The notes below the pieces were generated by a model. It had not been told where the DNA came from. It ran no database searches and saw only the letters and a list, made by a program, of their open reading frames with translations. DNA of 64,000 nt from contig NZ_CP030033.1 of NCBI RefSeq assembly GCF_003611035.1, forward strand, positions 806,001-870,000, in the 5' to 3' direction. The first letter of the stretch is position 1. The number at the start of each line of letters is the position of its first letter. A program made the translations under genes and the position numbers. Below are positions 1-64,000 of the stretch, piece by piece. This DNA comes from Cryobacterium soli. Its GTDB lineage: Bacteria > Actinomycetota > Actinomycetes > Actinomycetales > Microbacteriaceae.

Positions 1-782
1 AAGACGTACAGCGTGATGACCGGAAGGGAATAGAGAAGGGAAAACGCGGCCAGCTGTCCGTAGGCGACCGTGCCGTACTGCCCGAAGAACGAGAAAATGC
101 TCACGGCCGCCGGAAGCTTGTCGGGTGAAAGCAGCAGCACGAAGGGCACGAAGAAATTGCCCCAGGCGCCGATGAACACGAAAATGAACACCACGGCCAG
201 GCCAGGCCGCATGAGCGGAATCACGATCCGGGTCAGGGTGGTCAACATCGACGCACCGTCCATCCAGGCGGCCTCCTCGAGGCTCACCGGCACGCTGTCC
301 ATGAAGTTCTTGGTCATGTAGATCGCGATCGGCAGGCTCGTCGCCGCGAGGAACAAGGTCGTTCCGGGCAGCGAGTCGATGAGGTTGAACGCCACGAACA
401 GCGCATAAACGGGAACCATCATGGCCGTGATCGGCAGGCAGGTGCCGAACAGCACGCCATAGAGGAAAGGCTTGTTCACCCGCATCTTGTAACGCGACAG
501 CGGGTACGCAGCCAGCACGGCAACCGTCACCGTGATCACAGCGCAGCCACCGGCGAGGAACAGGCTGTTCAGCAACGGGATGAACGCCGTCTCCGGTGTC
601 ATCACATCGGTGAAATTCTGCAACGAGAACGTCTCCGGCAGCTTGATCGACAGGGTCGCCCGGGTATCCACGGAGGCGAGGACCAGCCAGATCAGCGGCA
701 GCGCGAAAGCGAGGGTGACGAGCAACAGAACCCCGTTGGAGGCGGTCCTCATGACACGCCTGCTCGGTGAGGTCATCCCCAT
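1..782 (-). CDS. Sugar ABC transporter permease, MalG type (partial)
   Basis: Inner-membrane subunit of a carbohydrate importer, cut by the left edge of the window after about 260 residues. I read it directly from the complement. It has hydrophobic segments near residues 15-37, 72-95, 107-135 and 192-215, and the cytoplasmic EAA loop that docks the ATPase (EEAAWMDGAS, about 169-178). The start at 782 is supported by GGAGGT eight bases upstream; a second in-frame ATG lies at 776. It follows the MalF-type gene by one base, so the two are translationally linked. Its lipoprotein partner is the gene at 1734-3089. The sugar carried is unknown. Confidence 0.93.
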   Translation of the reverse strand, partial: MGMTSPSRRVMRTASNGVLLLVTLAFALPLIWLVLASVDTRATLSIKLPETFSLQNFTDVMTPETAFIPLLNSLFLAGGCAVITVTVAVLAAYPLSRYKMRVNKPFLYGVLFGTCLPITAMMVPVYALFVAFNLIDSLPGTTLFLAATSLPIAIYMTKNFMDSVPVSLEEAAWMDGASMLTTLTRIVIPLMRPGLAVVFIFVFIGAWGNFFVPFVLLLSPDKLPAAVSIFSFFGQYGTVAYGQLAAFSLLYSLPVITLYV

Positions 783-783
783 A

Positions 784-1731
784 TCAATCGACCTCCGGCT
801 TGAGCGCCCGAATGTACGCGACCGAGAAGGCCGCGCCGACAAGCAGCATGATGGTGGCGATCGCCGTTCCGAAACCGAGCTGCCCGAATTGGAAGGCCTC
901 TTGGTAGGCCAGCACCGGCAACGTCGAACTGTTGGTGCCGGGCCCACCGCCGGTCATCACGAAGATCAAAGTGAAGACCGACAGGGTCTGCAGGGTCGTC
1001 AGCATGAGGTTGGTGGAGATACTGCGCCGGATCATCGGGATGGTGATGAACACCAGCCGCTGCCAACCGCGCGCACCGTCGACCTCCGCCGATTCGGTGA
1101 TCTCAGGCGGCACATCCTGCAGCGCCGCCGAGTAGACGAGCATCGAGAAGGCTGTGCCGCGCCAGATGTTGGCGAGGATCACCGACAGCATCGGCAGCGC
1201 GTACAGCCAGTTCGGCCCGTCGATGCCGACGGCGGCGAGCAGGTTGTTCAGCGTTCCGGTGTCGTTGAAGAAGGCGTAGGCGGCGAACGAGGCGACGATC
1301 TCCGGCAGCACCCAGGCCGTCACCACGAAGGTACCCACGAGGGAGCGGACCAGGCGGTTGGAGGATCGCATCAGAAGGGCCAGCCCCAGGCCGAGAACGT
1401 TCTGTCCCACGATCGCCGAGGCGACCAGGAACACCAGGGTGAGCAGCACCGACTTGGGAAAGTCCGGGTCGGCCAAGAGAGCCGCATAGTTGTCGAAGCC
1501 CACGAAGGTCGAATCCTGAGCGGATGCCCCTGACAGTGACGCGTTCGTGAAAGAACCGTAGAAGGAGCTGATCACCGGCCCGAGAAGGAAGACCGCGAGG
1601 AGCACCACCGCAGGTAACAGCGGGATGCTCCGAACCAGGGAACGGTGGGTCGCGGCCCGCGCCCGGCCCGGCCGAGGGGATGTCCCTCGACCCGGCCGTT
1701 CATCAGGTCGCGCCAGAGTCGGCGCGGACAC
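784..1731 (-). CDS. Sugar ABC transporter permease, MalF type
   Basis: First membrane subunit of the importer, 315 residues with six predicted membrane helices after a basic, proline-rich N-terminal tail of about 30 residues. The EAA loop reads EITESAEVDGARGW. The start is a GTG at 1731, two bases after the stop of the binding-protein gene, with only a weak ribosome site, so translation probably depends on coupling. No ATPase gene is present in this operon. Such CUT1 systems in actinobacteria usually use a shared MsiK/MalK-like ATPase encoded elsewhere (family knowledge). Confidence 0.93.
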   Translation of the reverse strand: MSAPTLARPDERPGRGTSPRPGRARAATHRSLVRSIPLLPAVVLLAVFLLGPVISSFYGSFTNASLSGASAQDSTFVGFDNYAALLADPDFPKSVLLTLVFLVASAIVGQNVLGLGLALLMRSSNRLVRSLVGTFVVTAWVLPEIVASFAAYAFFNDTGTLNNLLAAVGIDGPNWLYALPMLSVILANIWRGTAFSMLVYSAALQDVPPEITESAEVDGARGWQRLVFITIPMIRRSISTNLMLTTLQTLSVFTLIFVMTGGGPGTNSSTLPVLAYQEAFQFGQLGFGTAIATIMLLVGAAFSVAYIRALKPEVD

Positions 1732-1733
1732 GG

Positions 1734-3089
1734 CTACTCGGCGCTCTCGGTGTTCTCTTCACCGACGATGCCGACCACCGCTTGGTCGTAGGCCGCCGCC
1801 GCGTCTTTGGGGCTCTGCTGCCCCGTCATCACGGCTTCCATGGCCACGGTGATCGCGCTGGAGATCTGGGCGTAGTCGCTGGTGGCTGGGCGGAAGTGCG
1901 TGTTCGCCACGATTTCTGAGAAGAATCCGAAGGTGGGGTTCGCGGCCTGGTAGTCCGGGTCCTGGGAGACGTCGTCACGCACGGCGATCTGGCTGGCTGC
2001 GATGTCGTAGGCCTGGGAGTTGTCCTTGTTCAGCGCCAGGGAGATGAAGTCCCAGGCGGCATCCTTGTTGGTGGACTTGGACCCCATGGCCAGCGTCCAG
2101 CCGCCGGACATGCTCGTGGCTCCAGGTTCAGCGCCGTCCTGGGTGGGCATGGCGGCCTGACCCATCACCGAGTCCCATTCGGCCCAGGGCGCGGTGCCCT
2201 CTTCAAGCCAGGTACCGCTCAACCAGGACCCGTCGATGCCCATGGCCAGCTTGCCCTGGGGCAGCCATTCGCCGGAGACGAGGTTGCCCACGTTCTTGTC
2301 GAGGGCCTGCTCGGGGGTGGGCCCCAGGTCGCCCTGGTAGACGTCTTCGATGAAGCCGAGCGAGTCGACGAAGCCCTGGGAGCCGGTGACCCATTTCTGG
2401 TCGTCAGTGTTGTACAACGTGTCTTCGGTGCCGTAGAGAAGCATCTCGAAGCCCTGCATCGAAGCGGCTTCGCCCTGCGCCTTACCCGAGTAGACGTTCA
2501 GCGGAATCACGTCTGGCAGTTCGGCCTTCACCGTCGCGGCGGCGTCGAGCACGTCTTCCCAGGTCTTCGGTTCGAAGGGTACGGGTAGCCCGGCCTCGGC
2601 GAAAAGGTCCTTGTTGTACCAAATGGCCCGGGTGTCGGTGCCCATCGGGATGCCGTAGGTCTTGCCGTCGCTGCCGAGACCGGCGTTCTTGGCATTGCCG
2701 TAGAAGCTGTCCCAGTCCTCCCACTCCGACGAGTATTCGTCGAGCGGGGCCAGGTAGCCCGCGTCGCTGTCGGACTGCACCCGGAAGGTGTCTTCGTACA
2801 TGACATCCGGCGCGGTGGCAGCCGACTTGTTCATGAGAGCGAGCTTGGTGGCGTAATCGTTCTCCTGCGCCTCGATAGGCACGAGCTCCACGGTGAGTCC
2901 CTTGTTCGCGGCCTCGAAGGCTTCCTTCACGGCCTTCATGTGGTTATCCACCTGCACGAAGGCGCCGAACTTCTGGTACGCCACCTTGATCGTCTGGGAT
3001 TCAGTGTCGGAGCCTCCCGCCGAACACCCGGACAACGCCAGCGCCGCCACCGCCCCCAACGACACAACCGACAAGAGTGATTTCTTCAT
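1734..3089 (-). CDS. Sugar-binding lipoprotein of ABC importer
   Basis: Extracellular solute-binding protein, family 1, 451 residues. The start is ATG 3089, chosen because GGAG lies just upstream and the protein then begins with MKKS and a lipoprotein signal ending in LSGC (Cys about residue 22). The mature protein has the usual two-lobed composition, with aromatic residues for sugar stacking and a GWTLAMGS segment typical of this family. It is the first gene of the operon with the two permeases. The ROK repressor gene lies upstream on the same strand. The ligand cannot be told from sequence. Confidence 0.93.
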   Translation of the reverse strand: MKKSLLSVVSLGAVAALALSGCSAGGSDTESQTIKVAYQKFGAFVQVDNHMKAVKEAFEAANKGLTVELVPIEAQENDYATKLALMNKSAATAPDVMYEDTFRVQSDSDAGYLAPLDEYSSEWEDWDSFYGNAKNAGLGSDGKTYGIPMGTDTRAIWYNKDLFAEAGLPVPFEPKTWEDVLDAAATVKAELPDVIPLNVYSGKAQGEAASMQGFEMLLYGTEDTLYNTDDQKWVTGSQGFVDSLGFIEDVYQGDLGPTPEQALDKNVGNLVSGEWLPQGKLAMGIDGSWLSGTWLEEGTAPWAEWDSVMGQAAMPTQDGAEPGATSMSGGWTLAMGSKSTNKDAAWDFISLALNKDNSQAYDIAASQIAVRDDVSQDPDYQAANPTFGFFSEIVANTHFRPATSDYAQISSAITVAMEAVMTGQQSPKDAAAAYDQAVVGIVGEENTESAE

Positions 3090-3156
3090 TGAATTCTCCT
3101 TTGAACCCCTGAGGCGGTTCCCTCCGACACCGTTGCCGACGACACCCCGCCCCATA

Positions 3157-3185
3157 ACTAAAACAAATGGAGTAATTCGTGTCAA
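3157..3185 (-). promoter_or_regulatory. Promoter of the binding-protein operon
   Basis: On the minus strand a perfect -35 TTGACA (3185-3180) is followed after 17 bases by TTTAGT (3162-3157), a fair -10. The A/T-rich stretch between and over the -10 is the most likely place for the neighbouring ROK repressor to bind. No clear palindrome is visible, so the operator remains a guess. Confidence 0.5.
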
Positions 3186-3240
3186 GCATTTCGGGTCAGG
3201 CATATCGGGGAAGATTCCGACGCCCCCGCCGGCTCGGCAG

Positions 3241-4470
3241 CTAGTTCGAGATGAACAGAGTCGCCGACCGCGGCGACAGGGTGGCATCGAGGACCAGACA
3301 GGCGGCACCCACCGCGGCCACGTCAGCGCCGATCTTCGAGCCTGTCACCGTCACAGGCCGCAATGTCACCAGGGCGGTCGAGGCGTTGATCACTGCGGGC
3401 ACCCGCTCCAGCAGAAGATCGGCGACCCGCTCCCAGTAGGGGCCGCCGAACACCACCCGATTCAGGTCGAGCAGGTTGACGATGGTCACGATCGCCTCCG
3501 CCATATAACGGGCCACCTCGTCGAGCAACTCGATCGCCACCGGGTTTCCGGCGTGGGCCAGCGTCGCCACCTGACTGAAGCCGGCATCGATGGCCGAGGT
3601 GTCCGGGGTCTCCCCCGGCAGCTGAATAAGGCCACGCTCAACGGCCGCGTTCACTATGGTGACGGGGCTGATTGCATCGCCAAGGCATCCGCGGCGCCCG
3701 CAGCGGCACATCGGCCCGGTGGGATCGACCACAATGTGGCCGGCATCGCCCGCGTTCTTCGTCGGGCCTCGCACCACCTCGCGGCTCAGCACCAGTCCCA
3801 CGCCAACCCCGGTGCCGTAGTAGAAGAACAGAAAATCGTCGTGGTCGGCGCCGGTGCTCTTCCAGAGCTCGCCGACCGCGGCGGCCGTCACATCCTTCTC
3901 GAGGAGAACGAAGAAGCCGGTGGCTCTCTCCAGCTCGTCGCGCAGGGCCACCCCGTGCCAGTTGCTGAGAAGCGGAGGGTCGAGGACCACGCCCAGGTTC
4001 ATGTCGATGGGGCCGGGTGAGGCGATGCCCACCCCAAGCACCCGTTGACGGTCGATGCCCGCCGAGGCGATGATCGCCTCTACCGAGTCCCGCATCTCGG
4101 TGATCACCATGCCGGGATCGGCGGCGGACGGCGTGCGCGTGGTGGTGTGGGCCAGAACGTGGCCCTCGATGTTCAGGAGCACATAGGTGATCACGGCAGG
4201 GTCTATGTGCACGCCGATGGCGTAGTGCCCCGACGGGTCCAGTTGCAGGATGGTGCGGGGCTTGCCCACACCGAGGCTGCGGATGCCGGCCTCGCGGATG
4301 ACCCCGGCGTCGAGCAGCCGCCGGGACACATTCGACACCGTCTGAGCGCTGAGCCCGGTCTGCTCGGCGATTTCGACGCGGCTGAGCCCCGCCGGCGTCC
4401 GACGGATGGTGTCGAGCACCACCGTCTGATTGAACCCGCCCAGTGCGTGAAGGTTCGAGCCGCGTCGCAT
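3241..4470 (-). CDS. ROK-family transcriptional regulator
   Basis: Sugar-responsive repressor of 409 residues. The N-terminus has a winged helix-turn-helix (LSRVEIAEQTGLSAQTVS, about residues 30-47). The rest is a sugar kinase-like ROK fold with the zinc-binding cluster CRCGRRGCLGD. I chose ATG 4470 because it follows an AGGAG box and the NLHALGGFNQ start is typical of the family; an upstream in-frame ATG at 4548 would add 26 unlikely residues. It lies directly upstream of, and probably controls, the ABC importer at 1-3089. Confidence 0.9.
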   Translation of the reverse strand: MRRGSNLHALGGFNQTVVLDTIRRTPAGLSRVEIAEQTGLSAQTVSNVSRRLLDAGVIREAGIRSLGVGKPRTILQLDPSGHYAIGVHIDPAVITYVLLNIEGHVLAHTTTRTPSAADPGMVITEMRDSVEAIIASAGIDRQRVLGVGIASPGPIDMNLGVVLDPPLLSNWHGVALRDELERATGFFVLLEKDVTAAAVGELWKSTGADHDDFLFFYYGTGVGVGLVLSREVVRGPTKNAGDAGHIVVDPTGPMCRCGRRGCLGDAISPVTIVNAAVERGLIQLPGETPDTSAIDAGFSQVATLAHAGNPVAIELLDEVARYMAEAIVTIVNLLDLNRVVFGGPYWERVADLLLERVPAVINASTALVTLRPVTVTGSKIGADVAAVGAACLVLDATLSPRSATLFISN

Positions 4471-4621
4471 GTTCTCCTTGCAGGGTCGGGCACCAATGAC
4501 CTCGTTACCAGCAAGTATGCCCGCGAGGATGCTCGGTACCCAACTCATGATCCCGATCGTGCCGCGGTGTTCAGAGGCGACCGCGCCGCGCAGCCAGGCG
4601 CGGAAACCGCCGTGGTGCGCC

Positions 4622-4972
4622 CTACGGCCGGGCCGCGAGAACGCAGAACTCGTTACCCTCGGGGTCGGCGAGCACCACCCACGAAACGTCGGCCTGGCCG
4701 ATGTCGACCCGGCTGGCGCCTAGGCCGATCAAACGGTCGACCTCGGCGGCCTGGTCGTCGGGCACGAAGTCGAGGTGCAGGCGATTCTTCCCACTCTTCT
4801 CCTCGGGCACCGCGCCGAACAACACCGTCGGATGCGCGCCCTGCGACGGCGCGATCTCCAGCTCATCCGCGCTCTCGCCGACCACGACCCAGCCCAGGGC
4901 GTCCCGCCACCACAGCCCGAGCGTGCGAGGATCCCGGCTGTCGACCACCACTTCTTCCCACATCAATGCCAT
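4622..4972 (-). CDS. VOC-family (glyoxalase/bleomycin resistance-like) protein
   Basis: Small 116-residue protein of the vicinal oxygen chelate fold. It begins MALMWEEVVVDSRDP and ends with the family's closing strand DPEGNEFCVLAARP, with a histidine in LHLDFV as a likely metal or ligand residue. The length is normal for a single two-module VOC protein. Its substrate is unknown; in actinobacteria this subfamily is common and mostly uncharacterised. It stands alone between the ROK regulator and the divergent DUF808 gene. Confidence 0.82.
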   Translation of the reverse strand: MALMWEEVVVDSRDPRTLGLWWRDALGWVVVGESADELEIAPSQGAHPTVLFGAVPEEKSGKNRLHLDFVPDDQAAEVDRLIGLGASRVDIGQADVSWVVLADPEGNEFCVLAARP

Positions 4973-5113
4973 GCCGCCACACTACCCAGGCCCGCGCACG
5001 ATCGGCCGGCGCAACGAGCCGCGAGTGCAGCCATCCGGCCGGTGGGCGCACGTTACTCTGGAACATTGCCGTCGCCGTGTACGAGGACGACGCCCCGAAC
5101 CGAGGAGAACCCG

Positions 5114-6007
5114 ATGTCGGTCGGTTTGCTTGCCGTTGTTGATGACATTTTGACCGCCGCCCTCAAGGCCAGCGCGAAGACGGCCGGTGTCGTCATCGAT
5201 GACGCAGCCGTCACCCCGCAGTACGTGCAGGGCCTCACGCCGGCGCGTGAGCTGCACGTCGTGGGGCGCATCGCCCTGGGCAGCCTGTTCAACAAGTTCA
5301 TCATCATCATCCCGCTCGCCCTGCTGCTCTCCGCGTTCGCCCCAGGGGTGCTGCCGTTCCTGTTGATCCTCGGCGGCGGCTATCTCTGCTTCGAGGGCGC
5401 TGAGAAGGTCACCGAGTGGTTCGGTGTGCACCACGCCGCGGCCGAGACCGAGGCACGGGACGAGAAGAAGCTGGTCTTCGGCGCCATCCGCACCGACCTC
5501 ATCCTGAGCACCGAAATCATGCTCATCGCGCTGGCGAGCCTCGATCCCGACTTCGGTATCTGGATGACACTCGGCGCACTGCTGGTCATCGGCCTGGGTA
5601 TGACGGTGCTCGTTTACGGCGCGGTCGCCCTGCTGGTGAAGATCGACGACATCGGGCTGTCGATGATGAAGAACTCCGCACGCCAGGTGCGCCGCACCGG
5701 CGCCCGCATCGTGGCCGGCATGCCCGCCGTCTTCCGGGTCATCGGCATCGTCGGCACCGTCGCGATGCTGTGGGTGGGCGGCCACCTGGTGATCACGAAC
5801 CTGGCCGAGACGCTCTGGCACGGCCCCGCCGATGTGCTGCACGCCGTGACCCACGCGATCGACGCGGCCGGACCCGTCGTGATCTGGCTCGCCGACACGG
5901 CCATGTCGGCGGTGTTCGGGCTGGTGCTGGGCATGATCATCGTCGGGATCGTTCTCGGTGTCTCGCGGCTGCTCAAGCGCAACCAGCCGGAGAGCGTCAC
6001 GCACTGA
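5114..6007 (+). CDS. DUF808-family inner-membrane protein (YedI-like)
   Basis: Integral membrane protein of 297 residues, function unknown. The N-terminal third (MSVGLLAVVDDILTAALKAS, then AGVVIDDAAVTPQYVQG) is the hallmark of DUF808. It is followed by hydrophobic segments around residues 58-90, 125-145, 148-172, 205-232 and 260-290. The ATG at 5114 is preceded by GAGGAG with six bases of spacing. A longer open frame upstream is not convincing. It is monocistronic; a decayed exonuclease gene follows it. Confidence 0.88.
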   Translation: MSVGLLAVVDDILTAALKASAKTAGVVIDDAAVTPQYVQGLTPARELHVVGRIALGSLFNKFIIIIPLALLLSAFAPGVLPFLLILGGGYLCFEGAEKVTEWFGVHHAAAETEARDEKKLVFGAIRTDLILSTEIMLIALASLDPDFGIWMTLGALLVIGLGMTVLVYGAVALLVKIDDIGLSMMKNSARQVRRTGARIVAGMPAVFRVIGIVGTVAMLWVGGHLVITNLAETLWHGPADVLHAVTHAIDAAGPVVIWLADTAMSAVFGLVLGMIIVGIVLGVSRLLKRNQPESVTH

Positions 6008-6028
6008 GCCTGAACGGGGGTGTCCATT

Positions 6029-6260
6029 CCGGCCAATGCCAAGTTCGACATGCAATTCATGCGCTACGAATTCGATCGAGCTGGATGGGACTTGCCGTCT
6101 GCCCTCGTTCTGCACCCTCAATGGCAGTCGCCACTACCTGCCGAACTTGGACCGTCGCCGCCTCGCTGACTGCTGCTGGGCCGCTAACGTCCAACTTCAC
6201 AACGCCCACTCCGCACGTGGCGACGCGCGCGCCACTGCCGGATTGCTTCAGGCGGCTGGG
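6029..6260 (+). pseudogene. Remnant of a DnaQ-like 3'-5' exonuclease, truncated and frameshifted
   Basis: The 305-base gap between the DUF808 and LacI genes is not empty. From 6035 one frame reads NAKFDMQFMRYEFDRAGWDL, matching the HNAxFDxxFL motif II region of DEDDh exonucleases. At about 6107-6110 the reading shifts by one frame and continues as CTLNGSRHYLPNL, then ADCCWAANVQLHNAHSARGD and ARATAGLLQAAG, which is the AHxALxDAxATAxLL motif III region. The part encoding motif I is missing and the first frame runs out of the DUF808 stop. This is a dead gene fragment. The match rests on motif recognition, not on a search. Confidence 0.72.
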
Positions 6261-6279
6261 GGCTCGTACTCTAGGCCGC

Positions 6280-6295
6280 GGTGGTGAGCACCACC
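6280..6295. promoter_or_regulatory. Inverted repeat upstream of the LacI-type gene
   Basis: GGTGGTG-AG-CACCACC, two perfect 7-base arms, lies just before a TAGGCT -10-like hexamer (6301-6306) and the ATG at 6313. It may be an autoregulatory operator or a leftover hairpin from the decayed exonuclease gene. Confidence 0.4.
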
Positions 6296-6312
6296 GTCGT
6301 TAGGCTGGGTGG

Positions 6313-7362
6313 ATGGACAGTGGACGAACGCTGGGCGCCCGACGCGCCCGCCTGAGCGACGTCGCCGCGGCCGCCGGTGTGTCCCCCACCACGGTGTCGC
6401 ACGCGCTCAGCGGTGCCCGCACGGTGAACGTTGCGACCCGGGAGCGGATCCTGTCGGTCGCACACGACCTCGGCTACGTGCCCGATCGCGTGGCCAGCGG
6501 GCTGCGACGTCGACGCACGGGCGTCGTCGGCCTGGTCGGCGACAACATCGCGGCGACACCGTTCGCCGGGCGCATCATCGAGGGCGCCCGCCAGGCCGGC
6601 CTCGACCATGACGTTCTGCTCATGGTGGGTGAGAGCGGCGGTGACCCCCAGATCGAAGCCGACCTCATCGCGCTCTTCCTCGCTCAGCGCGTCGACGGGC
6701 TCCTCATCGCCCGCATGTACCACCAGCGTGTCCCCCGCCCCTCGGTGCCGGACGACCTGCCGGTCGTTCTTGTCGACGCCGCCCCGGAGCTGGGATGGCA
6801 GGTGGATGCTGTCGTACCCAACGAGGCACAGATCGCTGCCGTCGCGTGCGAGCGGCTCACCCGGGCCGGACACCGCGACATCGCTTACGTGGGCACCACG
6901 GACGAGAGTCGCGCGGCGCACGGCCGTCTGCTCGGCGTGCGCTCGGCGCTCGGTGATGCCGGCATTCCGCTGGGTGAGCACCGTGTCGCCTTCTGCTCGT
7001 CGGACGCCGCCGGTGGCCGACAGGCGGGCGGTCAGCTCCTCGACCAGGACGACCGTCCCACGGCGATCATCTGCTTCAACGATCAGATCGCGATGGGGGT
7101 GATGCAGGCCGCGGCACGGCGCGGCATCGCCGTTCCGGACGGGCTGTCGGTGATGGGTATCGATGACCTGCATCCGGTGGCCGACGCCCTCGACCCCGGC
7201 CTCACCACCGTGGCGCTGCCGCATACCGAGATGGGCGGGCTGGCCATGACACGCCTCATCGAACGCATCGAGGGTACCCGGCCCGGCGCCGATCACAGCG
7301 TGCAGCAACTGACCGGCTGGCTCGTCGAGCGCGGCTCAGTCGCAGCGCCGCCCACCTCGTAG
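6313..7362 (+). CDS. LacI-family transcriptional regulator, probable fructan regulator
   Basis: Repressor of 349 residues. The LacI helix-turn-helix is plain (ARLSDVAAAAGVSPTTVSHA, residues 12-31) with the hinge LGYVPDRVASGLR, followed by a periplasmic-binding-protein-like sensor domain ending in MGIDDL and the FNDQIAMG dimer motif. Six bases separate a TAGGCT -10 from the ATG, so the transcript is probably leaderless. The gene converges with the GH32 fructanase, ending two bases from it. Together with the perfect LacI-style palindrome before the levansucrase, this suggests it controls the fructan genes. Confidence 0.92.
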   Translation: MDSGRTLGARRARLSDVAAAAGVSPTTVSHALSGARTVNVATRERILSVAHDLGYVPDRVASGLRRRRTGVVGLVGDNIAATPFAGRIIEGARQAGLDHDVLLMVGESGGDPQIEADLIALFLAQRVDGLLIARMYHQRVPRPSVPDDLPVVLVDAAPELGWQVDAVVPNEAQIAAVACERLTRAGHRDIAYVGTTDESRAAHGRLLGVRSALGDAGIPLGEHRVAFCSSDAAGGRQAGGQLLDQDDRPTAIICFNDQIAMGVMQAAARRGIAVPDGLSVMGIDDLHPVADALDPGLTTVALPHTEMGGLAMTRLIERIEGTRPGADHSVQQLTGWLVERGSVAAPPTS

Positions 7363-7364
7363 AT

Positions 7365-9044
7365 TCACTCCGCCGCCGATTCGCGCGCGACCGGCGCCAC
7401 ACGCAGCGGCGTCAGCGTCGCATCCGTGAGCTCGACGGTGCCGCGGGGCGCGTCCAGACGCAGTTGACGTGCTCCGGGCGCGCCATAGGTCGCCATGGTC
7501 AGGGACGCCTCGCCGTCTCCCGCGAAGACCTCGATCGAGGCCACGTCGACGACGATGTCCAGCCGCACCCGTCCGTCCTCTGAGGCGACGGGTGCCGACC
7601 GCACCGCCCGGTACTCCGCGGGCATCTCGGCGGCGATGGCGTCGGCATCCCGTGCGACGAAAGCCAGTTGGTTGTCGAAGTCGTACCCGACGGTAGCGAA
7701 TCCGCCGTCGGCGTTGAGCACCTGCACGCGGACCTCGCCGGTGCCGTCCGCGGCTCCGACGTCGAGAGTCAGTCGGTACGCATCGGATGCGGGAGCCGGG
7801 AGGTCGGTCGTGCTCCCCGCATCCAGGCGCAGGGGCTCGATCTGCTCGGGCTCACCCTCCAGAGTTCGCAGCCCGTCCGCGGGAGACGAGTAGAGCTTGG
7901 CCGTGTCGCCGTCCGAACCCAGCCGGATGCTGCGCACGACCGAGTCGGAGCCGCCCTGCCAGTCACTGGTCGGGAAGCGATCCGCGTAGGCCCAGTTGTT
8001 CATCCACGCGATGCTGTACCGCGAGGTGAGCCGCTCCTGGGCGCTTTGCCGGGTGTCATCCCACGTGACGGCGGCGTAGTAGTCGGCGCCATGGTCGAGC
8101 CATTGGTGCCCGGTTCCATCGGCGGTGAACGTCGTGCCGTCCCAGTCGCCGACCCAGTATGTCGTGCCTGTCGTCATCCCCTCGGCGGTGCCGTTCGCCC
8201 CGGCGAGCAGCACCCAACGCACGTCAGTCGGATCGCCATTGACCGCCATCGGAAAGAGGTCGGGGCACTCCAGCACGCCGAGGCCCGTCGTGACGAAGTC
8301 GGACGCGTAGGTCCAGTCGCGCAAGTTGGGCGAGGTGTAGAAGCCGATGCGATCGTGCTCGGCGAGGGCCATCACCCAGTGCCCGGCGCTCTCATCCCAG
8401 AACACCCGCGGGTCTCGCCAGTCGGTGACGCCGGGATTGTCCAGAACGGGGTTGCCCTCGTAGGACTCGAACGAGTAGCCGCCATCCGTGGAGGCGAAGA
8501 GCGACTGACGCTGCACACCATTGACCTGCTGGGTGACGAGGGCGATGACCGCACCCGCCCCGAACCCCGCCGTGTCATCGGAGTCGACAACGGCGGTGCC
8601 CGTCCAGATGTCGCCGAGACCGTTGGTGTACTTGTCGATCGCGACGCCCTGGTCTTCCCAATGCACAAGGTCGGTTGAGGTCGAGTGGTACCACGCGGTG
8701 CCGTTCCCGTCGGGGTGATCGGCGTTGTAGAGGTAGTAGTAGTGCCACACGCCGTCGAGGAAGAACGGTTTCTGCGGGTCGTTCATCCAGTTTGTCTCGG
8801 GGGTCATGTGCACCGCCGGGCGGTTGGCCGACCAGTCGGCCGGGCGCTGGAACGGGCTCGACGGGGCGGGCGCGGACTCGGTGGGGCGCGGGGCTGGACC
8901 CGTGGCGTTCCCCCCGAGGACGGAGAGGGTCACTGCCGTGGCGGCGACCATCAGCGCGACCACGACAATGGCGGAGACCACGAGCGTGCGGCGGCGTGGC
9001 TTCCGCCGCGGGGCGGCGGGAGCGGAGGCATCCTGATCGGTCAC
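7365..9044 (-). CDS. Membrane-anchored GH32 fructan hydrolase (levanase/inulinase type)
   Basis: Glycoside hydrolase family 32, 559 residues. The catalytic triad is visible: nucleophile Asp89 in NWMNDP, transition-state stabiliser Asp211 in WRDPRVFW and acid/base Glu259 in ECPDLF. A five-blade propeller is followed by a C-terminal beta-sandwich. The start is GTG 9044 with AGGA seven bases upstream. The N-terminus has a basic patch then one hydrophobic helix (about 19-43) without a clear cleavage site, so the enzyme is probably tethered outside the membrane. It lies 118 bases downstream of the levansucrase, separated by a strong hairpin. Fructose release from levan or inulin is the likely role. 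Confidence 0.93.
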   Translation of the reverse strand: MTDQDASAPAAPRRKPRRRTLVVSAIVVVALMVAATAVTLSVLGGNATGPAPRPTESAPAPSSPFQRPADWSANRPAVHMTPETNWMNDPQKPFFLDGVWHYYYLYNADHPDGNGTAWYHSTSTDLVHWEDQGVAIDKYTNGLGDIWTGTAVVDSDDTAGFGAGAVIALVTQQVNGVQRQSLFASTDGGYSFESYEGNPVLDNPGVTDWRDPRVFWDESAGHWVMALAEHDRIGFYTSPNLRDWTYASDFVTTGLGVLECPDLFPMAVNGDPTDVRWVLLAGANGTAEGMTTGTTYWVGDWDGTTFTADGTGHQWLDHGADYYAAVTWDDTRQSAQERLTSRYSIAWMNNWAYADRFPTSDWQGGSDSVVRSIRLGSDGDTAKLYSSPADGLRTLEGEPEQIEPLRLDAGSTTDLPAPASDAYRLTLDVGAADGTGEVRVQVLNADGGFATVGYDFDNQLAFVARDADAIAAEMPAEYRAVRSAPVASEDGRVRLDIVVDVASIEVFAGDGEASLTMATYGAPGARQLRLDAPRGTVELTDATLTPLRVAPVARESAAE

Positions 9045-9108
9045 AGAGAAGTCCTTCGGGTAGGTCGGCGCGTGTCCGCGGAAGCGGACGACGTGCCAGG
9101 CACGGTGG

Positions 9109-9146
9109 GTGGGTGCCCCGGACCGGGATCGGAACGGGGCACCCAC
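9109..9146 (-). terminator. Strong hairpin after levansucrase
   Basis: A perfect 12-base-pair stem (9109-9120 with 9135-9146, GTGGGTGCCCCG and its complement) with a 14-base loop begins 16 bases after the levansucrase stop. There is no U-run, as is common in high-GC actinobacteria, so it could terminate or merely stabilise the upstream message and lower GH32 expression. Confidence 0.7.
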
Positions 9147-9162
9147 GGCGGGGCAGGTGGGA

Positions 9163-10755
9163 TCAGCGCAGCGGCTTCACGTGGCCACCCGGGTTGATGT
9201 TGATGTTTGCAGGCACGTCGGCCCAGCCACCGAGCCCGCTGTTTCCGTACGAGTAGTCGACGCTCGTGGTGTCGCCCTCGATGTCCATCTTCACTGTGGG
9301 GGCGAGCGTGCCGCCCCGCACGAAGTCATCGGGCGAGCCGATGGTGTCGATGAACGACTGCACGAGGCCACCGGGCATCACATAGTGCGAGTAGGCCTGG
9401 AACGCGCCCGGGTGCTGGTCGGCATTCGGCGCGAAGGGCTGACCCTGCTGGTAGTTCAGGTTGGTCGGGTTGCCCAGCGCCAGACCGGACCCGTTGAGCG
9501 GCTTGAAGTCCGAGCGGATGCCGTCGCCGACGAATCCGTAGACCCCCTCAGGTCCGTCGCTCCCGGCCGCGAACGTGCCACGGTGGGTGATCGTGAACAG
9601 GTAGGACTTGCCGTCCTTGAAAACGAACTGCGGGCGCTCGGTCTGATCAGTGACGCAGTTCGCCGACAGGATCGGCGGGAGGAACTCCCACTCGGTCAGG
9701 TCGTCGTTGGTCGCTTTAGCGAGACCGATGTTGGCGATCTGGTAGGTCGCGCCGGACGCGTTGACCTCGTCCGCTGTCTCGGCGAACGGGTCGCCGGCCT
9801 GGTAGCCCAGGTCCTCGTCGGTGCAATAGGCCTCATCACGGGGCATCGCGGTGTTGCCTTCGAAGACCATGTATGTTTCGCCGGGGTGGGCCGGGTCTTC
9901 GAACGTAAACGGGTCGCGGAAGTTGAAGGACGGGTTCTGCTGCCCGGTCTGGTAGTACTCACCGTCGGCCTGCAGCAGCTCCGTAACCTTGTTGAAGCCG
10001 GTCAACTTCACGTCCTTTCCGGTGGAGTGCACCTTGCCGACGCTGAGCGTGAGCCGCGGGTCGTAGGGCTTGACGTCCTGGCCCTGCGCGTCGCGGTAGA
10101 ACGCGACGTCGGTGAAGAACAGCTTCACCTCGCCGCCCTTGAACACCCGCGCTGAACCGGACCACTGGGTTTGGTGGCTGAACGACTTGTCCTCGAAGAT
10201 CTGATCCGTCACGCCTTCGTCGAAGACGAGTCCGCCGTAGGTCCAGCCGCCGTTCTCGGGCCGCTCGTCGGCAGGCACGCCCGTCTCGCGGTAGAAGTAG
10301 CCGATCTTGGCGTACTGGTGGCGCTCGTCGAAGCCGAGGCTGCGGTCGGCGACCAGCGAGAAGATGATCTCCTGGCCCTTCACCGAGTACTGATTGCCGT
10401 CTTCGTCGGTGAGGGGCCAGCTGTCCCACACCCACACCTGGTCGTTGGACATGTCGGGGAAGTCCTGCTGCACCTCGGGCATGGTCTGCGATGCCGGCAT
10501 CGAATTCTCGCGTGGAGGCGTCGTGGGATCGGACACGCGCTGCAGCTGCCGCGCGTCAGCGCGGGTCCACTTGGCGGTGAAGTCGTCTTCAGGGGCGTGG
10601 GCCTCCTGGGTGTGTGGGGTCGGCTCGGGGCCGTCATGCAGGGCCGGCAGCGCCGTGGCTGCGGAGGGCAGCCCGAGTAGCGCGGCTGCGGTCAGGGCGA
10701 CCGTGGTGCCCGCGGCGGCCACGAGGCGCCGGGGGCGCTTCTGGAGAGAATGCAT
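9163..10755 (-). CDS. Secreted levansucrase, GH68
   Basis: Extracellular fructosyltransferase that uses sucrose to make levan and release glucose; 530 residues. It has a signal peptide (about 1-36, ending ATA-LP). Family 68 catalytic residues are present: Asp111 in VWDSWPL (nucleophile), Asp281 in FNFRDPF and Glu373 in TERPQ (acid/base). The start ATG 10755 has AAGGAG upstream. Near the start lies a perfect 18-base palindrome that should act as a LacI-type operator. Together with the GH32 enzyme it allows sucrose to be stored as polymer and recovered later. Whether it makes levan or inulin cannot be told from sequence. Confidence 0.93.
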   Translation of the reverse strand: MHSLQKRPRRLVAAAGTTVALTAAALLGLPSAATALPALHDGPEPTPHTQEAHAPEDDFTAKWTRADARQLQRVSDPTTPPRENSMPASQTMPEVQQDFPDMSNDQVWVWDSWPLTDEDGNQYSVKGQEIIFSLVADRSLGFDERHQYAKIGYFYRETGVPADERPENGGWTYGGLVFDEGVTDQIFEDKSFSHQTQWSGSARVFKGGEVKLFFTDVAFYRDAQGQDVKPYDPRLTLSVGKVHSTGKDVKLTGFNKVTELLQADGEYYQTGQQNPSFNFRDPFTFEDPAHPGETYMVFEGNTAMPRDEAYCTDEDLGYQAGDPFAETADEVNASGATYQIANIGLAKATNDDLTEWEFLPPILSANCVTDQTERPQFVFKDGKSYLFTITHRGTFAAGSDGPEGVYGFVGDGIRSDFKPLNGSGLALGNPTNLNYQQGQPFAPNADQHPGAFQAYSHYVMPGGLVQSFIDTIGSPDDFVRGGTLAPTVKMDIEGDTTSVDYSYGNSGLGGWADVPANININPGGHVKPLR

Positions 10756-10780
10756 GGCTGAGTACTCCTTGAAATGAAGA

Positions 10781-10798
10781 ATGCAAATCGATTTGCAT
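10781..10798. promoter_or_regulatory. LacI-type operator before levansucrase
   Basis: ATGCAAATCGATTTGCAT is a perfect 18-base palindrome with the central CG typical of LacI-family operators. It begins 25 bases before the levansucrase start codon, so binding would block transcription. The LacI-type regulator at 6313-7362 is the natural candidate. No second copy was seen before the GH32 or lacI-like genes. Confidence 0.8.
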
Positions 10799-10914
10799 CA
10801 GCCATCCATGGTTGCACAGTCGCCCGGAGAACGCAGGTCGGGCGGCGCGTTCGACGATTCGGGCGGCGCGAGACCAGATCTCGACGCTCTCGCCGGCAGC
10901 GAAGGCTGAACCCG

Positions 10915-11838
10915 TCAGAGCCAGAATGCGGCGAGTCGCAGAGCGATCGCCGCGCCCTGCTCCTGCCCAGCCCGCGCGGCCGTCGGGCGCAGCGCCAGGT
11001 CCATCGCGTTGGCGCCGAACAGGTTCTCGGCGGACGTGGAGGGAACGATCGTCGCGACCCTGCTGCCGCCGGCGCGCAAGGTCTCAACCTGGGCGGCGAG
11101 GTGCAGGCCCCATGCAGCGGGTGTGCGAGATCGACCGCCCAAGGGTGACAGCACCAGCACCCGCGCGTACCCGGCGGCCACGTCGGCGTTATCGGCGTTG
11201 GACCGGTAACCCCCGTCGATGTAGGCGCGATCGCCGATGCCGTATGCGAAACCACTCGCGCAACTCGCAGCCACCGCATCTACCAGGTCCACCCCACTGT
11301 GCCGGCCGAACACGACCGATTCACCGGTCTGGGCGTCGACGGCAGTGAAAAGAACGCGCCGCTCGGGCCAGTCTGAGCGGGTAAGTCGGGACGCCACCGT
11401 CGCGCGCCACCGCGTCTGAGCAGACTCGCCTGCCATGCCAGCCAGATCGAGCGCGGCAGCGCCCAGTCGACGGCGCATGTCGGCCGCATCCGCGGAGGCG
11501 GCGATGATCCGGTTGGTACGCTCCAGGCGCTCGCCTACCGGCCGCATCGGCGCCCGGGCGGTGTCGGATGTTCCAGTTTCAGGTCGGTTCGGGGGCGGGG
11601 GCGGCGGCGCTGCCGAGAGGATGTCGTCGAGCAGGTGGGCGGGGCTCCGTCCGCCGATCTGGGCCGCGGCGGTTGCCCCGGCCGAGGTTCCGACGATCAG
11701 ATCCGCCCGGGTCACATCCAGGCCGGCCTCGGCGAGGCCGGCGATCACGCCGAGCAACCAGGCGTTGCCTGTGGAACCGCCACCGCCCAGGACCAACGCG
11801 GTGCGGGTGAGCTGTTCTGGAGGCTGCTGACGGTGCAT
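10915..11838 (-). CDS. Patatin-like phospholipase family protein
   Basis: Serine acyl hydrolase of 307 residues. The glycine-rich oxyanion motif GGGGSTGNAW (about 18-27), nucleophile elbow GTSAG (Ser52) and catalytic Asp208 in DGG are all present, so it should be active. No signal peptide is visible, so it is cytoplasmic. An unusual proline run (residues 78-83) sits in a linker. The gene starts 18 bases after the DHFR-like gene and the two are probably co-transcribed. The lipid substrate is unknown. Confidence 0.88.
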   Translation of the reverse strand: MHRQQPPEQLTRTALVLGGGGSTGNAWLLGVIAGLAEAGLDVTRADLIVGTSAGATAAAQIGGRSPAHLLDDILSAAPPPPPPNRPETGTSDTARAPMRPVGERLERTNRIIAASADAADMRRRLGAAALDLAGMAGESAQTRWRATVASRLTRSDWPERRVLFTAVDAQTGESVVFGRHSGVDLVDAVAASCASGFAYGIGDRAYIDGGYRSNADNADVAAGYARVLVLSPLGGRSRTPAAWGLHLAAQVETLRAGGSRVATIVPSTSAENLFGANAMDLALRPTAARAGQEQGAAIALRLAAFWL

Positions 11839-11856
11839 TGCGTGTCTTCGTCGGGC

Positions 11857-12498
11857 TCAGCGACGGAAGGTGACGTGCACGACACCGCTCTCCGCGACCT
11901 CGGAGGACACCTCGTAGCCGTCTTCGAGACCATGCAGGCCGTCCCAGAGGCGCGCGCCGACGCCGAGGACGATGGGCGTGATCCCGACATGCAGGCGGTC
12001 GACGAGGCCCGCGCGGAGGAAGTCCCGTACCACGCTCACTCCCCCGCCGATCCGGATGTCCCCGTCGCCGGCCAGGTCCCGCGCCTCCTCGAGCGCCTCC
12101 TGCGGGGTCACGCTGCGGAAGTCGAACCGGGTGCCGTTGGGGAACTCGATCGACGGACGGGGAGAGTGGGCGAGCACGATGACGGGACACGCGAACGGCG
12201 GTTCCTCGCCCCACCAACCGCGCCAGTCGGGGTTGTCCGGAAAGGTGTGCAGGCCGAACATCCCTGCACCCATGATCTCGGCGCTGATGCCCTCGAAGTA
12301 GGCCTGCGCATAGCGGTCGTCGACCCCGGTGGTTCCCTCGCCGGTGTCGTCGTGCAGCACCCGTTCCCGGAAGGTGCGGGTGGCCACATAGGGGGCGACC
12401 AGACGACCCCAGTCCTCGCCGAAGATGTTCTCCGGCGTCTGGTCGGCAGTCGCGCCGATGCCGTCGAGAGAGATGTTGAGGTCAGCGCGAACGACCAT
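11857..12498 (-). CDS. Dihydrofolate reductase-family protein (RibD C-terminal-like)
   Basis: NAD(P)H-dependent reductase fold, 213 residues. It opens with the NISLDG strand-loop typical of this family and has the nucleotide-binding segment GDIRIGGGVSVVRDFL, then LVDRLHVGITPIVLG. This is the RibD_C/YwjB-type group, not the folate enzyme FolA, and most members are uncharacterised. The start ATG 12498 has AAGGAG upstream. It is the first gene of a pair with the patatin-like gene. Confidence 0.85.
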   Translation of the reverse strand: MVVRADLNISLDGIGATADQTPENIFGEDWGRLVAPYVATRTFRERVLHDDTGEGTTGVDDRYAQAYFEGISAEIMGAGMFGLHTFPDNPDWRGWWGEEPPFACPVIVLAHSPRPSIEFPNGTRFDFRSVTPQEALEEARDLAGDGDIRIGGGVSVVRDFLRAGLVDRLHVGITPIVLGVGARLWDGLHGLEDGYEVSSEVAESGVVHVTFRR

Positions 12499-12636
12499 GA
12501 GTGCTCCTTGGTGGGCGGACGAGGGTAGTCCTATGATTCGCCGGGGTTCCGGCCACTGTCAACTGCCGTGCGGGGCGGCTGGCCGCTGCACGTCGACGGC
12601 TGGCCGACGCATCGAGGCCGTGACGCGCACGATCGG

Positions 12637-12669
12637 GCACACCCCGGTCCAGAACGGGCCGGGGTGTGC
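12637..12669 (-). terminator. Terminator of the secreted GH5 gene
   Basis: A perfect 11-base-pair stem (12637-12647 with 12659-12669, GCACACCCCGG and its complement) lies ten bases beyond the GH5 stop codon. It lacks a U-run. The rest of the 180-base gap up to the DHFR-like gene shows nothing further that I recognise. Confidence 0.7.
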
Positions 12670-12678
12670 TCGGTCGAA

Positions 12679-15516
12679 TCAGTAGGACGAATTCACAGTC
12701 ACTTCGTCGATCGTCCACCATTGGGGTGCCACGCCGGTCTGGGTGATCCGGAGGTACCGCGCGGTGGTCGGGGTGATGGAGATGGGGCGCTTCCAGCCGT
12801 AGGCGATGCCGGTGGCAGCCGTCGTCCAGTTCGTTCCGTCGACGGAGGTTTGCAGATCGAACCCGCGCGGGTAGTCCCACGTCGATCCCGAGGGCGTCTG
12901 CACCGTGACCATCGCCACGGTCTTGTTCGAGCCCATGTCGATGCGATACCACTCACCGCCCGCCATCGCCTGCCCGCTGCTCCACGAGGAAGCGTTGACA
13001 CCGTCGATGCCGCCTGCCGTGGATGTCCCGGTCGCCGTCGACGACGCCGTGGCGGTCCACCCGGAGTGGTTGATCGCCACGGGTGAATAGCTGGCGGATC
13101 CCGCCGCGTATTTCGACAGGGTCGCCACAAAACGTGTGTTCTGCGTGAAGTTGGCGGTGCTGAACTTACCCACCTTCGACACGAATGTGGCCGAGTCGTC
13201 ACTGTTGATGATGGGCACCGGGTTGGGGTTGTTGTAGTACATCCCCCAGTACGCGAACCCGTCGTTGGCGGACCCCTTGACCTTGTAGGTCCACGCTGAC
13301 CAGGAAACGGACTGCGCGTTCAGTCCGGCCATGAAGCGAGACCACACGTCGTCGTTGTAGTACAGGGAGTACTCCCCGTACAGGATAGGCACTCCCGGGT
13401 TCGAGAGCTTGGCCGGCAACCCGGCCAGTTCGTTGCTGACGAGTTGGTTCTGGGCCGTCCAGTCCTTCGAATTGGGCATGTCGTACGGGTGATACTCGTA
13501 CACGACATTCGTCCAGCCGTACGTGGACGGGGACGCGATCGCGTTGAGCCCGAAGAACGCCCCCAGGAAGATCGTGTGATTCGAGTCGATGGCCCGAACG
13601 GCGTCGTACAACCGGTCGTAGTAGTCGCTCTTCTGCGCCACGTCGTCCGCGTCCTCGCCGTAGTCGATGAGGGGCTCGTTGATGAGGTCGTAGCCGGCCA
13701 CTCCCGCATTGCCGTTGTAACGCGTGGCGATCGCCTTCCAGATGTCCTCGGTCCAGTTCTGGTAGGTAGCGCTGCCCCAGAACCCGTTCGGGTTCGGGCC
13801 GATGCGTCCACAACTGCCCCACGGGCATCCCCCGCCGGGCACCGTGTGGAGATCGATGAGCACGTACATGCCGCGAGCCGATGCCTGTTCGATGACCCAG
13901 TCGATTTTGGTCCACGGACTGGCCTTCCAGGTGCCATCGAGGTTGAGGAAGTTGTTCCACCCGATGGGCACGCGGATGAAGTTCATCCCGGTCGCGGCGA
14001 TGTTGTCCAGGTCGCCAGGAGCCAGCCAAGCGTCCTGGTGCGCGTTTATGACAGTCTGCGCTCCGGCTGCGCCGAACCGCGACGTCAGCGAGTTGTTCAA
14101 TGAGTAGTCGTCGTTGTACAGGCCGGCGGTCAGCTCGCCGATGGACCACCACTGCGCGGCTGTGCCGGTCTGCACGATGCGGAAGTACCGAGCGGCTTGC
14201 GCGACGAACGGGATGGTTGTGGCCTTACGCGTGCCTACGCCGGAGGCCACCGTCGACCACGTCGAACCGTTCTTGGACAGTTGCAGGTTGTACCCGCGCG
14301 GGTAGTCCTGCTCGTCGGACGAGTTCTTGTCCGTGTCCGTGGTGACGTTGTTCAGGGTGATGAGCGCGCCCATGTCGACACTCAGCGTCTGCCCGTTCGC
14401 CTGCGCCACGCCGGTCGTCCACCGAGTGCCGTTCGAGTTGTCGGCGACATTCCCCGGAGAGGCTCCGACAGACGATGTGATTGCCCAGCCGGCGCGGTCG
14501 AGATTGTTGCCGGAGGAGATGGCAACCTCGGCGATCGACCACCACTGAGCGGACGTGCCGTTCGAAGCGATCCGCAGGTATCGACCGCCCTTGGAACCTT
14601 GGAAGTCGGCCTGGATGACCCGGTTGGTGCCGTATCCGCTCGCCACGTGGGTGAATGCCACATTGTCGTAGGAGGTGTACACGTCCCAGATGCGGGGAAA
14701 ATCGTTCGCGGTCGCGGCGCCGGAGTCGAACAGGACCTTGTCCATGTCGACGTTGCGGCCGAGATCGATCGTGTAGGTCTGGCCGGGGACTTGGGCAGCC
14801 CCGCTCTGCCAGACGGTGGCGACGTCCCCGTCGAGCGCGAGACCGGGGGTGGTGCCGGCCGCTGTGCCCGATGCCGTCGCGGTGTGCGTTGAATTGTTCA
14901 GCACCGGGTCGTTGAAGAGGTTGATCTCACCCACCGACCACAGGGCGCCGGCGGTCGCGGTCTGGGACACCCGAACGTACCGCGCCACCTGGGGGCTGAA
15001 CTTCGCACTCGTCACGCCGTCGGCGCCGGGCTGGTTGCCGACGCTCTTCCACGCGGCGCCATCGCTGGATGTCTCGATGTTGATGTTGCGCGGGTACTGG
15101 CCCGCGTTGTTGGAGTTGTCCACGGACAGGCGGTTGAACAGCGTCGGGGCACCGAGGTCGACCCTGATCCACTCCGAGCCGGCCTGGTTGACGCTCGTGG
15201 TCCACCGGGTGGTCGACGAGCCGTCCAGGGCGGAGCCCGGGGTGCCCGCAGAGGCGGTGGCCGACCAGCCGGCGCGGTCCGCGGCGAATTCGCCCAGCGG
15301 CGACATCCAGTCTTCCTGGGTGAGCCACCCACCGACGTTCGTGCCGCGCAGATTGACCGTGGCGCCGGTACCCGAGCTCTTCTTGAGCACCGCGCCGCTC
15401 GCCTTCAAGAAATCGGAGGCACCGATCGCGGCCGCCTCCGCTTTCATCGGTGGGGTGGTGATCGTCGCCACCAACGCCGCTGCGACGAACGCCGCGACTA
15501 TCATCCTCTTCTTCAT
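12679..15516 (-). CDS. Secreted GH5 glucanase split by three discoidin-type (F5/8C) domains, with a fourth at the C-terminus
   Basis: Extracellular beta-glucanase of 945 residues. A signal peptide (about 1-30) is followed by the first strand of the GH5 barrel at about 52-78 (LRGTNVGGWLTQEDWMSPLG). Three F5/8-type C carbohydrate-binding domains come next (about 80-201, 209-335, 341-466; each has a WWS(I)xE or LWSVGE ending). The GH5 barrel then resumes at about 470 (SLTSRFGAAGAQTVINAHQD) with HxVPGG, acid/base Glu614 in LINEP and nucleophile Glu715 in LYGEYS. A fourth F5/8C domain fills 815-942. So the binding domains sit inside the catalytic fold. Similarity to exo-1,3-glucanase-type GH5 suggests beta-1,3 or mixed glucan. 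A ROK-type operator lies upstream. Confidence 0.9.
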   Translation of the reverse strand: MKKRMIVAAFVAAALVATITTPPMKAEAAAIGASDFLKASGAVLKKSSGTGATVNLRGTNVGGWLTQEDWMSPLGEFAADRAGWSATASAGTPGSALDGSSTTRWTTSVNQAGSEWIRVDLGAPTLFNRLSVDNSNNAGQYPRNINIETSSDGAAWKSVGNQPGADGVTSAKFSPQVARYVRVSQTATAGALWSVGEINLFNDPVLNNSTHTATASGTAAGTTPGLALDGDVATVWQSGAAQVPGQTYTIDLGRNVDMDKVLFDSGAATANDFPRIWDVYTSYDNVAFTHVASGYGTNRVIQADFQGSKGGRYLRIASNGTSAQWWSIAEVAISSGNNLDRAGWAITSSVGASPGNVADNSNGTRWTTGVAQANGQTLSVDMGALITLNNVTTDTDKNSSDEQDYPRGYNLQLSKNGSTWSTVASGVGTRKATTIPFVAQAARYFRIVQTGTAAQWWSIGELTAGLYNDDYSLNNSLTSRFGAAGAQTVINAHQDAWLAPGDLDNIAATGMNFIRVPIGWNNFLNLDGTWKASPWTKIDWVIEQASARGMYVLIDLHTVPGGGCPWGSCGRIGPNPNGFWGSATYQNWTEDIWKAIATRYNGNAGVAGYDLINEPLIDYGEDADDVAQKSDYYDRLYDAVRAIDSNHTIFLGAFFGLNAIASPSTYGWTNVVYEYHPYDMPNSKDWTAQNQLVSNELAGLPAKLSNPGVPILYGEYSLYYNDDVWSRFMAGLNAQSVSWSAWTYKVKGSANDGFAYWGMYYNNPNPVPIINSDDSATFVSKVGKFSTANFTQNTRFVATLSKYAAGSASYSPVAINHSGWTATASSTATGTSTAGGIDGVNASSWSSGQAMAGGEWYRIDMGSNKTVAMVTVQTPSGSTWDYPRGFDLQTSVDGTNWTTAATGIAYGWKRPISITPTTARYLRITQTGVAPQWWTIDEVTVNSSY

Positions 15517-15609
15517 GATCCTCCTTGATCACGGCCAACCGCTGTCGGGAGCCGGCTCACGCGGACGCTCGTCCACGGCGATAGCCTCCCAGAGGAAGAA
15601 CACTTTGTC

Positions 15610-15627
15610 TACTGTTTAAAATAAGTA
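15610..15627. promoter_or_regulatory. Probable ROK operator in the GH5 promoter
   Basis: TACTGTTTAAAATAAGTA is an imperfect 18-base palindrome (12 of 18 positions symmetric). On the minus strand it contains TTATTTTAAA, matching TTATTATAAA in the promoter of the importer operon at 21651-21660. It lies between a TTGGCA -35-like box and the GH5 start, in an otherwise G/C-rich region. Confidence 0.55.
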
Positions 15628-15640
15628 GTGCCAAAAGAAT

Positions 15641-15667
15641 GCGGGCGCGCCGAAGAGCGCGACCCGC
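15641..15667 (-). terminator. Hairpin after the ROK regulator gene
   Basis: GCGGGCGCGC (15641-15650) can pair with GCGCGACCCGC (15657-15667) with one mismatch. It begins 10 bases after the stop of the ROK gene, so it probably ends the importer operon before the separate GH5 promoter. Confidence 0.55.
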
Positions 15668-15676
15668 CAGCGACGA

Positions 15677-16900
15677 CTATGCCGGGAGTTGGGTCGCGCG
15701 AGGCTGGTTCAACACCGCGTTCAGCGGCAGAATCGCGGCCCCGAGGGCCACAGTGTCGCCGCCGAATTTGCTCGCCGACAGGGTGAACTGGGAGCCGGGA
15801 CGATCCAGTGCCTCGGCCCGGATCGCAGCCTCGATGCGCGGCGCGAGCGTCTCCATCAAGCGCAGACCCACCCATCCACCGATAATCACTCGATCGGGAT
15901 TGGTGAGGTTGACCAGTCCGCCGAGCGAGGAACCGAGAATAGCGACGAGTTCGTCTACGACCGAAGCGGCAATCGGGTCGTCGGCATCCGCCGCAGCGAG
16001 CAGGTCTCCCACGGCCCGCCAGCCGCTTCCCTCGAACACTCCCCCGGCTTCGCGCCACGCCGCGAAGATCGAATCGGCACCCAGGTAGGCCTCAACGCAC
16101 CCGTGTTTGCCACACCGGCAGAGACGTCCGCCGTGCGCAATCTTGACGTGCCCCCACTCCCCGGCACTGCTTCGGGACCCGTGGGCGAGCTGACCGTCGC
16201 TGACGATCCCCAGACCGACTCCCCGGCCCATCAGAACCACGAGCGCTTCGGCGACGCCGCGCGCCTCACCGTTCCACATCTCCGCCATGGCCTGGGTTTT
16301 TGCGCCGTTCTCGGCGAATATCGGGATATCGTGCGAGACCAGGTCGGTGACCGCGATCGCGGGCCAGCCCTGGCTCTGGGCATAAAGCATCTGCTCACCG
16401 GAAGGGCTGGTCTCCACGATCCCTGGCAGCCCGAGCCCCAGGCCGACCATCCTGTCCCAGGCGCCGGGATTGCGAGAGCGAAGCGCATCAAGCGCGTCGT
16501 CGAGATCCCGGCCGATGACCTGGATCGGCTCGCCGGAGCGTCCGCCGCGAAACTCCGTGTCGATGCGGTTCATCGACAGGTCGAAGAGCTCCATCGCCAC
16601 ACCGCGTTCACCGACATCCGCGCCCAGCAGGTACGCGCCTGCGGGATTCGGCTCGATGAGAGTCGTCGGCCGACCGCCGCTCGATGCCACCGTGCCTGCC
16701 TCCAGGACGAGGCCTTCCGCGATGAGCTCCGTGACCAGGTTCGTCACCGATGCGACAGACAGCCCGGACTCTCGGGCGAGCTCCGCCCGGGTCGTCGACC
16801 CGGCAAGGATGATGCTGCGCAGAGCCTGCGACCGGTTACGCTGTCGCACATCGCTCACCGTCGCGGGAGACGAACTCGTCGCGGGGGGTCGGCTGGTCAT
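15677..16900 (-). CDS. ROK-family regulator of the beta-glucan locus
   Basis: Repressor with an N-terminal winged helix (TTRAELARESGLSVASVTNL, about residues 35-54) and a ROK domain with zinc cluster CRCGKHGCVEAYLG; 407 residues. Start ATG 16900 has a weak AGGA box. A longer in-frame reading exists but would overlap the upstream GH5 gene. It follows that gene by 23 bases and is the last gene of the importer operon, so it is probably self-regulated. Its target is likely the TTATTWTAAA element found before both the importer operon and the secreted GH5 gene. Confidence 0.9.
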   Translation of the reverse strand: MTSRPPATSSSPATVSDVRQRNRSQALRSIILAGSTTRAELARESGLSVASVTNLVTELIAEGLVLEAGTVASSGGRPTTLIEPNPAGAYLLGADVGERGVAMELFDLSMNRIDTEFRGGRSGEPIQVIGRDLDDALDALRSRNPGAWDRMVGLGLGLPGIVETSPSGEQMLYAQSQGWPAIAVTDLVSHDIPIFAENGAKTQAMAEMWNGEARGVAEALVVLMGRGVGLGIVSDGQLAHGSRSSAGEWGHVKIAHGGRLCRCGKHGCVEAYLGADSIFAAWREAGGVFEGSGWRAVGDLLAAADADDPIAASVVDELVAILGSSLGGLVNLTNPDRVIIGGWVGLRLMETLAPRIEAAIRAEALDRPGSQFTLSASKFGGDTVALGAAILPLNAVLNQPRATQLPA

Positions 16901-16923
16901 ATGTCCTGAACCTATCAACTTGA

Positions 16924-18477
16924 TCATTCCACTTCCAGTCGTGAGATCGTCGATGCGGCCGTCGCCACGACGCGGATTCCGCGTTCGGTCCGCTCCACGC
17001 GTGTGCCGCCTTCCGCTCCGAGCACCCGGACGGTTGCGGGGTCGACGTGGGTGAGTTCGAATTCGAGCCAATCACCCGGCTCCAAATTCACCACCAGTTG
17101 CTCCTCGAGCGCATAGGCCCGGCCGTCGGTCTGTTCGAACGGGTTGGCCGGATGCGGGCCCGACGACGCCCAGGCGAAGTTGACGGCGTCGCCCGCACGG
17201 ATCCCGTCGATCGTGGCACTGGACGCGGACGAATAGGACTCGCCGGGACCCCGAACACCGAATCCCCACGCAGGAATGACGACAGGATGCTCACCGAGGA
17301 GGGCCGCGACGATGTCGGGATTCCACCGGGCCGTCTCCACCGACATATTGGCGAGCAACCCGTCGAAGATCAGCGCGGCATCGGCCACGACGAGCGACGG
17401 ATCCGAGCCGGCCGCGACGACGCACGCCCACCCGTCCGGAGCGGTGATGGACACGGGCGAGGTGGCTGTTTCCAGCTTCTTCCACGGCCAGAAGTTCCAG
17501 CCGATGTTGTGCGATTCGTACATCCGGAAGGCCGTGTACAACCACTCGAGCGTGTTCTCACCCCCCTCCCCCATATAGATGGGCAGCCCGAGCCGGTCGC
17601 GCACCTCCAAGAACGGCGCAATGCTCGCGGTGTCGGGCGACGACCAGTACTTGTGGAACTGGAGGAGTGAATTCTGGTCCCAGACCTCGGTGAAAATGCT
17701 CCAGTTCGTCGCCCAGTGCACGCCCTCATAGACAATCAGGTGGCCGGGATCCTCTTCCCGGATGGCCGCGGTGATGTCTTTGTAGAGCTCCACGAGTTCC
17801 GCGGCGTACACGTCCTGCCATTCGTTGGGCAGCGGCTCGTTGAGCAGGTCATAGCCCAACACGACGGTCTCGTCGGCGTAGGTACGGGCAAGGTCTCGCC
17901 AGAGACGCACCGTGAGCGCGCGATAGGCCTCGTCCATGAACAACTCGGGTTTGTTATTCGGGGAGTCGTCGATGTTGGTGCCGGTTTGACCGCCCGGCGC
18001 GCCGTGCAGATCGAGCAATACCCACAGTTGGTGTTTCCGACACCATTCAATCAACCGGTCGATCATGGCATAGCCCTGTTCAAGCGGTGCACCGTCATCA
18101 CCTTGGATGAGCCTCGAGTTGATCGGCAGACGCACGTGGTCGAACCCGCTCTCGGCGATCCTCTGAATGTCCGCCTCGGTGATGTACCCCGCATAGAACG
18201 AGTCCCAGAACCGACTTGCACCGTCCTCCCCCAACAGACGTTTGGTCAGCGCCTCGATCTCTCGGGGAGATTCGGCGCCTGGCCCGAACTTCCACATATA
18301 TCCCTCGGGCAGCATCCAATTGCCGAGGCCGACGCCGCGCAGCAACAGCTCGTGACCCGAGCCGTCGTAGAGGCGGGCGTCTCTGGCGTGCACAAGGCCG
18401 TCGAACGATGCGGGGCGGCGGCAGAACTCGGTGGGATACGCGATGGGCGAAGCAGGGAACACGATGGGTGACTCCAT
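16924..18477 (-). CDS. Cytoplasmic GH5 beta-glucosidase/exo-glucanase-like enzyme
   Basis: Glycoside hydrolase family 5, 517 residues with no signal peptide, so it should cleave imported oligosaccharides inside the cell. Visible features are strand 1 LRGVGLGNWM (47-56), HGAPGG (158-163), acid/base Glu214 in LLNEP and nucleophile Glu304 in MGEGGE. After the barrel (to about 390) comes a C-terminal beta-rich region (about 420-517) resembling a carbohydrate-binding jelly roll. The gene starts three bases after the MalG-type permease stop, so coupling is tight. Specificity is inferred from the partner enzyme as beta-glucan fragments. Confidence 0.88.
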   Translation of the reverse strand: MESPIVFPASPIAYPTEFCRRPASFDGLVHARDARLYDGSGHELLLRGVGLGNWMLPEGYMWKFGPGAESPREIEALTKRLLGEDGASRFWDSFYAGYITEADIQRIAESGFDHVRLPINSRLIQGDDGAPLEQGYAMIDRLIEWCRKHQLWVLLDLHGAPGGQTGTNIDDSPNNKPELFMDEAYRALTVRLWRDLARTYADETVVLGYDLLNEPLPNEWQDVYAAELVELYKDITAAIREEDPGHLIVYEGVHWATNWSIFTEVWDQNSLLQFHKYWSSPDTASIAPFLEVRDRLGLPIYMGEGGENTLEWLYTAFRMYESHNIGWNFWPWKKLETATSPVSITAPDGWACVVAAGSDPSLVVADAALIFDGLLANMSVETARWNPDIVAALLGEHPVVIPAWGFGVRGPGESYSSASSATIDGIRAGDAVNFAWASSGPHPANPFEQTDGRAYALEEQLVVNLEPGDWLEFELTHVDPATVRVLGAEGGTRVERTERGIRVVATAASTISRLEVE

Positions 18478-18480
18478 GGG

Positions 18481-19356
18481 CTATTTCAATCCGGACAGGG
18501 CGAAACCCTGGATAACGAAGCGTTGGAAGATGACGAACACGATGAGTATCGGTACGACCATGACCGACGCGGCGGCCATCTGCAGCGACGGGTTGACCGC
18601 CAGCTGCTGGTTGAGGAGGGACAATCCCACCGACAGCGTGTACAGCTTCTGGTCACTCGCGATGATCAGCGGCCACAGGAAACTGTTCCAGCCGGCGATG
18701 AACGTGAGCACGATCTGAACGGCGAGGATCGGCTTCGACATGGGCAGCACGATCTGCCAGAACGTGCGCCACTCGGTCGCACCGTCGAGCCTCGCGGCCT
18801 CGAGCATCTCGGTGGGAATCGTCGACATGAATTGGCGGAAGAGAAAGATGCTGAATCCACCGACCAAGGTCGGAAGGGCTATGCCGATGAGGGTGTTGGT
18901 GAGTTTCATCTGGTTGAGGATCAGGTAGGTCGGGATCATCGTCACCTGGATCGGGACCATCATCGTCGCCAGCACGAGGAAGAACATCCAGCGTTTGCCA
19001 CGGAACTCGAACTTCGCGAAAGCGTAACCTGCCATCGCCATCAGAAGCAGACCGATCATCCCGATCGCGACGACGGCGAGGGTGTTCACCAGATAGCGTC
19101 CGAAGTCCAGTTCCGTGAACAGCACCCGGTAGTACTCGAAGGTCGGCTCCTTCGGGAGCACCGACGGAGGGAAATCGGTGGACTCCCGCTGCGGCTTCAC
19201 CGAGGCGGTCAGCATCCAGATGAACGGAAAGGCCGTGATGATGGCCCCGATGGCGAGCAGCACTCCGATGACAACGGTGAGCTGGCGTGACCTCCGTGCG
19301 GCGGCACGATCGGTCCGCCGCAGACGCAGACGGATTGCGCGGTTCCTAGTAGTCAT
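18481..19356 (-). CDS. Sugar ABC transporter permease, MalG type
   Basis: Inner-membrane permease of 291 residues with six predicted helices and the EAA loop EMLEAARLDGATEWRTFWQI. The N-terminus is strongly basic (RNRAIRLRLRRTDRAAARR), as expected for a cytoplasmic start. It overlaps the MalF-type gene by 11 bases and is followed at once by the cytoplasmic GH5 gene. It probably imports beta-gluco-oligosaccharides made by the secreted GH5 enzyme. Confidence 0.94.
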   Translation of the reverse strand: MTTRNRAIRLRLRRTDRAAARRSRQLTVVIGVLLAIGAIITAFPFIWMLTASVKPQRESTDFPPSVLPKEPTFEYYRVLFTELDFGRYLVNTLAVVAIGMIGLLLMAMAGYAFAKFEFRGKRWMFFLVLATMMVPIQVTMIPTYLILNQMKLTNTLIGIALPTLVGGFSIFLFRQFMSTIPTEMLEAARLDGATEWRTFWQIVLPMSKPILAVQIVLTFIAGWNSFLWPLIIASDQKLYTLSVGLSLLNQQLAVNPSLQMAAASVMVVPILIVFVIFQRFVIQGFALSGLK

Positions 19357-20224
19357 CGTCGGCCTTTCGCGCGCGGAGCTGGAAAACTGTGATGATGGCG
19401 ATGATGGCGAAGAGCACGATCGACCCGGCGCTGGCGTAACCGAACTGGTTCATCCGGAACCCCTCCTTATAGAGGAAGATCGACACGCTCGTCGTGGCGC
19501 CAAGCGGACCACCGTCGGTCAACACGAACGGCTCGTCGAAGAACTGCCCCCAAGAGATGATCGTGGTGACGGTCACGAAGAAGATGGCGAATCGCAGCAA
19601 CGGCACGGTGATCGAGAAGGTCTTGCGCCATTCACCGGCCCCGTCGAGGGACGCGGCTTCCAGGTAATCCTTCGGCACGCCCTGGAGCGCCGCGAGGAAG
19701 ATGATGATATTCAGGCCGGTGCCTCGCCACACTGCCACAAGAGCCACCGAGAACTTGGCGAGCACGGGATCGGACAGCCACTGCACCTGCTCGACGCCCG
19801 CGAGCGAGAGCAGGTAGTTCAGAAAGCCGAATTGAGTGTTGTAGAGGTAGCCCCAGATGAGCGAGATCGCGACGATCGCGGTGATAGCGGGAATGAAGTA
19901 GAACGAACGCAGCGCCCGGAAGAACGGGTGATCGCTTCGGTTGAGCAGTAGCGCAACGGTGAGAGACAGCACGACGACGGCGGGCACACCGACGAGGGCG
20001 AAGATGCCCGTGTTCGCGAGCGCTTGCCAGAAGTCGGCGTCGCCGAACAACGTGACGTAATTGGCGACGCCGACGAACTTGACGTTGCGGATGTTGGCGA
20101 ACGCAGAGATATTCATGTTGGTGAAGCTGACGGCGAGAGCGACGAAAATCGGGAACACCCCGAACGTCACCAGCAAGAGCATCGCGGGCGAGACAAAAAG
20201 ATACGGGGAGAGCCGGTTGCGCAT
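19346..20224 (-). CDS. Sugar ABC transporter permease, MalF type
   Basis: Inner-membrane permease of 292 residues with six helices and EAA loop DYLEAASLDGAGEWRKTFSI. Start ATG 20224 was preferred over an upstream in-frame ATG because GGAG lies six bases before it and MRNRLSPYLF is a normal family start. A 77-base gap with a stable hairpin separates it from the binding-protein gene. Confidence 0.94.
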   Translation of the reverse strand: MRNRLSPYLFVSPAMLLLVTFGVFPIFVALAVSFTNMNISAFANIRNVKFVGVANYVTLFGDADFWQALANTGIFALVGVPAVVVLSLTVALLLNRSDHPFFRALRSFYFIPAITAIVAISLIWGYLYNTQFGFLNYLLSLAGVEQVQWLSDPVLAKFSVALVAVWRGTGLNIIIFLAALQGVPKDYLEAASLDGAGEWRKTFSITVPLLRFAIFFVTVTTIISWGQFFDEPFVLTDGGPLGATTSVSIFLYKEGFRMNQFGYASAGSIVLFAIIAIITVFQLRARKADDDY

Positions 20225-20261
20225 GATCGCTCCTTTCACTGTGGGACTGGGCCTGGCGCGC

Positions 20262-20291
20262 GAGGGCCGCCCCGTCACCGAGACGGCCCTC
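20262..20291 (-). other. Intercistronic hairpin between binding protein and permeases
   Basis: GAGGGCCG (20262-20269) pairs perfectly with CGGCCCTC (20284-20291) across a 14-base loop, starting 10 bases after the binding-protein stop. Such hairpins often protect the upstream part of the message, giving more binding protein than permease. Confidence 0.55.
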
Positions 20292-20301
20292 TAGCGGCGC
20301 G

Positions 20302-21549
20302 TTAGTCGATCGTCAGGTCCGCAGTCTTGGCGAAGAAGCCGGCCAGCGTGTCGTCGCGGTCGGCGCCAGTGAGGGCGATCGCGTTGAGCGCGTTCAGCAG
20401 CTCGGTGCCGACGGCACTGTCCCAGTTCGACACGAGCGGCAGCACCTTCGACGACGCGAGTTGTTCGGTGTACACCGCCACGTTCGGGTCGCTGTTGAGG
20501 TCCGCGTCATCCAAGGCTGCGCTGACCGTGGGCAGTTCACCGCTGAGCGAGTACCACTCAAGCTGGGTCTCAGGCTGTGCCAGGTATTCCAGGAGCTCCA
20601 ACGAAGCATCCTGCTGGTCGGTGTTCGCCCACACTCCGAGGTTCGAACCGGCGAACAGCGACGTCGACGAAGTCCCCGCCGGCAGCAGACTCGCCTGCCA
20701 CTTCCCCGCGAGTTCCGGCGCGCCGTCCGTGATCGCCTTGCCCAGGTATGGGCCGCTCACGAGCATCGGCGCGACGCCGGAGATGAAACCCTGCGTCTGG
20801 TCGAAATCGCCGTTGGTCGGCACACTGCCGTCGGCATACAGCCCGGTGTAGATGTCGACCGCGTCTTGGAATTCGGGGGTATCGAAGTCGACATTGCCGT
20901 CGGAATCGATGACGTCGCCGCCGAGACTCCACGTCATCTCGACCGGCAGCGGGGCGTCCCACTGCGGGATGTAGTAGCCGTACTGACCGCTTCCCCGACT
21001 CGTCAGCGTCTTGGCGTCGGCGCGTAGTTCGTCCCAGGTCGCTGGAGGGGCGTCGATCCCATTCTCCGAGAGGATGTCGGTGCGGGTGAACAGAACGCGC
21101 GTGTCGCTGACCCACGGCACGCTGACGACCTGTCCGTTGACGGATGTCGCGTCTCCGCTCACTCCAGACGGAAAGTTCTCGGGAGCGAGCCCGGGATAGT
21201 CGGCGACAAGATCGTCCAGGGGCAGCAGGGCACCCGCGTCCGCGAAGCTCCGAAGCTTGGAGAGGCCGATCTGCAGCACATCCGGTCCGGCGCCCGAGGC
21301 AACCGAGGTCGTCAGCTTTTCGTCGATGCTGTCCCACGGGATGGCAACGACCTCGATCTCCTGCCCGCTCTCCTTGACGAAGGGGGCGACGAGGGATTCG
21401 AAGTTGGCGCCCGAGTCACCCATCACCCACACGGTCAGCGGTCCGTCCGCGGCGGTGGTGGGGCTGGGGTCGGAGGCGCAGCCGCCGAGGCTCAGCGCGA
21501 GTCCCGTGATGACCACGGGGGCAAGTGCCTTTGTCAGAATTCTCTTCAT
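20302..21549 (-). CDS. Sugar-binding lipoprotein of the beta-glucan importer
   Basis: Family 1 extracellular solute-binding protein, 415 residues. The lipoprotein signal ends at LGGC (Cys about residue 24). The mature part has the usual lobes (PLTVWVMGDSG, YGYYIPQW, GSNLGVWANT). Start ATG 21549 was chosen over one 24 bases upstream because it gives a compact MKRILTKALAP signal. It is the first gene of the operon, which lacks an ATPase. Genomic position implies it binds beta-gluco-oligosaccharides. Confidence 0.93.
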   Translation of the reverse strand: MKRILTKALAPVVITGLALSLGGCASDPSPTTAADGPLTVWVMGDSGANFESLVAPFVKESGQEIEVVAIPWDSIDEKLTTSVASGAGPDVLQIGLSKLRSFADAGALLPLDDLVADYPGLAPENFPSGVSGDATSVNGQVVSVPWVSDTRVLFTRTDILSENGIDAPPATWDELRADAKTLTSRGSGQYGYYIPQWDAPLPVEMTWSLGGDVIDSDGNVDFDTPEFQDAVDIYTGLYADGSVPTNGDFDQTQGFISGVAPMLVSGPYLGKAITDGAPELAGKWQASLLPAGTSSTSLFAGSNLGVWANTDQQDASLELLEYLAQPETQLEWYSLSGELPTVSAALDDADLNSDPNVAVYTEQLASSKVLPLVSNWDSAVGTELLNALNAIALTGADRDDTLAGFFAKTADLTID

Positions 21550-21639
21550 TGAGGTTTCCCTTTCTCGGTGCAAGTAGTGCGGTGATTGTGGAAGTGGCCG
21601 TCTGCGACGGTCGTCTTGATGCCAGCAGGTGGGCGGGAC

Positions 21640-21660
21640 TTATTACAAGCTTTATAATAA
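21640..21660. promoter_or_regulatory. ROK-type operator over the importer promoter
   Basis: An A/T-rich pseudo-palindrome: TTATTA on the left, AAGCTT in the centre and TAATAA on the right, with the spacing off by one base. It covers the -10 of the importer promoter and shares TTATTWTAAA (minus strand) with the secreted GH5 promoter. Both fit one ROK repressor. Confidence 0.6.
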
Positions 21661-21681
21661 CGTGTGTGCAAACCGTGTCAA
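21654..21681 (-). promoter_or_regulatory. Promoter of the beta-glucan importer operon
   Basis: Minus-strand TTGACA (21681-21676) and TATTAT (21659-21654) with a 16-base spacer. This is one of the best promoters in the window and is overlapped by the operator at 21640-21660. Confidence 0.6.
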
Positions 21682-21815
21682 GCACATCGGGCAAGACAAG
21701 GCCGGGGGCGGCTCCGTACACTGATTCAACGGTCTCGGCTCGGCCGAGGCCGTGATTCGAACGGCGCCGTTCGAACTCGCGATGCCACGCGAGCGCACCC
21801 GGGGAGGACGACCAT

Positions 21816-23231
21816 ATGAGCCGCACGGACGACGCGCCCGCCGCATCCGAGTCTCAGACCGAGCCTCCACCCGGCGGGGCCCGTACCTTCGCGCAGGTAC
21901 TGGTCAATACGGCTGTCGCCAACGTCACCACGAGTTTTCTCTGGTTCGCGCTCACCTTCTGGGTGTACCTGGAGACCCGCTCGGTGCTCGCCACGGGCAT
22001 CATCGGCGGCGCGTACATGCTGCTCGTCGCCGTGTTCTCCATGGCGTTCGGCACCATCGTGGATCGGCACCGCAAACATCTCGTGATGGTGTTCGCCGGC
22101 GTAGTCACCCTGATCGCGTTCAGCATCGGCGGCGGGCTGTACCTGGTGTTCCCGGAGGCCACCCTGCTCGACCTCGGTGGTCCCTGGTTCTGGCTGTTCA
22201 GCGGCATCATCCTCTTCGGCGCGGTGATCGAGAACATGCGCAATATCGCCCTGTCCACGGTCGTCACCCTGCTGATCCCCACCGAACGCCATGCCAACGC
22301 GAACGGCCTCGTCGGCACGGTGCAGGGGCTCGCGTTCATGGTCACGAGCGTCTTCAGCGGGCTCGCGATCGGGCTGCTCGGCATGGGGTGGACGCTGCTC
22401 ATCGCGATCAGCCTGTCGGCGGCGGCCCTGCTACACCTGCTGTTTCTCCGCATCCCCGAGGCTCAACCGCAGCAGGATGGCGAGCGACGTCCGCTCATCG
22501 ACCTGCGCGGCAGCATCACGGCCGTGCGCGCGGCCACCGGGCTGTTCGCGCTCATCATCTTCTCCACTTTCAACAACTTCATCGGCGGCGTCTACATGGC
22601 GTTGATGGATCCGTACGGCCTCGAGCTCTTCCCCGTGGAGGTGTGGGGCATCGTGCTCGGGGTCACCTCGACCGGGTTCATTGTCGGTGGGCTGCTGATC
22701 GCGAAATTCGGGCTCGGCCGCAACCCGATCCGCACGATGCTGTTGCTCGTGATCGTGATGGGTGTGCTCGGCGCGCTGTTCACGATCCGGGACTGGTGGT
22801 GGCTCTACGCGGCCGGTATCTGGCTCTACATGACCCTCATCCCCGCCGTCGAGGCGGCCGAGCAGACGGTCATCCAGAAGGTGGTGCCGTTCCGGGAGCA
22901 GGGCCGCGTGTTCGGGTTCGCGGCTGCGTTCGAGTCGGCCGCGGCACCCGTCACCGCGTTTCTCATCGCGCCGATCGCGGAGTTCATCATCATCCCGTTC
23001 ATGAACTCGGATGCCGGCCGCGCCGACTTCGGCGCTCTCCTGGGCGATGGCCAGGCGCGCGGTATCGCGCTGGTTTTCCTCATCTCCGGGCTCGTCATGG
23101 TGCTCGCGGCCATCGCCGCGTTCTTCACGAAGTCGTACCGCCGAATCTCGGCGCAGTACCTCGACCAGGCCGACTCGGTTCCGATTGAGGGCCCGCCGGA
23201 TTCGACGGCGGAGGCGCAGCTGCGGCACTGA
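21816..23231 (+). CDS. MFS transporter (MFS_3/enterobactin exporter-like)
   Basis: Twelve-helix major facilitator protein of 471 residues with a soluble N-terminal tail of about 25. The segment GTIVDRHRKH after helix 2 matches the MFS motif A region, and there is a cytoplasmic mid-loop around RIPEAQPQQDGERRPLIDLR. The family includes drug and siderophore exporters; the substrate here is unknown. Start ATG 21816 has GGGGAGG upstream. It is monocistronic and a GC-rich hairpin follows it. Confidence 0.88.
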   Translation: MSRTDDAPAASESQTEPPPGGARTFAQVLVNTAVANVTTSFLWFALTFWVYLETRSVLATGIIGGAYMLLVAVFSMAFGTIVDRHRKHLVMVFAGVVTLIAFSIGGGLYLVFPEATLLDLGGPWFWLFSGIILFGAVIENMRNIALSTVVTLLIPTERHANANGLVGTVQGLAFMVTSVFSGLAIGLLGMGWTLLIAISLSAAALLHLLFLRIPEAQPQQDGERRPLIDLRGSITAVRAATGLFALIIFSTFNNFIGGVYMALMDPYGLELFPVEVWGIVLGVTSTGFIVGGLLIAKFGLGRNPIRTMLLLVIVMGVLGALFTIRDWWWLYAAGIWLYMTLIPAVEAAEQTVIQKVVPFREQGRVFGFAAAFESAAAPVTAFLIAPIAEFIIIPFMNSDAGRADFGALLGDGQARGIALVFLISGLVMVLAAIAAFFTKSYRRISAQYLDQADSVPIEGPPDSTAEAQLRH

Positions 23232-23243
23232 CCGCGTTCCGTC

Positions 23244-23279
23244 GGCCGGGCAGCGGCGAAGGGAACTCTCGGCCCGGCC
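23244..23279 (+). terminator. Possible terminator of the MFS gene
   Basis: GGCCGGGC (23244-23251) pairs with GCCCGGCC (23272-23279) over a 20-base loop, 12 bases after the MFS stop. There is no U-run, so the call is moderate. Confidence 0.4.
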
Positions 23280-23384
23280 CTTCCGGCGCCTAAATACACC
23301 GATCAGCGACCTAACTGGAGCCGTAGGTGGCCCATGCTCACCGCTAGAGTCGTCTTGCAGCGCTGCCGCCTGCGTTTCACTGAT

Positions 23385-23390
23385 GGAGGT
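23385..23390 (+). promoter_or_regulatory. Ribosome-binding site that points to an ATT start codon
   Basis: GGAGGT lies eight bases before ATT 23399-23401. In the frame of the permease there is a TGA two codons before this ATT (23390-23392), so no upstream start is possible. The next standard start, GTG 23483, would remove 28 conserved-looking residues. Confidence 0.6.
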
Positions 23391-23398
23391 GAAGGGCC

Positions 23399-26300
23399 AT
23401 TTCCCGTTCCGGGTCGCTGCGAGCGTGGCTCATCGTCCTCCTCATTCGGCGGTGGAGAGCCCAGTCCAAACTCTTCGCCCTCGTGCTTGCCGTTTCCGTG
23501 ATCGCCGGAACCGTCCTCACAGGCTCGCTCCTGCTGGTGCGGTCGGCAGAGGAAGCCGGCGTGCGCGCCAGCCTCGCGTCGATGACCGCGGATCGGGTTG
23601 CCGTCACCGTCCGCGTCCTCAACCCCGGAACCCCGGTCACCGGTACCCGGGCCGACATCGACCGGGCGACCGAGCAGGCCTACGGAGCAGGCGTGGATTG
23701 GTCGAGCAGTGGGTGGGTGACGAGCGAGTGGGTGACGACTGCCGAGGGCGTCTACGCCTCTCTCGCGGAGCTCGACGACCCGGCCGCCGCGGCCACCCTC
23801 GTCGCCGGCGATTGGCCTACCTCTCCGGAGGGCGTGGCCATGCCACAGACCGCGGCCAGCTCCCTCGGGCTCACCATCGGTGACACCTTCAGCGCCGCTG
23901 TGGGAGAGCGCCCCATCGCGTTTCGCGTCGACGGGCTCTACCAGGCAGATCCCGACTCAGGCGTGTTCTGGGAGAACGACCCGCTCGCCGCTTCGGGCAA
24001 CGACCTCAATTTCCCGGAGCCGGACCGGTATATCTTCAACCCGGTTCACGGAATCGGACCGCTGCTGGTGGCCCGGGGCGGCGTGGATGCGTCCGGCATC
24101 CGCCCCGCTCAGCTGGAGGTCGTTGAGAACCCGACCTTCACCGCGATCGACGCGGCCGGGCTAGGGCTGCTGCAGGACCGGATCGACGACGCCGAGACGG
24201 GCATCGCACGGGGTATCTCCTTTCCCGACGGGACACTCATCATCGACACGGAGATCGCAACGGCACTGGCCGATGTGACCGCGGGACTCAGCGCGACCAG
24301 GGAGGTGGCCTTGATCATCGCGCTCATCCTGCTTGTCGTCGCCGCCGCGGCGGCCTCCGCGGTCACGCGCCTGCTCATCGTCTCCCGGGCGGGTGAACTC
24401 GAACTCCTCACTGCCCGCGGGGCGTCCAGGCGACAGATCGCGAGCGCTGTCGCACTCGACGCTGCCGTGGTCGCCGTGATCATCGCCGCGGTCAGCCCGT
24501 GGGGCGGGGTCCTGCTGCACGCGACCGTGGTGCGAGTCCCGCCGCTGGCCGCTGTGGGACTTGAGCCGTGGGTCGCCCCGGATGCGTGGAGCTGGCTCGT
24601 CGCCGCCGTGGTCGCCGTCACCGTGGCGGGTCTGCTGTGCCTTCCGGCGTCGATGCCTCATCGGCTGCGACGCAGCCTGCCGACCGGAACGGTGGCCGTC
24701 GCGGCCGGCTCCACCGTCATCGTCCTGTCCGGCCTACTGGTCTGGCGGGCAACAGCGGCAGCACCTCCGCCGGGCGATATTCTCCTCGCCGCGACCCCGG
24801 CCGTACTGCTCATCGCGACTGCCCTGATCGGAAGCCGCCTGGCCTCCACGGCGGCGCACCCGGTCGCCGCCCTGGCCGGGCGCAGCCGCGGCGCCGTGGC
24901 ACCGTTGGTCGGGTGGTTCGCCTCCCGCGCACCAGGTCGTTCCGCAGGCATCACGCTCATCGCGCTCGCTGTTGGCGCGTCCGTCGTGGTCCTCGGCACG
25001 GCAGCGACCTGGCAGCAGGCGGTGCGTGACACCAGCGCCGTGGCGGTCGGTGCGCCCACCCGGATCGCTCCGGGCCCAGGCACCTCGACAGACAAGGGTG
25101 CGGCACCGGTCATCCGGCGGGACACCCTGCTCAGCAAGTTCTATGCCGATGCGCCGGGTGATTCGCCGGCAGTGGCGGTCCAGGTGCTCGGTCCCGACGC
25201 CCGGGCGCGTTCTCTGCTGGATCGCGGTCCGGTTGCTGCAGCCGGAGGGTCCGCGGTCGTTACCGAGCTGGGCCGCACCGACCCGGAGGACTCCGGGCCC
25301 GCACTAGAGCCCGGCACCGCCGGGGTGCGGGCCGAGGTCACGTTCTCCGCGCCGGAGAGCGTCGAGGCCGAGGTCTCGATGGTCCTGGCCGACCGGATCG
25401 GAGTGTTGACCGTGGTACCGCTCGGCACCGTGAGCGCCGGCATCACCACTGTCGCCTCCACCGACGGGTTCCCCCCGACCGGCGACGGCGCCACTCGCCT
25501 GGTGGCGATCACCATGCAGGTGCGCGACGCGGCGGAGCTCCCCGATCCGGTGTCTGTTGAGCTGTCGATGACCGGATGGACGGCCGTTCACCAGGACGGA
25601 ACACTCGGGGAGCCGGTGCCGGTGACCGACGCCGGCCAGTGGCAGGGTTCGGCCGATGGCGAACTCACGGATCCACCGGTCGTGTCGGTGTCCGATTCCA
25701 CGATTCGGCTCTCGGCCGCGGCACAGTTGGGCACCGCGCCCATCACCTTCGGGGCCGTCGGGTGGAACCCGCGGGCATCCGTCGCCGCCGTGATACCGGA
25801 TGCGTTGGCCGACGACCTCGACGTGCTTGACGGCGCCAGGCTCACCGGCTTTTTCAGTGGCGCTACCGTGAATTTCACCGTTGTCGGCAGCGCGGCCACA
25901 ATGCCCGGAGCAGCGACGGTCGGCGACCTCCGGGCGCTCGAAGCCGGACTGCCATCGCTCGCCCGGAGCACAACAACAATCGTCGTGGACGGCCGCGCCC
26001 TCGCCCACCACCTCGTGCAGGGTTCCGCGGCAGGCTCCTTGGTTGACGAGTTCTGGCTGGACGAGGCCGAAGCCGGCGTCTCGGCTCCGGTAGACGCGTC
26101 GGTCACCACCTCCGCGGGTGTCGCGCAGAGGATGCTCGAGGCACCCCTGCGTGCCGAGATCCTCGCCGCAACTCTCGTCACGGCGGCGACGAGTGTTCTG
26201 CTGGCTCTCGCGGGATTCGGTGCGCGAGCCGCGGCGGTCAGCCGGTCGAGGCGACTGGAGGCAGCCCAACTGCGAGCGGTCGGTCTCTCCCGTCGCGGGA

Positions 26301-26572
26301 TGGTCGGAGTCTCCGCGATCGACAATCTCACAATCGCCGCGGCGGGCATTCTCGTCGGTCTCGCGGGAGGCCTGGCGACTCTGGCGCTCGTCGGCCCTCG
26401 TATCGCGTCCGGCGGTGGAGCGACGGCCGCCTCACTCGTCGTTCCCTGGCTCGCGGTGACGCTGCTGCCCCTCGGGCTGTTGGGTGCTTTGGCTGTCATC
26501 TCCCTCGGCATCGCCGTGGGGCAGCGGCGGCTGCCCCTCGCCGACCTGTTGCGCACCGGAGCCGACGGATGA
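23399..26572 (+). CDS. FtsX-like ABC transporter permease (probable ATT start)
   Basis: Large membrane permease of about 1057 residues with two FtsX-type modules. An N-terminal helix (about 24-45) and a long extracellular domain precede helices near 270-400. A second block follows (GWFASRAPGRSAGITLIALA), then another extracellular domain and a C-terminal three-helix FtsX module (from LRAEILAATLVTAATSVLLA). The reading frame extends upstream of the first GTG (23483) to ATT 23399, giving SRSGSLRAWLIVLLIRRW before the first helix, as expected for this family. Its stop overlaps the next start (ATGA). It forms one exporter with the next three genes. Confidence 0.85.
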   Translation: MSRSGSLRAWLIVLLIRRWRAQSKLFALVLAVSVIAGTVLTGSLLLVRSAEEAGVRASLASMTADRVAVTVRVLNPGTPVTGTRADIDRATEQAYGAGVDWSSSGWVTSEWVTTAEGVYASLAELDDPAAAATLVAGDWPTSPEGVAMPQTAASSLGLTIGDTFSAAVGERPIAFRVDGLYQADPDSGVFWENDPLAASGNDLNFPEPDRYIFNPVHGIGPLLVARGGVDASGIRPAQLEVVENPTFTAIDAAGLGLLQDRIDDAETGIARGISFPDGTLIIDTEIATALADVTAGLSATREVALIIALILLVVAAAAASAVTRLLIVSRAGELELLTARGASRRQIASAVALDAAVVAVIIAAVSPWGGVLLHATVVRVPPLAAVGLEPWVAPDAWSWLVAAVVAVTVAGLLCLPASMPHRLRRSLPTGTVAVAAGSTVIVLSGLLVWRATAAAPPPGDILLAATPAVLLIATALIGSRLASTAAHPVAALAGRSRGAVAPLVGWFASRAPGRSAGITLIALAVGASVVVLGTAATWQQAVRDTSAVAVGAPTRIAPGPGTSTDKGAAPVIRRDTLLSKFYADAPGDSPAVAVQVLGPDARARSLLDRGPVAAAGGSAVVTELGRTDPEDSGPALEPGTAGVRAEVTFSAPESVEAEVSMVLADRIGVLTVVPLGTVSAGITTVASTDGFPPTGDGATRLVAITMQVRDAAELPDPVSVELSMTGWTAVHQDGTLGEPVPVTDAGQWQGSADGELTDPPVVSVSDSTIRLSAAAQLGTAPITFGAVGWNPRASVAAVIPDALADDLDVLDGARLTGFFSGATVNFTVVGSAATMPGAATVGDLRALEAGLPSLARSTTTIVVDGRALAHHLVQGSAAGSLVDEFWLDEAEAGVSAPVDASVTTSAGVAQRMLEAPLRAEILAATLVTAATSVLLALAGFGARAAAVSRSRRLEAAQLRAVGLSRRGMVGVSAIDNLTIAAAGILVGLAGGLATLALVGPRIASGGGATAASLVVPWLAVTLLPLGLLGALAVISLGIAVGQRRLPLADLLRTGADG

Positions 26573-29295
26573 CCCGGCAACGCGTCCGCTCCGCCGCCGG
26601 AACCGGCGGCGACCGGGTCAGACGTGAGATCGGCGCGGTCGGGGCGTCGGCCCTGCTTGTTCTCCGGCGGGTCCGCACCGACCTGGTCGCTGTCGCGGGA
26701 ATCGCCGGCCTTATCGCCATCACCGCTGTGTTGGCCATGGCGGTCCCGTCACACATCGACACGACACTCGATCGCGCCGCCCGGGAGGCGGTCGCGGCCG
26801 CTGGAGCAGACGCGGACCTGCGGCTGCTCGCCACGACCGGAAACGCGGCGGGAGACAATCCGACCACCGCGGAGCGATTGCTCGAATTCTCGACCGAGGT
26901 TCCCGACCTGTTGCCGACGACGCTCTCCGAGGTGGTGTCGCAGCTGAGCGTCGGCATCCTCGGTCCCGAAGTGGCCGGGCAGAGCATGGTCGGCACCGCG
27001 CGAGTGCGGATCGGTGTTCTCGATCCGGCCGCCACATCTCAGGTCCAGGTGGTCAGCGGCGAACTGCCGCCAGCGGGCACCGACCCCATCCAGACCGTGG
27101 ATCGCTTGCCGGTCGTCATATCGTCGGCTGCGGCCGACGCGACGGCGTTCGCCGTCGGCGACAGCTTCACCGTCGGCGAGGCATCGTCAGACGAGGACAT
27201 CCTGCTCACGGTCGTCGCGGTGGTCGATACGGCCGACCCCTCGGCCCAGGCGTGGACCGACCTGCCCGGGCTCTTCGACCCGCAGGCGTTGACCTCCCAG
27301 GGGGTGCACACAGGCGAGAGGTTCACCGTTCTCACCGATGCCGCAGGGTTCGACCGGGTCTCGGCGCGTTTCCCCGAAACCGCGGTCGGCACCTTGCGGA
27401 CGTCGTTCGATGCCTCCCGATTCGATCTTCAACGTTTCGAACGCGTACGAGAGAGCATCGACGCTCTTGAGACGTCGTCGGCGAGCCTCACCGAAGGCTC
27501 CCCGGTCAGCGTTGCGGTGTCTAGTGACTATGAGCGGGCGTTGGAGTCGTTCCCGGCAGCCGCCGCGGCCGCGCGGGCCCAACTATCGACGCTCGCGGCG
27601 GGCCTGCTCGGTGTGGCGGTTCTGGTCACGGTTCTCGCCAGCACCGCTGTGACGCGCCGCCGGCAGTTCGAGATTGCACTCCTGCGCTCGCGCGGAGCGT
27701 CGCTCTCGCTCATCGTGAGTCACGCGGCGGCCGAGTCCATCGCGGTGACGCTGCTCGGCACGGGCCTCGGTGTCGCGGTGGCTGCCATGCTCGGCTTTCA
27801 CGCCGGCTCCCCGCTGCTGCTGGCTGTCGCCGCCGGCATCTTCGCAGTCACCCCGGTGGCGGGCGCTTGGAGCGACGCTCTCGGCGCACCGTCGGCCCGA
27901 CGCGCCGGCGCTCTTCGTGTAGCCGGCGTATCGGCGCTGCTCGCCACCGCGGTCACCGCAGTGGTGGCGCTGCGCTCGGGCGCCGGCGGGCTCGGCGGCG
28001 ACATCGACCCGCTGTCCCTTGCCGCTCCGGTGCTCTGCGCCGGGGTCGTGGCGCTGGCCCTGGCGCCGCTGCCCACGCTGGTGCTGCGGTTCACCTCGGC
28101 CCTCACCGCTCGCACGCGCGGACCCGCCACGCTCCTCGCCGGCGCGAGCGCACGGGATGGTCGCGCACTCGTGACGCTCGTCGCCCTGACGCTCGCCGTG
28201 AGCGTCGCGGTGACATCGCTCGTGCTCCTGCACACCGTGGCCTCCGGTCAGGAGTCAGCGTCGTGGCGGTCGGTCGGCGCAGACGTTCGCGTCGAGGGGG
28301 CGCCGGATCCGGCCGCGCTCGTACGTGAGTTCACCGACGCCGGCGCAACGGCAGCGGCCGTCACCTACCGCCAAGGTGTGCAGTTGAAGGGCCGCACGGC
28401 AACAACCAGCGCGACCCTGCTCGCCGTCGACGACGACTATGCCGCCCTGCTCTCCGCGCTGCCCGGTACCCAGCCGAGCACGGACGCCCTGTCGGTGCGG
28501 CAGCTGCTGGGCGCGGCCGGCGGCGGGATCCAGGACCCGCTGCCCGTTCTCGCCGACCGGCGTCTGGCCGCTCTGGCCGGCGATGACGGTGCGACTTTCG
28601 ACATCAACGGCGTTCTCGTGCCGGTGACCGTGATCGGCGCGTTCACCGCGACCGAGCCGACGGCAGTGGTCGACCGAACACGTCTCGACGCGTACCTCGC
28701 CGCGAATGTCGACCCCTCGGCGCCCGCCGGGACTTCCACCCAGCCGGTGCCACCGGAAACTGTGCTGGCAATCGGCAGCGGTGCCAGGCCGGCGGCGGGA
28801 TCGGTCGATGAGGCGGATGAGGTCGTTCTGCGCAGCGACGTGGTCGCCCAGCTCCGCGGCGGCGTGCTCGTCGCCGGCGTCGCCTCGGCCACCACCCTGT
28901 CACTCCTCGGCACCGTGCTGCTGGCGCTGCTCGCCCTCCTCACCACCACGGTCATCGGCGTGCGGCGCCGAGGCCGGGTCCTCGCCCTGCTCGGCGCGCT
29001 CGGCGTGCCCAAACGCGCGGGCATCGCTCTCGCCATCGGCGAGCTCGCACCGCTCGTGGTGAGCGGTGTGGTGGGCGGATGCCTCGCGTCCGCCGTGGTG
29101 CTGACCCTGGCGGGCGGCGCCTTCGGCTCTGACCTCCTGGCCGGCGGTGACGCTCCCCTGACGGTTGCAGCATGGCTGCCGCTCGCGGTGGCGGGGGCCG
29201 CGACGGTAGCCCTCGGACTGGCCGTGGCCATCGATACACCACTCTCGCGCCGGGTCAGAACGGCCGACATCCTGCGAACAGGGGAAGACACATGA
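26569..29295 (+). CDS. FtsX-like ABC transporter permease, second subunit
   Basis: Membrane permease of 908 residues, paralogous in layout to the preceding gene. It has an N-terminal helix (VAVAGIAGLIAITAVLAMAV), a large extracellular domain, FtsX helices from about residue 345, and a C-terminal module with the RRRGRVLALLGALGVP coupling loop. The ATG at 26569 overlaps the preceding stop by four bases (ATGA), and its own stop overlaps the next gene the same way. Two permeases plus two ATPases suggest a heteromeric MacB-like or lipoprotein or peptide export system; cargo is unknown. Confidence 0.9.
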   Translation: MTRQRVRSAAGTGGDRVRREIGAVGASALLVLRRVRTDLVAVAGIAGLIAITAVLAMAVPSHIDTTLDRAAREAVAAAGADADLRLLATTGNAAGDNPTTAERLLEFSTEVPDLLPTTLSEVVSQLSVGILGPEVAGQSMVGTARVRIGVLDPAATSQVQVVSGELPPAGTDPIQTVDRLPVVISSAAADATAFAVGDSFTVGEASSDEDILLTVVAVVDTADPSAQAWTDLPGLFDPQALTSQGVHTGERFTVLTDAAGFDRVSARFPETAVGTLRTSFDASRFDLQRFERVRESIDALETSSASLTEGSPVSVAVSSDYERALESFPAAAAAARAQLSTLAAGLLGVAVLVTVLASTAVTRRRQFEIALLRSRGASLSLIVSHAAAESIAVTLLGTGLGVAVAAMLGFHAGSPLLLAVAAGIFAVTPVAGAWSDALGAPSARRAGALRVAGVSALLATAVTAVVALRSGAGGLGGDIDPLSLAAPVLCAGVVALALAPLPTLVLRFTSALTARTRGPATLLAGASARDGRALVTLVALTLAVSVAVTSLVLLHTVASGQESASWRSVGADVRVEGAPDPAALVREFTDAGATAAAVTYRQGVQLKGRTATTSATLLAVDDDYAALLSALPGTQPSTDALSVRQLLGAAGGGIQDPLPVLADRRLAALAGDDGATFDINGVLVPVTVIGAFTATEPTAVVDRTRLDAYLAANVDPSAPAGTSTQPVPPETVLAIGSGARPAAGSVDEADEVVLRSDVVAQLRGGVLVAGVASATTLSLLGTVLLALLALLTTTVIGVRRRGRVLALLGALGVPKRAGIALAIGELAPLVVSGVVGGCLASAVVLTLAGGAFGSDLLAGGDAPLTVAAWLPLAVAGAATVALGLAVAIDTPLSRRVRTADILRTGEDT

Positions 29296-30233
29296 CGCTC
29301 ACCAGCGCACTCTCTCACGGCAAAGCAGTCGAGTACGGGGCGGGAGCACTCATCGCCTGCGACTCCGTGGTGCGGGTCTTCCGTGGCGGCGGCGTCGAAG
29401 TGCAGGCTCTGCAAGGCCTGGACCTTCTCGTGCAGGAGGGTGACATGCTCGCCATCGTCGGCGCGTCAGGGTCGGGCAAATCCACGCTGCTCGGCATCCT
29501 GTCCGGGCTCGACGTGCCGACGGCCGGGAGCGCTCGCGTAGCGGGACACGATCTCACCACAATGCGAGGTGAGGAGCTCGTGCGATACCGCCGCTCGACA
29601 GTGGGATTCGTGCGGCAGCAGTCGTCACGCAACCTGCTGCCCAACCTCACCGCCAGGGAGAACGTCGCTCTTCCCCTGGCGCTGGCCGGCGCGGGGAAGC
29701 GCGAACGCGCGGGGAAAGCCGCCGAACTGCTGGGCGCCATGGGCCTGGCGGACCGAGCCGAACGACGACCGGCGCAGCTGTCCGGGGGCGAGCAGCAGCG
29801 CGTGTCGATCGCCGTCGCGCTGGCCGGCTCTCCTCAGGTGCTGCTCGCGGACGAGCCCACCGGCCAGCTCGACGCCCGCACCGGCGACGAGGTCTTCGCT
29901 GCCCTCCGCGCCGTCAACGAGGCTTTCGGCTGCACGGTGGTGATCGTCACCCACGACGCCACCGTGGCCGGCCAGGTGAGGCGGGCCGTGGCCATCCGCG
30001 ACGGCCGGATCTCCTCCGAAACACTGCGGCGAGACGAGCTGGATGCGGAGGGAGTCGCGACCTCGTCGGAGGAAGAGTTCGCGGTGCTCGATCGTGTCGG
30101 CCGGTTGCAGATACCGAACGAGTTCCGGCATGCCCTGAGCCTCAACGACCGGGTGCGGCTCACGCTCGAGAGCGACCATGTCGGGGTGTGGCCCCAACAC
30201 AGTGCCGCCACGGATGCGGAGGAGGGCCGGTGA
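29292..30233 (+). CDS. ABC transporter ATPase with C-terminal AbrB-like extension
   Basis: ATPase subunit of 313 residues. Walker A GASGSGKST (57-65), signature LSGGEQQR (163-170), Walker B LLADEPTG and the switch histidine in VTHD are intact. After residue 250 comes an extra segment, AVLDRVGRLQIPNEFRHALS followed by LNDRVRLTLESDHVGVWP, which resembles a SpoVT/AbrB swapped-hairpin unit (GRxxIPxEFRxALxLxxxV). Such tails are unusual in LolD/MacB-type ATPases. The start ATG 29292 overlaps the permease stop (ATGA). Confidence 0.92.
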   Translation: MTLTSALSHGKAVEYGAGALIACDSVVRVFRGGGVEVQALQGLDLLVQEGDMLAIVGASGSGKSTLLGILSGLDVPTAGSARVAGHDLTTMRGEELVRYRRSTVGFVRQQSSRNLLPNLTARENVALPLALAGAGKRERAGKAAELLGAMGLADRAERRPAQLSGGEQQRVSIAVALAGSPQVLLADEPTGQLDARTGDEVFAALRAVNEAFGCTVVIVTHDATVAGQVRRAVAIRDGRISSETLRRDELDAEGVATSSEEEFAVLDRVGRLQIPNEFRHALSLNDRVRLTLESDHVGVWPQHSAATDAEEGR

Positions 30234-30922
30234 ACGACGTGCTCGTGGTCGAGAACCTCACCCGCACTTTCCGCACGTCGGCCGGGGACGTGACCGCCCT
30301 CCGGGACGTGTCCTTCCGCGTCCCACGTGGACAGATTGTCGCGCTGTCGGGTCGGTCCGGATCGGGGAAGACGACCCTGCTGAACTGTGTCAGCGGTCTC
30401 GATGTGCCCACTTCCGGCTCCGTGCTTCTCGACGGGCAACCGGTGACCGGGCTCGGCGAGGCGGCCCGCACAGCGATGCGCCGTGACTCGATGGCGTTCG
30501 TCTTCCAGACCTTCGGCCTACTCCCCCACCTGTCGATCGCGGAGAACGTGGGGCTGCCGCTGCGGCTGCGGCGCGAGGACCCCGATCGTCGGGAAGAGCG
30601 GGTGGCTCATCTGCTCGATCTGGTGGGGCTGGGCGGCCGGGGCCGGTCCAGGCCCGATCAGCTCTCCGGCGGACAGCAACAGCGTGTGGCCATCGCCCGG
30701 GCACTGGCCAATTCGCCGCGGCTGCTGATCGCCGATGAACCCACCGGTCAACTCGATGCGCAGACCGGAGTCGCGATCATGGATCTCATTCGGGCCGTGG
30801 TGCACGCCGAGTCGGCCACGGCGCTCATCGCCACCCACGACCAGGCCGTGCAGGGCGCGGCTGACCGCATCCTGCACATCACGGACGGCGCGCTCAGCCG
30901 CGTCGGCCGCCACACGGCGTAG
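30230..30922 (+). CDS. ABC transporter ATPase, LolD/MacB type
   Basis: ATPase subunit of 230 residues with Walker A GRSGSGKTT (41-49), signature LSGGQQQR, Walker B LIADEPTG and switch HD in ATHDQ. The start is GTG 30230, overlapping the previous stop (GTGA) and preceded by GGAGG; a longer reading from 30188 lies within the previous gene. It lacks the AbrB-like tail of its neighbour. It probably pairs with that ATPase to power the two FtsX permeases. Confidence 0.93.
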   Translation: MNDVLVVENLTRTFRTSAGDVTALRDVSFRVPRGQIVALSGRSGSGKTTLLNCVSGLDVPTSGSVLLDGQPVTGLGEAARTAMRRDSMAFVFQTFGLLPHLSIAENVGLPLRLRREDPDRREERVAHLLDLVGLGGRGRSRPDQLSGGQQQRVAIARALANSPRLLIADEPTGQLDAQTGVAIMDLIRAVVHAESATALIATHDQAVQGAADRILHITDGALSRVGRHTA

Positions 30923-30926
30923 CCCA

Positions 30927-30955
30927 CTCCGTAGCGAGGCACGTCGTTCACGGAG
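30927..30955. terminator. Weak hairpin between convergent genes
   Basis: CTCCGT (30927-30932) pairs with ACGGAG (30950-30955) in the 35-base gap between the ABC exporter genes and the XRE-cupin gene. It could serve as a two-way terminator, but a six-pair stem is marginal. Confidence 0.3.
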
Positions 30956-30957
30956 CC

Positions 30958-31563
30958 TCAGCGGTCGGGAGGGGTGCTCACCCAGACAGCCACACACGAT
31001 TCGTCATAGGGGTTGACGTACCAGTGCGGAACTGTGGAGGCGTAGGTGATCGAATCACCGGCCTCCAAGACATGGCGTTCTCCGTCAAGGTAGATGTCGA
31101 TCATTCCGGAGATGACGAGGCCGAACTCTTCCCCGCCGTGCTGGAACGGCGCGGAACTCGTGTTGTGCCCGGGAGGGCTCACGATCCATTGGGCCTCGAG
31201 GAGGCCGCTCCGGTCCGGGGTGAGCAGCTCGTGAATGGCCTCACCGACGGACTCACGGGTGACGCCTTTCAGGTTGCGCCGTGCGGCAGCACGTACAACC
31301 GGCGATGACGGTTCGTCATGGCCCATGAAGAAGCGGCCAACCGGGATCTCAAGGCCGTGAGCCAGTTGCGCGAGCGTTGTGAACGACGGGTTCGCCTTGC
31401 CCCGTTCGATCTGGCTGACGATGGCGGGACTCAGGCCGGCGGTCTCGGCCAGCTGCGCCAGAGTCAGGCCTTTCTCTTTGCGCAAGGAATGCACCAGGAC
31501 ACCGACAGTCGCCAGGAGTCCGTTCAGAGAAGCTGGTGTCACCCCCGCTTTGACTTCGGACAT
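30958..31563 (-). CDS. XRE-family regulator with cupin sensor domain
   Basis: Regulator of 201 residues: an XRE helix-turn-helix (LTLAQLAETAGLSPAIVSQI, about 34-53) joined to a C-terminal cupin barrel (QHGGEEFGLVISGMIDIYLD, about 138-157) that likely binds a small acid or metal. Start ATG 31563 follows GGGAGG; upstream residues in the same frame have no ribosome site. It lies just downstream of, and on the same strand as, the catabolic operon ending at 31655 and is its most likely regulator. Confidence 0.9.
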   Translation of the reverse strand: MSEVKAGVTPASLNGLLATVGVLVHSLRKEKGLTLAQLAETAGLSPAIVSQIERGKANPSFTTLAQLAHGLEIPVGRFFMGHDEPSSPVVRAAARRNLKGVTRESVGEAIHELLTPDRSGLLEAQWIVSPPGHNTSSAPFQHGGEEFGLVISGMIDIYLDGERHVLEAGDSITYASTVPHWYVNPYDESCVAVWVSTPPDR

Positions 31564-31654
31564 CGGCCCTCCCGTGTCGGATGAAGAGTGCCAAGGTGTC
31601 ACTGTCTGCCCGGCCACCCAGATTTTTACCTTCGTGAATTATTTTAGTGCATCG

Positions 31655-31993
31655 TCACCGTGCGGCTTTTGCTTCGTTCAGCCTGGGAGCCACAGCTGCG
31701 ATGAGGTGGTGATCCAGGCCGGTGTTGCCCAGCGGGGCGGCGCCCTGCGGAGAGCCCAGTTCGCTGAAGAACTCGACGTTGGCCACCGTATATCCGGCCC
31801 ATTCATCCGGCACGTCGTCAACGTAGAAGATGGCCTCGACGGGGCAGACCGGATCGCACGCCCCACAATCAACGCATTCCCCCGGGTGGATGTACAGGGA
31901 CCGCTCCCCCTCGTAGATGCAATCGACCGGACAGGCCTCAATGCAGGCTTTGTCCTTGACGTCCACACAGGGCTGAGCGATCACGAAGGTCAT
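31655..31993 (-). CDS. Seven-iron ferredoxin (FdxA type)
   Basis: Small electron carrier, 112 residues. Cysteines at 9, 17, 21, 25 and 40, 43, 46, 50 supply a [3Fe-4S] and a [4Fe-4S] cluster (CVDVKDKACIEACPVDCIYE and ECVDCGACDPVCP). The C-terminal tail is normal for the actinobacterial form. It is the last enzyme gene of the operon, nine bases after the aldehyde dehydrogenase. It may take electrons from the flavin oxidoreductase or the dehydrogenase, since no oxygenase is present nearby. Confidence 0.92.
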   Translation of the reverse strand: MTFVIAQPCVDVKDKACIEACPVDCIYEGERSLYIHPGECVDCGACDPVCPVEAIFYVDDVPDEWAGYTVANVEFFSELGSPQGAAPLGNTGLDHHLIAAVAPRLNEAKAAR

Positions 31994-32002
31994 GACGGCG
32001 AA

Positions 32003-33436
32003 TCACACTCCGGTGTAGACGGTCTTGCCCCAGGTGAAGAAGTCCAGCGCCGTGCGGCCCTGTTCCCTGAACGTGTTCGTCGAGGAGTCTTTGACTCCGC
32101 CGAACGGCACGTTGAGGTCCAGGCCGGCGGTCGGACGGTTGATCTTGATGACGCCGGCCTGCGCACGCTGGGCGAAGTCGGTGGAGCGGGCGAGGCTGTC
32201 GGTGCAGATCCCGGCAGTGAGACCGTAACGCGAGTCGTTGATGGCGGCGAGGCCGGATTCGTAGTCCGGAACCTCCAGGGCGGCGATGACCGGGCCGAAG
32301 ATTTCGTCGCGCACGGCGGGATCATCGTGGGCGATATCCGTGAGCACGGTCGGGGTGAAGTGCAGCCCGTTGTTGGCGGGGGCGCCGTGCAGGGCGGTCG
32401 CTCCGCGCCCCAGCGCATCCCGCACGGCACTCTCGTTCTGGTCCAGCTGGCTGTCACTGACCACGACACCCATCGTGGTTGCGGTGTCGAGGCCGTCGCC
32501 GGGCGAGTAACCCCCGGCTTGGGCCACGAGCTCTTCCAGGAACGCGGAGCGGATGCCCGGGGTGACGTACACCCGCGACGTGGCCGTGCAGGCCTGCCCC
32601 GTGAGCGCGAAGCCGCCGGCGGCGACAACCTGGGCGGCCTTGCGCGGGTCGGCGTCATCCAGAACGAGCACGCCGTTCTTGCCGCCCATTTCGAGCTGCA
32701 CGCGGGCGCGGCGCTCGCTCATGACCTGGTGCAGGCCAAGGCCGACGGCCGTGGATCCGGTGAAGGACAACCCGGCGACACGCCTGTCGCGGGCCAGCGC
32801 CGCACCGATCGTGCGTCCCTTACCGTGCACGATGTTGAGCACGCCGGCGGGCAGGCCAGCGTCTGCCAACGCCCTGGCGAGGTGAGTGGCCGACATCGGC
32901 GTCAATTCGGCCGGCTTGAGCACGACGGTGTTGCCGCTGATCAGGGCGGGGGCGGTCTTCCAGGCGGGAATGGCGATCGGGAAGTTCCACGGCGTGATCA
33001 GCCCGATCACGCCGAGGGCCTCACGGCGGGTGTAGATCGAGGTGTTCGGCAGCCCGCTGGGCAAGACGTCCCCCGTCGGCGCCCAGCCGAGCGATCCGAA
33101 GAAGCGAAGCACGTCGATGGCGCGGGTCACCTCGCCCATGGCCTCGGCGATGGTCTTGCCCTCCTCCCGCACGAGATCCTCGGCAACGGCGCGTTTGCGC
33201 TCCTGCAACAGAGTGCCGGCGGTGATCAGGATGGCGCCGCGGGCGGGCAGCGGCATGGCGGCCCAAGCGGTCTGCGCCGATTCGGCGGCGGCGATGGCGT
33301 CGTCAAGGTCCTGCAGGGTTCCGCTCGGCGAGACGACCGCGACCTGACCGGGTCGTGCGGGGTTCATTCGGTGAATGTCGCTTCCGCCGAGCCATTCGCC
33401 GTTGATCAGGTTCTGGGCAATTGCTGTGCTGTTCAT
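32003..33436 (-). CDS. Aldehyde dehydrogenase (semialdehyde type)
   Basis: NAD(P)-dependent oxidation of an aldehyde to an acid, 477 residues, full length. The catalytic Cys283 (GQACTATSR), base Glu249 (LEMGGKN) and Asn151 (PWNFP) are present. The overall pattern is closest to the 2-oxoglutarate semialdehyde / succinate semialdehyde group, by motif impression only. A DapA-family lyase is encoded two genes upstream; such pairs often convert keto-acid aldehydes to TCA-cycle acids. Confidence 0.9.
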
Positions 33437-33460
33437 GGTGCTTCCTTCTGGTGTCGATGA

Positions 33461-34234
33461 CTAGAGGCTGCGAATCAGGCCGCCGTCGCAGCGCAGGGCC
33501 ACGCCGGTGATGTACGAGGCCGGTCCGCTGCAGAGAAACGCTGCCGCGGCGCCGAACTCGGCCGGGTCGCCGTAGCGACGCGCGGGGATGCTGCTGCGTG
33601 ATTCCTGTTGGATCGCGTCGATGGTGGTGCCGCGCCGTTTGGCCGCGGCGAGATCGAGTTCACCGACACGGTCGGTTTGTATCCGGCCGGGCAGGAGCAT
33701 GTTCACGGTCACCTCGTCCAGGGCCACTTCGGCCGCGAGAGTCTTGAGGTAGCCGGCGAGCGCCGCCCGGCCGATGTTGGAGACAGCCAGGTTGGGCAGC
33801 GGGGCGACGACGCCGCTCGATCCGAGTGCGAGGATGCGCCCCCACCGCCGGGAGCGCATGCCGGGCAGCGCCCGGCTCACCAGGGCGTGTTGCGGCTTGA
33901 CCAGCAGGTCGAAGGCCGACCCGATATCGTCGCTGCTCAACGCCGCCGCCGCCCCCGGTTTAGGTCCTGGCCCGTTCAGCACCAGGATGTCGATCGGGCC
34001 GAAGGCGTTCACCGCCCCGTTGAATGCCGCGTCGATACCTGCCTCTGTGCCGAGGTCGGCTGCGATGCCCACGGCGTGCGGCAGGGTCCCCGCGATGTCC
34101 CTGGCGCGGTCCGCACGTCGGCCGGTGATCACGACGTTCGCACCCTCGGCCGCCAGCGCGGTTGCCACGGCGAGGCCGAGGCCGCCGGTGGAGGCGGCGA
34201 TGAGGGCGGTCTTTCCCGTTAGCTTGAGATCCAT
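33461..34234 (-). CDS. Short-chain dehydrogenase-like protein lacking the catalytic Tyr and Lys
   Basis: SDR fold of 257 residues with the cofactor motif STGGLG (15-20) and a C-terminal CDGG. The serine position is kept (GSSG, 138-141), but where YxxxK is expected the sequence is SNIGR (152-156). This divergent FabG-like subgroup is known but its chemistry is unclear; it may be a non-redox enzyme or a scaffold. The ATG overlaps the lyase stop (TGATG), so translation is coupled. Confidence 0.85.
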   Translation of the reverse strand: MDLKLTGKTALIAASTGGLGLAVATALAAEGANVVITGRRADRARDIAGTLPHAVGIAADLGTEAGIDAAFNGAVNAFGPIDILVLNGPGPKPGAAAALSSDDIGSAFDLLVKPQHALVSRALPGMRSRRWGRILALGSSGVVAPLPNLAVSNIGRAALAGYLKTLAAEVALDEVTVNMLLPGRIQTDRVGELDLAAAKRRGTTIDAIQQESRSSIPARRYGDPAEFGAAAAFLCSGPASYITGVALRCDGGLIRSL

Positions 34235-35160
34235 CAGTTCCTCCCGGGATATGCGGTGGCGGCTTCGCGCAGGTGAATGAGCATCGACTCGCGCAGGCTC
34301 TCCGGATACTCGGCGGCAGGGGGCCGCACACCGGATTCCTTGATCAGCCCGCGCTGGCGAAAGCACTCCTTGCGCAGGGCCAGGGCGATCGTGGGCTGCT
34401 GCTCGAAGTTGATCAGCGGCAGGGCCGGCAGCAGAGCGTCGCGCGCCGCCTCGTACCCCGAGTCCGTCCACGCGGTCACACAGGCGATGAGGGCCTCCGG
34501 GTAGGAGAATCCCGTCATCGCCCCGGCGGCGCCGGACAGCAGCTCGTCGAGTAGCCCCTGACCGCCCAAACCGCCGAAGACTGGAATGTCCAGAGCCGCG
34601 GTGAGGGTGGCGATGGCCACCGGGGTCGGGGGCGCCTCGGCTTTGAGGGCAATCACGAACGGGCAGGACGTGGCCACCGAGATCAGCGCCGGTGTCGGGA
34701 TGGCCACCCCGCTGGCACGGGGATAGTCCTGCAGGACGATGAAGGCGCCGGTGGCCTCATGGATGGCCTGCAGGTGCCGGGCGACGACTCGAGGGTTCGG
34801 GGAATTGACCTGCACCATCACCGCGACGATTCGGTCGCCGGCCGCTGACTGCGCGGCCGCCACCTCCTCGATCGCCGGCTGGGTGGCCAAGGCGGAGATG
34901 CCGACGACAAGAGGGAGGGTCGTGGATTCCGTCACGATCTCGAGCACGAGCTCTCGCTCCGCCGCGGCGAGCGCGGCAGCTTCGCCGAAGACTCCGAGCA
35001 CGGTCAGCCCGGTCGCGCCGATGGCTTCATAGTGCTCGGCCAGCAGAGCGAGACTGTCCACGTCCACGTCGAAGGTGCTGCCCTGCAATGGCGTCGCGAG
35101 CACGCCCCAGACGCCGGAGGCGAGGGTGCGGGGCACCGGCGCGACCTGCTGCCCGGTCAC
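34234..35160 (-). CDS. DapA-family (class I) lyase/dehydratase
   Basis: Schiff-base TIM-barrel enzyme of 308 residues. Lys173 (ALKAEAP) is positioned as the Schiff-base lysine and Tyr146 (LQDYP) as the proton relay. The family includes keto-acid aldolases and dehydratases (KDG aldolase, 5-keto-4-deoxyglucarate dehydratase, NanA). The start is GTG 35160, overlapping the crotonase stop (GTGA). It could cleave or dehydrate a 2-keto acid formed by the preceding enzymes. It is not the lysine-pathway DapA, judged by context. Confidence 0.85.
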   Translation of the reverse strand: MTGQQVAPVPRTLASGVWGVLATPLQGSTFDVDVDSLALLAEHYEAIGATGLTVLGVFGEAAALAAAERELVLEIVTESTTLPLVVGISALATQPAIEEVAAAQSAAGDRIVAVMVQVNSPNPRVVARHLQAIHEATGAFIVLQDYPRASGVAIPTPALISVATSCPFVIALKAEAPPTPVAIATLTAALDIPVFGGLGGQGLLDELLSGAAGAMTGFSYPEALIACVTAWTDSGYEAARDALLPALPLINFEQQPTIALALRKECFRQRGLIKESGVRPPAAEYPESLRESMLIHLREAATAYPGRN

Positions 35161-35954
35161 TTGCCGGGCCAAACGGGTCGCCGCTTCTCTTGGAACGCCA
35201 GAACACCTTCGGCCGAGTCGCTGCTGTCGAGGGCCTCCATCAGGGCGGGCAGCCGAACCCGGCGGGCGTCCTGAGCGGAGAGGTGCATGGTCTGGGTCAC
35301 CATCTGCTTCACAGCCCGCACAGACGTGGGGGCGCAGGCGAGGATCTGCTGGACCCAACGGTCGACTGCCGCGTCCAGTTCGGCGGCGGGTATCACCTCG
35401 TTGACCAGACCCAGCGCCGCCATTTCGGTGGCCGGGGCCCTGCGCCCGGTGAGGAGCAGCCCCATGGCCTGCGTGTAGGGGATTTTGCGCACGAGTTGGC
35501 TGATTCCGCCGTCGAGGGCCAGGCGTCCCACCCGCGGTTCGGTCAGGCCGAACTGGGCGGATTCGGCCGCGACGACGATGTCGGCGCCGAGCACCATCTC
35601 CATGCCGCCGCCGAGCGCATAACCGTTGACGCGAACGATGACGGGGACATCCAGGGTGGTGCGCAGGCTGAGACCGCCGAAGCCGTTCGGGTCGAGGTCG
35701 GCCCAGTACTGCAGGCCGGTCTTGTCCACCGCTGCGGCCGACATGTCGGCACCGACGCAGAAGGCGCGGTCCCCGGCGCCGGTCAACACGACGACGCGGA
35801 TGTCGCGGTCGTTCTCGATCTGGTCCCAGATCTCGTTCAGCCGGTGCGTGGTGGCCTCGTCGACGGCGTTCATCACCTGCGGGCGGTTGATGGTCACGGT
35901 GGCGACGTGGTCAACGATGCTCAGAACCACCTCGTCTTCCAGCACCACGCTCAT
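35157..35954 (-). CDS. Enoyl-CoA hydratase/isomerase family protein
   Basis: Crotonase fold, 265 residues, full length. The oxyanion-hole segment FCVGADMSA and the region GGGMEMVLGADIVVAAESAQ with its glutamate are present, as is LTEPRVGRLALDGG. It should act on the CoA ester made by the CoA-transferase encoded just upstream. Its start overlaps the transferase stop (ATGA). Hydration versus isomerisation cannot be told. Confidence 0.92.
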   Translation of the reverse strand: MSVVLEDEVVLSIVDHVATVTINRPQVMNAVDEATTHRLNEIWDQIENDRDIRVVVLTGAGDRAFCVGADMSAAAVDKTGLQYWADLDPNGFGGLSLRTTLDVPVIVRVNGYALGGGMEMVLGADIVVAAESAQFGLTEPRVGRLALDGGISQLVRKIPYTQAMGLLLTGRRAPATEMAALGLVNEVIPAAELDAAVDRWVQQILACAPTSVRAVKQMVTQTMHLSAQDARRVRLPALMEALDSSDSAEGVLAFQEKRRPVWPGK

Positions 35955-37144
35955 CGCAGCACGCCCAGCTCCTGCAGGCGGGCGATGGCCGCGGCGTCGT
36001 AGCCGTTTTCCAGCAGCACTTCAACGTTGTGCTCGCCGAGGCGCGGGGCGCTGCGGCGGATGGTCGGCGGGGTCGCCGACAGGCGAATGGGGGCGTTGAG
36101 CATACGCACGGTTCCCACGGATGGATGCTCCACTTCCACGATCATGTTGTTCGCCGTGGTCTGCTCGTCGTCCAGGGCCTGCTCCAGGGTGTGCACGGGA
36201 GCGTTGAGCAGCCCCTCGCTTTCGAGTCGCTCGCTCCAGTACGCCGTGCTGTTGGTGGCGATCTTGTCGCGGAAGATCCCCTGCAGGACCGGCTTGTGTT
36301 CGAACTGCTGCTCGAGCGTGGCGAATTCGGACCGCAGGCTCAGGTCCTCGTCGAGTTCGAGGGCCAGCGAAATGTGCCTGAGCGGATCCGGGGTGAAGCC
36401 GCCGACCATGGCGATGGCGCCATCCGTGGTCGCGTAGACCCCGCTGAGCGGCATCGCACCCCAGTTGACCTCGTAGCCGCGGTTGAGCTGCATGCACGCC
36501 TCCTGCATCTGCATGTGCAGCATGGAGTCGTACATGGTGACCTCGACCTTCTGGCCGACACCGGATTCGTCGCGGGTGCGCAGGGCCAGCAGGATGCCCT
36601 GCATCAGGTGCATCCCGGTCGTGTAGTCGCACAGTGTGGTCGGGTACACCGAGAGCGGTGAGTCCGCGGATTCACGCCGCCACATCACACCCGAGTAGGC
36701 CTGGGCGATCACGTCCTGGCCGCCCTTGTGTGAGTACGGGCCTTCGGTGCCGAATCCGGTACCGGATGCCCAGATGAGGCCGGGGTTGCTCTCCTTCAGT
36801 TCGTCGTAGCCGAAGCCCATCCGCTCCATCACTCCGGCCCGGAAGTTGCTCACGACGACGTCAGCGTCGACCAGGAGTTGGCGCAGGACCTCGCGCCCCT
36901 CCTCCTTCCGGGTGTCGATGGAGAGGCTGCGCTTGTTGCGGTTGATCGCCAAGAAGATCGGGTTGTCCTGGCCGTCCTTGTCGGGGAAGGAGTTGCGGGA
37001 GATATCGCCCAGGACCGGTCGTTCGACCTTGATGATGTCGGCGCCGTAGTCACCGAGCAGTTGGGTACAGCTCGGCCCCATGTATACCTGGGTGAAGTCG
37101 ACGATGGTGATGCCGTGCAGCGGCATCGTGGCGGCGGCACTCAT
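35951..37144 (-). CDS. CaiB/BaiF-type (family III) CoA-transferase
   Basis: Transfers CoA between carboxylic acids, 397 residues, cytoplasmic. Motifs include VDFTQVYMGPSCTQLLGDYG, VSNFRAG and the likely catalytic Asp173 (LCDYTTG). Start ATG 37144 overlaps the flavoenzyme stop (ATGA). Its presence shows that the substrate or an intermediate is activated as a CoA thioester without ATP. Confidence 0.92.
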   Translation of the reverse strand: MSAAATMPLHGITIVDFTQVYMGPSCTQLLGDYGADIIKVERPVLGDISRNSFPDKDGQDNPIFLAINRNKRSLSIDTRKEEGREVLRQLLVDADVVVSNFRAGVMERMGFGYDELKESNPGLIWASGTGFGTEGPYSHKGGQDVIAQAYSGVMWRRESADSPLSVYPTTLCDYTTGMHLMQGILLALRTRDESGVGQKVEVTMYDSMLHMQMQEACMQLNRGYEVNWGAMPLSGVYATTDGAIAMVGGFTPDPLRHISLALELDEDLSLRSEFATLEQQFEHKPVLQGIFRDKIATNSTAYWSERLESEGLLNAPVHTLEQALDDEQTTANNMIVEVEHPSVGTVRMLNAPIRLSATPPTIRRSAPRLGEHNVEVLLENGYDAAAIARLQELGVLR

Positions 37145-38505
37145 ACTTGGGCCAGCGCATCCGCGTCGATGCTGGCGTTCGCGGAGGGGATGTCGCCCGG
37201 GTCGGCACCGTGCTTGTGCATTTCGCGTTGGATATCGGCGGCCGGCACGTCGCGCACCAGGACGCCCTGGTCCAGGGCGAGTGCCGCGGCGGCACCGACG
37301 GCCTGTCCCATGGCCATGCAGGGCGGGATCTCGCGGGACATCTTCTGCGCCTCCGGAGTGGCGGAATAGTGCCGGCCGGCGACGAGCAGCTGGTCGACCT
37401 CCTTGGGCAGCAGGGACCGGTAGGGATAGTAGTAGTCGCGACCGCGGGCGACGGAGTCGGCGAAGTGGCGACGCGACGTGACGTCTTCCTTGGTCATGAC
37501 GTATTCGCCCTGCAGGAGCCGGGTCTGCCGCACGCCCATCTGCTGGGCGACGTCCACGATGTAGGTGTTCTCGAAGCCGGGCAGGTTGGCCCTGACGAAA
37601 TCGACCGCTTCGGTGATGCGGTCGCGGGCTGCGAATTCGGCCTTCGTCATGTCCTCGGGGTCGACGCCGTCGAACCCGGTCATGTGCGGGGCGTTGCACC
37701 ACACCACGCCGGGAATGGGCGTCTTCAGCCACCACAGTTCCCACGCGCCGCCAAGCAGGCGTTTCACCTGACGGTTGATTGCGCGCGCTTCTTTGGGGTG
37801 TTCCTGTTCGTACAGTTCTGCGGCGACGGTGTCGACGCCGCCGAGCCGGAAGACGAGCGTGGTGAGATAGCTGTCGTGGGCGTAGCTGGCCCCGGCGCGG
37901 GAGGCGACGTCGATGTCGCCGGTGGTGTCGATGACGATGTCGGCCATGAACGCCTGCGGGCCGGACTTGGTTTCGCAGATGACGCCCTTCATGACGCCGT
38001 TGTCGACGATGGGCCGGGAGAACCAGGAGTGCAAGCGCAGATTCACGCCCGCCTCGCGGACAAGGTCGTTGGAGACCCGTTTCCAGCCGTCAGGGTCGAA
38101 CGCAGCCGCGTAGCAGATCGGCTTCGGGTTGCTGTGCGAGTGGAAGTCGAAGAGCCCGAATCGGCCCCACTTGTTCCATGTGTCGGTTGAGGCGTGGCGG
38201 TCCTCTTCCGGCGGCACCACGGCCAATCCGATGCTCTCCAGACGGTCGACGTACTCGCTGACGATTCCGGTGACGGTGATCTCCGGGCCGTTGATCATGT
38301 CGTCCAGTACCAGGACCATTCCGCCGGAGGCGAGACCGCCCAGAGCGGAGTAGCGCTCCAGCAGAGTGACGCTGGCGCCGCTTCGCGCTGCGGTGACGGC
38401 CGCGGCAACGCCGGCGGGGCCACCGCCGACCACGAGGATGTCGGAACGGGAGATGACCGGTGCCGTGAGGTCGGCCGTGGTGGTGCGCAGGTCGAGAGTA
38501 GTCAT
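37141..38505 (-). CDS. FAD-dependent oxidoreductase (FAD_oxidored family)
   Basis: Flavoprotein of 454 residues. The Rossmann motif GGGPAG (27-32) with Glu50 at the end of strand 2, and the conserved DTTGDIDVA segment, place it in the FAD_oxidored family (often called FAD-dependent oxidoreductase or hydroxyproline/dehydrogenase-like). Start ATG 38505 follows AGGA. It probably oxidises or dehydrogenates the imported acid before CoA transfer. No membrane anchor is seen. Confidence 0.88.
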   Translation of the reverse strand: MTTLDLRTTTADLTAPVISRSDILVVGGGPAGVAAAVTAARSGASVTLLERYSALGGLASGGMVLVLDDMINGPEITVTGIVSEYVDRLESIGLAVVPPEEDRHASTDTWNKWGRFGLFDFHSHSNPKPICYAAAFDPDGWKRVSNDLVREAGVNLRLHSWFSRPIVDNGVMKGVICETKSGPQAFMADIVIDTTGDIDVASRAGASYAHDSYLTTLVFRLGGVDTVAAELYEQEHPKEARAINRQVKRLLGGAWELWWLKTPIPGVVWCNAPHMTGFDGVDPEDMTKAEFAARDRITEAVDFVRANLPGFENTYIVDVAQQMGVRQTRLLQGEYVMTKEDVTSRRHFADSVARGRDYYYPYRSLLPKEVDQLLVAGRHYSATPEAQKMSREIPPCMAMGQAVGAAAALALDQGVLVRDVPAADIQREMHKHGADPGDIPSANASIDADALAQV

Positions 38506-38515
38506 GAGATGGTCC

Positions 38516-39814
38516 TTACTTTCCAACGAACAGGCCGTTGGAGCGGCGAGCGAGCAGGTAGAAAATGATGCTGAGGATCGAGAGCACCGCGACGTAGACC
38601 GGGAAGACCCAGTTCAGGTCGACGGACTGCAGCCAGACGAGCAGGTACGAGGCGGTGCCGCCGAACAGGGCGACGCCGATGCCGTAACCGAGCGCAACGC
38701 CTGTCCCGCGGCAACTCTTGGGCATGAGGGAAGAAGAGACGACGTTGTAGAGCGTCATGTTGAGGACCAGCACGATCGATCCGCCGAGGAGCACCGCGGC
38801 GAAGCCGACGATGCCCGGCTGCACGTACAGCAGCATCAGGAACACAGAGGGGATCGCCAGGATGCGGGTGACCAGGAACCATTTGGACATGGCCTTGCCG
38901 TCAACGAGCTTGCCGATGATCCAGCTGCCGATGACCAGGACGACACCGAGCACCGTGGTGAGGGCGAAGACGATGGTGGGGTCTTCCTTGAAATTACCGC
39001 GGGCTGTGCTGGGCAGGCCCACGTTCCAGGCGTAGTTGTACGCCTGTGCTGCGCCCACGACGAAGATGATGGCGAGCACGCTGAGCCAGTGCTTGCGCAC
39101 GTCGGTCCAGACCTTCTTCGGCGTGTTGGACGCGAGTTCATCGGTCGACATCGTCTCGGGGAGGGAGCGGCGCAGATAGACCACGACGAGGCCGAATACC
39201 GCGCCGATGACGAACGGCACTCGCCAGCCCCAGTCGGCCATCACTTCGCCGCCGAGCAGCAGGCTGGTGAGGAAGCTGGTGAGTGATGCGAGCAGGATGC
39301 CGAGGTTGACGTAGAACGACATCAGCCCGGCGACCAGGCCCTCGCGTCCGACCGGGGCCAGTTCCACCGCGTGAGCCGTGGACAGCGGCGCCTCGATACC
39401 GGTGGAGACGCCCTGCACCACGCGGCAGAGCAGCAGGATGATGCCCGCCCAGGAGCCGATCTGATCGTAGGTCGGGGCGACGGCGATGATTGCCGTGGTG
39501 GTCGCCATCATGGTGATGGACATGAGCATGACCCGGCGCCGGCCGATCCGGTCCGCGAGCGTGCCGAGAAGGATCCCGCCCAGCGGACGGAACGCGAACC
39601 CGACCGCGAAGACGGCGAGGGCGTTCAGGGTGGCCGTCAGCGGATCCTCGGAGGGGAAGAATTTCGGACCGATGAATGCGGAGAGGAGACCGAAGATCAT
39701 CCAGTCGTACCACTCCAGCGTGTTTCCGAGGCCGAGGCCGAGAAGCCCCCGACGAACGTCCGGAGTGAGCCGCCGGGGCAGGTGCACAGTGTCTGTAACG
39801 GTGGTGCTGAGCAT
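38516..39814 (-). CDS. MFS transporter, metabolite:H+ symporter (MHS) type
   Basis: Twelve-helix importer of 432 residues. GNTLEWYDWMIFG near the N-terminus, GGILLGTLADRIGRRRVML and PETMSTDEL are hallmarks of the MHS group (citrate, ketoglutarate, proline-betaine and shikimate carriers). It is the first gene of the operon, 10 bases before the flavin oxidoreductase. It implies that the substrate is a small carboxylic acid or betaine. Confidence 0.92.
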   Translation of the reverse strand: MLSTTVTDTVHLPRRLTPDVRRGLLGLGLGNTLEWYDWMIFGLLSAFIGPKFFPSEDPLTATLNALAVFAVGFAFRPLGGILLGTLADRIGRRRVMLMSITMMATTTAIIAVAPTYDQIGSWAGIILLLCRVVQGVSTGIEAPLSTAHAVELAPVGREGLVAGLMSFYVNLGILLASLTSFLTSLLLGGEVMADWGWRVPFVIGAVFGLVVVYLRRSLPETMSTDELASNTPKKVWTDVRKHWLSVLAIIFVVGAAQAYNYAWNVGLPSTARGNFKEDPTIVFALTTVLGVVLVIGSWIIGKLVDGKAMSKWFLVTRILAIPSVFLMLLYVQPGIVGFAAVLLGGSIVLVLNMTLYNVVSSSLMPKSCRGTGVALGYGIGVALFGGTASYLLVWLQSVDLNWVFPVYVAVLSILSIIFYLLARRSNGLFVGK

Positions 39815-40197
39815 GTTGATTCCTTCTTTGACGCCGCCATTGGCGCCTGAGGGTGCTGGCTTGCATCGCCGTGACTGGGCACGGTGACAGAGGCCTATCG
39901 GTTGCGGGAACGGCCGCTGGGGCAGGCGTCACCAAGGGAGGGGGTATGAGCCCGACGTGCTACGCATGGCTCTTCGTAGCGGAATTGTTCCAGTGCGGGA
40001 GGAAGCGTTCGAGGAAACCACGCCTCCAACTGCGGCACTGCGGATCAGGACGAGTACAGCTTTATTCACTGAGATTGCGAAGTCAAGGCTTTTATTCATT
40101 ATCGTGAAGAATTTGCCACGAGTATCAACCCAGCGCATGACTCTTTCGCTCAAGATCTATCGCAGACAGTTCGCCTCGCGGCGCTGGGCCGCTACGC
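39815..40197. other. Intergenic region with probable operon promoter
   Basis: 383 bases without a supportable gene between the MHS transporter and TetR genes. On the minus strand TTGACT (40086-40081) with TAAAGC 16 bases later (40064-40059) is a candidate promoter for the catabolic operon. TCGTG-N10-CACGA (40102-40121) just upstream is a possible regulator site. TCGTGAA also occurs at 31632-31638, upstream of the XRE-cupin gene. The part next to the MHS start looks like plain leader. Confidence 0.35.
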
Positions 40198-40752
40198 TCA
40201 GCGCGCAGCAAATGAGCGAAGGAAGTGGCCCACGAGCCGGCGCGCGCCAGCCTCGGGGTCACTCGAGGTCAGACTGGCTGCGCCTGCGTTCGCTTCGATC
40301 AGCAGCACCACGTCGTCCCACCTCACGTCCGACGACGCGGCACCCTCCCGCTGCGCCCGTTCGATGATCCGCTCCACCGCCGTTCGAGCGGAATTTCTCT
40401 CCGCTTCGAATGTGTTCCCCTGCAGGAACGCGCGCACGACCAACTCGGCGCACGCCCTGTCGTGGGCCTGTTGAACGCAGGATTCTTCGAGGAGGGTGGA
40501 CAGCGCCTGCCAACCATCCTCTGCCTGCTCGGCCGCCTGGATCGCGCTCAACCACCAGCCCAGCTGGCGCGCGAAGACAGCGTCGACGAGCGCATCCTTT
40601 GTCGGAAAACGGCGAGACAGCGTGGCCGCCCCCACCCCCGCGCTCCTCGCGACGTCCGACATCGGGACGGCGATCCCCCGGGTTGCGAACAAAGCTTCGG
40701 CAGCGTCGATGATTCGCTCCCGGTTGTCGCGCGCATCCACTCGGAGTTCCAT
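40198..40752 (-). CDS. TetR-family regulator
   Basis: Repressor of 184 residues with an N-terminal TetR helix-turn-helix (FATRGIAVPMSDVARSAGVG, then ATLSRRFPTKDALVDAVF) and a helical ligand domain. It is divergent from the quinone oxidoreductase gene, with two AAGTGGAA-starting palindromes between them. It should repress both genes and release on binding a quinone or electrophile-like compound. Confidence 0.9.
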   Translation of the reverse strand: MELRVDARDNRERIIDAAEALFATRGIAVPMSDVARSAGVGAATLSRRFPTKDALVDAVFARQLGWWLSAIQAAEQAEDGWQALSTLLEESCVQQAHDRACAELVVRAFLQGNTFEAERNSARTAVERIIERAQREGAASSDVRWDDVVLLIEANAGAASLTSSDPEAGARRLVGHFLRSFAAR

Positions 40753-40767
40753 TCCTCCATTCTAACT

Positions 40768-40787
40768 AAGTGGAACACTTCTTTCAT
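40768..40787. promoter_or_regulatory. TetR operator O1
   Basis: AAGTG-GAA-CACTT with the following CTTTCAT is a weaker copy of the palindrome at 40808-40823; both begin AAGTGGAA. It lies 15 bases before the tetR start, fitting autoregulation. Confidence 0.55.
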
Positions 40788-40807
40788 TTAATGCTAGCCT
40801 CCGCAAG

Positions 40808-40823
40808 TGGAAGATATCTTCCA
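40808..40823. promoter_or_regulatory. TetR operator O2
   Basis: TGGAAGATATCTTCCA is a perfect 16-base palindrome in the gap between the divergent TetR and oxidoreductase genes, 26 bases before the GTG of the latter. The size and symmetry are typical of TetR sites. Confidence 0.75.
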
Positions 40824-40849
40824 TTTCCAGCTCACACCATGGAGGCATC

Positions 40850-41809
40850 GTGCGCACTGCACAAATCACGCGTTTCGGCGATTGGCGCGCAGTCCAAGTC
40901 GCCGAGACGACCGTCCCTGCGGCCGCCGCCGGAGAGGTACTCGTCCGCGTGAGCGCGTCGAGCCTGAACGCCGTCGATGCGGCCCACCGCGCGGGACAGC
41001 TCGCTGTTCTGACGGGACGCCGGTTGCCCCAGGGCCTCGGTATTGACGTCGTAGGAACCGTCGACGGCGTCGGCGCGGATGTGAGGGGACTCGAGGTGGG
41101 CGATCGCGTGTGGGGCATCCGCGCCGGCGCCTTCAGTATGAAAAACGCGCGCGGGATGACCGCAGAATACGCCGCGGTCGACGCCCGGCATGTGGCCAGA
41201 GCTCCCGAGTCTCTCGACGATGTTCAGGCCGCTGCGCTCGTCGTCGGCGGATACACGTCGCTGCGGGCGCTTCGCGATGTTGCGCGCGTACAGCCGGGCG
41301 AGCGTGTCCTGGTGCGCGGCGGCACCGGCGGAGTCGGAAGCGCCGCCGTGCAGATCGCCGCCGCTCTCGGCGGCCGGGTGGCCGTATTGGCATCGGCACG
41401 AGGCGAAGAACTCGCCCGCAGCCTCGGTGCGCACGAGTTCTTCGATTACGCGACGACCGCGCCGGCCTCAGTGGGTTTCGCCGACGTGATTCTCGACACG
41501 GTCGGGACCGACCTGCTGGCGTGGCGCCGCGTGCTCTCCCCCGGCGGACGCATGGTCGGCGTCGCATTCGACTCGCTCGCAGGCCTGGCCACCATCGCGG
41601 CCTCGTCAGTCTTCGGGCGAGGTCGCATCCGCACATTTGCCGGCGAGCCACCGGCGGGTTACCTCAACGGCCTGACCAGCTTCGTCGACACTCACTCCAT
41701 CCGGGCGCTCGTTCACGAGACGTTCCCCCTCGAGCGCGTCCAGGATGCCCACCGGGCTTTCACGGCACCGGGGCTTCGCGGAAAGATCGTAGTCACGACA
41801 GCACCGTGA
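40850..41809 (+). CDS. NADPH:quinone oxidoreductase-like medium-chain dehydrogenase
   Basis: Zinc-independent MDR family enzyme of 319 residues. A GroES-like N-terminal half (ARLxV-type GEVLVRVSASSLNAVD) is followed by the cofactor site RGGTGGVGSAAVQIA (156-170). It lacks the zinc-binding cysteines. Start GTG 40850 with GGAGG upstream. It is divergent from, and probably controlled by, the TetR gene, suggesting a role in detoxifying quinones or enones. Confidence 0.9.
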   Translation: MRTAQITRFGDWRAVQVAETTVPAAAAGEVLVRVSASSLNAVDAAHRAGQLAVLTGRRLPQGLGIDVVGTVDGVGADVRGLEVGDRVWGIRAGAFSMKNARGMTAEYAAVDARHVARAPESLDDVQAAALVVGGYTSLRALRDVARVQPGERVLVRGGTGGVGSAAVQIAAALGGRVAVLASARGEELARSLGAHEFFDYATTAPASVGFADVILDTVGTDLLAWRRVLSPGGRMVGVAFDSLAGLATIAASSVFGRGRIRTFAGEPPAGYLNGLTSFVDTHSIRALVHETFPLERVQDAHRAFTAPGLRGKIVVTTAP

Positions 41810-41834
41810 AGCCGCCCGGGGGGGGCATCCAGAC

Positions 41835-42815
41835 CTACGCCCGAGCCGGCTGCAGCAGCCCCTCGAGACGCTGGTAGCTCGTCTCCATGCCGTCGGTCAT
41901 TCCCGTGGCCAGCACCGCGTCGCGCTGCTCGGCGTTCGCGTAGGTGATGACGAGGGAGAGCAGGGTGCCCCCCTCGACTTCCGTGAGGGTCATCTCGTTG
42001 AGTGTGGCCGGGAAGTCCATTCCGATCATCGCCTCGGTCGTGACAGCACGGTGCGGTGCCGCCGACTCCAGCAACTCCCCCGTGAATCCGAAGCGCTCGT
42101 CGCCGCCGTCCCGCTGCCATTCGTAGCGATACGTGTCGCCGACCTCGGTGGCGATCTCGCAGACCGGCATCGACCATCCGTCCGGTCCGAGCAGCCACCG
42201 CTTCATGAGGTCGGCGTCGTTGTGCGCCCGCCAGACCTGGTCGACGGTGCCGCGGATGACCCGGGCCACGCGCACCTGGGTGTCGGTGAGGATCTCCGCC
42301 TGGGCCGCGTGGTCGGTGGCGAAAGCCGCCAGATCGGCCAGGACCTGGTCGATCTGGGCCATCGCCTCGCGGGTGCCCTCGAGCATGCCCATCTCGAGCA
42401 GTTGCTGCATCTGCTCGACCGAGTCGAAATACGAGGTGGTCGTGAGACGGCTCCCACCGCTCGTCCCTTCGAAGGCGAAGTTCACCCGGGTGGCCGGGAG
42501 GTCGGTGTTCGGCACGCCCGTCTCATCGGCGAACTGGTCGATGACTGCGAAGGAATGGGGGGCGTCTGCTGCGGTCCAGTCCCAGCAGCCATAGTGCACG
42601 TCGCCCTCGGGGCCGGTCATCGAATAGACACTCCGGCCGCCGGCGTGGGCGTCATGCCGGAAGAACTTGGCGGGGTAGGTCGGCGGGCCCCAGAATCGCT
42701 CGATCTGGCGCGGGTCGGTGTAGGCATCCCAGAGCCGACGGAGGGGCGCCGAGAAGTCGGCGACGATCGTGAGCGTGAGCTGGTCGAGGTCTTTCTCGAC
42801 AGAGGTGACAGGCAT
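41835..42815 (-). CDS. Protein with two fused SRPBCC/AHSA1 domains
   Basis: 326 residues built of two START-like barrels of the AHSA1 type, about 1-165 (DFSAPLRRLWDAYTDPRQIE, FWGP) and 175-325 (VIRGTVDQVWRAHNDADLMK, RWLLGPDGW). Start ATG 42815 with AAGGA upstream; the longer reading lies inside the ArsR gene. It is 22 bases downstream of that gene. This regulator-effector pairing is common in actinobacteria; ligand unknown. Confidence 0.9.
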   Translation of the reverse strand: MPVTSVEKDLDQLTLTIVADFSAPLRRLWDAYTDPRQIERFWGPPTYPAKFFRHDAHAGGRSVYSMTGPEGDVHYGCWDWTAADAPHSFAVIDQFADETGVPNTDLPATRVNFAFEGTSGGSRLTTTSYFDSVEQMQQLLEMGMLEGTREAMAQIDQVLADLAAFATDHAAQAEILTDTQVRVARVIRGTVDQVWRAHNDADLMKRWLLGPDGWSMPVCEIATEVGDTYRYEWQRDGGDERFGFTGELLESAAPHRAVTTEAMIGMDFPATLNEMTLTEVEGGTLLSLVITYANAEQRDAVLATGMTDGMETSYQRLEGLLQPARA

Positions 42816-42837
42816 GATTTTCCTTTCGGTGAGTCGG

Positions 42838-43194
42838 TTAGACGTCGGGTGGAGCGGGTTCGTCGTCTTCGGCAAGTAGAGCGTCCAGCCGGTCGATGCG
42901 CGAGCGCCAGAGTTCTTCGAAGCTGTCGAGCAGGCGCTGCGCCTCACGGATGCGATCGGGGTTGCCCCGCACCATCCGCTCACGCCCGCGTGGCTCCTTG
43001 GTCACGAGCCTCGCCTCCTCCAACACTGCGATGTGCTTCTGAACTGCCGCGAACGACATCTCGTAGGACTCCGCCAATTGGGACACCGTGACACCCGTGA
43101 TAAGCGTGCGGCGCACGATATCGCGCCGCGTCGCATCCGCGAGGGCACGGAAGAGGCGGTTGACGTCCTGATCTGAAAGCTCTAATACAACCAT
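42838..43194 (-). CDS. ArsR-family regulator
   Basis: Winged-helix repressor of 118 residues (RALADATRRDIVRRTLITGV, TVSQLAESYEMSFAAVQKHI). It lacks an obvious cysteine metal site, so it is probably not metal-responsive. The start codon overlaps an inverted repeat TACAA-N8-TTGTA that may be the operator, with TACAAT close to the start, so the leader is very short. It is followed by the SRPBCC gene. Confidence 0.9.
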   Translation of the reverse strand: MVVLELSDQDVNRLFRALADATRRDIVRRTLITGVTVSQLAESYEMSFAAVQKHIAVLEEARLVTKEPRGRERMVRGNPDRIREAQRLLDSFEELWRSRIDRLDALLAEDDEPAPPDV

Positions 43195-43276
43195 TTGATT
43201 GTATGTTAGCGACCGGAAACGAGCCGCGCAAGCCTCCCGACGTTTGCGGGCCGAGCGAAGGAGGAAGATTGGTCTC

Positions 43277-44128
43277 GTGAAGATTCTCTCGATTCAGTCC
43301 GCCGTCGCCTACGGCCACGTTGGAAACTCAGCCGCCGTGTTCCCCCTCCAGCGCCTCGGTATCGAAGTGCTGCCGGTCAACACGGTGAACTTCTCCAATC
43401 ACACCGGCTATGGCGCCTGGCGTGGCTCTCTCATCGCACCCGACGATGTGCACGACGTGGTCCTCGGCATCGAGGAGCGCGGCGTGCTCAGCGAGATCGA
43501 CGTGGTGCTTTCGGGCTACCAGGGCGGCACCGGCATCGGCGATGTCATTGTCGATGCGGTACAGCGGGTCAAGGCGGCGAACCCCTCGGCGATCTACGCC
43601 TGCGATCCGGTGATGGGCAACGCGAAATCGGGGTGCTTCGTGGCCCCGGAGATCCCCGTCCTGCTGCGGGACCGGGTGGTGCCCGTGGCCGACGTCATCA
43701 CGCCCAACCAGTTCGAGCTGGGCTTCCTGACCGGAACGGACCCATCGACCCTGGAATCGACGCTCGACTCGGTGGATCTCGCCCGCGCGATGGGACCGTC
43801 GACCGTGCTCGTGACGAGTGTGGAACGCCCCGATCGCGCGGCCGGCACGATCGAGATGCTTGCCGTTGATGAGGCCGGTGCCTGGATCGTGCAGACGCCC
43901 CATCTGCCCTTCAAGGCGAACGGATCGGGCGACGTCACCGCGGCATTGTTCTCGGCGCACTACCGCGCGACCGGCGACGCTGCAGTGGCGCTGGAGCGAA
44001 CGGCCTCGAGCGTGTTCGACCTGATCGAGCTGACGTACCGGTCGGGTGAGCGCGAGCTCCAGCTCATCGAGGCCCAGGAGTTCTACGCTCACCCCCGGCT
44101 GCAGTTCACGGCCGAGCGCGTTCGCTAG
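43277..44128 (+). CDS. pdxY: Pyridoxal kinase (PdxY/PdxK-like)
   Basis: Ribokinase-superfamily kinase that phosphorylates pyridoxal in B6 salvage; 283 residues. Recognisable parts are the start SIQSAVAYGHVGNSAAVFPL, NFSNHTGYG, YACDPVMGN, TPNQFE and the catalytic anion-hole NGSGD (215-219). Start GTG 43277 has AAGGAGGAAG upstream; extending to 43199 adds residues not found in the family. Monocistronic, divergent from the ArsR gene. Confidence 0.92.
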   Translation: MKILSIQSAVAYGHVGNSAAVFPLQRLGIEVLPVNTVNFSNHTGYGAWRGSLIAPDDVHDVVLGIEERGVLSEIDVVLSGYQGGTGIGDVIVDAVQRVKAANPSAIYACDPVMGNAKSGCFVAPEIPVLLRDRVVPVADVITPNQFELGFLTGTDPSTLESTLDSVDLARAMGPSTVLVTSVERPDRAAGTIEMLAVDEAGAWIVQTPHLPFKANGSGDVTAALFSAHYRATGDAAVALERTASSVFDLIELTYRSGERELQLIEAQEFYAHPRLQFTAERVR

Positions 44129-44175
44129 ACCAGAGCGCACCATCCCGCACCCGGCGACCACGGCCGCCAGGGAGA

Positions 44176-45216
44176 TCAGCGCGGATGGGTCAGCACCCAG
44201 GCCGCGGCGGCGGCCCGGGAGGGTACGCCGAGCTTGGTACGCGCGTTGGCGACGTGCCGATGCACCGTGTGGGAGCTGAGGTACAACCGGTCGGCGATTT
44301 GAGCGTCAGTCAAGCCTTGGGCCACGAGCGTCAGCACCTCGCGTTCCCGCACCGTGAGCGCAGCCGCGTGGTGCGGCGCTGCCTGCGGGCGCGGCGGCAG
44401 GCCGTCGAGGAAGCGTTCGGTCGCATCGACCACGGCGAGGCTGTCGCCCAACCACGGGAAGTGATCGTCGCCGTCCAGTGCGACGAATGTCGCACCGGGA
44501 ACGGTGTCAGCCACCTCGCGGCCGAGGGCGAACGGGATGGCTCGGTCGTCTCGCCGATGCAGCACCAGGGTCGGCACGCGCAGGCGTGCCAGATAGGCGG
44601 CCGAGTCGATCTCGTACACAGCGCGCAGGGCCTTCGAGGCTGTCTCCCGTGAGGCGGATCGTCGCTGGAACCGCGCAAATTCTGCCCGTTCTCCGCCCGT
44701 CGCGTTCGGGAGGAACACGTCGGCCAGGACACGCGCGCCGAGGCCCCACTGATGTTCGACGATCGACACCAGCTGCTCCCGCGCAGCCCGCGGGGCGATG
44801 TCCGCGCCGCGTGGATAACTGCCGTACAGCACCAGCCTGTCCACACGCTCCGGGTGCTGGGCGGCGTAGGCCGCCGCCACCGCGGATCCCGACGAGGCGC
44901 CCATCAGCGACGCTCGCGGAAAGTCGTCGATCGCCCCCAGGAGGCCAGCCAGAGTCGCCACCTCATCGTCGAGGCTCACGGGAGGAGGTCCGTCCCGATC
45001 CGACAGACCGGTGCCGGGGCGGTCGTAGCGGATGACGGTGTGCCGCCGGGAGAGCGCCCGCACGAACCTCTTGAACGCCGGATCGTCCCAGTTCACCGCC
45101 AGGTGACTGGCCCACCACCCTCCGATCACAAGCGGCGAGCCCGAACCGACGGCGCACCATGCCACGCTGCGGTCTCCGACCCGCGCGTGCCGCACGATCT
45201 GCTCATCCGCCGTCAT
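44176..45216 (-). CDS. Alpha/beta hydrolase fused to a LuxR-type DNA-binding domain
   Basis: One-component regulator of 346 residues. The hydrolase part (about 1-275) has RYDRPGTGLSD, a GASSG elbow with Ser108, and GDDHFPW with the histidine, so it may still be catalytic. The C-terminal 60 residues are a LuxR HTH (LTVREREVLTLVAQGLTDAQ). Start ATG 45216 was preferred: a TTGACA/TAGACT promoter ends seven bases before it, so the transcript is leaderless and upstream ATGs cannot be used. Targets may be the divergent hotdog gene, which has three CCCGATCCGG repeats. Confidence 0.85.
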   Translation of the reverse strand: MTADEQIVRHARVGDRSVAWCAVGSGSPLVIGGWWASHLAVNWDDPAFKRFVRALSRRHTVIRYDRPGTGLSDRDGPPPVSLDDEVATLAGLLGAIDDFPRASLMGASSGSAVAAAYAAQHPERVDRLVLYGSYPRGADIAPRAAREQLVSIVEHQWGLGARVLADVFLPNATGGERAEFARFQRRSASRETASKALRAVYEIDSAAYLARLRVPTLVLHRRDDRAIPFALGREVADTVPGATFVALDGDDHFPWLGDSLAVVDATERFLDGLPPRPQAAPHHAAALTVREREVLTLVAQGLTDAQIADRLYLSSHTVHRHVANARTKLGVPSRAAAAAWVLTHPR

Positions 45217-45223
45217 ATTCCGG

Positions 45224-45251
45224 AGTCTAAAAAGCGCACGCAGGTTGTCAA
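45224..45251 (-). promoter_or_regulatory. Leaderless promoter of the hydrolase-LuxR gene
   Basis: Minus-strand TTGACA (45251-45246), a 16-base spacer and TAGACT (45229-45224), then seven bases to ATG 45216. Transcription should start at or next to the start codon. Confidence 0.55.
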
Positions 45252-45277
45252 GCATCGGCGCCGCGCCACACGCCTGC

Positions 45278-45344
45278 CCCGATCCGGGGCTTGTCGCGTC
45301 AGTGGCATGGCCCGATCCGGCCAGGCCGAGTTGGCCCGATCCGG
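45278..45344. repeat. Three direct copies of CCCGATCCGG
   Basis: Exact 10-base copies at 45278-45287, 45311-45320 and 45335-45344, spaced 33 and 24 bases, in the divergent region between the hydrolase-LuxR and hotdog genes. They could be binding sites for the LuxR-type protein. Confidence 0.6.
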
Positions 45345-45382
45345 CGATGAGGATGGCAGGCCTCCCGATGTTTCCTGGTGGC

Positions 45383-46177
45383 ATGGAAACAACAACAAGA
45401 ACATTTCAGATCGACGCTCGCCTGAACGGCCCACCCCGCAGCGCCAACGGCGGATTCGCCTGCGGCACGATCGCCCAGGCCCTGGGCGGCACAGCGAGCG
45501 TGCGGCTCATCCGGCCGGTACCCCTCGAGACGGCACTGGAAGTCGACGCGGATGCCGGCGGGCTCGGCACCCAGGTGGTCGACCCGCGCCACCGACTCGT
45601 CGCCGAGGCTCGACAGGTCGACCATTTCACAATGATCCCTCCGGTCGCGCCCAAGTTCGACGACGCGGAGGCGGCGCGTGCGGCAAGCCCGCTCCACGGC
45701 GCCCGCCACCTGTTGTCGAACTGCGTGGTGTGCGGGCCCGAGCGTCGGGACGGCCTACAGGTTACGCCTGGGCCGCTCGCCGCCCGCAGCGACATACTCG
45801 CTGCCCCGTTCGTGCCACGTGACCTGGACGCCACCGACGGCGTCGTGCATCCGGCCGCCATCTGGGGTGCTCTGGATTGCCCCAGCTACCCGGCGATGTC
45901 CCTGCTCGACGGCCGGATCGGGCTCCTCGGCACCCTTGCCGTCCACCGCAACCGGGAGGTGCTGATCGGTGAACGGCTCGTTGTGGTCGGGTGGACAGTC
46001 CAGGCTCACGGCCGATCGACCCAGACCGCCAGCGCACTCCTCGACGAACGCGGCGACGTGGTCGCATCCGCCCGCGCCGTGTGGATCGAGCTCAGGCACC
46101 AGGGCTTGGTGCGGTTGGCCGGCAGAGTCCAGCGGTCCTTCACCCGCTCCACCCGCCCGGAGGAAGTCACCCGGTGA
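45383..46177 (+). CDS. Hotdog-fold (thioesterase-like) protein of unknown function
   Basis: 264-residue protein. The start RSANGGFACGTIAQALGG resembles the hotdog helix, and a mid-protein motif NCVVCGPERRDGLQV (CxxCGPxRxxGL) marks an actinobacterial hotdog group. A second half (HPAAIWGALDCPSYPA) repeats the pattern, suggesting a double hotdog fold. It is probably an acyl-CoA or acyl-thioester binding or cleaving protein. Start ATG 45383 is the likely choice; an open frame extends upstream but carries the CCCGATCCGG repeats. Confidence 0.72.
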   Translation: METTTRTFQIDARLNGPPRSANGGFACGTIAQALGGTASVRLIRPVPLETALEVDADAGGLGTQVVDPRHRLVAEARQVDHFTMIPPVAPKFDDAEAARAASPLHGARHLLSNCVVCGPERRDGLQVTPGPLAARSDILAAPFVPRDLDATDGVVHPAAIWGALDCPSYPAMSLLDGRIGLLGTLAVHRNREVLIGERLVVVGWTVQAHGRSTQTASALLDERGDVVASARAVWIELRHQGLVRLAGRVQRSFTRSTRPEEVTR

Positions 46178-46205
46178 GGTCCGTACGGGCCGCTCCCCTC
46201 TCGTC

Positions 46206-46226
46206 GGTCGAGCTTGTCGAGACCCG
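46206..46226 (+). repeat. REP-like element, left arm
   Basis: GGTCGAGCTTGTCGAGACCC; its inverted partner is at 46303-46322. Elements of this sequence type (GGTTTCGACAAGCTC) are scattered between genes in Microbacteriaceae genomes. Confidence 0.6.
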
Positions 46227-46302
46227 GTGAGCTGCTTGTGGGCCGCGCCCATCCCATCGGTTTCTCGGTCGCTTGCGGGGCGAGTCCACAGGCCGGCTCG
46301 CG

Positions 46303-46322
46303 GGGTTTCGACAAGCTCGACC
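46303..46322 (-). repeat. REP-like element, right arm
   Basis: The complement reads GGTCGAGCTTGTCGAAACCC, one mismatch from the left arm 77 bases away. The pair lies between convergent genes and could form a long hairpin that terminates both. Confidence 0.6.
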
Positions 46323-46332
46323 AGCGTCAGCG

Positions 46333-46989
46333 TCAGCGGCGCACGCTGTACCGATGCTCGGGGCGCCCGGTGGAGCCGTAGCGCAGGGTCACGTCCACGT
46401 CACCGCGGGTGGCAAGGGCGGCGAGGTGCCGCTGCGCCGTCGCGCGGGACAGACCGGCGCGGTCGGCGATCAGGCTTGCCGACGTCTCGCCGTCCTGGAG
46501 CAGCTCGATGAGCAACTTCTCGGTCGTGGACCGCGAGCCGGAAGCCGCTGGGCCATCCCGGCCGTGCAGCACCCGCTGCGCCTTCTCGATCGCATCTTGG
46601 TCGAGCTGACGGTCCTCAGCGGCGAGGGTGCGGAATCGGCGATAGGCCTCAAGCCGGTCGCTGAGCCGGACCGGTTCGAACGGCTTGATGAGGTAGTCCA
46701 GTGCGCCGGCACGGAGTGCCCGTCGCACCGTGGCGCCGTCCGAGGCCGCACTGATCATGAACGCGTCGACGTCGATCTCGGCGACGAACGCGATGCCGTC
46801 GCCGTCGGGCAGGTAGACATCGCAGATGACCAGGTCGGGCCGCAGGTCGCGCACCGCTGCGCGTGCGGCGCGCACTCCCCGAACCGGCTCGAGGGCGGTG
46901 TACCCGGGGCACGCGTCGACGATGTCGCGATGCAGACCGCCGACGCGGAAGTCATCGTCGACGACGAGCACGGAAATGGTGTCGGTCAT
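46333..46989 (-). CDS. Response regulator of the CitB/DcuR family
   Basis: 218 residues: receiver domain with acidic pocket DDD (11-13), phospho-acceptor Asp57 (VICDVYLP) and Lys of the LIKPFEP loop, then a C-terminal HTH (SASLIADRAGLSRATAQRHL). This arrangement is typical of regulators that respond to C4-dicarboxylates or citrate. Start ATG 46989 has AAGGAGAA upstream and overlaps the kinase stop (ATGA). It probably controls the CitMHS transporter gene. Confidence 0.92.
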   Translation of the reverse strand: MTDTISVLVVDDDFRVGGLHRDIVDACPGYTALEPVRGVRAARAAVRDLRPDLVICDVYLPDGDGIAFVAEIDVDAFMISAASDGATVRRALRAGALDYLIKPFEPVRLSDRLEAYRRFRTLAAEDRQLDQDAIEKAQRVLHGRDGPAASGSRSTTEKLLIELLQDGETSASLIADRAGLSRATAQRHLAALATRGDVDVTLRYGSTGRPEHRYSVRR

Positions 46990-48659
46990 CGTTCTTCTCC
47001 TTGTGCTGGATGGTTCGGTGCCCGCATAACCCCGGGCAGACGTGCGCAGAACACGGCTCCACTTCCGCCGGGGCCGCCGGCATCGGCCAGCCACACCTCG
47101 CCGCCCAGACGCGCCGCAATGTCGCGCACCAGCGGCAGGCCGATCCCCCGCCCGTGCACCGCATCCGGGTCCACGTCCGGGCGCGGCACGTCGCTGAACA
47201 CCTGTGTGTCATCGAACACGCCCTGACCGGAGTCGGACACGGTGATGACGAGGGTGTCGCCGTCGTCGAGCAGCTCCACGTCCACCCACCGGGGCTCGGC
47301 GCCATAGACGGCCGCGGTCACGGCGTTGTCGACAAGGTTGGCCAGCACAGTAGCCACATCCGCCGGCGCCGACACGACCCCGCGCACCAGCGAGTCGGGC
47401 CCCACCGTCAGGGCCACGCCGCGTTCACCGGCCTGCGCGGCCTTGGCCTCCACCAGCGACAGCAGGAACGGCTCGGTCAGATGTTCACCGGCGAACGGGC
47501 CGCCGGGGGCGCGGGATGTGTCCAGCACATCGTCAAGGTAGTCCCGGGCGTCGGGCACCCGGCCGGCATCCATCAAACCCGCCGTCACGTGCAACCGATT
47601 GGCGAACTCGTGCCGCTGCACCCGTAGCGCCTCGGTCATCGAGGCCACGGTTTCGAGGCGGTCCGTGAGGGTGACGACGTCGGTGCGGTCGCGGATCACC
47701 GCGATCACGCCCAGGTTCCGGTTCGCGCGCGACACCGGGTGGGTGTCGATGTAGACGACGTGATCGGCGAGCACGACGGGATCGGCGGTATCCGCTGCCC
47801 GCCGCCCCGCCAACGCAGCGCTCGGCTCACCGGCCAGGGCCGCGATCACCGGGCCGGGCAGGACGAGGTCGTGGATGCGGCGGCCGACCAGGTCGGTAAT
47901 GCCGAGCAGCCGGGCGGCCGTGGTGTTGGCGACGGTCACGACATCGTCCGGGCCGTAGGCGAGCACCCCGTCGCCCACGCCGTCGAGCACCGCCGCCTGG
48001 TTCTGCACCAACGTCGAGAGCTCCTCGGGCTGCAGGCCGAGGGTGAGGCGTTCGAGGCGGCGGCGGATGACGAAAGACACGACGGCGCCCAGGGCGAGGG
48101 CCACGCCGGCGGCCAGAGCGACGCCGCTCAGCAGGAGGGGAAGCTCCTGGAACACGCTGCTCGGGGCGAACCCGACGCTCACTTCCCCCACCGGCACCGA
48201 GGTGTCGGGGTCACGCACGGGTACCTTGGCGCGTGCCGACGCGCCCAGAGTGCCCGATTCCCACGACACCGTCTCGCGCCCGGCCAGGGCCTCGGCGAAC
48301 TCAGTGCTCACCACAGCGCCGAGCATCGCGGGGTCGGGGTGCGCGAGCCGTACGCCATGGTCGTCGGTGATCACGATGAACAGCGCGCCGGTATTAGCCT
48401 CGGCCGCGGCCGCGAGAACGGAGAGCGGCCCGCCCCGCAGGCTCGCGTTCGTCGGCGTGCCGGCGTCGGCCGACGCCTGGGCCACCCCGGCGCGCACATC
48501 GGAGTCGGCGGCGACCGTGCGCGCGATCGACAGCGCAGAGGTCTCGGCCTCGGCACGCAGCTGCTGCACGCCGATTCCCACGAACACGCCGGTGCAGATC
48601 GCGACGACGGCGGTCACGCAGGCGAGCTGGAGCAGCAGCATCTGCGTTGAGAATCGCAT
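46986..48659 (-). CDS. Sensor histidine kinase of the CitA/DcuS family
   Basis: 557 residues. Helix 1 (about 7-29), an extracellular PAS-like sensor domain (about 35-170), helix 2 (174-197), a cytoplasmic PAS domain (about 215-320), a phospho-acceptor His350 in RVQRHEFANRLH, and an ATPase domain with NLVDNAV and HGRGIGLPLV. The structure fits citrate/dicarboxylate sensing. It is co-transcribed with the response regulator and divergent from the citrate transporter gene. Confidence 0.93.
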   Translation of the reverse strand: MRFSTQMLLLQLACVTAVVAICTGVFVGIGVQQLRAEAETSALSIARTVAADSDVRAGVAQASADAGTPTNASLRGGPLSVLAAAAEANTGALFIVITDDHGVRLAHPDPAMLGAVVSTEFAEALAGRETVSWESGTLGASARAKVPVRDPDTSVPVGEVSVGFAPSSVFQELPLLLSGVALAAGVALALGAVVSFVIRRRLERLTLGLQPEELSTLVQNQAAVLDGVGDGVLAYGPDDVVTVANTTAARLLGITDLVGRRIHDLVLPGPVIAALAGEPSAALAGRRAADTADPVVLADHVVYIDTHPVSRANRNLGVIAVIRDRTDVVTLTDRLETVASMTEALRVQRHEFANRLHVTAGLMDAGRVPDARDYLDDVLDTSRAPGGPFAGEHLTEPFLLSLVEAKAAQAGERGVALTVGPDSLVRGVVSAPADVATVLANLVDNAVTAAVYGAEPRWVDVELLDDGDTLVITVSDSGQGVFDDTQVFSDVPRPDVDPDAVHGRGIGLPLVRDIAARLGGEVWLADAGGPGGSGAVFCARLPGVMRAPNHPAQGEER

Positions 48660-48690
48660 CGTCCGCCTCCTTGCGGCGCATCGAGCAGAA

Positions 48691-48714
48691 TGCGCACAAG
48701 TAACGATATGCGCA
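48691..48714. promoter_or_regulatory. Direct TGCGCA repeats in the divergent region
   Basis: TGCGCA at 48691-48696 and 48709-48714, 18 bases centre to centre, with similar flanks (AATGCGCACA, ATATGCGCAA), lie just upstream of the sensor kinase gene and before the transporter gene. They may be the binding sites of the CitB-type regulator. Confidence 0.45.
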
Positions 48715-48868
48715 ATACGTGCAGCAAAGCGAGATACCGGCTGCGGCGTGGGCGGCCTGTCTAGGCTTCACACTCATCCGCTTCGGCGGAGACCGCCGAG
48801 CGGGATCGCCCGGCTTGGCCGCAGCATCCAGACACACGCACCATCCAGACATAGACAAAGGAGTCGAT

Positions 48869-50371
48869 GTGCTCGTCATACTCGGATTCACCATGATCCT
48901 CACCTTCATGGTGCTCATCATGACCAGGCGGCTCACGCCGATGGTCGCCCTCATCCTCGTTCCCACGATCTTCGGCCTCTTCGCCGGCGCCGGCCTGGGT
49001 CTCGGCGACATGATCATCGAGTCGATCGGGGACCTCGCCCCAACGGCGGCGCTGCTCATGTTCGCGATCATGTTCTTCGGCATCATGATCGATGTCGGGC
49101 TGTTCGATCCGCTCATCCGGCTCATCACCCGCTTCCTCGGCAACGACCCGGCCAAGGTCGTTCTGGGCACGGCGATCCTGGCCGGCGCGGTCTCGCTCGA
49201 CGGCGACGGGTCCACGACCTTCATCATCACGACCTCCGCGATGCTGCCGATCTACCTGCGCCTGGGCATGAGCCCGGTGGTGCTCACCTGCGTGGCGGGG
49301 CTCATGAACGGCACGCTCAACATCGTGCCGTGGGGCGGCCCCACCGTACGTGCCGCGTCGGCGCTCGGCGTCTCACCGACGGACATCTTCGTGCCGATGC
49401 TGCCCTCCCTGGCGACGGGCCTCGTCATCGCGCTGACGTTCGCCTGGTTCCTCGGGCTGAGCGAGCGCAAGCGCATCGGCTCGCTCGAGTACTCCCCCGC
49501 CGCCCAGGCGGATGCCTCAGAGTCGGCGTCGCAGAGCTTCGGACGCAAGCTATTCGGCGGCAACCGCCTGGTGCGCGGCACGGATGTGCGACCCGGCGCA
49601 GCCGCCACCCTCTCCACCACGGGTATCCTCACTGTGCGCCCGGGCCAGCGGACGCCGGCCGGGCAGACCACCCTGGCCGAGCAGCTGGTGCTGGAAGACG
49701 AGCGGGACACCGCGATGGCCGACACCATGCTCAGCGCCGACCGGCCGACACTGCGGCCCAAGCTGATCTGGGTGAACCTCGCGTTGACCGTCGCCGTCAT
49801 GGTGCTGTTGGTGCTGGACATCATGCCGCTGGCCTACATCTTCATGGTCGGCACCGCGCTGGCGCTCGTGATCAACTTCCCGAAGCTCCGCAGCCAGGCC
49901 GACGAGATCGTCGCGCACGCGCCCAGCATCGTCGGCGTCGTCTCGATGGTGCTCGCCGCCGGCGTGCTGGTGGGCGTGCTGAACGGCACCGGCATGGTCA
50001 CGGCCATGGCCGACTGGGTCGTGCAGGTCGTACCGGCCTCGATGGGCGAGTACCTGGCGGTCATCACCGGAGTGCTCTCCATCCCGATGACCTTCTTCAT
50101 GTCCAATGACGCGTTCTACTTCGGCATCCTCCCCGTGCTGGCCGAGAGCGCGGCGACCTACGGCATCGACCCGGTGGAGATGGCCCGCGCCTCGATCATC
50201 GGTCAGCCCATGCACCTGCAGAGCCCGCTGGTACCGGCCATCCTCCTGCTCGTCTCACTCGCCGGCGTCAACCTCGGCGACCACCACAAGAAGGTGCTCT
50301 GGCGCGCCTGCGTGGTCTCGCTGGTGATGCTGCTGGTCGGCGTGCTGGTCGGCTCCGTCCCGTTCGGCTAG
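48869..50371 (+). CDS. CitMHS-family citrate (metal-citrate) transporter
   Basis: Membrane transporter of 500 residues. LVPTIFGLFAGAG, the loop LDGDGSTTFIITTSAML and MNGTLNIVPWGGPTVRA, and MPLAYIFMVGTALALVINFP are CitMHS features. It imports citrate complexed with Mg or Ca. The start is GTG 48869 with AAGGAG upstream; the longer reading does not start with a plausible site. It is divergent from the CitA/CitB-type genes, which probably switch it on. A terminator follows. Confidence 0.92.
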   Translation: MLVILGFTMILTFMVLIMTRRLTPMVALILVPTIFGLFAGAGLGLGDMIIESIGDLAPTAALLMFAIMFFGIMIDVGLFDPLIRLITRFLGNDPAKVVLGTAILAGAVSLDGDGSTTFIITTSAMLPIYLRLGMSPVVLTCVAGLMNGTLNIVPWGGPTVRAASALGVSPTDIFVPMLPSLATGLVIALTFAWFLGLSERKRIGSLEYSPAAQADASESASQSFGRKLFGGNRLVRGTDVRPGAAATLSTTGILTVRPGQRTPAGQTTLAEQLVLEDERDTAMADTMLSADRPTLRPKLIWVNLALTVAVMVLLVLDIMPLAYIFMVGTALALVINFPKLRSQADEIVAHAPSIVGVVSMVLAAGVLVGVLNGTGMVTAMADWVVQVVPASMGEYLAVITGVLSIPMTFFMSNDAFYFGILPVLAESAATYGIDPVEMARASIIGQPMHLQSPLVPAILLLVSLAGVNLGDHHKKVLWRACVVSLVMLLVGVLVGSVPFG

Positions 50372-50401
50372 TACTCCCTGGCTGGATACCCACCTCAAAG
50401 G

Positions 50402-50431
50402 AATCGCTTCTGGGCTAGCTCAGGGGCGATT
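50402..50431 (+). terminator. Terminator of the citrate transporter gene
   Basis: AATCGCTTCTG (50402-50412) pairs with CAGGGGCGATT (50421-50431), 11 pairs of which two are G-U, with an 8-base loop followed by TCTTGTG. It is a fair intrinsic terminator, 30 bases after the stop. Confidence 0.65.
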
Positions 50432-50522
50432 TCTTGTGTACTCGAGACCCCCGTCCTCACGCGAGAAGCGGTCACGCCGACCGGGCGGGTCTCGACCGCC
50501 ACCGCCGGGTGAACGGTACAGT

Positions 50523-50538
50523 GTTGTCAACTGTTTAC
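50523..50538. promoter_or_regulatory. GntR operator, regulator side
   Basis: GTTGTCAACTGTTTAC lies just after a TACAGT -10-like hexamer (50517-50522) and 12 bases before the GntR start. It matches the site at 51309-51324 read on the other strand at 13 of 16 positions, which suggests autoregulation. Confidence 0.65.
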
Positions 50539-50550
50539 GAAAGGTGCATC

Positions 50551-51240
50551 ATGTCCGCCGCCTCCCACCCCTCGCGGCCCCTCGGCATGGGCGAGCAGAT
50601 CTCCCACCGCCTGCGTGTCGACATCATCTCCGGCGCAATCGGCAATGGCACACATCTCGCCGAGGACAGCCTCGCGGCCCGGTTCGACGTCAGCCGCGGC
50701 CCGGTGCGCGACGCCCTGCGTCAGCTCGAGAGCGAGGGTCTCGTCGAGAACCGTCGGAAGCGGCTCTACGTGAGCTTCCGGGGACTGCCGGACATCGAAG
50801 AGCTGTACTCGCTGCGGGAGAACCTCGAGTCGATGGCGTTGCGTCTGGCCGTCGAGCGGGCCGGCGGAAGCGGGCTGGACGACGTGCAACGATTCGTCGA
50901 CACCATGGCCACCGCCGCCCGGGAGGGCGACACGGATGCCTTCGATCAGGCCGACATGGAATTTCACACCAGCTTCTACCGTCTGTCCGGGCACCGGCGA
51001 CTCGCCGAAGCGTGGCGGCCGTACCAACGCACCTTCGAGGTGCTCCTCGAAATGAGCAACACCCCGGACATGCCCGCGGCGGTTGTGGATCATCAGGAGT
51101 TCCTCGACATCGTGCGCGGCGGAGACGCCGACGCCGCGGTGCAGCGACTGCACGACCACCTTGTGCGGGCCAAGCAGCACATCCGCGACGTTATCGAGCT
51201 GCAACAGGCACCGGCCGCAGCGCAGCCGAAGGCCTCCTAG
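50551..51240 (+). CDS. GntR/FadR-family regulator of the downstream operon
   Basis: 229 residues: winged helix (about 12-80, HLAEDSLAARFDVSRGPVRD) and an all-helical FCD ligand domain (about 85-215) with candidate metal-binding histidines (EFHTSFY, DHLVRAKQH). Start ATG 50551 with AAGG upstream; the longer upstream reading has no ribosome site. It controls the operon that begins with the 2-hydroxyacid dehydrogenase, as shown by the shared operator. Confidence 0.92.
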   Translation: MSAASHPSRPLGMGEQISHRLRVDIISGAIGNGTHLAEDSLAARFDVSRGPVRDALRQLESEGLVENRRKRLYVSFRGLPDIEELYSLRENLESMALRLAVERAGGSGLDDVQRFVDTMATAAREGDTDAFDQADMEFHTSFYRLSGHRRLAEAWRPYQRTFEVLLEMSNTPDMPAAVVDHQEFLDIVRGGDADAAVQRLHDHLVRAKQHIRDVIELQQAPAAAQPKAS

Positions 51241-51281
51241 AGCCCGGCAGCAATAACGCGAACATCCGTCAGAGAAAGTTC

Positions 51282-51311
51282 TTGACGAAGCTTTGAGTCG
51301 CAAGTTAGGTT
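51282..51311 (+). promoter_or_regulatory. Promoter of the second catabolic operon
   Basis: TTGACG (51282-51287), 18-base spacer, TAGGTT (51306-51311). The operator at 51309-51324 overlaps its -10, so the GntR protein should block transcription until its ligand appears. Confidence 0.55.
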
Positions 51312-51324
51312 AACTGTTAACAAC
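51309..51324. promoter_or_regulatory. GntR operator, operon side
   Basis: GTTAACTGTTAACAAC; on the opposite strand GTTGTTAACAGTTAAC. Compared with the site at 50523-50538 the consensus is GTTGTYAACWGTTWAC, near palindromic and typical in length for FadR-type GntR proteins. Confidence 0.7.
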
Positions 51325-51406
51325 TAACAATTACTCAATCAATGACGATGAGCGGCATTCCGGACTCACGGTACGTTGCGGGGCGTCTCAGAAAGCGACC
51401 TCAGCA

Positions 51407-52387
51407 ATGACGCACTCCTCCCCCGTCGGACATGGTCACTCGGTCATCGTTGGCCCGGTGCGGTACGCGGAACTCTGCCCCGCCGGCCGTGCCCTCCTGG
51501 TCGAGAACGGGTTCACGCTCATCGAGAACGACCAGTCGACGCCGTGGACCGCGGCCGACCTGGCCCCGCTGCTTCCCACGGCATCCGCCTCGGTCTGCGG
51601 CGTTGAGGTCTTCGACCGGGACACCCTGGCGGCGGCGCCAGCCCTGAAGATCATCTCCCGGCTCGGCGTGGGCCTCGACAACATCGATCTCACCGAAGCG
51701 CGCTCCCGCGGCGTGGATGTTGTCAACGCCCCCGGCGGCAACGCCATCGCTGTCGCCGAACTGGCCCTGGGGCTCCTCCTGTCGGTGTGCCGGCAGATCC
51801 CTTCGATGAACCACAACATCCGCGCGGGCACCTGGGACCGGTACGTCGGGTCGGAGGTCGGCGGCAAGTCGATCGGCCTGATCGGCTTTGGCGCTACGTC
51901 TCAGGTCTTCGCCCGTCGCCTCCGCGGCTTCGACATGGACATCGTCGCCTACGACCCCTTCGGCGATGCCGCCGTCGCGGACGAGCTCGGAGTGCGACTC
52001 GTCACCCTGACCGACGCGGTCTCCGAAGTCGACATCGTCAGCGTCCACGCTCCCCACATCCCCGCGACCCACCATCTCGTGAACGCCGACCTGCTGGCCT
52101 CGATGCGCCCCGGAACCGTGCTGATCAACACAAGCCGCGGCGGCCTCATCGACGAGTCAGCGCTGGTCGCCGCGTTGCACAGCGGACACATCGCCGGCGC
52201 CGGCCTGGATGTCTTCGAGGTCGAACCGGTCAGCGTGCACAACCCGCTGCTGGCCTTCCCCAACGTCGTGGCCACAACCCACGCCGCGGCCGACAGTCTC
52301 GAGGCCTACCACCGCATCGGACTGTCCACCGCCCAGGCAATCGTCGACACCTTCTCCGGCCGCCGGCCTCAGGCCTTGGCGAACTAA
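51407..52387 (+). CDS. D-2-hydroxyacid dehydrogenase (PGDH-like)
   Basis: NAD-dependent dehydrogenase of 326 residues. Cofactor motif GFGATS (160-165, last Gly replaced by Ser), catalytic Arg244 (NTSRGG), Glu273 and His292 (THAAADS). These are complete, so it should interconvert a 2-keto and a D-2-hydroxy acid. It lacks the regulatory ACT domain of serine biosynthesis PGDH. It is the first gene of a GntR-controlled operon with an ABC importer, an SDR and a DapA-type lyase. Confidence 0.93.
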   Translation: MTHSSPVGHGHSVIVGPVRYAELCPAGRALLVENGFTLIENDQSTPWTAADLAPLLPTASASVCGVEVFDRDTLAAAPALKIISRLGVGLDNIDLTEARSRGVDVVNAPGGNAIAVAELALGLLLSVCRQIPSMNHNIRAGTWDRYVGSEVGGKSIGLIGFGATSQVFARRLRGFDMDIVAYDPFGDAAVADELGVRLVTLTDAVSEVDIVSVHAPHIPATHHLVNADLLASMRPGTVLINTSRGGLIDESALVAALHSGHIAGAGLDVFEVEPVSVHNPLLAFPNVVATTHAAADSLEAYHRIGLSTAQAIVDTFSGRRPQALAN

Positions 52388-52494
52388 CCACCCGTCGCTG
52401 CCGCACGACCCCTACCACCAACCCCAAAACCCGCACCCGACCCACCCAACCCCCACCTCCCAATCCCGCATGGATGGGAACTTAGGAAGGATCA

Positions 52495-53796
52495 ATGATG
52501 ATCACTCGCACACGACGAACCCGCTTCGCCCTCGCGGCGCCGCTGGTTCTCGCCCTCGCCGCAAGCATGACAGCGTGCTCCAGCGGCGGCGGCGACTCGG
52601 AGGAGGTCACCGACCTCACCCTGATCGCGGCGAACAGCCCCTGGACCGAGGGTCTCAAGACCCTCGCCGCCGAGTACGAGGACGAGACCGATATCAAGGT
52701 CAACCTCGAGTTCTACGGCAACGAGCAGTTGAACGACACCCTCAAGGTCAAGCTCAACGCCCAGTCGAGCGACTTCGACATGTACGGCTACCAGGTCCAA
52801 GACGTGATGCGCGAGTTCAGCCGCAACGGATGGCTCGCCGACATGACCGAATACGTCGAGAGCGATGCGGAGTGGAACTGGGAGGACTTCCAGCAGTCCG
52901 CCCGTGACGCCGTCACCCTCGACGACACCGTCTACGGGGTACCCGTGATGACCGAGCGCCACGTCATGTACTACCGGGCAGACCTGCTCGAGGCCGCCGG
53001 AATCGCCGTGCCGACGACGCTCAAGGAACTCGACGCGGCCGCGGCGAAGCTGAACGACCCCGACAACGGTTTCTACGGCATCGCCATGCGCGGCGCCAAG
53101 GTGCCGCTGGTCACCCAGTTCTCCTCCTTCCTTTACAGCTACGGCGGTGACTTCCAGGACAAGGACGGCAACGCCACGGTCGACACCCCCGAGGCCAAGG
53201 AGGCGTACGCCGCCTACGGCAGCCTGCTGAAGAACTACGGCCCTCCCGGAGCCACCAACATGGGCTGGCCCGAAGCCTCCGCGATCTTCGCGCAGGGAAA
53301 CGCCGCGTTCTACCTCGACGCCGACAGCCAGGCCTACACCTTCCTCGACCCGGCCAGCAGTGCTGTCGTCGACACCGTCGCGTACGGAGCCTTCCCGGCC
53401 GGCCCGGCCGGCTCGCACCCGTACAGCATCGTGCCGCAGACCGTGGGCATCAACGAGTTCTCCACGAAGAAGGATGCCGCCTGGGACTTCATCAAGTGGG
53501 TGACCAGCGAGGAGAACAGCAAGGTCCTGCTCTCCGAGGAGACGGTGCCCAGCGCCCGCGACTCGGCGTGGGCCGATGACGCCGCGACCGCCGGGTTCCC
53601 GGCCGGACTCGTCGAGATCGTGCGCAACAGCGAGGGCACGGTCGGCCACGACCGCCCGCAACTGGAAAAGGTCGCCCTGGCCCGCGAAATCGTCGGCGGA
53701 CCGGCGATCACCGCGATCGAAGGCGGCGACGTCGATGCGGTCGCCGATAAGGCGAACACCGACTTCCAAACGCTGCTCGACGGCGAACAGAAGTAG
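52495..53796 (+). CDS. Sugar-binding lipoprotein of a third ABC importer
   Basis: Family 1 solute-binding protein of 433 residues with lipoprotein signal ending in MTAC (Cys28) and SSGGG linker. GIAMRGAKVP and VGINEFSTKKDAAWDFIKWV are typical of CUT1 proteins. The gene offers ATG 52495 or 52498; GGAAGG is better spaced for the second. A strong hairpin follows the stop. The ligand is probably the sugar or sugar acid metabolised by the operon. Confidence 0.92.
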   Translation: MMITRTRRTRFALAAPLVLALAASMTACSSGGGDSEEVTDLTLIAANSPWTEGLKTLAAEYEDETDIKVNLEFYGNEQLNDTLKVKLNAQSSDFDMYGYQVQDVMREFSRNGWLADMTEYVESDAEWNWEDFQQSARDAVTLDDTVYGVPVMTERHVMYYRADLLEAAGIAVPTTLKELDAAAAKLNDPDNGFYGIAMRGAKVPLVTQFSSFLYSYGGDFQDKDGNATVDTPEAKEAYAAYGSLLKNYGPPGATNMGWPEASAIFAQGNAAFYLDADSQAYTFLDPASSAVVDTVAYGAFPAGPAGSHPYSIVPQTVGINEFSTKKDAAWDFIKWVTSEENSKVLLSEETVPSARDSAWADDAATAGFPAGLVEIVRNSEGTVGHDRPQLEKVALAREIVGGPAITAIEGGDVDAVADKANTDFQTLLDGEQK

Positions 53797-53825
53797 CCCA
53801 TCCGACCGGCCCCGCCGGTCTCCCA

Positions 53826-53858
53826 CGCCGGGCGGGCTGCGACAGCACCCGCCCGGCG
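53826..53858 (+). other. Intercistronic hairpin between binding protein and permease
   Basis: A perfect 11-pair stem, CGCCGGGCGGG (53826-53836) with CCCGCCCGGCG (53848-53858), lies 30 bases after the lipoprotein stop. It matches the arrangement in the importer operon at 20262-20291. Confidence 0.65.
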
Positions 53859-53896
53859 CATCTCCTCGCTTCACCCTGCGACATCGAAAGCAGATC

Positions 53897-54838
53897 ATGA
53901 CAACCACGAGTCAGACCAGCTACCTGGCGCCCAAGCCCCGCCGGGGCACCGGCCTCACCACCTGGATCGACCGGCACCTCAAGCTGGTGTTCACGGCGCC
54001 GGCGATAGCCTTCGTCGCGATCCTGATCGTATTTCCGATCGCCTACACCGTGTTCCTCTCCTTCACCGACTCCGCGAGTTCGGTGACCCGGCCCTTCCGC
54101 TTCGTGGGTCTCGACAACTACGCCCGCTGGCTCACCGACTTCGAGCGCTTCTGGCCGGCCACCGGCCGCACGGCCTACTTCACCGTGACCGCCCTCGTGG
54201 TCGAACTCGTGCTGGGCCTGGCGATCGCGCTGCTGTTGCGCAAGACGTTCCGCGGCCAGGGCCTCGTGCGCGTGTTCATTCTGCTGCCGCTCGTGGCCAC
54301 TCCGGTCGCCGTGGGCATGATGTGGCTGCTCATCTTCGAGCCGTCCATCGGCTTCGCGAACGTGTTTATGAAGTCGCTCGGCCTCGGACCCCAGCTCTGG
54401 CTCTCGGGCACCGACACCGCGCTCAACACGCTCATCTTCATCGACGTGTGGCAGTGGACGCCCATGGTGGTGCTGATCCTGCTGGCCGGGCTCTCCACCC
54501 TGCCGGAAGAACCCGATGAGGCCGCCCGCGTCGACGGGGCGAACGCCTGGCAACGGTTCGTGCACATCACCCTGCCCCTGCTCATGCCGACCATCGCGGC
54601 GGCCGCGATCCTGCGCTCCATCGACGCCATGAAGACGTTCGACATCATCTACGCCACCAAGGGACGCACCGGCGGATCCAACAACGAGGCCGAGACGCTC
54701 AACATGCTCGCCTACAACGAGAGCTTCGGAAATTCCCAGTACGGCAGCGCCGCCGCCCTGTTGATGCTGTTCCTGCTCTTCATCGTGATCATCCTCACGG
54801 CCCTCACCATTCTGCGCACGAAGGGAAACCGGGCATGA
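53897..54838 (+). CDS. Sugar ABC transporter permease, MalF type
   Basis: Inner-membrane permease of 313 residues with six helices and EAA loop EPDEAARVDGANAWQRFVHI. ATG 53897 was chosen as the family-like start (MTTTSQTSYLAPKPRRG); the frame is open far upstream inside the binding-protein region, which is shadow. Its stop overlaps the next start (ATGA). Confidence 0.93.
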   Translation: MTTTSQTSYLAPKPRRGTGLTTWIDRHLKLVFTAPAIAFVAILIVFPIAYTVFLSFTDSASSVTRPFRFVGLDNYARWLTDFERFWPATGRTAYFTVTALVVELVLGLAIALLLRKTFRGQGLVRVFILLPLVATPVAVGMMWLLIFEPSIGFANVFMKSLGLGPQLWLSGTDTALNTLIFIDVWQWTPMVVLILLAGLSTLPEEPDEAARVDGANAWQRFVHITLPLLMPTIAAAAILRSIDAMKTFDIIYATKGRTGGSNNEAETLNMLAYNESFGNSQYGSAAALLMLFLLFIVIILTALTILRTKGNRA

Positions 54839-55740
54839 ATGCCACCACCGAGACCGTCGCACAGCGCACCGCGCCGCCCACGACTCCCTCCTCACCGTCC
54901 CACCGGGTCCCGGCGTCGCGCCGGCGCCGCAAGCGTCTTCTCCTGCCGACCCTGCGCACCGTCGCGATCGTCGGCGTGGTTCTCCTCTTCGTGTTGCCGC
55001 TGGGCTGGATGCTCATGGCCGCGTTCAAGACGAACCTCGACATCGTCTCACCGGCCCGCACCTTCGACTTCACGCCAACCCTGAACAACTTCAACACCGT
55101 GTTCGGCGCGCAGAATTTCGCCCCGTTCATCCTGAACAGCGTCATCGTCGGCATCGGGGCCACGGTGATCGCACTGGTGCTCGGCGTTCCGGCCGCGTAC
55201 GGCATCGCCCGGTACCGCATCCGCAATGCGACCGCTTTCGTGCTGCTGGCCCGGGTGATCCCTGGGGTGAGCCTCCTCATCCCCTGGTACTTCCTGTTCA
55301 GCCAGGTTCAACTCGTCGGAACCTACACCGCGCTCATCCTCACCCACATCTTCGTCACCATGCCATTGGTCGTGGCGATCATGGTCGGCTTCTTCGAAGG
55401 CCTGCCTGAAGAGCTCGAGGAAGCCGCCCAGATCGACGGTTCGAGCCGCGTCGGCGCCTTCCTGCGGGTGGTTCTCCCGCTGGCGCTGCCCGGGGTCGCG
55501 ACCAGCGCCATCCTGGCGTTCATCTTCAGCTGGAACAACTTTCTGTTCGCGCTCGTGCTCTCCAACCAGGACACCCGCACCCTGCCGGTCGCGATCTCGA
55601 ACTTCACCAGCTACGCCTCGGTGGACTGGGGCGGACTGATGGCGGCCTCCGTCGTCATCACCATCCCGGTCATGCTCGTGGCGCTGTTCGCCCAGAAGTA
55701 CGTCGTCGCGGGCCTGACCGCCGGCGCGACGAAGGGATGA
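54835..55740 (+). CDS. Sugar ABC transporter permease, MalG type
   Basis: Inner-membrane permease of 301 residues with six helices and EAA loop ELEEAAQIDGSSRVGAFLRV. It overlaps the MalF-type gene by four bases (ATGA) and the SDR gene by four bases. No ATPase gene is present in this operon either. Confidence 0.93.
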   Translation: MNATTETVAQRTAPPTTPSSPSHRVPASRRRRKRLLLPTLRTVAIVGVVLLFVLPLGWMLMAAFKTNLDIVSPARTFDFTPTLNNFNTVFGAQNFAPFILNSVIVGIGATVIALVLGVPAAYGIARYRIRNATAFVLLARVIPGVSLLIPWYFLFSQVQLVGTYTALILTHIFVTMPLVVAIMVGFFEGLPEELEEAAQIDGSSRVGAFLRVVLPLALPGVATSAILAFIFSWNNFLFALVLSNQDTRTLPVAISNFTSYASVDWGGLMAASVVITIPVMLVALFAQKYVVAGLTAGATKG

Positions 55741-56552
55741 CCGTGGCCACCGGCTCGCGCGTCGCCTGGGTGGTGGGCGGCGGCAGCGGGATCGGCGCCG
55801 GCGCGGCTCTCGCGCTGGCGGCATCCGGTCACACCGTGATCGTCTCCGGCCGTCGCGACGCCGAACTGCGTGACGTGGCCGCCGCGGGCGATCGCTCAGC
55901 GGGCGGCCGGATCATCGCCCTGCCCGTCGATGTCGCAGCCGCCGACGGGCCGGGCGCCCTCGCCGCCGCCCACGAGCAGATCGCCGCCGAGCACGGACCG
56001 GTGACCGCGCTCGTCTACTCGGCCGGCACCAACACGCCCCAGCGCTACTGGGCCGACACCAGCCCGGCGGACTTCGCCCGGGTTCTCGACGTCAACCTCA
56101 CCGGGGCGATGCGCGCCATCCACACCGTGCTGCCCGGGATGCGCGCCGGCGGGAACGGCCTGGTGATCCTCGTCTCATCGTGGGCCGCGTGGCGTTTCGC
56201 GCCCACGGCGGGCGCCGCCTACTCCACCAGCAAGACCGGTCTGGGCGTGCTCACCGAAACGCTCAACGTTCAGGAACGCGACCACGGCATCCGCGCCACC
56301 CACCTGTGTCCGGGCGAGGTGCGCACGGAGATCCTCAAGACCAGGCCGGTCGTGCCCACGGATGCCGAACAGGCGCTGATGCTCTCCCCTGACGACATCG
56401 GTGATGTCGTGCGTTACCTGGCGGCGTTGCCCGCCCGGGTCTGCGTCAACGAACTCGTTATCACGCCGACCAGCAACACCTCGTACTCGGCCGCCCATGC
56501 GGCCGCGCAGCCCGCCACTGAGCCGGCCCCCAGCCCCGCCAACAGAAAGTGA
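55737..56552 (+). CDS. Short-chain dehydrogenase/reductase
   Basis: Classical SDR of 271 residues with cofactor motif GGGSGIG (14-20), NNAG-like SAG, catalytic Ser (VSSWA), Tyr162 and Lys166 (YSTSK). All catalytic residues are present, unlike the SDR at 33461-34234. The C-terminal tail of about 25 residues is Ala/Pro-rich and probably disordered. It overlaps the permease stop by four bases. It may oxidise a sugar or hydroxy acid taken up by the importer. Confidence 0.92.
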   Translation: MTVATGSRVAWVVGGGSGIGAGAALALAASGHTVIVSGRRDAELRDVAAAGDRSAGGRIIALPVDVAAADGPGALAAAHEQIAAEHGPVTALVYSAGTNTPQRYWADTSPADFARVLDVNLTGAMRAIHTVLPGMRAGGNGLVILVSSWAAWRFAPTAGAAYSTSKTGLGVLTETLNVQERDHGIRATHLCPGEVRTEILKTRPVVPTDAEQALMLSPDDIGDVVRYLAALPARVCVNELVITPTSNTSYSAAHAAAQPATEPAPSPANRK

Positions 56553-56556
56553 ACCC

Positions 56557-57426
56557 ATGACACGCCGCGATATCCTCACCGCAGTGCCCGTTGCCTTCCA
56601 CGAGGACGGCCGCCTCGACCTGGAAGGCTCCCGGGACATCCTCCGCTACGTCGCCGCCTCCGGCAACGAGGGCGCCTTCGTGCTCGGCACCACCGGCGAG
56701 TTCCCCTCCCTCAGCTTCGAGGAACGCGGGCAACTCACCGCCCTCAGCCTGGAGGAGCTGTCGCCGGTGATGCGCGTTGTGGTGCACGTGGGTGCGCCGA
56801 GCCTGTACGAGGTGCTGCGGCTCATCGGCCAGGCCCGCGACCTCGGCGCCACCGAGATCGCGGTTCTCACCCCGTATTACTTGCCCTCGACCGACGACGC
56901 CCTCCGGGAGTTCTTCACCGCCGTGGACGCGGCATCCGCCGGGCTGGCGGTCTACATCTACGTCTACCAGAAGCGCAGCGGCAACTTCGTGAGCGTTGAT
57001 CTGATGGCCGAACTCGCCCAGCTGCCCAACATCGTGGGCGCCAAGGTGAGTGAGGAACCCCTCGCACTGATCGCGCAATACCGTGCGGTCGTGCCCGAGG
57101 GCTTCCTGCTCTACACCGGCGCCGACGCCGAACTCGCCGCGGCAGCAGACGCCGGCGCGCAGGGGGTCATCTCAGGAATCTCCTCGGTGCTCCCGAAACC
57201 GTTCCGCGCGCTGGCCGCGGCCGCCGATTCCGGCGACCCCGCCCGGCTCGCGGCGGCACAGGCGGATGTCGACACCGTGGTCTCAGCCATCGCCGGTGAC
57301 ATGGGCCGAATGAAGGCGGCCTACCGTCTGCTCGGGATCAATGGCGGCACCACCCGCATGGCCATCGCCCCGCCCAGCGCCGACGCGCTCGCGGAGATCG
57401 CCCGCGTCACTCCCCTCTTCAAGTAG
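56557..57426 (+). CDS. DapA-family lyase/dehydratase, second copy
   Basis: Schiff-base TIM-barrel enzyme of 289 residues. GTTGE (44-48), Tyr137 region (YIYVYQKRSGN) and the Schiff-base Lys163 (VGAKVSEEP) are visible. Start ATG 56557 follows GAAAG. With a 2-hydroxyacid dehydrogenase and an SDR it could cleave a 2-keto-3-deoxy sugar acid, but the exact reaction is open. It is the last gene of the GntR-controlled operon. Confidence 0.9.
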   Translation: MTRRDILTAVPVAFHEDGRLDLEGSRDILRYVAASGNEGAFVLGTTGEFPSLSFEERGQLTALSLEELSPVMRVVVHVGAPSLYEVLRLIGQARDLGATEIAVLTPYYLPSTDDALREFFTAVDAASAGLAVYIYVYQKRSGNFVSVDLMAELAQLPNIVGAKVSEEPLALIAQYRAVVPEGFLLYTGADAELAAAADAGAQGVISGISSVLPKPFRALAAAADSGDPARLAAAQADVDTVVSAIAGDMGRMKAAYRLLGINGGTTRMAIAPPSADALAEIARVTPLFK

Positions 57427-57463
57427 GGCCGCCGAATCAACGCCGTCCGGAACCGGGGCGCCC

Positions 57464-58519
57464 TCACCATCCTCCGCGCGTCGGTGTGTGCCCCTGCCGG
57501 GCGTCGTCGGGCATCGCCATCTCGGCGCGCAACCCGAGGAGCCGGATGGGACGGCCCGGTTCGATCTCGGCGGCGAGGTCCACGGCCCGGGCGAGGATCT
57601 CGGCTCCGTCGGAGGTGGCGGGAATCCTCCGCGCCCGGGTCGTGGTGGCGAACGGCGCGTACCGGATCTTGAGGGTCAACCCGATGACGGGCCGCCCCTC
57701 GGCCACGACGTCCTCCAGCACCCGCTTGGTCAGTTCCCGCACGGCGTCGTCGACCTGGGCGGGCTCGGTCAGGTCCTGCTGGAAGGTGATCTCCCGGCTG
57801 TGCCCCCGGGCCACCCACGGGGTGTCGTCGACCACGCTAGCGCCGTCCCCGCGGCCGAGTTCGGCGTACCACGGCCCCATCTTGGGCCCGAACTCCGGCA
57901 CCAGATCCGCCGGGTCGCACGCGGCAAGCTCGGCGACGGTGTGGATGCCCAGTTTGGCCAGCCGGCCCGACACCTTGGCTCCCACGCCCCACAGCTCGCG
58001 GGTCGGCCGATCGCCCATGACGTCGAGCCAGTTGTCCGCCGTGAGCCGGAACACTCCGGCCGGTTTGCCGAACCCGGTGGCGACCTTGGCGCGCACCAGG
58101 GTGTCGCCGATGCCCACACTGCAGTGCAACCGGGTTCGCTCCAAGACCGCGGCCTGCAGCTGCCGGGCATAGCCTTCCGGATCATCCGTGGTGATGCCGA
58201 TGAAGGCTTCGTCCCAGCCCAACACCTGCACGGTGGCGCCCGGTTGCCCGCGCAGAGTTCCCATCACGGTCTCCGACGCCGCGAGGTACTCCTCCGCATC
58301 GACGGGCAGGATCACCGCGTCGGGCACCTTCCGGGCCGCGATGCGCAGCGGCATGCCGGACCCCACGCCGAACGCCCGGGCCTCGTACGACGCGGTCGAC
58401 ACGACCGCGCGTTCGGTGGGGTCACCCCGCCCGCCGACAATGATCGGCAAGCCGGCCAGCTCCGGGCGCCGCAGAACCTCGACCGCAGCGATGAACTGGT
58501 CGAGATCCACGTGCAGCAC
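57464..58519 (-). CDS. dinB: DNA polymerase IV, DinB2-like (non-aromatic steric gate)
   Basis: Y-family translesion polymerase, 351 residues. Catalytic acids are Asp5 and Asp7 (VDLD), plus DE in GWDEAF. The residue at the ribonucleotide steric gate, Phe13 in E. coli DinB, is Ile10 here (DQFIAAVE). The C-terminus ends GHTPTRGGW and has no obvious beta-clamp motif. This matches the mycobacterial DinB2 group, where a Leu at this place allows ribonucleotide use. The GTG at 58519 is the only plausible standard start, since no ATG or GTG precedes it in frame. Confidence 0.9.
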   Translation of the reverse strand: MLHVDLDQFIAAVEVLRRPELAGLPIIVGGRGDPTERAVVSTASYEARAFGVGSGMPLRIAARKVPDAVILPVDAEEYLAASETVMGTLRGQPGATVQVLGWDEAFIGITTDDPEGYARQLQAAVLERTRLHCSVGIGDTLVRAKVATGFGKPAGVFRLTADNWLDVMGDRPTRELWGVGAKVSGRLAKLGIHTVAELAACDPADLVPEFGPKMGPWYAELGRGDGASVVDDTPWVARGHSREITFQQDLTEPAQVDDAVRELTKRVLEDVVAEGRPVIGLTLKIRYAPFATTTRARRIPATSDGAEILARAVDLAAEIEPGRPIRLLGLRAEMAMPDDARQGHTPTRGGW

Positions 58520-58648
58520 CCAAGGGATTCCGCTGACGCCACCAGTGTGCCCCGAACCCGACCGGGACGTCTCCGTCGACGCCGGCGGTGGGCGGGCTCA
58601 GCGAGCGCGGCCGTGCCGACGTCGAATCCGGCCCGAGGTCGAGCGACC

Positions 58649-59794
58649 TCACGCGAACGGTCCTGCAGGCGAGAAGGCGAACGCGGCGAAGCGCTCTCCA
58701 ATGAGCTGGTGGGCCTCGGGCCCCGGGTGCAGGCCGTCGGGAAGCGGGAGGACGGCCGCATCCGTCGCGCCGAACAGCTCGGTGCCGTCGAGATAGTACA
58801 GGTTGGGGTCGGCGGAGCGTCGCTCGAGCAGGGTCTGCAGTGCATCCCTGATAACGGTGAGCGTCAGCCGCCCCTGCGACGTGTCATCCGGCGTTCCGGT
58901 GGCGACGAATCGGACCTTCCCTTCGGCCAACGCCGCCGGATCGAACGCCCCCGGTCCGGCCGCGTGCTCGTGGATACCGCAGAAGATCGGCGAGATGAGC
59001 ACGAGTGGGGTCTCCGGATGCCCGTCCCGAATGGTGTCGAGGAAGCCGTGCACGGCGGGCACGAAGGCCCGGAGCCGCATTGCGTCCACATTCACGACGT
59101 TGATGCCGAGCTTCACGCTGATCACATCGGCCGGGGTGTCGCGCATGACGCGGGCGAGGAACGGGTCGACCATCGCGCTTCCGCCGAACCCGAGGTTGAG
59201 CAGTTCGACGCCACCGGCCCGCGCGGCGACCGCCGGCCAGATCTGGCTGGGCGCGGTCGCGTTCGAGCCGTGGCTGATGGAACTGCCGTGATGCATCCAC
59301 ACCGCGCCCGCCGGTGAGACGGGGAGAAGGGCCACATCGGAGTGGACGTGGATCAGCTCGACCGATTCGTTGTGCGGCAGCCAGACCTCGAACCGTTTTG
59401 TGCCCGAAGGCACGCCGCTCAGAGTGGTGGTGTGCGAGGGCCCGGCATGCAGGGCGGTCGCGCCGGTCTGGAGGTCGACCTCGAGGACGTCTCCCCCGGT
59501 CAACTCGTCGCTCACTGCTATTTCGCCGTCGATGAAGACATCGATGCGACCCCGCGGCCGGGACACTCCCCGGTATTGCGATCGGGTGGGGTGCACCACG
59601 ACCTCCATGCGTTCGGCAGCCGAGTCGAAGACGAGGCGCACCCCGGAGGGCTGGCTCTCGACGGACAGCAACTGCGGGTCGGGAAACTGCTCCCGCACCC
59701 AGACCGGAAGCCGGTGTGGACGCATGCCCCTCTGTGTCGGTTCCAGTTCAGCGACGCCGTGGACCAACGGCAATGAGATCGGGGTGACGATCAT
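58649..59794 (-). CDS. SGNH/GDSL-type hydrolase
   Basis: Esterase of 381 residues. An N-terminal beta-rich region (about 1-160) precedes the SGNH core: HHGSSISHG (block I with Ser), LGFGGSAM (block II Gly), KLGINVVN (block III Asn) and DGLHPG (block V Asp/His). No signal peptide is visible. This layout resembles sugar-esterase type hydrolases with an N-terminal binding domain, so it may deacylate a carbohydrate. Start ATG 59794 has GGAGGT upstream. Confidence 0.88.
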   Translation of the reverse strand: MIVTPISLPLVHGVAELEPTQRGMRPHRLPVWVREQFPDPQLLSVESQPSGVRLVFDSAAERMEVVVHPTRSQYRGVSRPRGRIDVFIDGEIAVSDELTGGDVLEVDLQTGATALHAGPSHTTTLSGVPSGTKRFEVWLPHNESVELIHVHSDVALLPVSPAGAVWMHHGSSISHGSNATAPSQIWPAVAARAGGVELLNLGFGGSAMVDPFLARVMRDTPADVISVKLGINVVNVDAMRLRAFVPAVHGFLDTIRDGHPETPLVLISPIFCGIHEHAAGPGAFDPAALAEGKVRFVATGTPDDTSQGRLTLTVIRDALQTLLERRSADPNLYYLDGTELFGATDAAVLPLPDGLHPGPEAHQLIGERFAAFAFSPAGPFA

Positions 59795-59860
59795 GGCGAT
59801 ACCTCCAGATGAGTTGAGGGTTCGACCTGCAACGCCCGACCGAACACATCAAACTACACC

Positions 59861-60514
59861 CTATAGGTTTTTCCCAATGGTCTGTAGGCTTGACGCCGCG
59901 CCGAGGACGGCAGAGCTTCCGAGGTCTCCCTTCGGCAGCGCGGAGGTGGCAGCGACGGCCTCGGTCCAGGCCTCCGTGGTAGCGACCGCGGCGAAGTTCG
60001 AGTGCAACAGCGCCATGAGGGTCATGTGCACGGTCTTCGCATCGGCGAAGCCCGCTTCGTTGGCGATATTGATGGCTCCGGTCGCATCCGCGAGCACCTC
60101 GGCGGCGAGCCCGTGGGTCTCCGACTCGGCGGCCGACGCGAGAATGCAGTTATTCGTCATGTAGCCCACGAGGGTGATCGTGTCGATCTCGCGCTCTCGC
60201 AGCCAGTCGAGAAGATCTGTGCCGGCGAACACCGTGCCGAATTGCTTCGTCATAGACTTCCACTCGGGGCGCCGGCGGTTCTCGACGTCGGGATGCAACG
60301 CGAAGCCGTCCGTCGTCGGGTTGAAGACCGGTGCCGCGTCGCCAGAGCAATGCTGAATGACGGCGATCGGGATCCCCGCAGAGGTAGCCGTGTCGATGGC
60401 GGCGGTGATCCGTGGCAACGAGGCGGTGTGGGGCGGGTACTGGATCTCCAGCGGACCGCTGAAGTAGTCCTGCTGCACATCGACAAGAATCAGTGCACGA
60501 CGGGGGCTGTTCAT
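59861..60514 (-). CDS. Isochorismatase-family cysteine hydrolase
   Basis: 217 residues with the family triad Asp12 (LVDVQQDYF), Lys90 and Cys123 (NNCILASAAES). Members hydrolyse amides such as nicotinamide or ureido compounds, or isochorismate ethers; the substrate here is unknown. Divergent from a GlxA-type regulator whose first half is related to DJ-1/PfpI, which probably governs it. Confidence 0.9.
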   Translation of the reverse strand: MNSPRRALILVDVQQDYFSGPLEIQYPPHTASLPRITAAIDTATSAGIPIAVIQHCSGDAAPVFNPTTDGFALHPDVENRRRPEWKSMTKQFGTVFAGTDLLDWLREREIDTITLVGYMTNNCILASAAESETHGLAAEVLADATGAINIANEAGFADAKTVHMTLMALLHSNFAAVATTEAWTEAVAATSALPKGDLGSSAVLGAASSLQTIGKNL

Positions 60515-60642
60515 GGGTGAGTGACTCCTCAGGTTGGGGCTCTAACGGTTGTGCTTCCTCCATCGTCGCGAGCCCGACGAGCGCCCGCCATTGGCGTAAA
60601 AGACGCAATACGATGGATTCAGGCCAAACGGGTGGAGTTTTT

Positions 60643-61590
60643 GTGAAGATCGCCATTTACGCATTCGACGGCGTAACGATGTTCCACCTCTCGACGCCGC
60701 AGCTCGTGTTCGATGAAGTCACCCAGCTGGGTATCGCCCAGTGGACCACGGTCCTGTTCTCCGACCGCGCCGGCTCCATCCGCACCGCCGAGGGCTATCG
60801 GCTGAGCGGCATCAGCGGCGCGGCGGATGCGACGGACGCCGACGTCGTCGTCGTCCCGTCGTGGGCGGAAGACGGACGCACGCTGGGTCCGGCTCTTCGC
60901 ACGGTGCTGCACGCCGCGCACGCCAGAGGAGCGGTGATTATCGGGCTCTGCCTGGGAGCGATCGCCGTGGCCGATGCCGGACTCCTCACCGGCCGTTCCG
61001 CAGCGACTCACTGGCACGCGGTGGAACGCCTCGCCGCGCGCCACCCCGACCTCACCGTCAACGCCTCGGCACTGTACGTCGACCTCGGTGATGTGCTCAC
61101 CTCGGCCGGCACCGCCTCCGGCCTGGACGCCTGCCTCCACTTCATTCGCTCACGCCTCGGGGCCGATGCGGCCAACCGGGTGGCGCGCTCGTTGGTCGTT
61201 GCGCCTCACCGCGAAGGTGGGCAAGCCCAGTACATCGAACATCCCGTGTCAAACAATGGCACCAGCGATCCGATCGCACGGGCGACCGGGTGGGCGCTGA
61301 CGCATCTCAACGGCGACCTCGGCGTCGACCGGCTCGCCGCTGCGGCCCACATGAGCCGGCGCACTTTTACTCGGTCATTCCGCGCACAAACCGGAGCCAC
61401 GCCGGCCGCCTGGGTGCGCTCGCGCCGTTTGGACGAGGCGCGTCGACTGCTCGAAACGACCAGCCTGTCCATCGACCAGGTCTCGGACTCGTGCGGCTTT
61501 GGCAACCCGGTCACCCTCCGGCAGAGTTTCCTCGCGGCGTTCGGGTGCACGCCGTCCAACTACCGGCACCGATTCGACGCCCGCCGCTGA
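60643..61590 (+). CDS. GlxA-type regulator: DJ-1/PfpI domain fused to AraC HTH
   Basis: 315 residues. The N-terminal DJ-1/PfpI-like domain (1-170) has Cys103 in GLCLGAIAV. The AraC domain (about 205-310) carries two HTH motifs (GVDRLAAAAHMSRRTFTRSF and SIDQVSDSCGFGNPVTLRQS). I took the GTG at 60643 because GGTGGAG precedes it and MKIAIYAFDG is the family start; ATG 60613 is the alternative. It is divergent from the isochorismatase-family gene. Confidence 0.9.
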   Translation: MKIAIYAFDGVTMFHLSTPQLVFDEVTQLGIAQWTTVLFSDRAGSIRTAEGYRLSGISGAADATDADVVVVPSWAEDGRTLGPALRTVLHAAHARGAVIIGLCLGAIAVADAGLLTGRSAATHWHAVERLAARHPDLTVNASALYVDLGDVLTSAGTASGLDACLHFIRSRLGADAANRVARSLVVAPHREGGQAQYIEHPVSNNGTSDPIARATGWALTHLNGDLGVDRLAAAAHMSRRTFTRSFRAQTGATPAAWVRSRRLDEARRLLETTSLSIDQVSDSCGFGNPVTLRQSFLAAFGCTPSNYRHRFDARR

Positions 61591-61608
61591 TGCGCCCTTG
61601 ACGGCCGC

Positions 61609-62271
61609 CTACTCCCCCGTCAGCCCCGCGTCGTGGACGGTACGGGCCACCTGCACGCGGTTCGTCACCTCGAGCTTGGCGAACACGTGGCCGACGTGAG
61701 TCTTGACCGTCGCCACGCCCATGAACAGTTGCGCGGCGATCTCCGCGTTCGACAGCCCGTGCCCGACCGAGACGGCCACCTCGCGTTCCCGCTCGGTCAG
61801 CCGCTCCAGCAGCAGACTCGCGCGCTGCCGCCGCCCGTCGCTGCCGCTGGTCACGGTGGCGATCAGCTGCGCCGTCACGCTCGGCGACAGCGTCGACTCC
61901 CCGGCAGCGACCCGGCGCACCGCGTCGACGATGTCGGCCGGCGGGGTGTCTTTCAGCAGGAACCCGACGGCGCCGTGCCGCAGGGCGGTGAGCACCAGCT
62001 CGTCGGTGTCGAAGGTCGTCAGCACGATCACCCGAGCGCGGTCGCCGCGCGCCGTCAGTGATCGGGTGGTCTCGAGTCCGTCCAGGCGGGGCATCCGGAT
62101 GTCCATCAGCACGACGTGCGGGCCGACCCGGGCGATGAGGTCGAGGGCCTCCCGCCCATCGGCGGCTTCGCCGACGATCTCAATCGACGGGTCTCCGCCG
62201 AGGATCATGCGCAGGCCCGCCCGCACGAGGGCGTCGTCGTCGACGATCGCGACGCGGATGTTCACTGCCAT
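61609..62271 (-). CDS. NarL/FixJ-type response regulator
   Basis: 220 residues: receiver domain with Asp57 (VLMDIRMP) and KDTPP loop, then a LuxR HTH (LTEREREVAVSVGHGLSNAE). Its start overlaps the kinase stop by ten bases, so they are translated together. It probably controls the ABC transporter that starts at the right edge. Confidence 0.94.
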   Translation of the reverse strand: MAVNIRVAIVDDDALVRAGLRMILGGDPSIEIVGEAADGREALDLIARVGPHVVLMDIRMPRLDGLETTRSLTARGDRARVIVLTTFDTDELVLTALRHGAVGFLLKDTPPADIVDAVRRVAAGESTLSPSVTAQLIATVTSGSDGRRQRASLLLERLTEREREVAVSVGHGLSNAEIAAQLFMGVATVKTHVGHVFAKLEVTNRVQVARTVHDAGLTGE

Positions 62272-63587
62272 GGCAGCCTCGCTGTCACGACGAAGCCGCC
62301 GTCGCTGTCGGTGCCGTGCGCGAGGCTGCCGCCGGCGAGCTGGGCCCGCTCGCGCAGACCGGTCAACCCCATGCCGCTACTCAGGCCCGGCCCAACCGTG
62401 CTGCCGCCGAGCGGGTTCCGCACCACGACGAGCAGCTCGCCGCCGTGCCGGTCGATCTCCAACGTGACGGGGGCGCCGGCCGCATGCTTGCGCGCGTTCG
62501 TGAGGGCCTCCTGGATGATGCGATACGCGGCGCGGGAGACCGACTCGGACAGCCCGTCGAACTCAGGCCGGCCACCCGTCGACGGGGAGGCGGCACGCTC
62601 ACCGCCGCCGACCGGCGCCGCTCCGTCACCGAGACCGCTCGCATCCAGGGACACGCGCATGCCGCCCTCCCGGGAATCGGCCAGCAGAGCGGGCAGTTCG
62701 GCCAGAGTGGGCTGCGGAGGCTCGGCGAGGCCGGAACCGGCGGCGCCCTCCTCGTCGTCGCGGCTGCGCAGCACGCCGAGAATCTGCCGCAGTTCGGTCA
62801 GCGCCAGCTGGGCGTTGTTCTGGATGATCGTGGCCGCATCGACCGTTTCCTGCCGGGTCAGATCGGTGCGGTAGGTGAGCACGCCGGCGTGCAGGGACAG
62901 CAGTGAGATGTGGTGGGCCAGCACGTCGTGCATTTCCCGGGCGATGCGGGTGCGCTCGGACTCCCGCGCCGACTCCTCACGCAACGCCTGCTCGCGTTCG
63001 GCGTTCTCGGCCCGGTCGCGCAGCGAGGCGACAAGGTCGCGACGCGCTCCGATGTAGAACCCGGTGCTCGCGCAGATCGCGTAGATCGCGATGGCGAGCC
63101 CGCCGGATGCCCAACTGAGAGCGGAATCGACCGTCACACCCGGAATGCTCGATCGAAGCACCAACTCGTAGAACGCCGTGGCGGCGACCCAGACGAAGCC
63201 GACCGCCACCACCGGCTTCCAGCGCCGGCGGGTGCTCATCGACACGATGGCCAGGGCTGCCGCTCCTACCGCGAAGACCGACACGGCCGACAGGCTGGCG
63301 GTAAGCACCGCGGTCAGCACGGGCCGACGGCGGCGCAGCGACAGCAGGCAGATAGCGATCACGCCGAGCAGCAGGTCGAGGAGCACAAAGCCGCCGATGA
63401 GGGCGCTCGCCTCATCCGAGAGGGCGGTGGGATCCTGCCCGAGGAACTCCGCCAGGTTGACGAAGAGCACCAGCACGCCCACCGCTACCACGACGAGGTA
63501 GCGCCAGAGGCGCGACCAGAGCCGCAACCGGGGTGCCGGCATCGGCACGGCACGGTCGAGTGGGGTGGTGCTCAGTCGGGCGGTCAC
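62262..63587 (-). CDS. Histidine kinase, NarL-partner type (HisKA_3)
   Basis: 441 residues: hydrophobic segments near 28-45, 62-82, 92-118, 125-143 and 158-178, a coiled linker, a HisKA_3 domain with His220 (REMHDVLAHHIS) and a C-terminal ATPase domain (GMGLTGLRERAQLAGG). A flexible insert (about 320-345) separates the parts. No extracellular sensor domain is evident, so it probably detects membrane stress or a hydrophobic compound. Operon with the response regulator. Confidence 0.94.
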   Translation of the reverse strand: MTARLSTTPLDRAVPMPAPRLRLWSRLWRYLVVVAVGVLVLFVNLAEFLGQDPTALSDEASALIGGFVLLDLLLGVIAICLLSLRRRRPVLTAVLTASLSAVSVFAVGAAALAIVSMSTRRRWKPVVAVGFVWVAATAFYELVLRSSIPGVTVDSALSWASGGLAIAIYAICASTGFYIGARRDLVASLRDRAENAEREQALREESARESERTRIAREMHDVLAHHISLLSLHAGVLTYRTDLTRQETVDAATIIQNNAQLALTELRQILGVLRSRDDEEGAAGSGLAEPPQPTLAELPALLADSREGGMRVSLDASGLGDGAAPVGGGERAASPSTGGRPEFDGLSESVSRAAYRIIQEALTNARKHAAGAPVTLEIDRHGGELLVVVRNPLGGSTVGPGLSSGMGLTGLRERAQLAGGSLAHGTDSDGGFVVTARLPWQ

Positions 63588-63716
63588 GTGTCCAGCGTAA
63601 ACGGCGCGCTCTCAGCATCCATTCACCCTGTGGCCCTTCCGCCTCCGACTAAAGGTGGAGACGAATGAGACGGGAGCGCGATCCGCGCGGCACGGCCCGC
63701 CGCAACCATGGACCAC

Positions 63717-64000
63717 ATGATCACCGCAGAACACCTCACCAAGCGTTACCGCTCGCGGGTCGCCGTCGACGACGTGTCGTTCACCGCCTCGCCCGGACGC
63801 GTCACCGGGTTCCTCGGCCCCAACGGTGCCGGCAAATCCACCACTATGCGCATGCTGTGCGGCTTGGCCTCCCCCACCGCTGGCAGCAGCACCGTGCTCG
63901 GCGTGCCGTTCCGGGCCCTGGAAAATCCCGGCCGGCACGTGGGCGTGCTGCTCGACGCCGCCGCCCAGCACAACGGGCGCACGGGTCGGGAATCGCTCTC
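63717..64000 (+). CDS. ABC transporter ATPase, N-terminal part (cut by window edge)
   Basis: Read directly from the end of the window: 94 residues beginning MITAEHLTKRYRSRVAVDDV with Walker A GPNGAGKST. ATG 63708, three codons upstream, is also possible. This is the CcmA/NatA-like group common in drug export and lantibiotic immunity. It is divergent from the two-component system at 61609-63587, which probably regulates it. The remainder lies outside the window. Confidence 0.9.
   Translation, partial: MITAEHLTKRYRSRVAVDDVSFTASPGRVTGFLGPNGAGKSTTMRMLCGLASPTAGSSTVLGVPFRALENPGRHVGVLLDAAAQHNGRTGRESL

Follow-up and report, generated by a model that had tools for sequence, protein, structure and literature searches.

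We find that an eight-gene operon of Cryobacterium soli probably ends in the conversion of L-2-keto-3-deoxyarabonate (L-KDA) to 2-oxoglutarate, an exit made probable, when taken alone, by the dehydratase residues of its DapA-family protein together with the resemblance of its aldehyde dehydrogenase (ALDH) to known enzymes. For the operon as a whole we propose, tentatively, the CoA-dependent breakdown of a nucleoside-type acid (a base carrying a C5 carboxylate) to the free base and 2-oxoglutarate. Within the window, i.e. the whole 64,000-nucleotide stretch analysed, open reading frames and domain profiles give eight co-directional genes on the minus strand (39814-31655), all open and mostly overlapping, listed here with two nearby regulator genes:

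40198..40752, minus strand: TetR-family regulator upstream of the operon (domain profile)
38516..39814, minus strand: MHS-type MFS metabolite:H+ symporter, uptake (domain profiles, NCBIfam, neighbourhoods of relatives)
37141..38505, minus strand: FAD-dependent oxidoreductase (FAD_oxidored, PF12831), the first enzyme gene (Pfam, 299.5 bits)
35951..37144, minus strand: family III CoA-transferase (domain profiles, NCBIfam)
35157..35954, minus strand: crotonase, putative hydratase type with E119 and E139 (domain profiles, conserved residues)
34234..35160, minus strand: DHDPS/DapA-family protein, putative L-KDA-dehydratase type with Q144, K173 and E175 (residues, alignment)
33461..34234, minus strand: SDR-family protein with Ser-Asn-x-x-Arg replacing Tyr-x-x-x-Lys (domain profile, alignment)
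32003..33436, minus strand: ALDH (domain profile, best NCBIfam models)
31655..31993, minus strand: FdxA-type ferredoxin (NCBIfam NF045480, 171.7 bits; cut-off 125)
30958..31563, minus strand: XRE-cupin regulator, from ATG 31563, with GTG 31617 a possible start (domain profile)

The first-pass annotation described eight genes on one strand, several of them sharing start and stop bases, and the coordinates confirm this: four-base overlaps join the FAD and CoA-transferase genes, the CoA-transferase and crotonase genes and the crotonase and DapA genes (the last with the GTG start that we chose for DapA, which overlaps the crotonase stop), a single base is common to the DapA and SDR genes, and the remaining junctions (carrier/FAD, SDR/ALDH and ALDH/ferredoxin) are 10, 24 and 9 bases apart. 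The XRE-cupin regulator that it placed just downstream is indeed found at the 3′ end on the same strand, 91 bases (ATG) or 37 bases (GTG) beyond the ferredoxin gene. Scanning the operon for promoters and terminators gave nothing above chance (1 promoter-like site versus 0.9 expected, 2 terminator-like sites versus 4.1 expected).

To follow the gene set into other genomes, as had been suggested, we used the FAD gene and took the best 80 of 206 confirmed matches, which are the closest relatives, all actinobacterial, and contain the FAD gene by construction; absence at a locus means absence within the stretch examined, often 21 kb and sometimes ended by a contig edge. The CoA-transferase, crotonase, DapA, SDR and ALDH genes are all present in 67 of the 80 loci and colinear in 66 of those 67, so their grouping is more than chance. 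In 78 of these 80 loci (the best 80 of 206 matches) the XRE-cupin gene lies upstream of FAD; in the window it is at the 3′ end. Related clusters also occur in Proteobacteria: among 63 plasmid records we examined 14 neighbourhoods (L093-L105 and L109), 12 proteobacterial and 2 actinobacterial (L098 and L104), and the core of FAD, CoA-transferase and crotonase genes is found together in Cryobacterium, Arthrobacter, Streptomyces, Rhodococcus, Rhizobium, Ensifer, Roseibium, Paracoccus and Caballeronia. The distribution is patchy: at E ≤ 1e-100 the window's own genome and one other, out of 396 phylum-sampled genomes, have an ortholog of the FAD gene, and at E ≤ 1e-20 so does 1 of 36 other genomes of the genus. 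A narrow literature search found no described operon matching the gene set, which within that search bears out the earlier statement that no described pathway has exactly this composition. A core kept across distant bacteria, for which the same search found no assigned substrate, marks a gap in what is understood of carbon use in soil and sea.

The exit route is best read from the DapA-family protein, whose key residues line up with those of the L-KDA dehydratases 3fkk and 7c0c. In residue counts over the window and loci L013-L104 (SDR and ALDH sequences being filtered by identity), the Schiff-base lysine K173, equivalent to Lys171 of L-KDA dehydratase, is present in 85/85 sequences, and the L-KDA dehydratase residues Gln144 and Lys173-x-Glu175 in 81/85, the window included. 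According to PMC9795676, Gln143 of L-KDA dehydratase replaces the aldolase Tyr, and other DHDPS/NAL enzymes do not conserve its Glu173, whose equivalent E175 is found in the window and in 81/85 sequences. The Glu200 of that enzyme is not evidently kept in the window, where the alignment places Gln201 or a gap; a nearby glutamate, E206, is conserved in 81/85. Together these residues indicate a DapA of the dehydratase type, so that of the two reactions first suggested the active site favours dehydration over C-C cleavage. A deaminating DapA of the hydroxyproline type was set aside, as the L-KDA dehydratase residues match better.

The SDR-family protein was confirmed to lack the Tyr/Lys pair, as had been noticed at the outset: in an alignment of 80 sequences (the window SDR plus those sharing 50% identity or more with it or with the SDR of L099), Ser-Asn-x-x-Arg (152-156) replaces Tyr-x-x-x-Lys in 80/80, and the classical oxidoreductase motif is missing from all of them. 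Over 94 loci (L013-L105 and L109) this SDR accompanies a dehydratase-type DapA in 79/81 cases and an aldolase-type DapA in 0/5, two of these five coming from close Rhizobium relatives. The SDR thus probably belongs with the dehydratase step; at L088 it occurs with no DapA. For ALDH the two best NCBIfam models, both for 2,5-dioxovalerate / 2-oxoglutarate-semialdehyde dehydrogenases, give 456.3 and 498.2 bits, below both equivalog cut-offs (770 and 750), the next model reaching 344.3 bits. The aldehyde oxidation proposed initially is narrowed to an enzyme resembling 2-oxoglutarate-semialdehyde dehydrogenases. Seven loci have neither DapA nor SDR; five of them (L067, L093 and L101-L103) are also without ALDH in the stretch examined, and two, L064 and L074, retain it. 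The latter two may simply be incomplete, and their ALDH is also what would be expected if a 2′-deoxy substrate gave the semialdehyde directly.

This exit resembles the Weimberg and L-arabinose non-phosphorylative pathways in its DHDPS-family dehydratase with Gln and Lys-x-Glu and in an ALDH nearest to the semialdehyde dehydrogenases. It differs from them in that Glu200 is not evidently kept, in that sugar dehydrogenase, lactonase and IlvD-type dehydratase are absent among the eight genes, and in that a CoA-transferase, a crotonase and an FAD enzyme are present instead. The CoA-transferase scores best against formyl-CoA transferase, an identity rejected at 252.9 bits versus a cut-off of 442, and its top scores are to the oxalate, mesaconate and glutarate types. 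In the crotonase both E119 and E139 are kept in 93/93 sequences; these two glutamates are catalytic in enoyl-CoA hydratase, and the residues indicate a hydratase type. A family III CoA-transferase adjoining a crotonase with both glutamates recalls the dehydration of carnitine by CaiB and CaiD, but the carnitine equivalog cut-offs are far off (130.7 versus 413 and 173 versus 500 bits). The earlier picture of a compact import-and-degradation operon with CoA transfer and hydration or dehydration is supported by these assignments.

The same CoA-transferase scores would suit the substrate class first envisaged, a non-heterocyclic poly- or hydroxycarboxylic acid like tricarballylate or itaconate, a reading that we now consider quite unlikely. 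TcuABC shares an MHS-type carrier and a flavoprotein with the operon, but TcuC reaches 184.3 bits versus a cut-off of 445 and TcuA 27.7 versus 369, and the operon adds CoA chemistry, so the tricarballylate comparison fails. Itaconate degradation proceeds by a CoA-transferase, a hydratase and a citramalyl-CoA lyase; the first two are shared, but domain profiles find no citramalyl-CoA lyase domain among the eight proteins, a DHDPS-family dehydratase and ALDH standing in its place, and the NCBIfam scores likewise led us to reject this pathway. The C5 acid part of the earlier proposal survives; what it missed, and what also speaks against such acids, is an association with deaminases in relatives.

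Base deaminases are found in 31 of the 80 actinobacterial loci, the best 80 of 206 matches (20 of the cytidine/blasticidin-S type and 11 of the adenosine-deaminase family, the latter against about 0.9% expected per locus), and in 9 of the 12 proteobacterial loci. In one of the 12, that of Rhizobium ACO-34A, the cluster is divergent from the rut pyrimidine-utilisation genes. In L065 and L067 deaminase genes directly adjoin genes of the operon, and the distant operon L115, which lies outside the 80-locus, residue and 94-locus counts, carries a cytidine-type and an adenosine-deaminase-family gene, with four-base overlaps between the two and with the gene that follows. These relatives are not independent cases: a single arrangement of genes, in Arthrobacter and its near relatives, accounts for 17 of the 20 cytidine-type cases, and the sole background control for cytidine-type genes is the own genome, with 5 PF00383 genes, none within the window. 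No deaminase was seen in 49/80 actinobacterial loci, in plasmid loci L098 and L104, or in 3/12 proteobacterial loci, and none adjoins the operon in the window, which counts against a nucleoside substrate. Positions that we take to be the usual ribose contacts are altered in these deaminases, which fits a modified sugar but a non-nucleoside as well.

In the nucleoside reading, which we favour tentatively, the operon would import, or make by FAD-dependent oxidation, a purine- or pyrimidine-type base bearing a C5 sugar acid, the likeliest substrate being a nucleoside 5′-carboxylate, with the base also deaminated in many relatives. The CoA-transferase would activate the carboxylate and the crotonase take off water, as the CaiB/CaiD pair does, whereupon the base would be freed to leave a 2-keto-3-deoxy C5 acid; the SDR-family protein would help convert this acid to L-KDA, which the DapA-family dehydratase would turn into 2-oxoglutarate semialdehyde and ALDH into 2-oxoglutarate. 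We infer the substrate, the FAD-dependent reaction, the base release and the SDR reaction. In D-ribonucleosides H4′ and O3′ lie on one face, which suits the syn elimination of a crotonase. By our own derivation a D-ribose with its carboxylate at C5′ yields the L-isomer, and among the enzymes of PMC7374468 the L-specific dehydratases are DHDPS-family members and the D-specific dehydratases belong to the FAH family, which we count in favour of the nucleoside scheme. The unclear Glu200, the ALDH scores below both cut-offs and the SDR without Tyr/Lys count against it.

Importers bear on the substrate as well. MHS carriers typically import acids, and a plain nucleoside would be unusual cargo; if the imported compound is already an acid, the FAD step is left without an assigned job, which weighs against the nucleoside scheme. 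The MHS carrier is missing in 4 of the 80 actinobacterial loci (the best 80 of 206 matches), where an ABC importer with an NMT1/SsuA-like binding protein is found, and such an importer replaces it in all 12 proteobacterial loci examined. Breakdown of a free L-pentonate (e.g. L-ribonate or L-arabinonate), with CoA-transferase and crotonase in place of a sugar-acid dehydratase and the deaminases as hitch-hikers, would suit an acid carrier, leave the DapA/ALDH exit unchanged and account for the deaminase-free window. It is nevertheless unlikely, as four kinds of deaminase recur, abutting or overlapping in the loci named above, and as the cluster in Ensifer PDNC004 has a distinct L-arabinonate dehydratase gene and a further DapA-family gene as neighbours, so that CoA would be unneeded. 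Importer kinds typical for anions, and deaminase pockets that seem unlike nucleoside-binding ones, would agree with an amino-N-heterocyclic carboxylic acid whose own ring carboxylate is activated and whose ring the crotonase hydrates and opens. This we judge very unlikely: the ACO-34A rut genes aside, no amidase or hydantoinase is found among the annotated or typed cluster genes (a subset of the ORFs), and the presence of both deaminase types in L115 makes a single such substrate less likely. The least probable alternative is a base-linked open-chain C5 acid (N-CH2-(CHOH)3-COOH, e.g. an oxidised ribityl compound), from which a dehydratase-type DapA would free the base directly and give the semialdehyde; the DapA evidence applies here too, no reduction step is necessary and the L-isomer results, again by our own derivation, but we know of no amino group in ribityl compounds (flavins, lumazines) that cytidine- or adenosine-type deaminases would attack.

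Should the nucleoside reading be true, the operon would cleave an N-glycosidic bond in a CoA-dependent manner, link DNA and RNA turnover straight to 2-oxoglutarate, and give a functional anchor to many annotations such as 'FAD-dependent oxidoreductase', 'CoA transferase' and 'dihydrodipicolinate synthase family'. A more doubtful extension is that phosphorolysis and hydrolysis are joined by a third way of breaking down nucleosides, patchy in Actinomycetota and Proteobacteria, in which C5′ would be oxidised on the base and converted to a CoA thioester, and crotonase dehydration would let the glycosidic bond break without a nucleosidase, giving 2-oxoglutarate through L-KDA (ribo) or through 2-oxoglutarate semialdehyde directly (2′-deoxy). 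Nucleoside oxidase (EC 1.1.3.28) would make nucleoside 5′-carboxylates, the substrate proposed here, its likeness to the operon lying in the proposed reaction only.

The NMT1-type importer and the deaminases also led us to consider degradation of the thiamine pyrimidine (HMP), which was set aside because a C5 oxo acid would not arise from its carbon and ring-opening amidases were not seen; the kojic acid, pterin, riboflavin and cytokinin routes are not known to fit all the genes either. The ferredoxin presumably carries electrons and the FAD protein presumably oxidises the substrate; an AlphaFold model of the latter, built with 20 close sequences, has a mean pLDDT of 59 and was left aside. The neighbourhood of a Sporomusa relative of the FAD protein is uninformative, and a Variovorax FAD protein, 34% identical, belongs to another kind of cluster, which contains lactonase-like genes.

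Open-reading-frame analysis bore out the first-pass annotation's description of eight one-strand genes with overlapping ends: the set runs along the minus strand from 39814 to 31655, and four junctions overlap (three by 4 bases, one by 1 base), the largest gap being 24 bases. The XRE-cupin regulator that it placed just downstream does follow on the same strand.

Minus strand: MHS carrier (Pfam MFS)
Minus strand: FAD oxidoreductase (Pfam FAD_oxidored, PF12831)
Minus strand: CoA-transferase (Pfam CoA_transf_3)
Minus strand: crotonase (Pfam ECH_1)
Minus strand: DapA-family protein (Pfam DHDPS)
33461-34234, minus strand: SDR (Pfam short-chain dehydrogenase)
Minus strand: ALDH (Pfam Aldedh)
Minus strand: ferredoxin (Pfam 4Fe-4S ferredoxin; above the cut-off of NCBIfam actinobacterial FdxA)
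30958-31563, minus strand: XRE-cupin regulator, next after the operon

On the plus strand, a large membrane-protein ORF and two ABC-ATPase-like ORFs (26569-30922, judged by eye from ORF translations only) converge on the operon.

Searching the GTDB genome collection with a profile built from 20 FAD-protein sequences yielded 206 confirmed matches, and the best 80 were taken further; by record titles all 80 are from Actinomycetota, the nearest being Cryobacterium sp. Y50 (FAD protein 96% identical). Their neighbours were typed by local tblastn with the window's proteins at set identity thresholds, and some missing genes may reflect contig ends. Among these best 80 of 206, CoA-transferase, crotonase and XRE genes lie near the FAD gene in all 80 loci, MHS and DapA in 76 each, SDR in 75, ALDH in 69 and ferredoxin in 41. 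The check proposed earlier, whether the set is conserved together elsewhere, is thus answered positively: CoA-transferase, crotonase, DapA, SDR and ALDH all accompany FAD in 67 of the 80, colinear in 66, and these 67 include 64 with MHS and XRE and 41 with MHS, XRE and ferredoxin. In the four MHS-less loci there is a gene for a binding protein that shares 45-49% identity with its counterpart in the rhizobial ABC importer, a group whose binding proteins match NMT1/SsuA models in profile scans. Overall the trait is rare, occurring in 2 of 396 phylum-sampled genomes (the window's own included) and in 1 of 36 same-genus genomes (its own not counted). In the window and two loci (L013, L060) the XRE-cupin gene is 3'-terminal; the remaining 78 of the best 80 of 206 have it 5' of the FAD gene. 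In four loci (L055, L057, L061, L086) the cluster contains or adjoins a further family III CoA-transferase, which shares 51-52% identity with that of the window.

The gene set is catabolic and of a familiar general kind, narrow literature searches found no described match to it, and it offers testable, potentially new chemistry. To this extent the earlier interpretation holds, but the DapA residues are of the dehydratase type and not of the C-C-cleaving type. The window's protein best matches 3dz1 and the L-2-keto-3-deoxyarabonate (L-KDA) dehydratases 3fkk and 7c0c; aligned to the latter two, all 85 DapA sequences keep the Schiff-base Lys, 81 have Gln at the aldolase Tyr position and 81 have Lys-x-Glu. 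Excerpts of PMC9795676 describe Gln143, Lys171, Glu173 and Glu200 in the Azospirillum L-KDA dehydratase, with Glu173 not conserved in other DHDPS/NAL enzymes. In contrast to that enzyme, Glu200 is not evidently kept in window-type DapA, which counts against strict membership. The ALDH scores best with 2,5-dioxovalerate and 2-oxoglutarate-semialdehyde dehydrogenase models of NCBIfam (498.2 and 456.3 bits; third model 344.3), below the cut-offs of both. The ALDHs of L062, L074 and L115 are 42-45% identical to one annotated as NADP-type at plasmid locus L099, which has no good match to any of these semialdehyde-dehydrogenase models.

As first noted for the window, the SDR lacks its catalytic Tyr and Lys: Ser-Asn-x-x-Arg replaces Tyr-x-x-x-Lys in 80 of 80 aligned proteins, making an ordinary reductase role doubtful. 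This conserved subgroup also occurs in rhizobial clusters. Across 94 loci it accompanies dehydratase-type DapA in 79 of 81 and aldolase-type (Tyr) DapA in 0 of 5, DapA being absent from eight, one of which (L088) has the SDR. Fisher's test gives 6e-7 for loci related to one another; Rhizobiaceae alone, with close relatives on both sides, give 3/3 versus 0/3 (p 0.1). Our reading is that the SDR-family protein prepares the compound on which the dehydratase acts, whereas an aldolase can do without it.

The boldest part of our reading, a base-bearing substrate, comes from base deaminases, none of which is present in the window. Clusters of unassigned neighbouring ORFs, together with profile scans, brought out a cytidine/blasticidin-S-deaminase-like protein in 20 of the best 80 of 206 loci, all actinobacterial (in 17 of the 20 downstream of an MHS gene oriented opposite to the FAD gene), and an adenosine-deaminase-family protein in 11 of the same 80. 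The latter family has 109 matches in 30 genomes, the 11 included, giving a chance expectation of ∼0.9% per 21-kb locus; for the cytidine type only the window's own genome was counted (5 PF00383 genes). Nine of 12 proteobacterial loci read also have a deaminase; Roseibium and Chelatococcus encode a dCMP-deaminase-like protein, and rhizobial clusters an ATZ/TRZ amidohydrolase akin to the deaminases of 8-oxoguanine and 5'-deoxyadenosine. No deaminase was found at proteobacterial L095, L101 and L102 or at actinobacterial plasmid loci L098 and L104. Most telling is L115, from another class of the phylum (FAD protein 62% identical), where, within the operon, cytidine-type and adenosine-deaminase-family genes overlap by 4 bases and the next genes are an MFS gene (4-base overlap) and the SDR. 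Adjacent deaminases of two kinds suggest that the substrates are a class of base-bearing compounds and not one heterocycle. The MFS_1 gene (14330-15730 of L115), which overlaps the adenosine-deaminase-family gene, possibly encodes an exporter of the freed base. In the adenosine-deaminase family Glu replaces the Asp of HxHxD, and the cytidine-type proteins have lost or changed Asn-x-Glu, several with basic residues nearby; these positions, which we take to be the usual sugar contacts, would suit a charged 5' end without proving one.

Beyond the active-site assignments we infer the mechanism, substrate included. A nucleoside 5'-carboxylate would be imported, or the FAD enzyme would form it together with ferredoxin. 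Its base would lose the amino group where a deaminase is encoded, and CoA transfer would convert the acid to its CoA thioester. The crotonase would then eliminate the 3'-OH as in 3-hydroxyacyl-CoA dehydration, H4' and O3' lying on one face as suits syn elimination. Collapse would yield free base and 4-hydroxy-2,5-dioxopentanoate, converted with the help of the SDR to L-KDA, which would be dehydrated to 2-oxoglutarate semialdehyde and oxidised to 2-oxoglutarate. Read from C5', D-ribose gives the L-isomer, in agreement with an L-specific family of dehydratases; excerpts of PMC7374468 place its L-specific enzymes in the DHDPS family and its D-specific ones in the FAH family. If the DapA is of the aldolase type, ALDH oxidation of the same intermediate would lead to pyruvate and glyoxylate. 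From a 2'-deoxy substrate the semialdehyde would form directly, and this would account for ALDH without DapA and SDR at L064 and L074; the point is only suggestive, as five other loci without DapA and SDR also have no ALDH in the stretch examined.

A plasmid search with the FAD protein (E≤1e-30) gave 63 records, and 14 neighbourhoods were read, 12 of them proteobacterial. Roseibium has a row of ABC importer, FAD, CoA-transferase, crotonase, ferredoxin, DapA, ALDH and deaminase, with close variants in Chelatococcus, Paracoccus, Rhizobium and Ensifer; Caballeronia and Paraburkholderia have only the first five in the stretch examined. In Rhizobium ACO-34A, alone among the loci read, the cluster is divergent from a rut operon. 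Beside the cluster of Ensifer PDNC004 (L109) lie an L-arabinonate dehydratase with a DapA-family gene and an SDR-RraA-DapA set (1-2206, 4589-7017), which may act on the same intermediate; L100 has a similar SDR-RraA-DapA set, its RraA-like protein matching PF03737. Finally, a Variovorax FAD relative (34%; L110, 7024-14002) lies with alpha/beta hydrolases, a TIM-barrel protein, shikimate dehydrogenase and a gluconolactonase-like gene, which suggests sugar-like substrates for the wider FAD-enzyme family.
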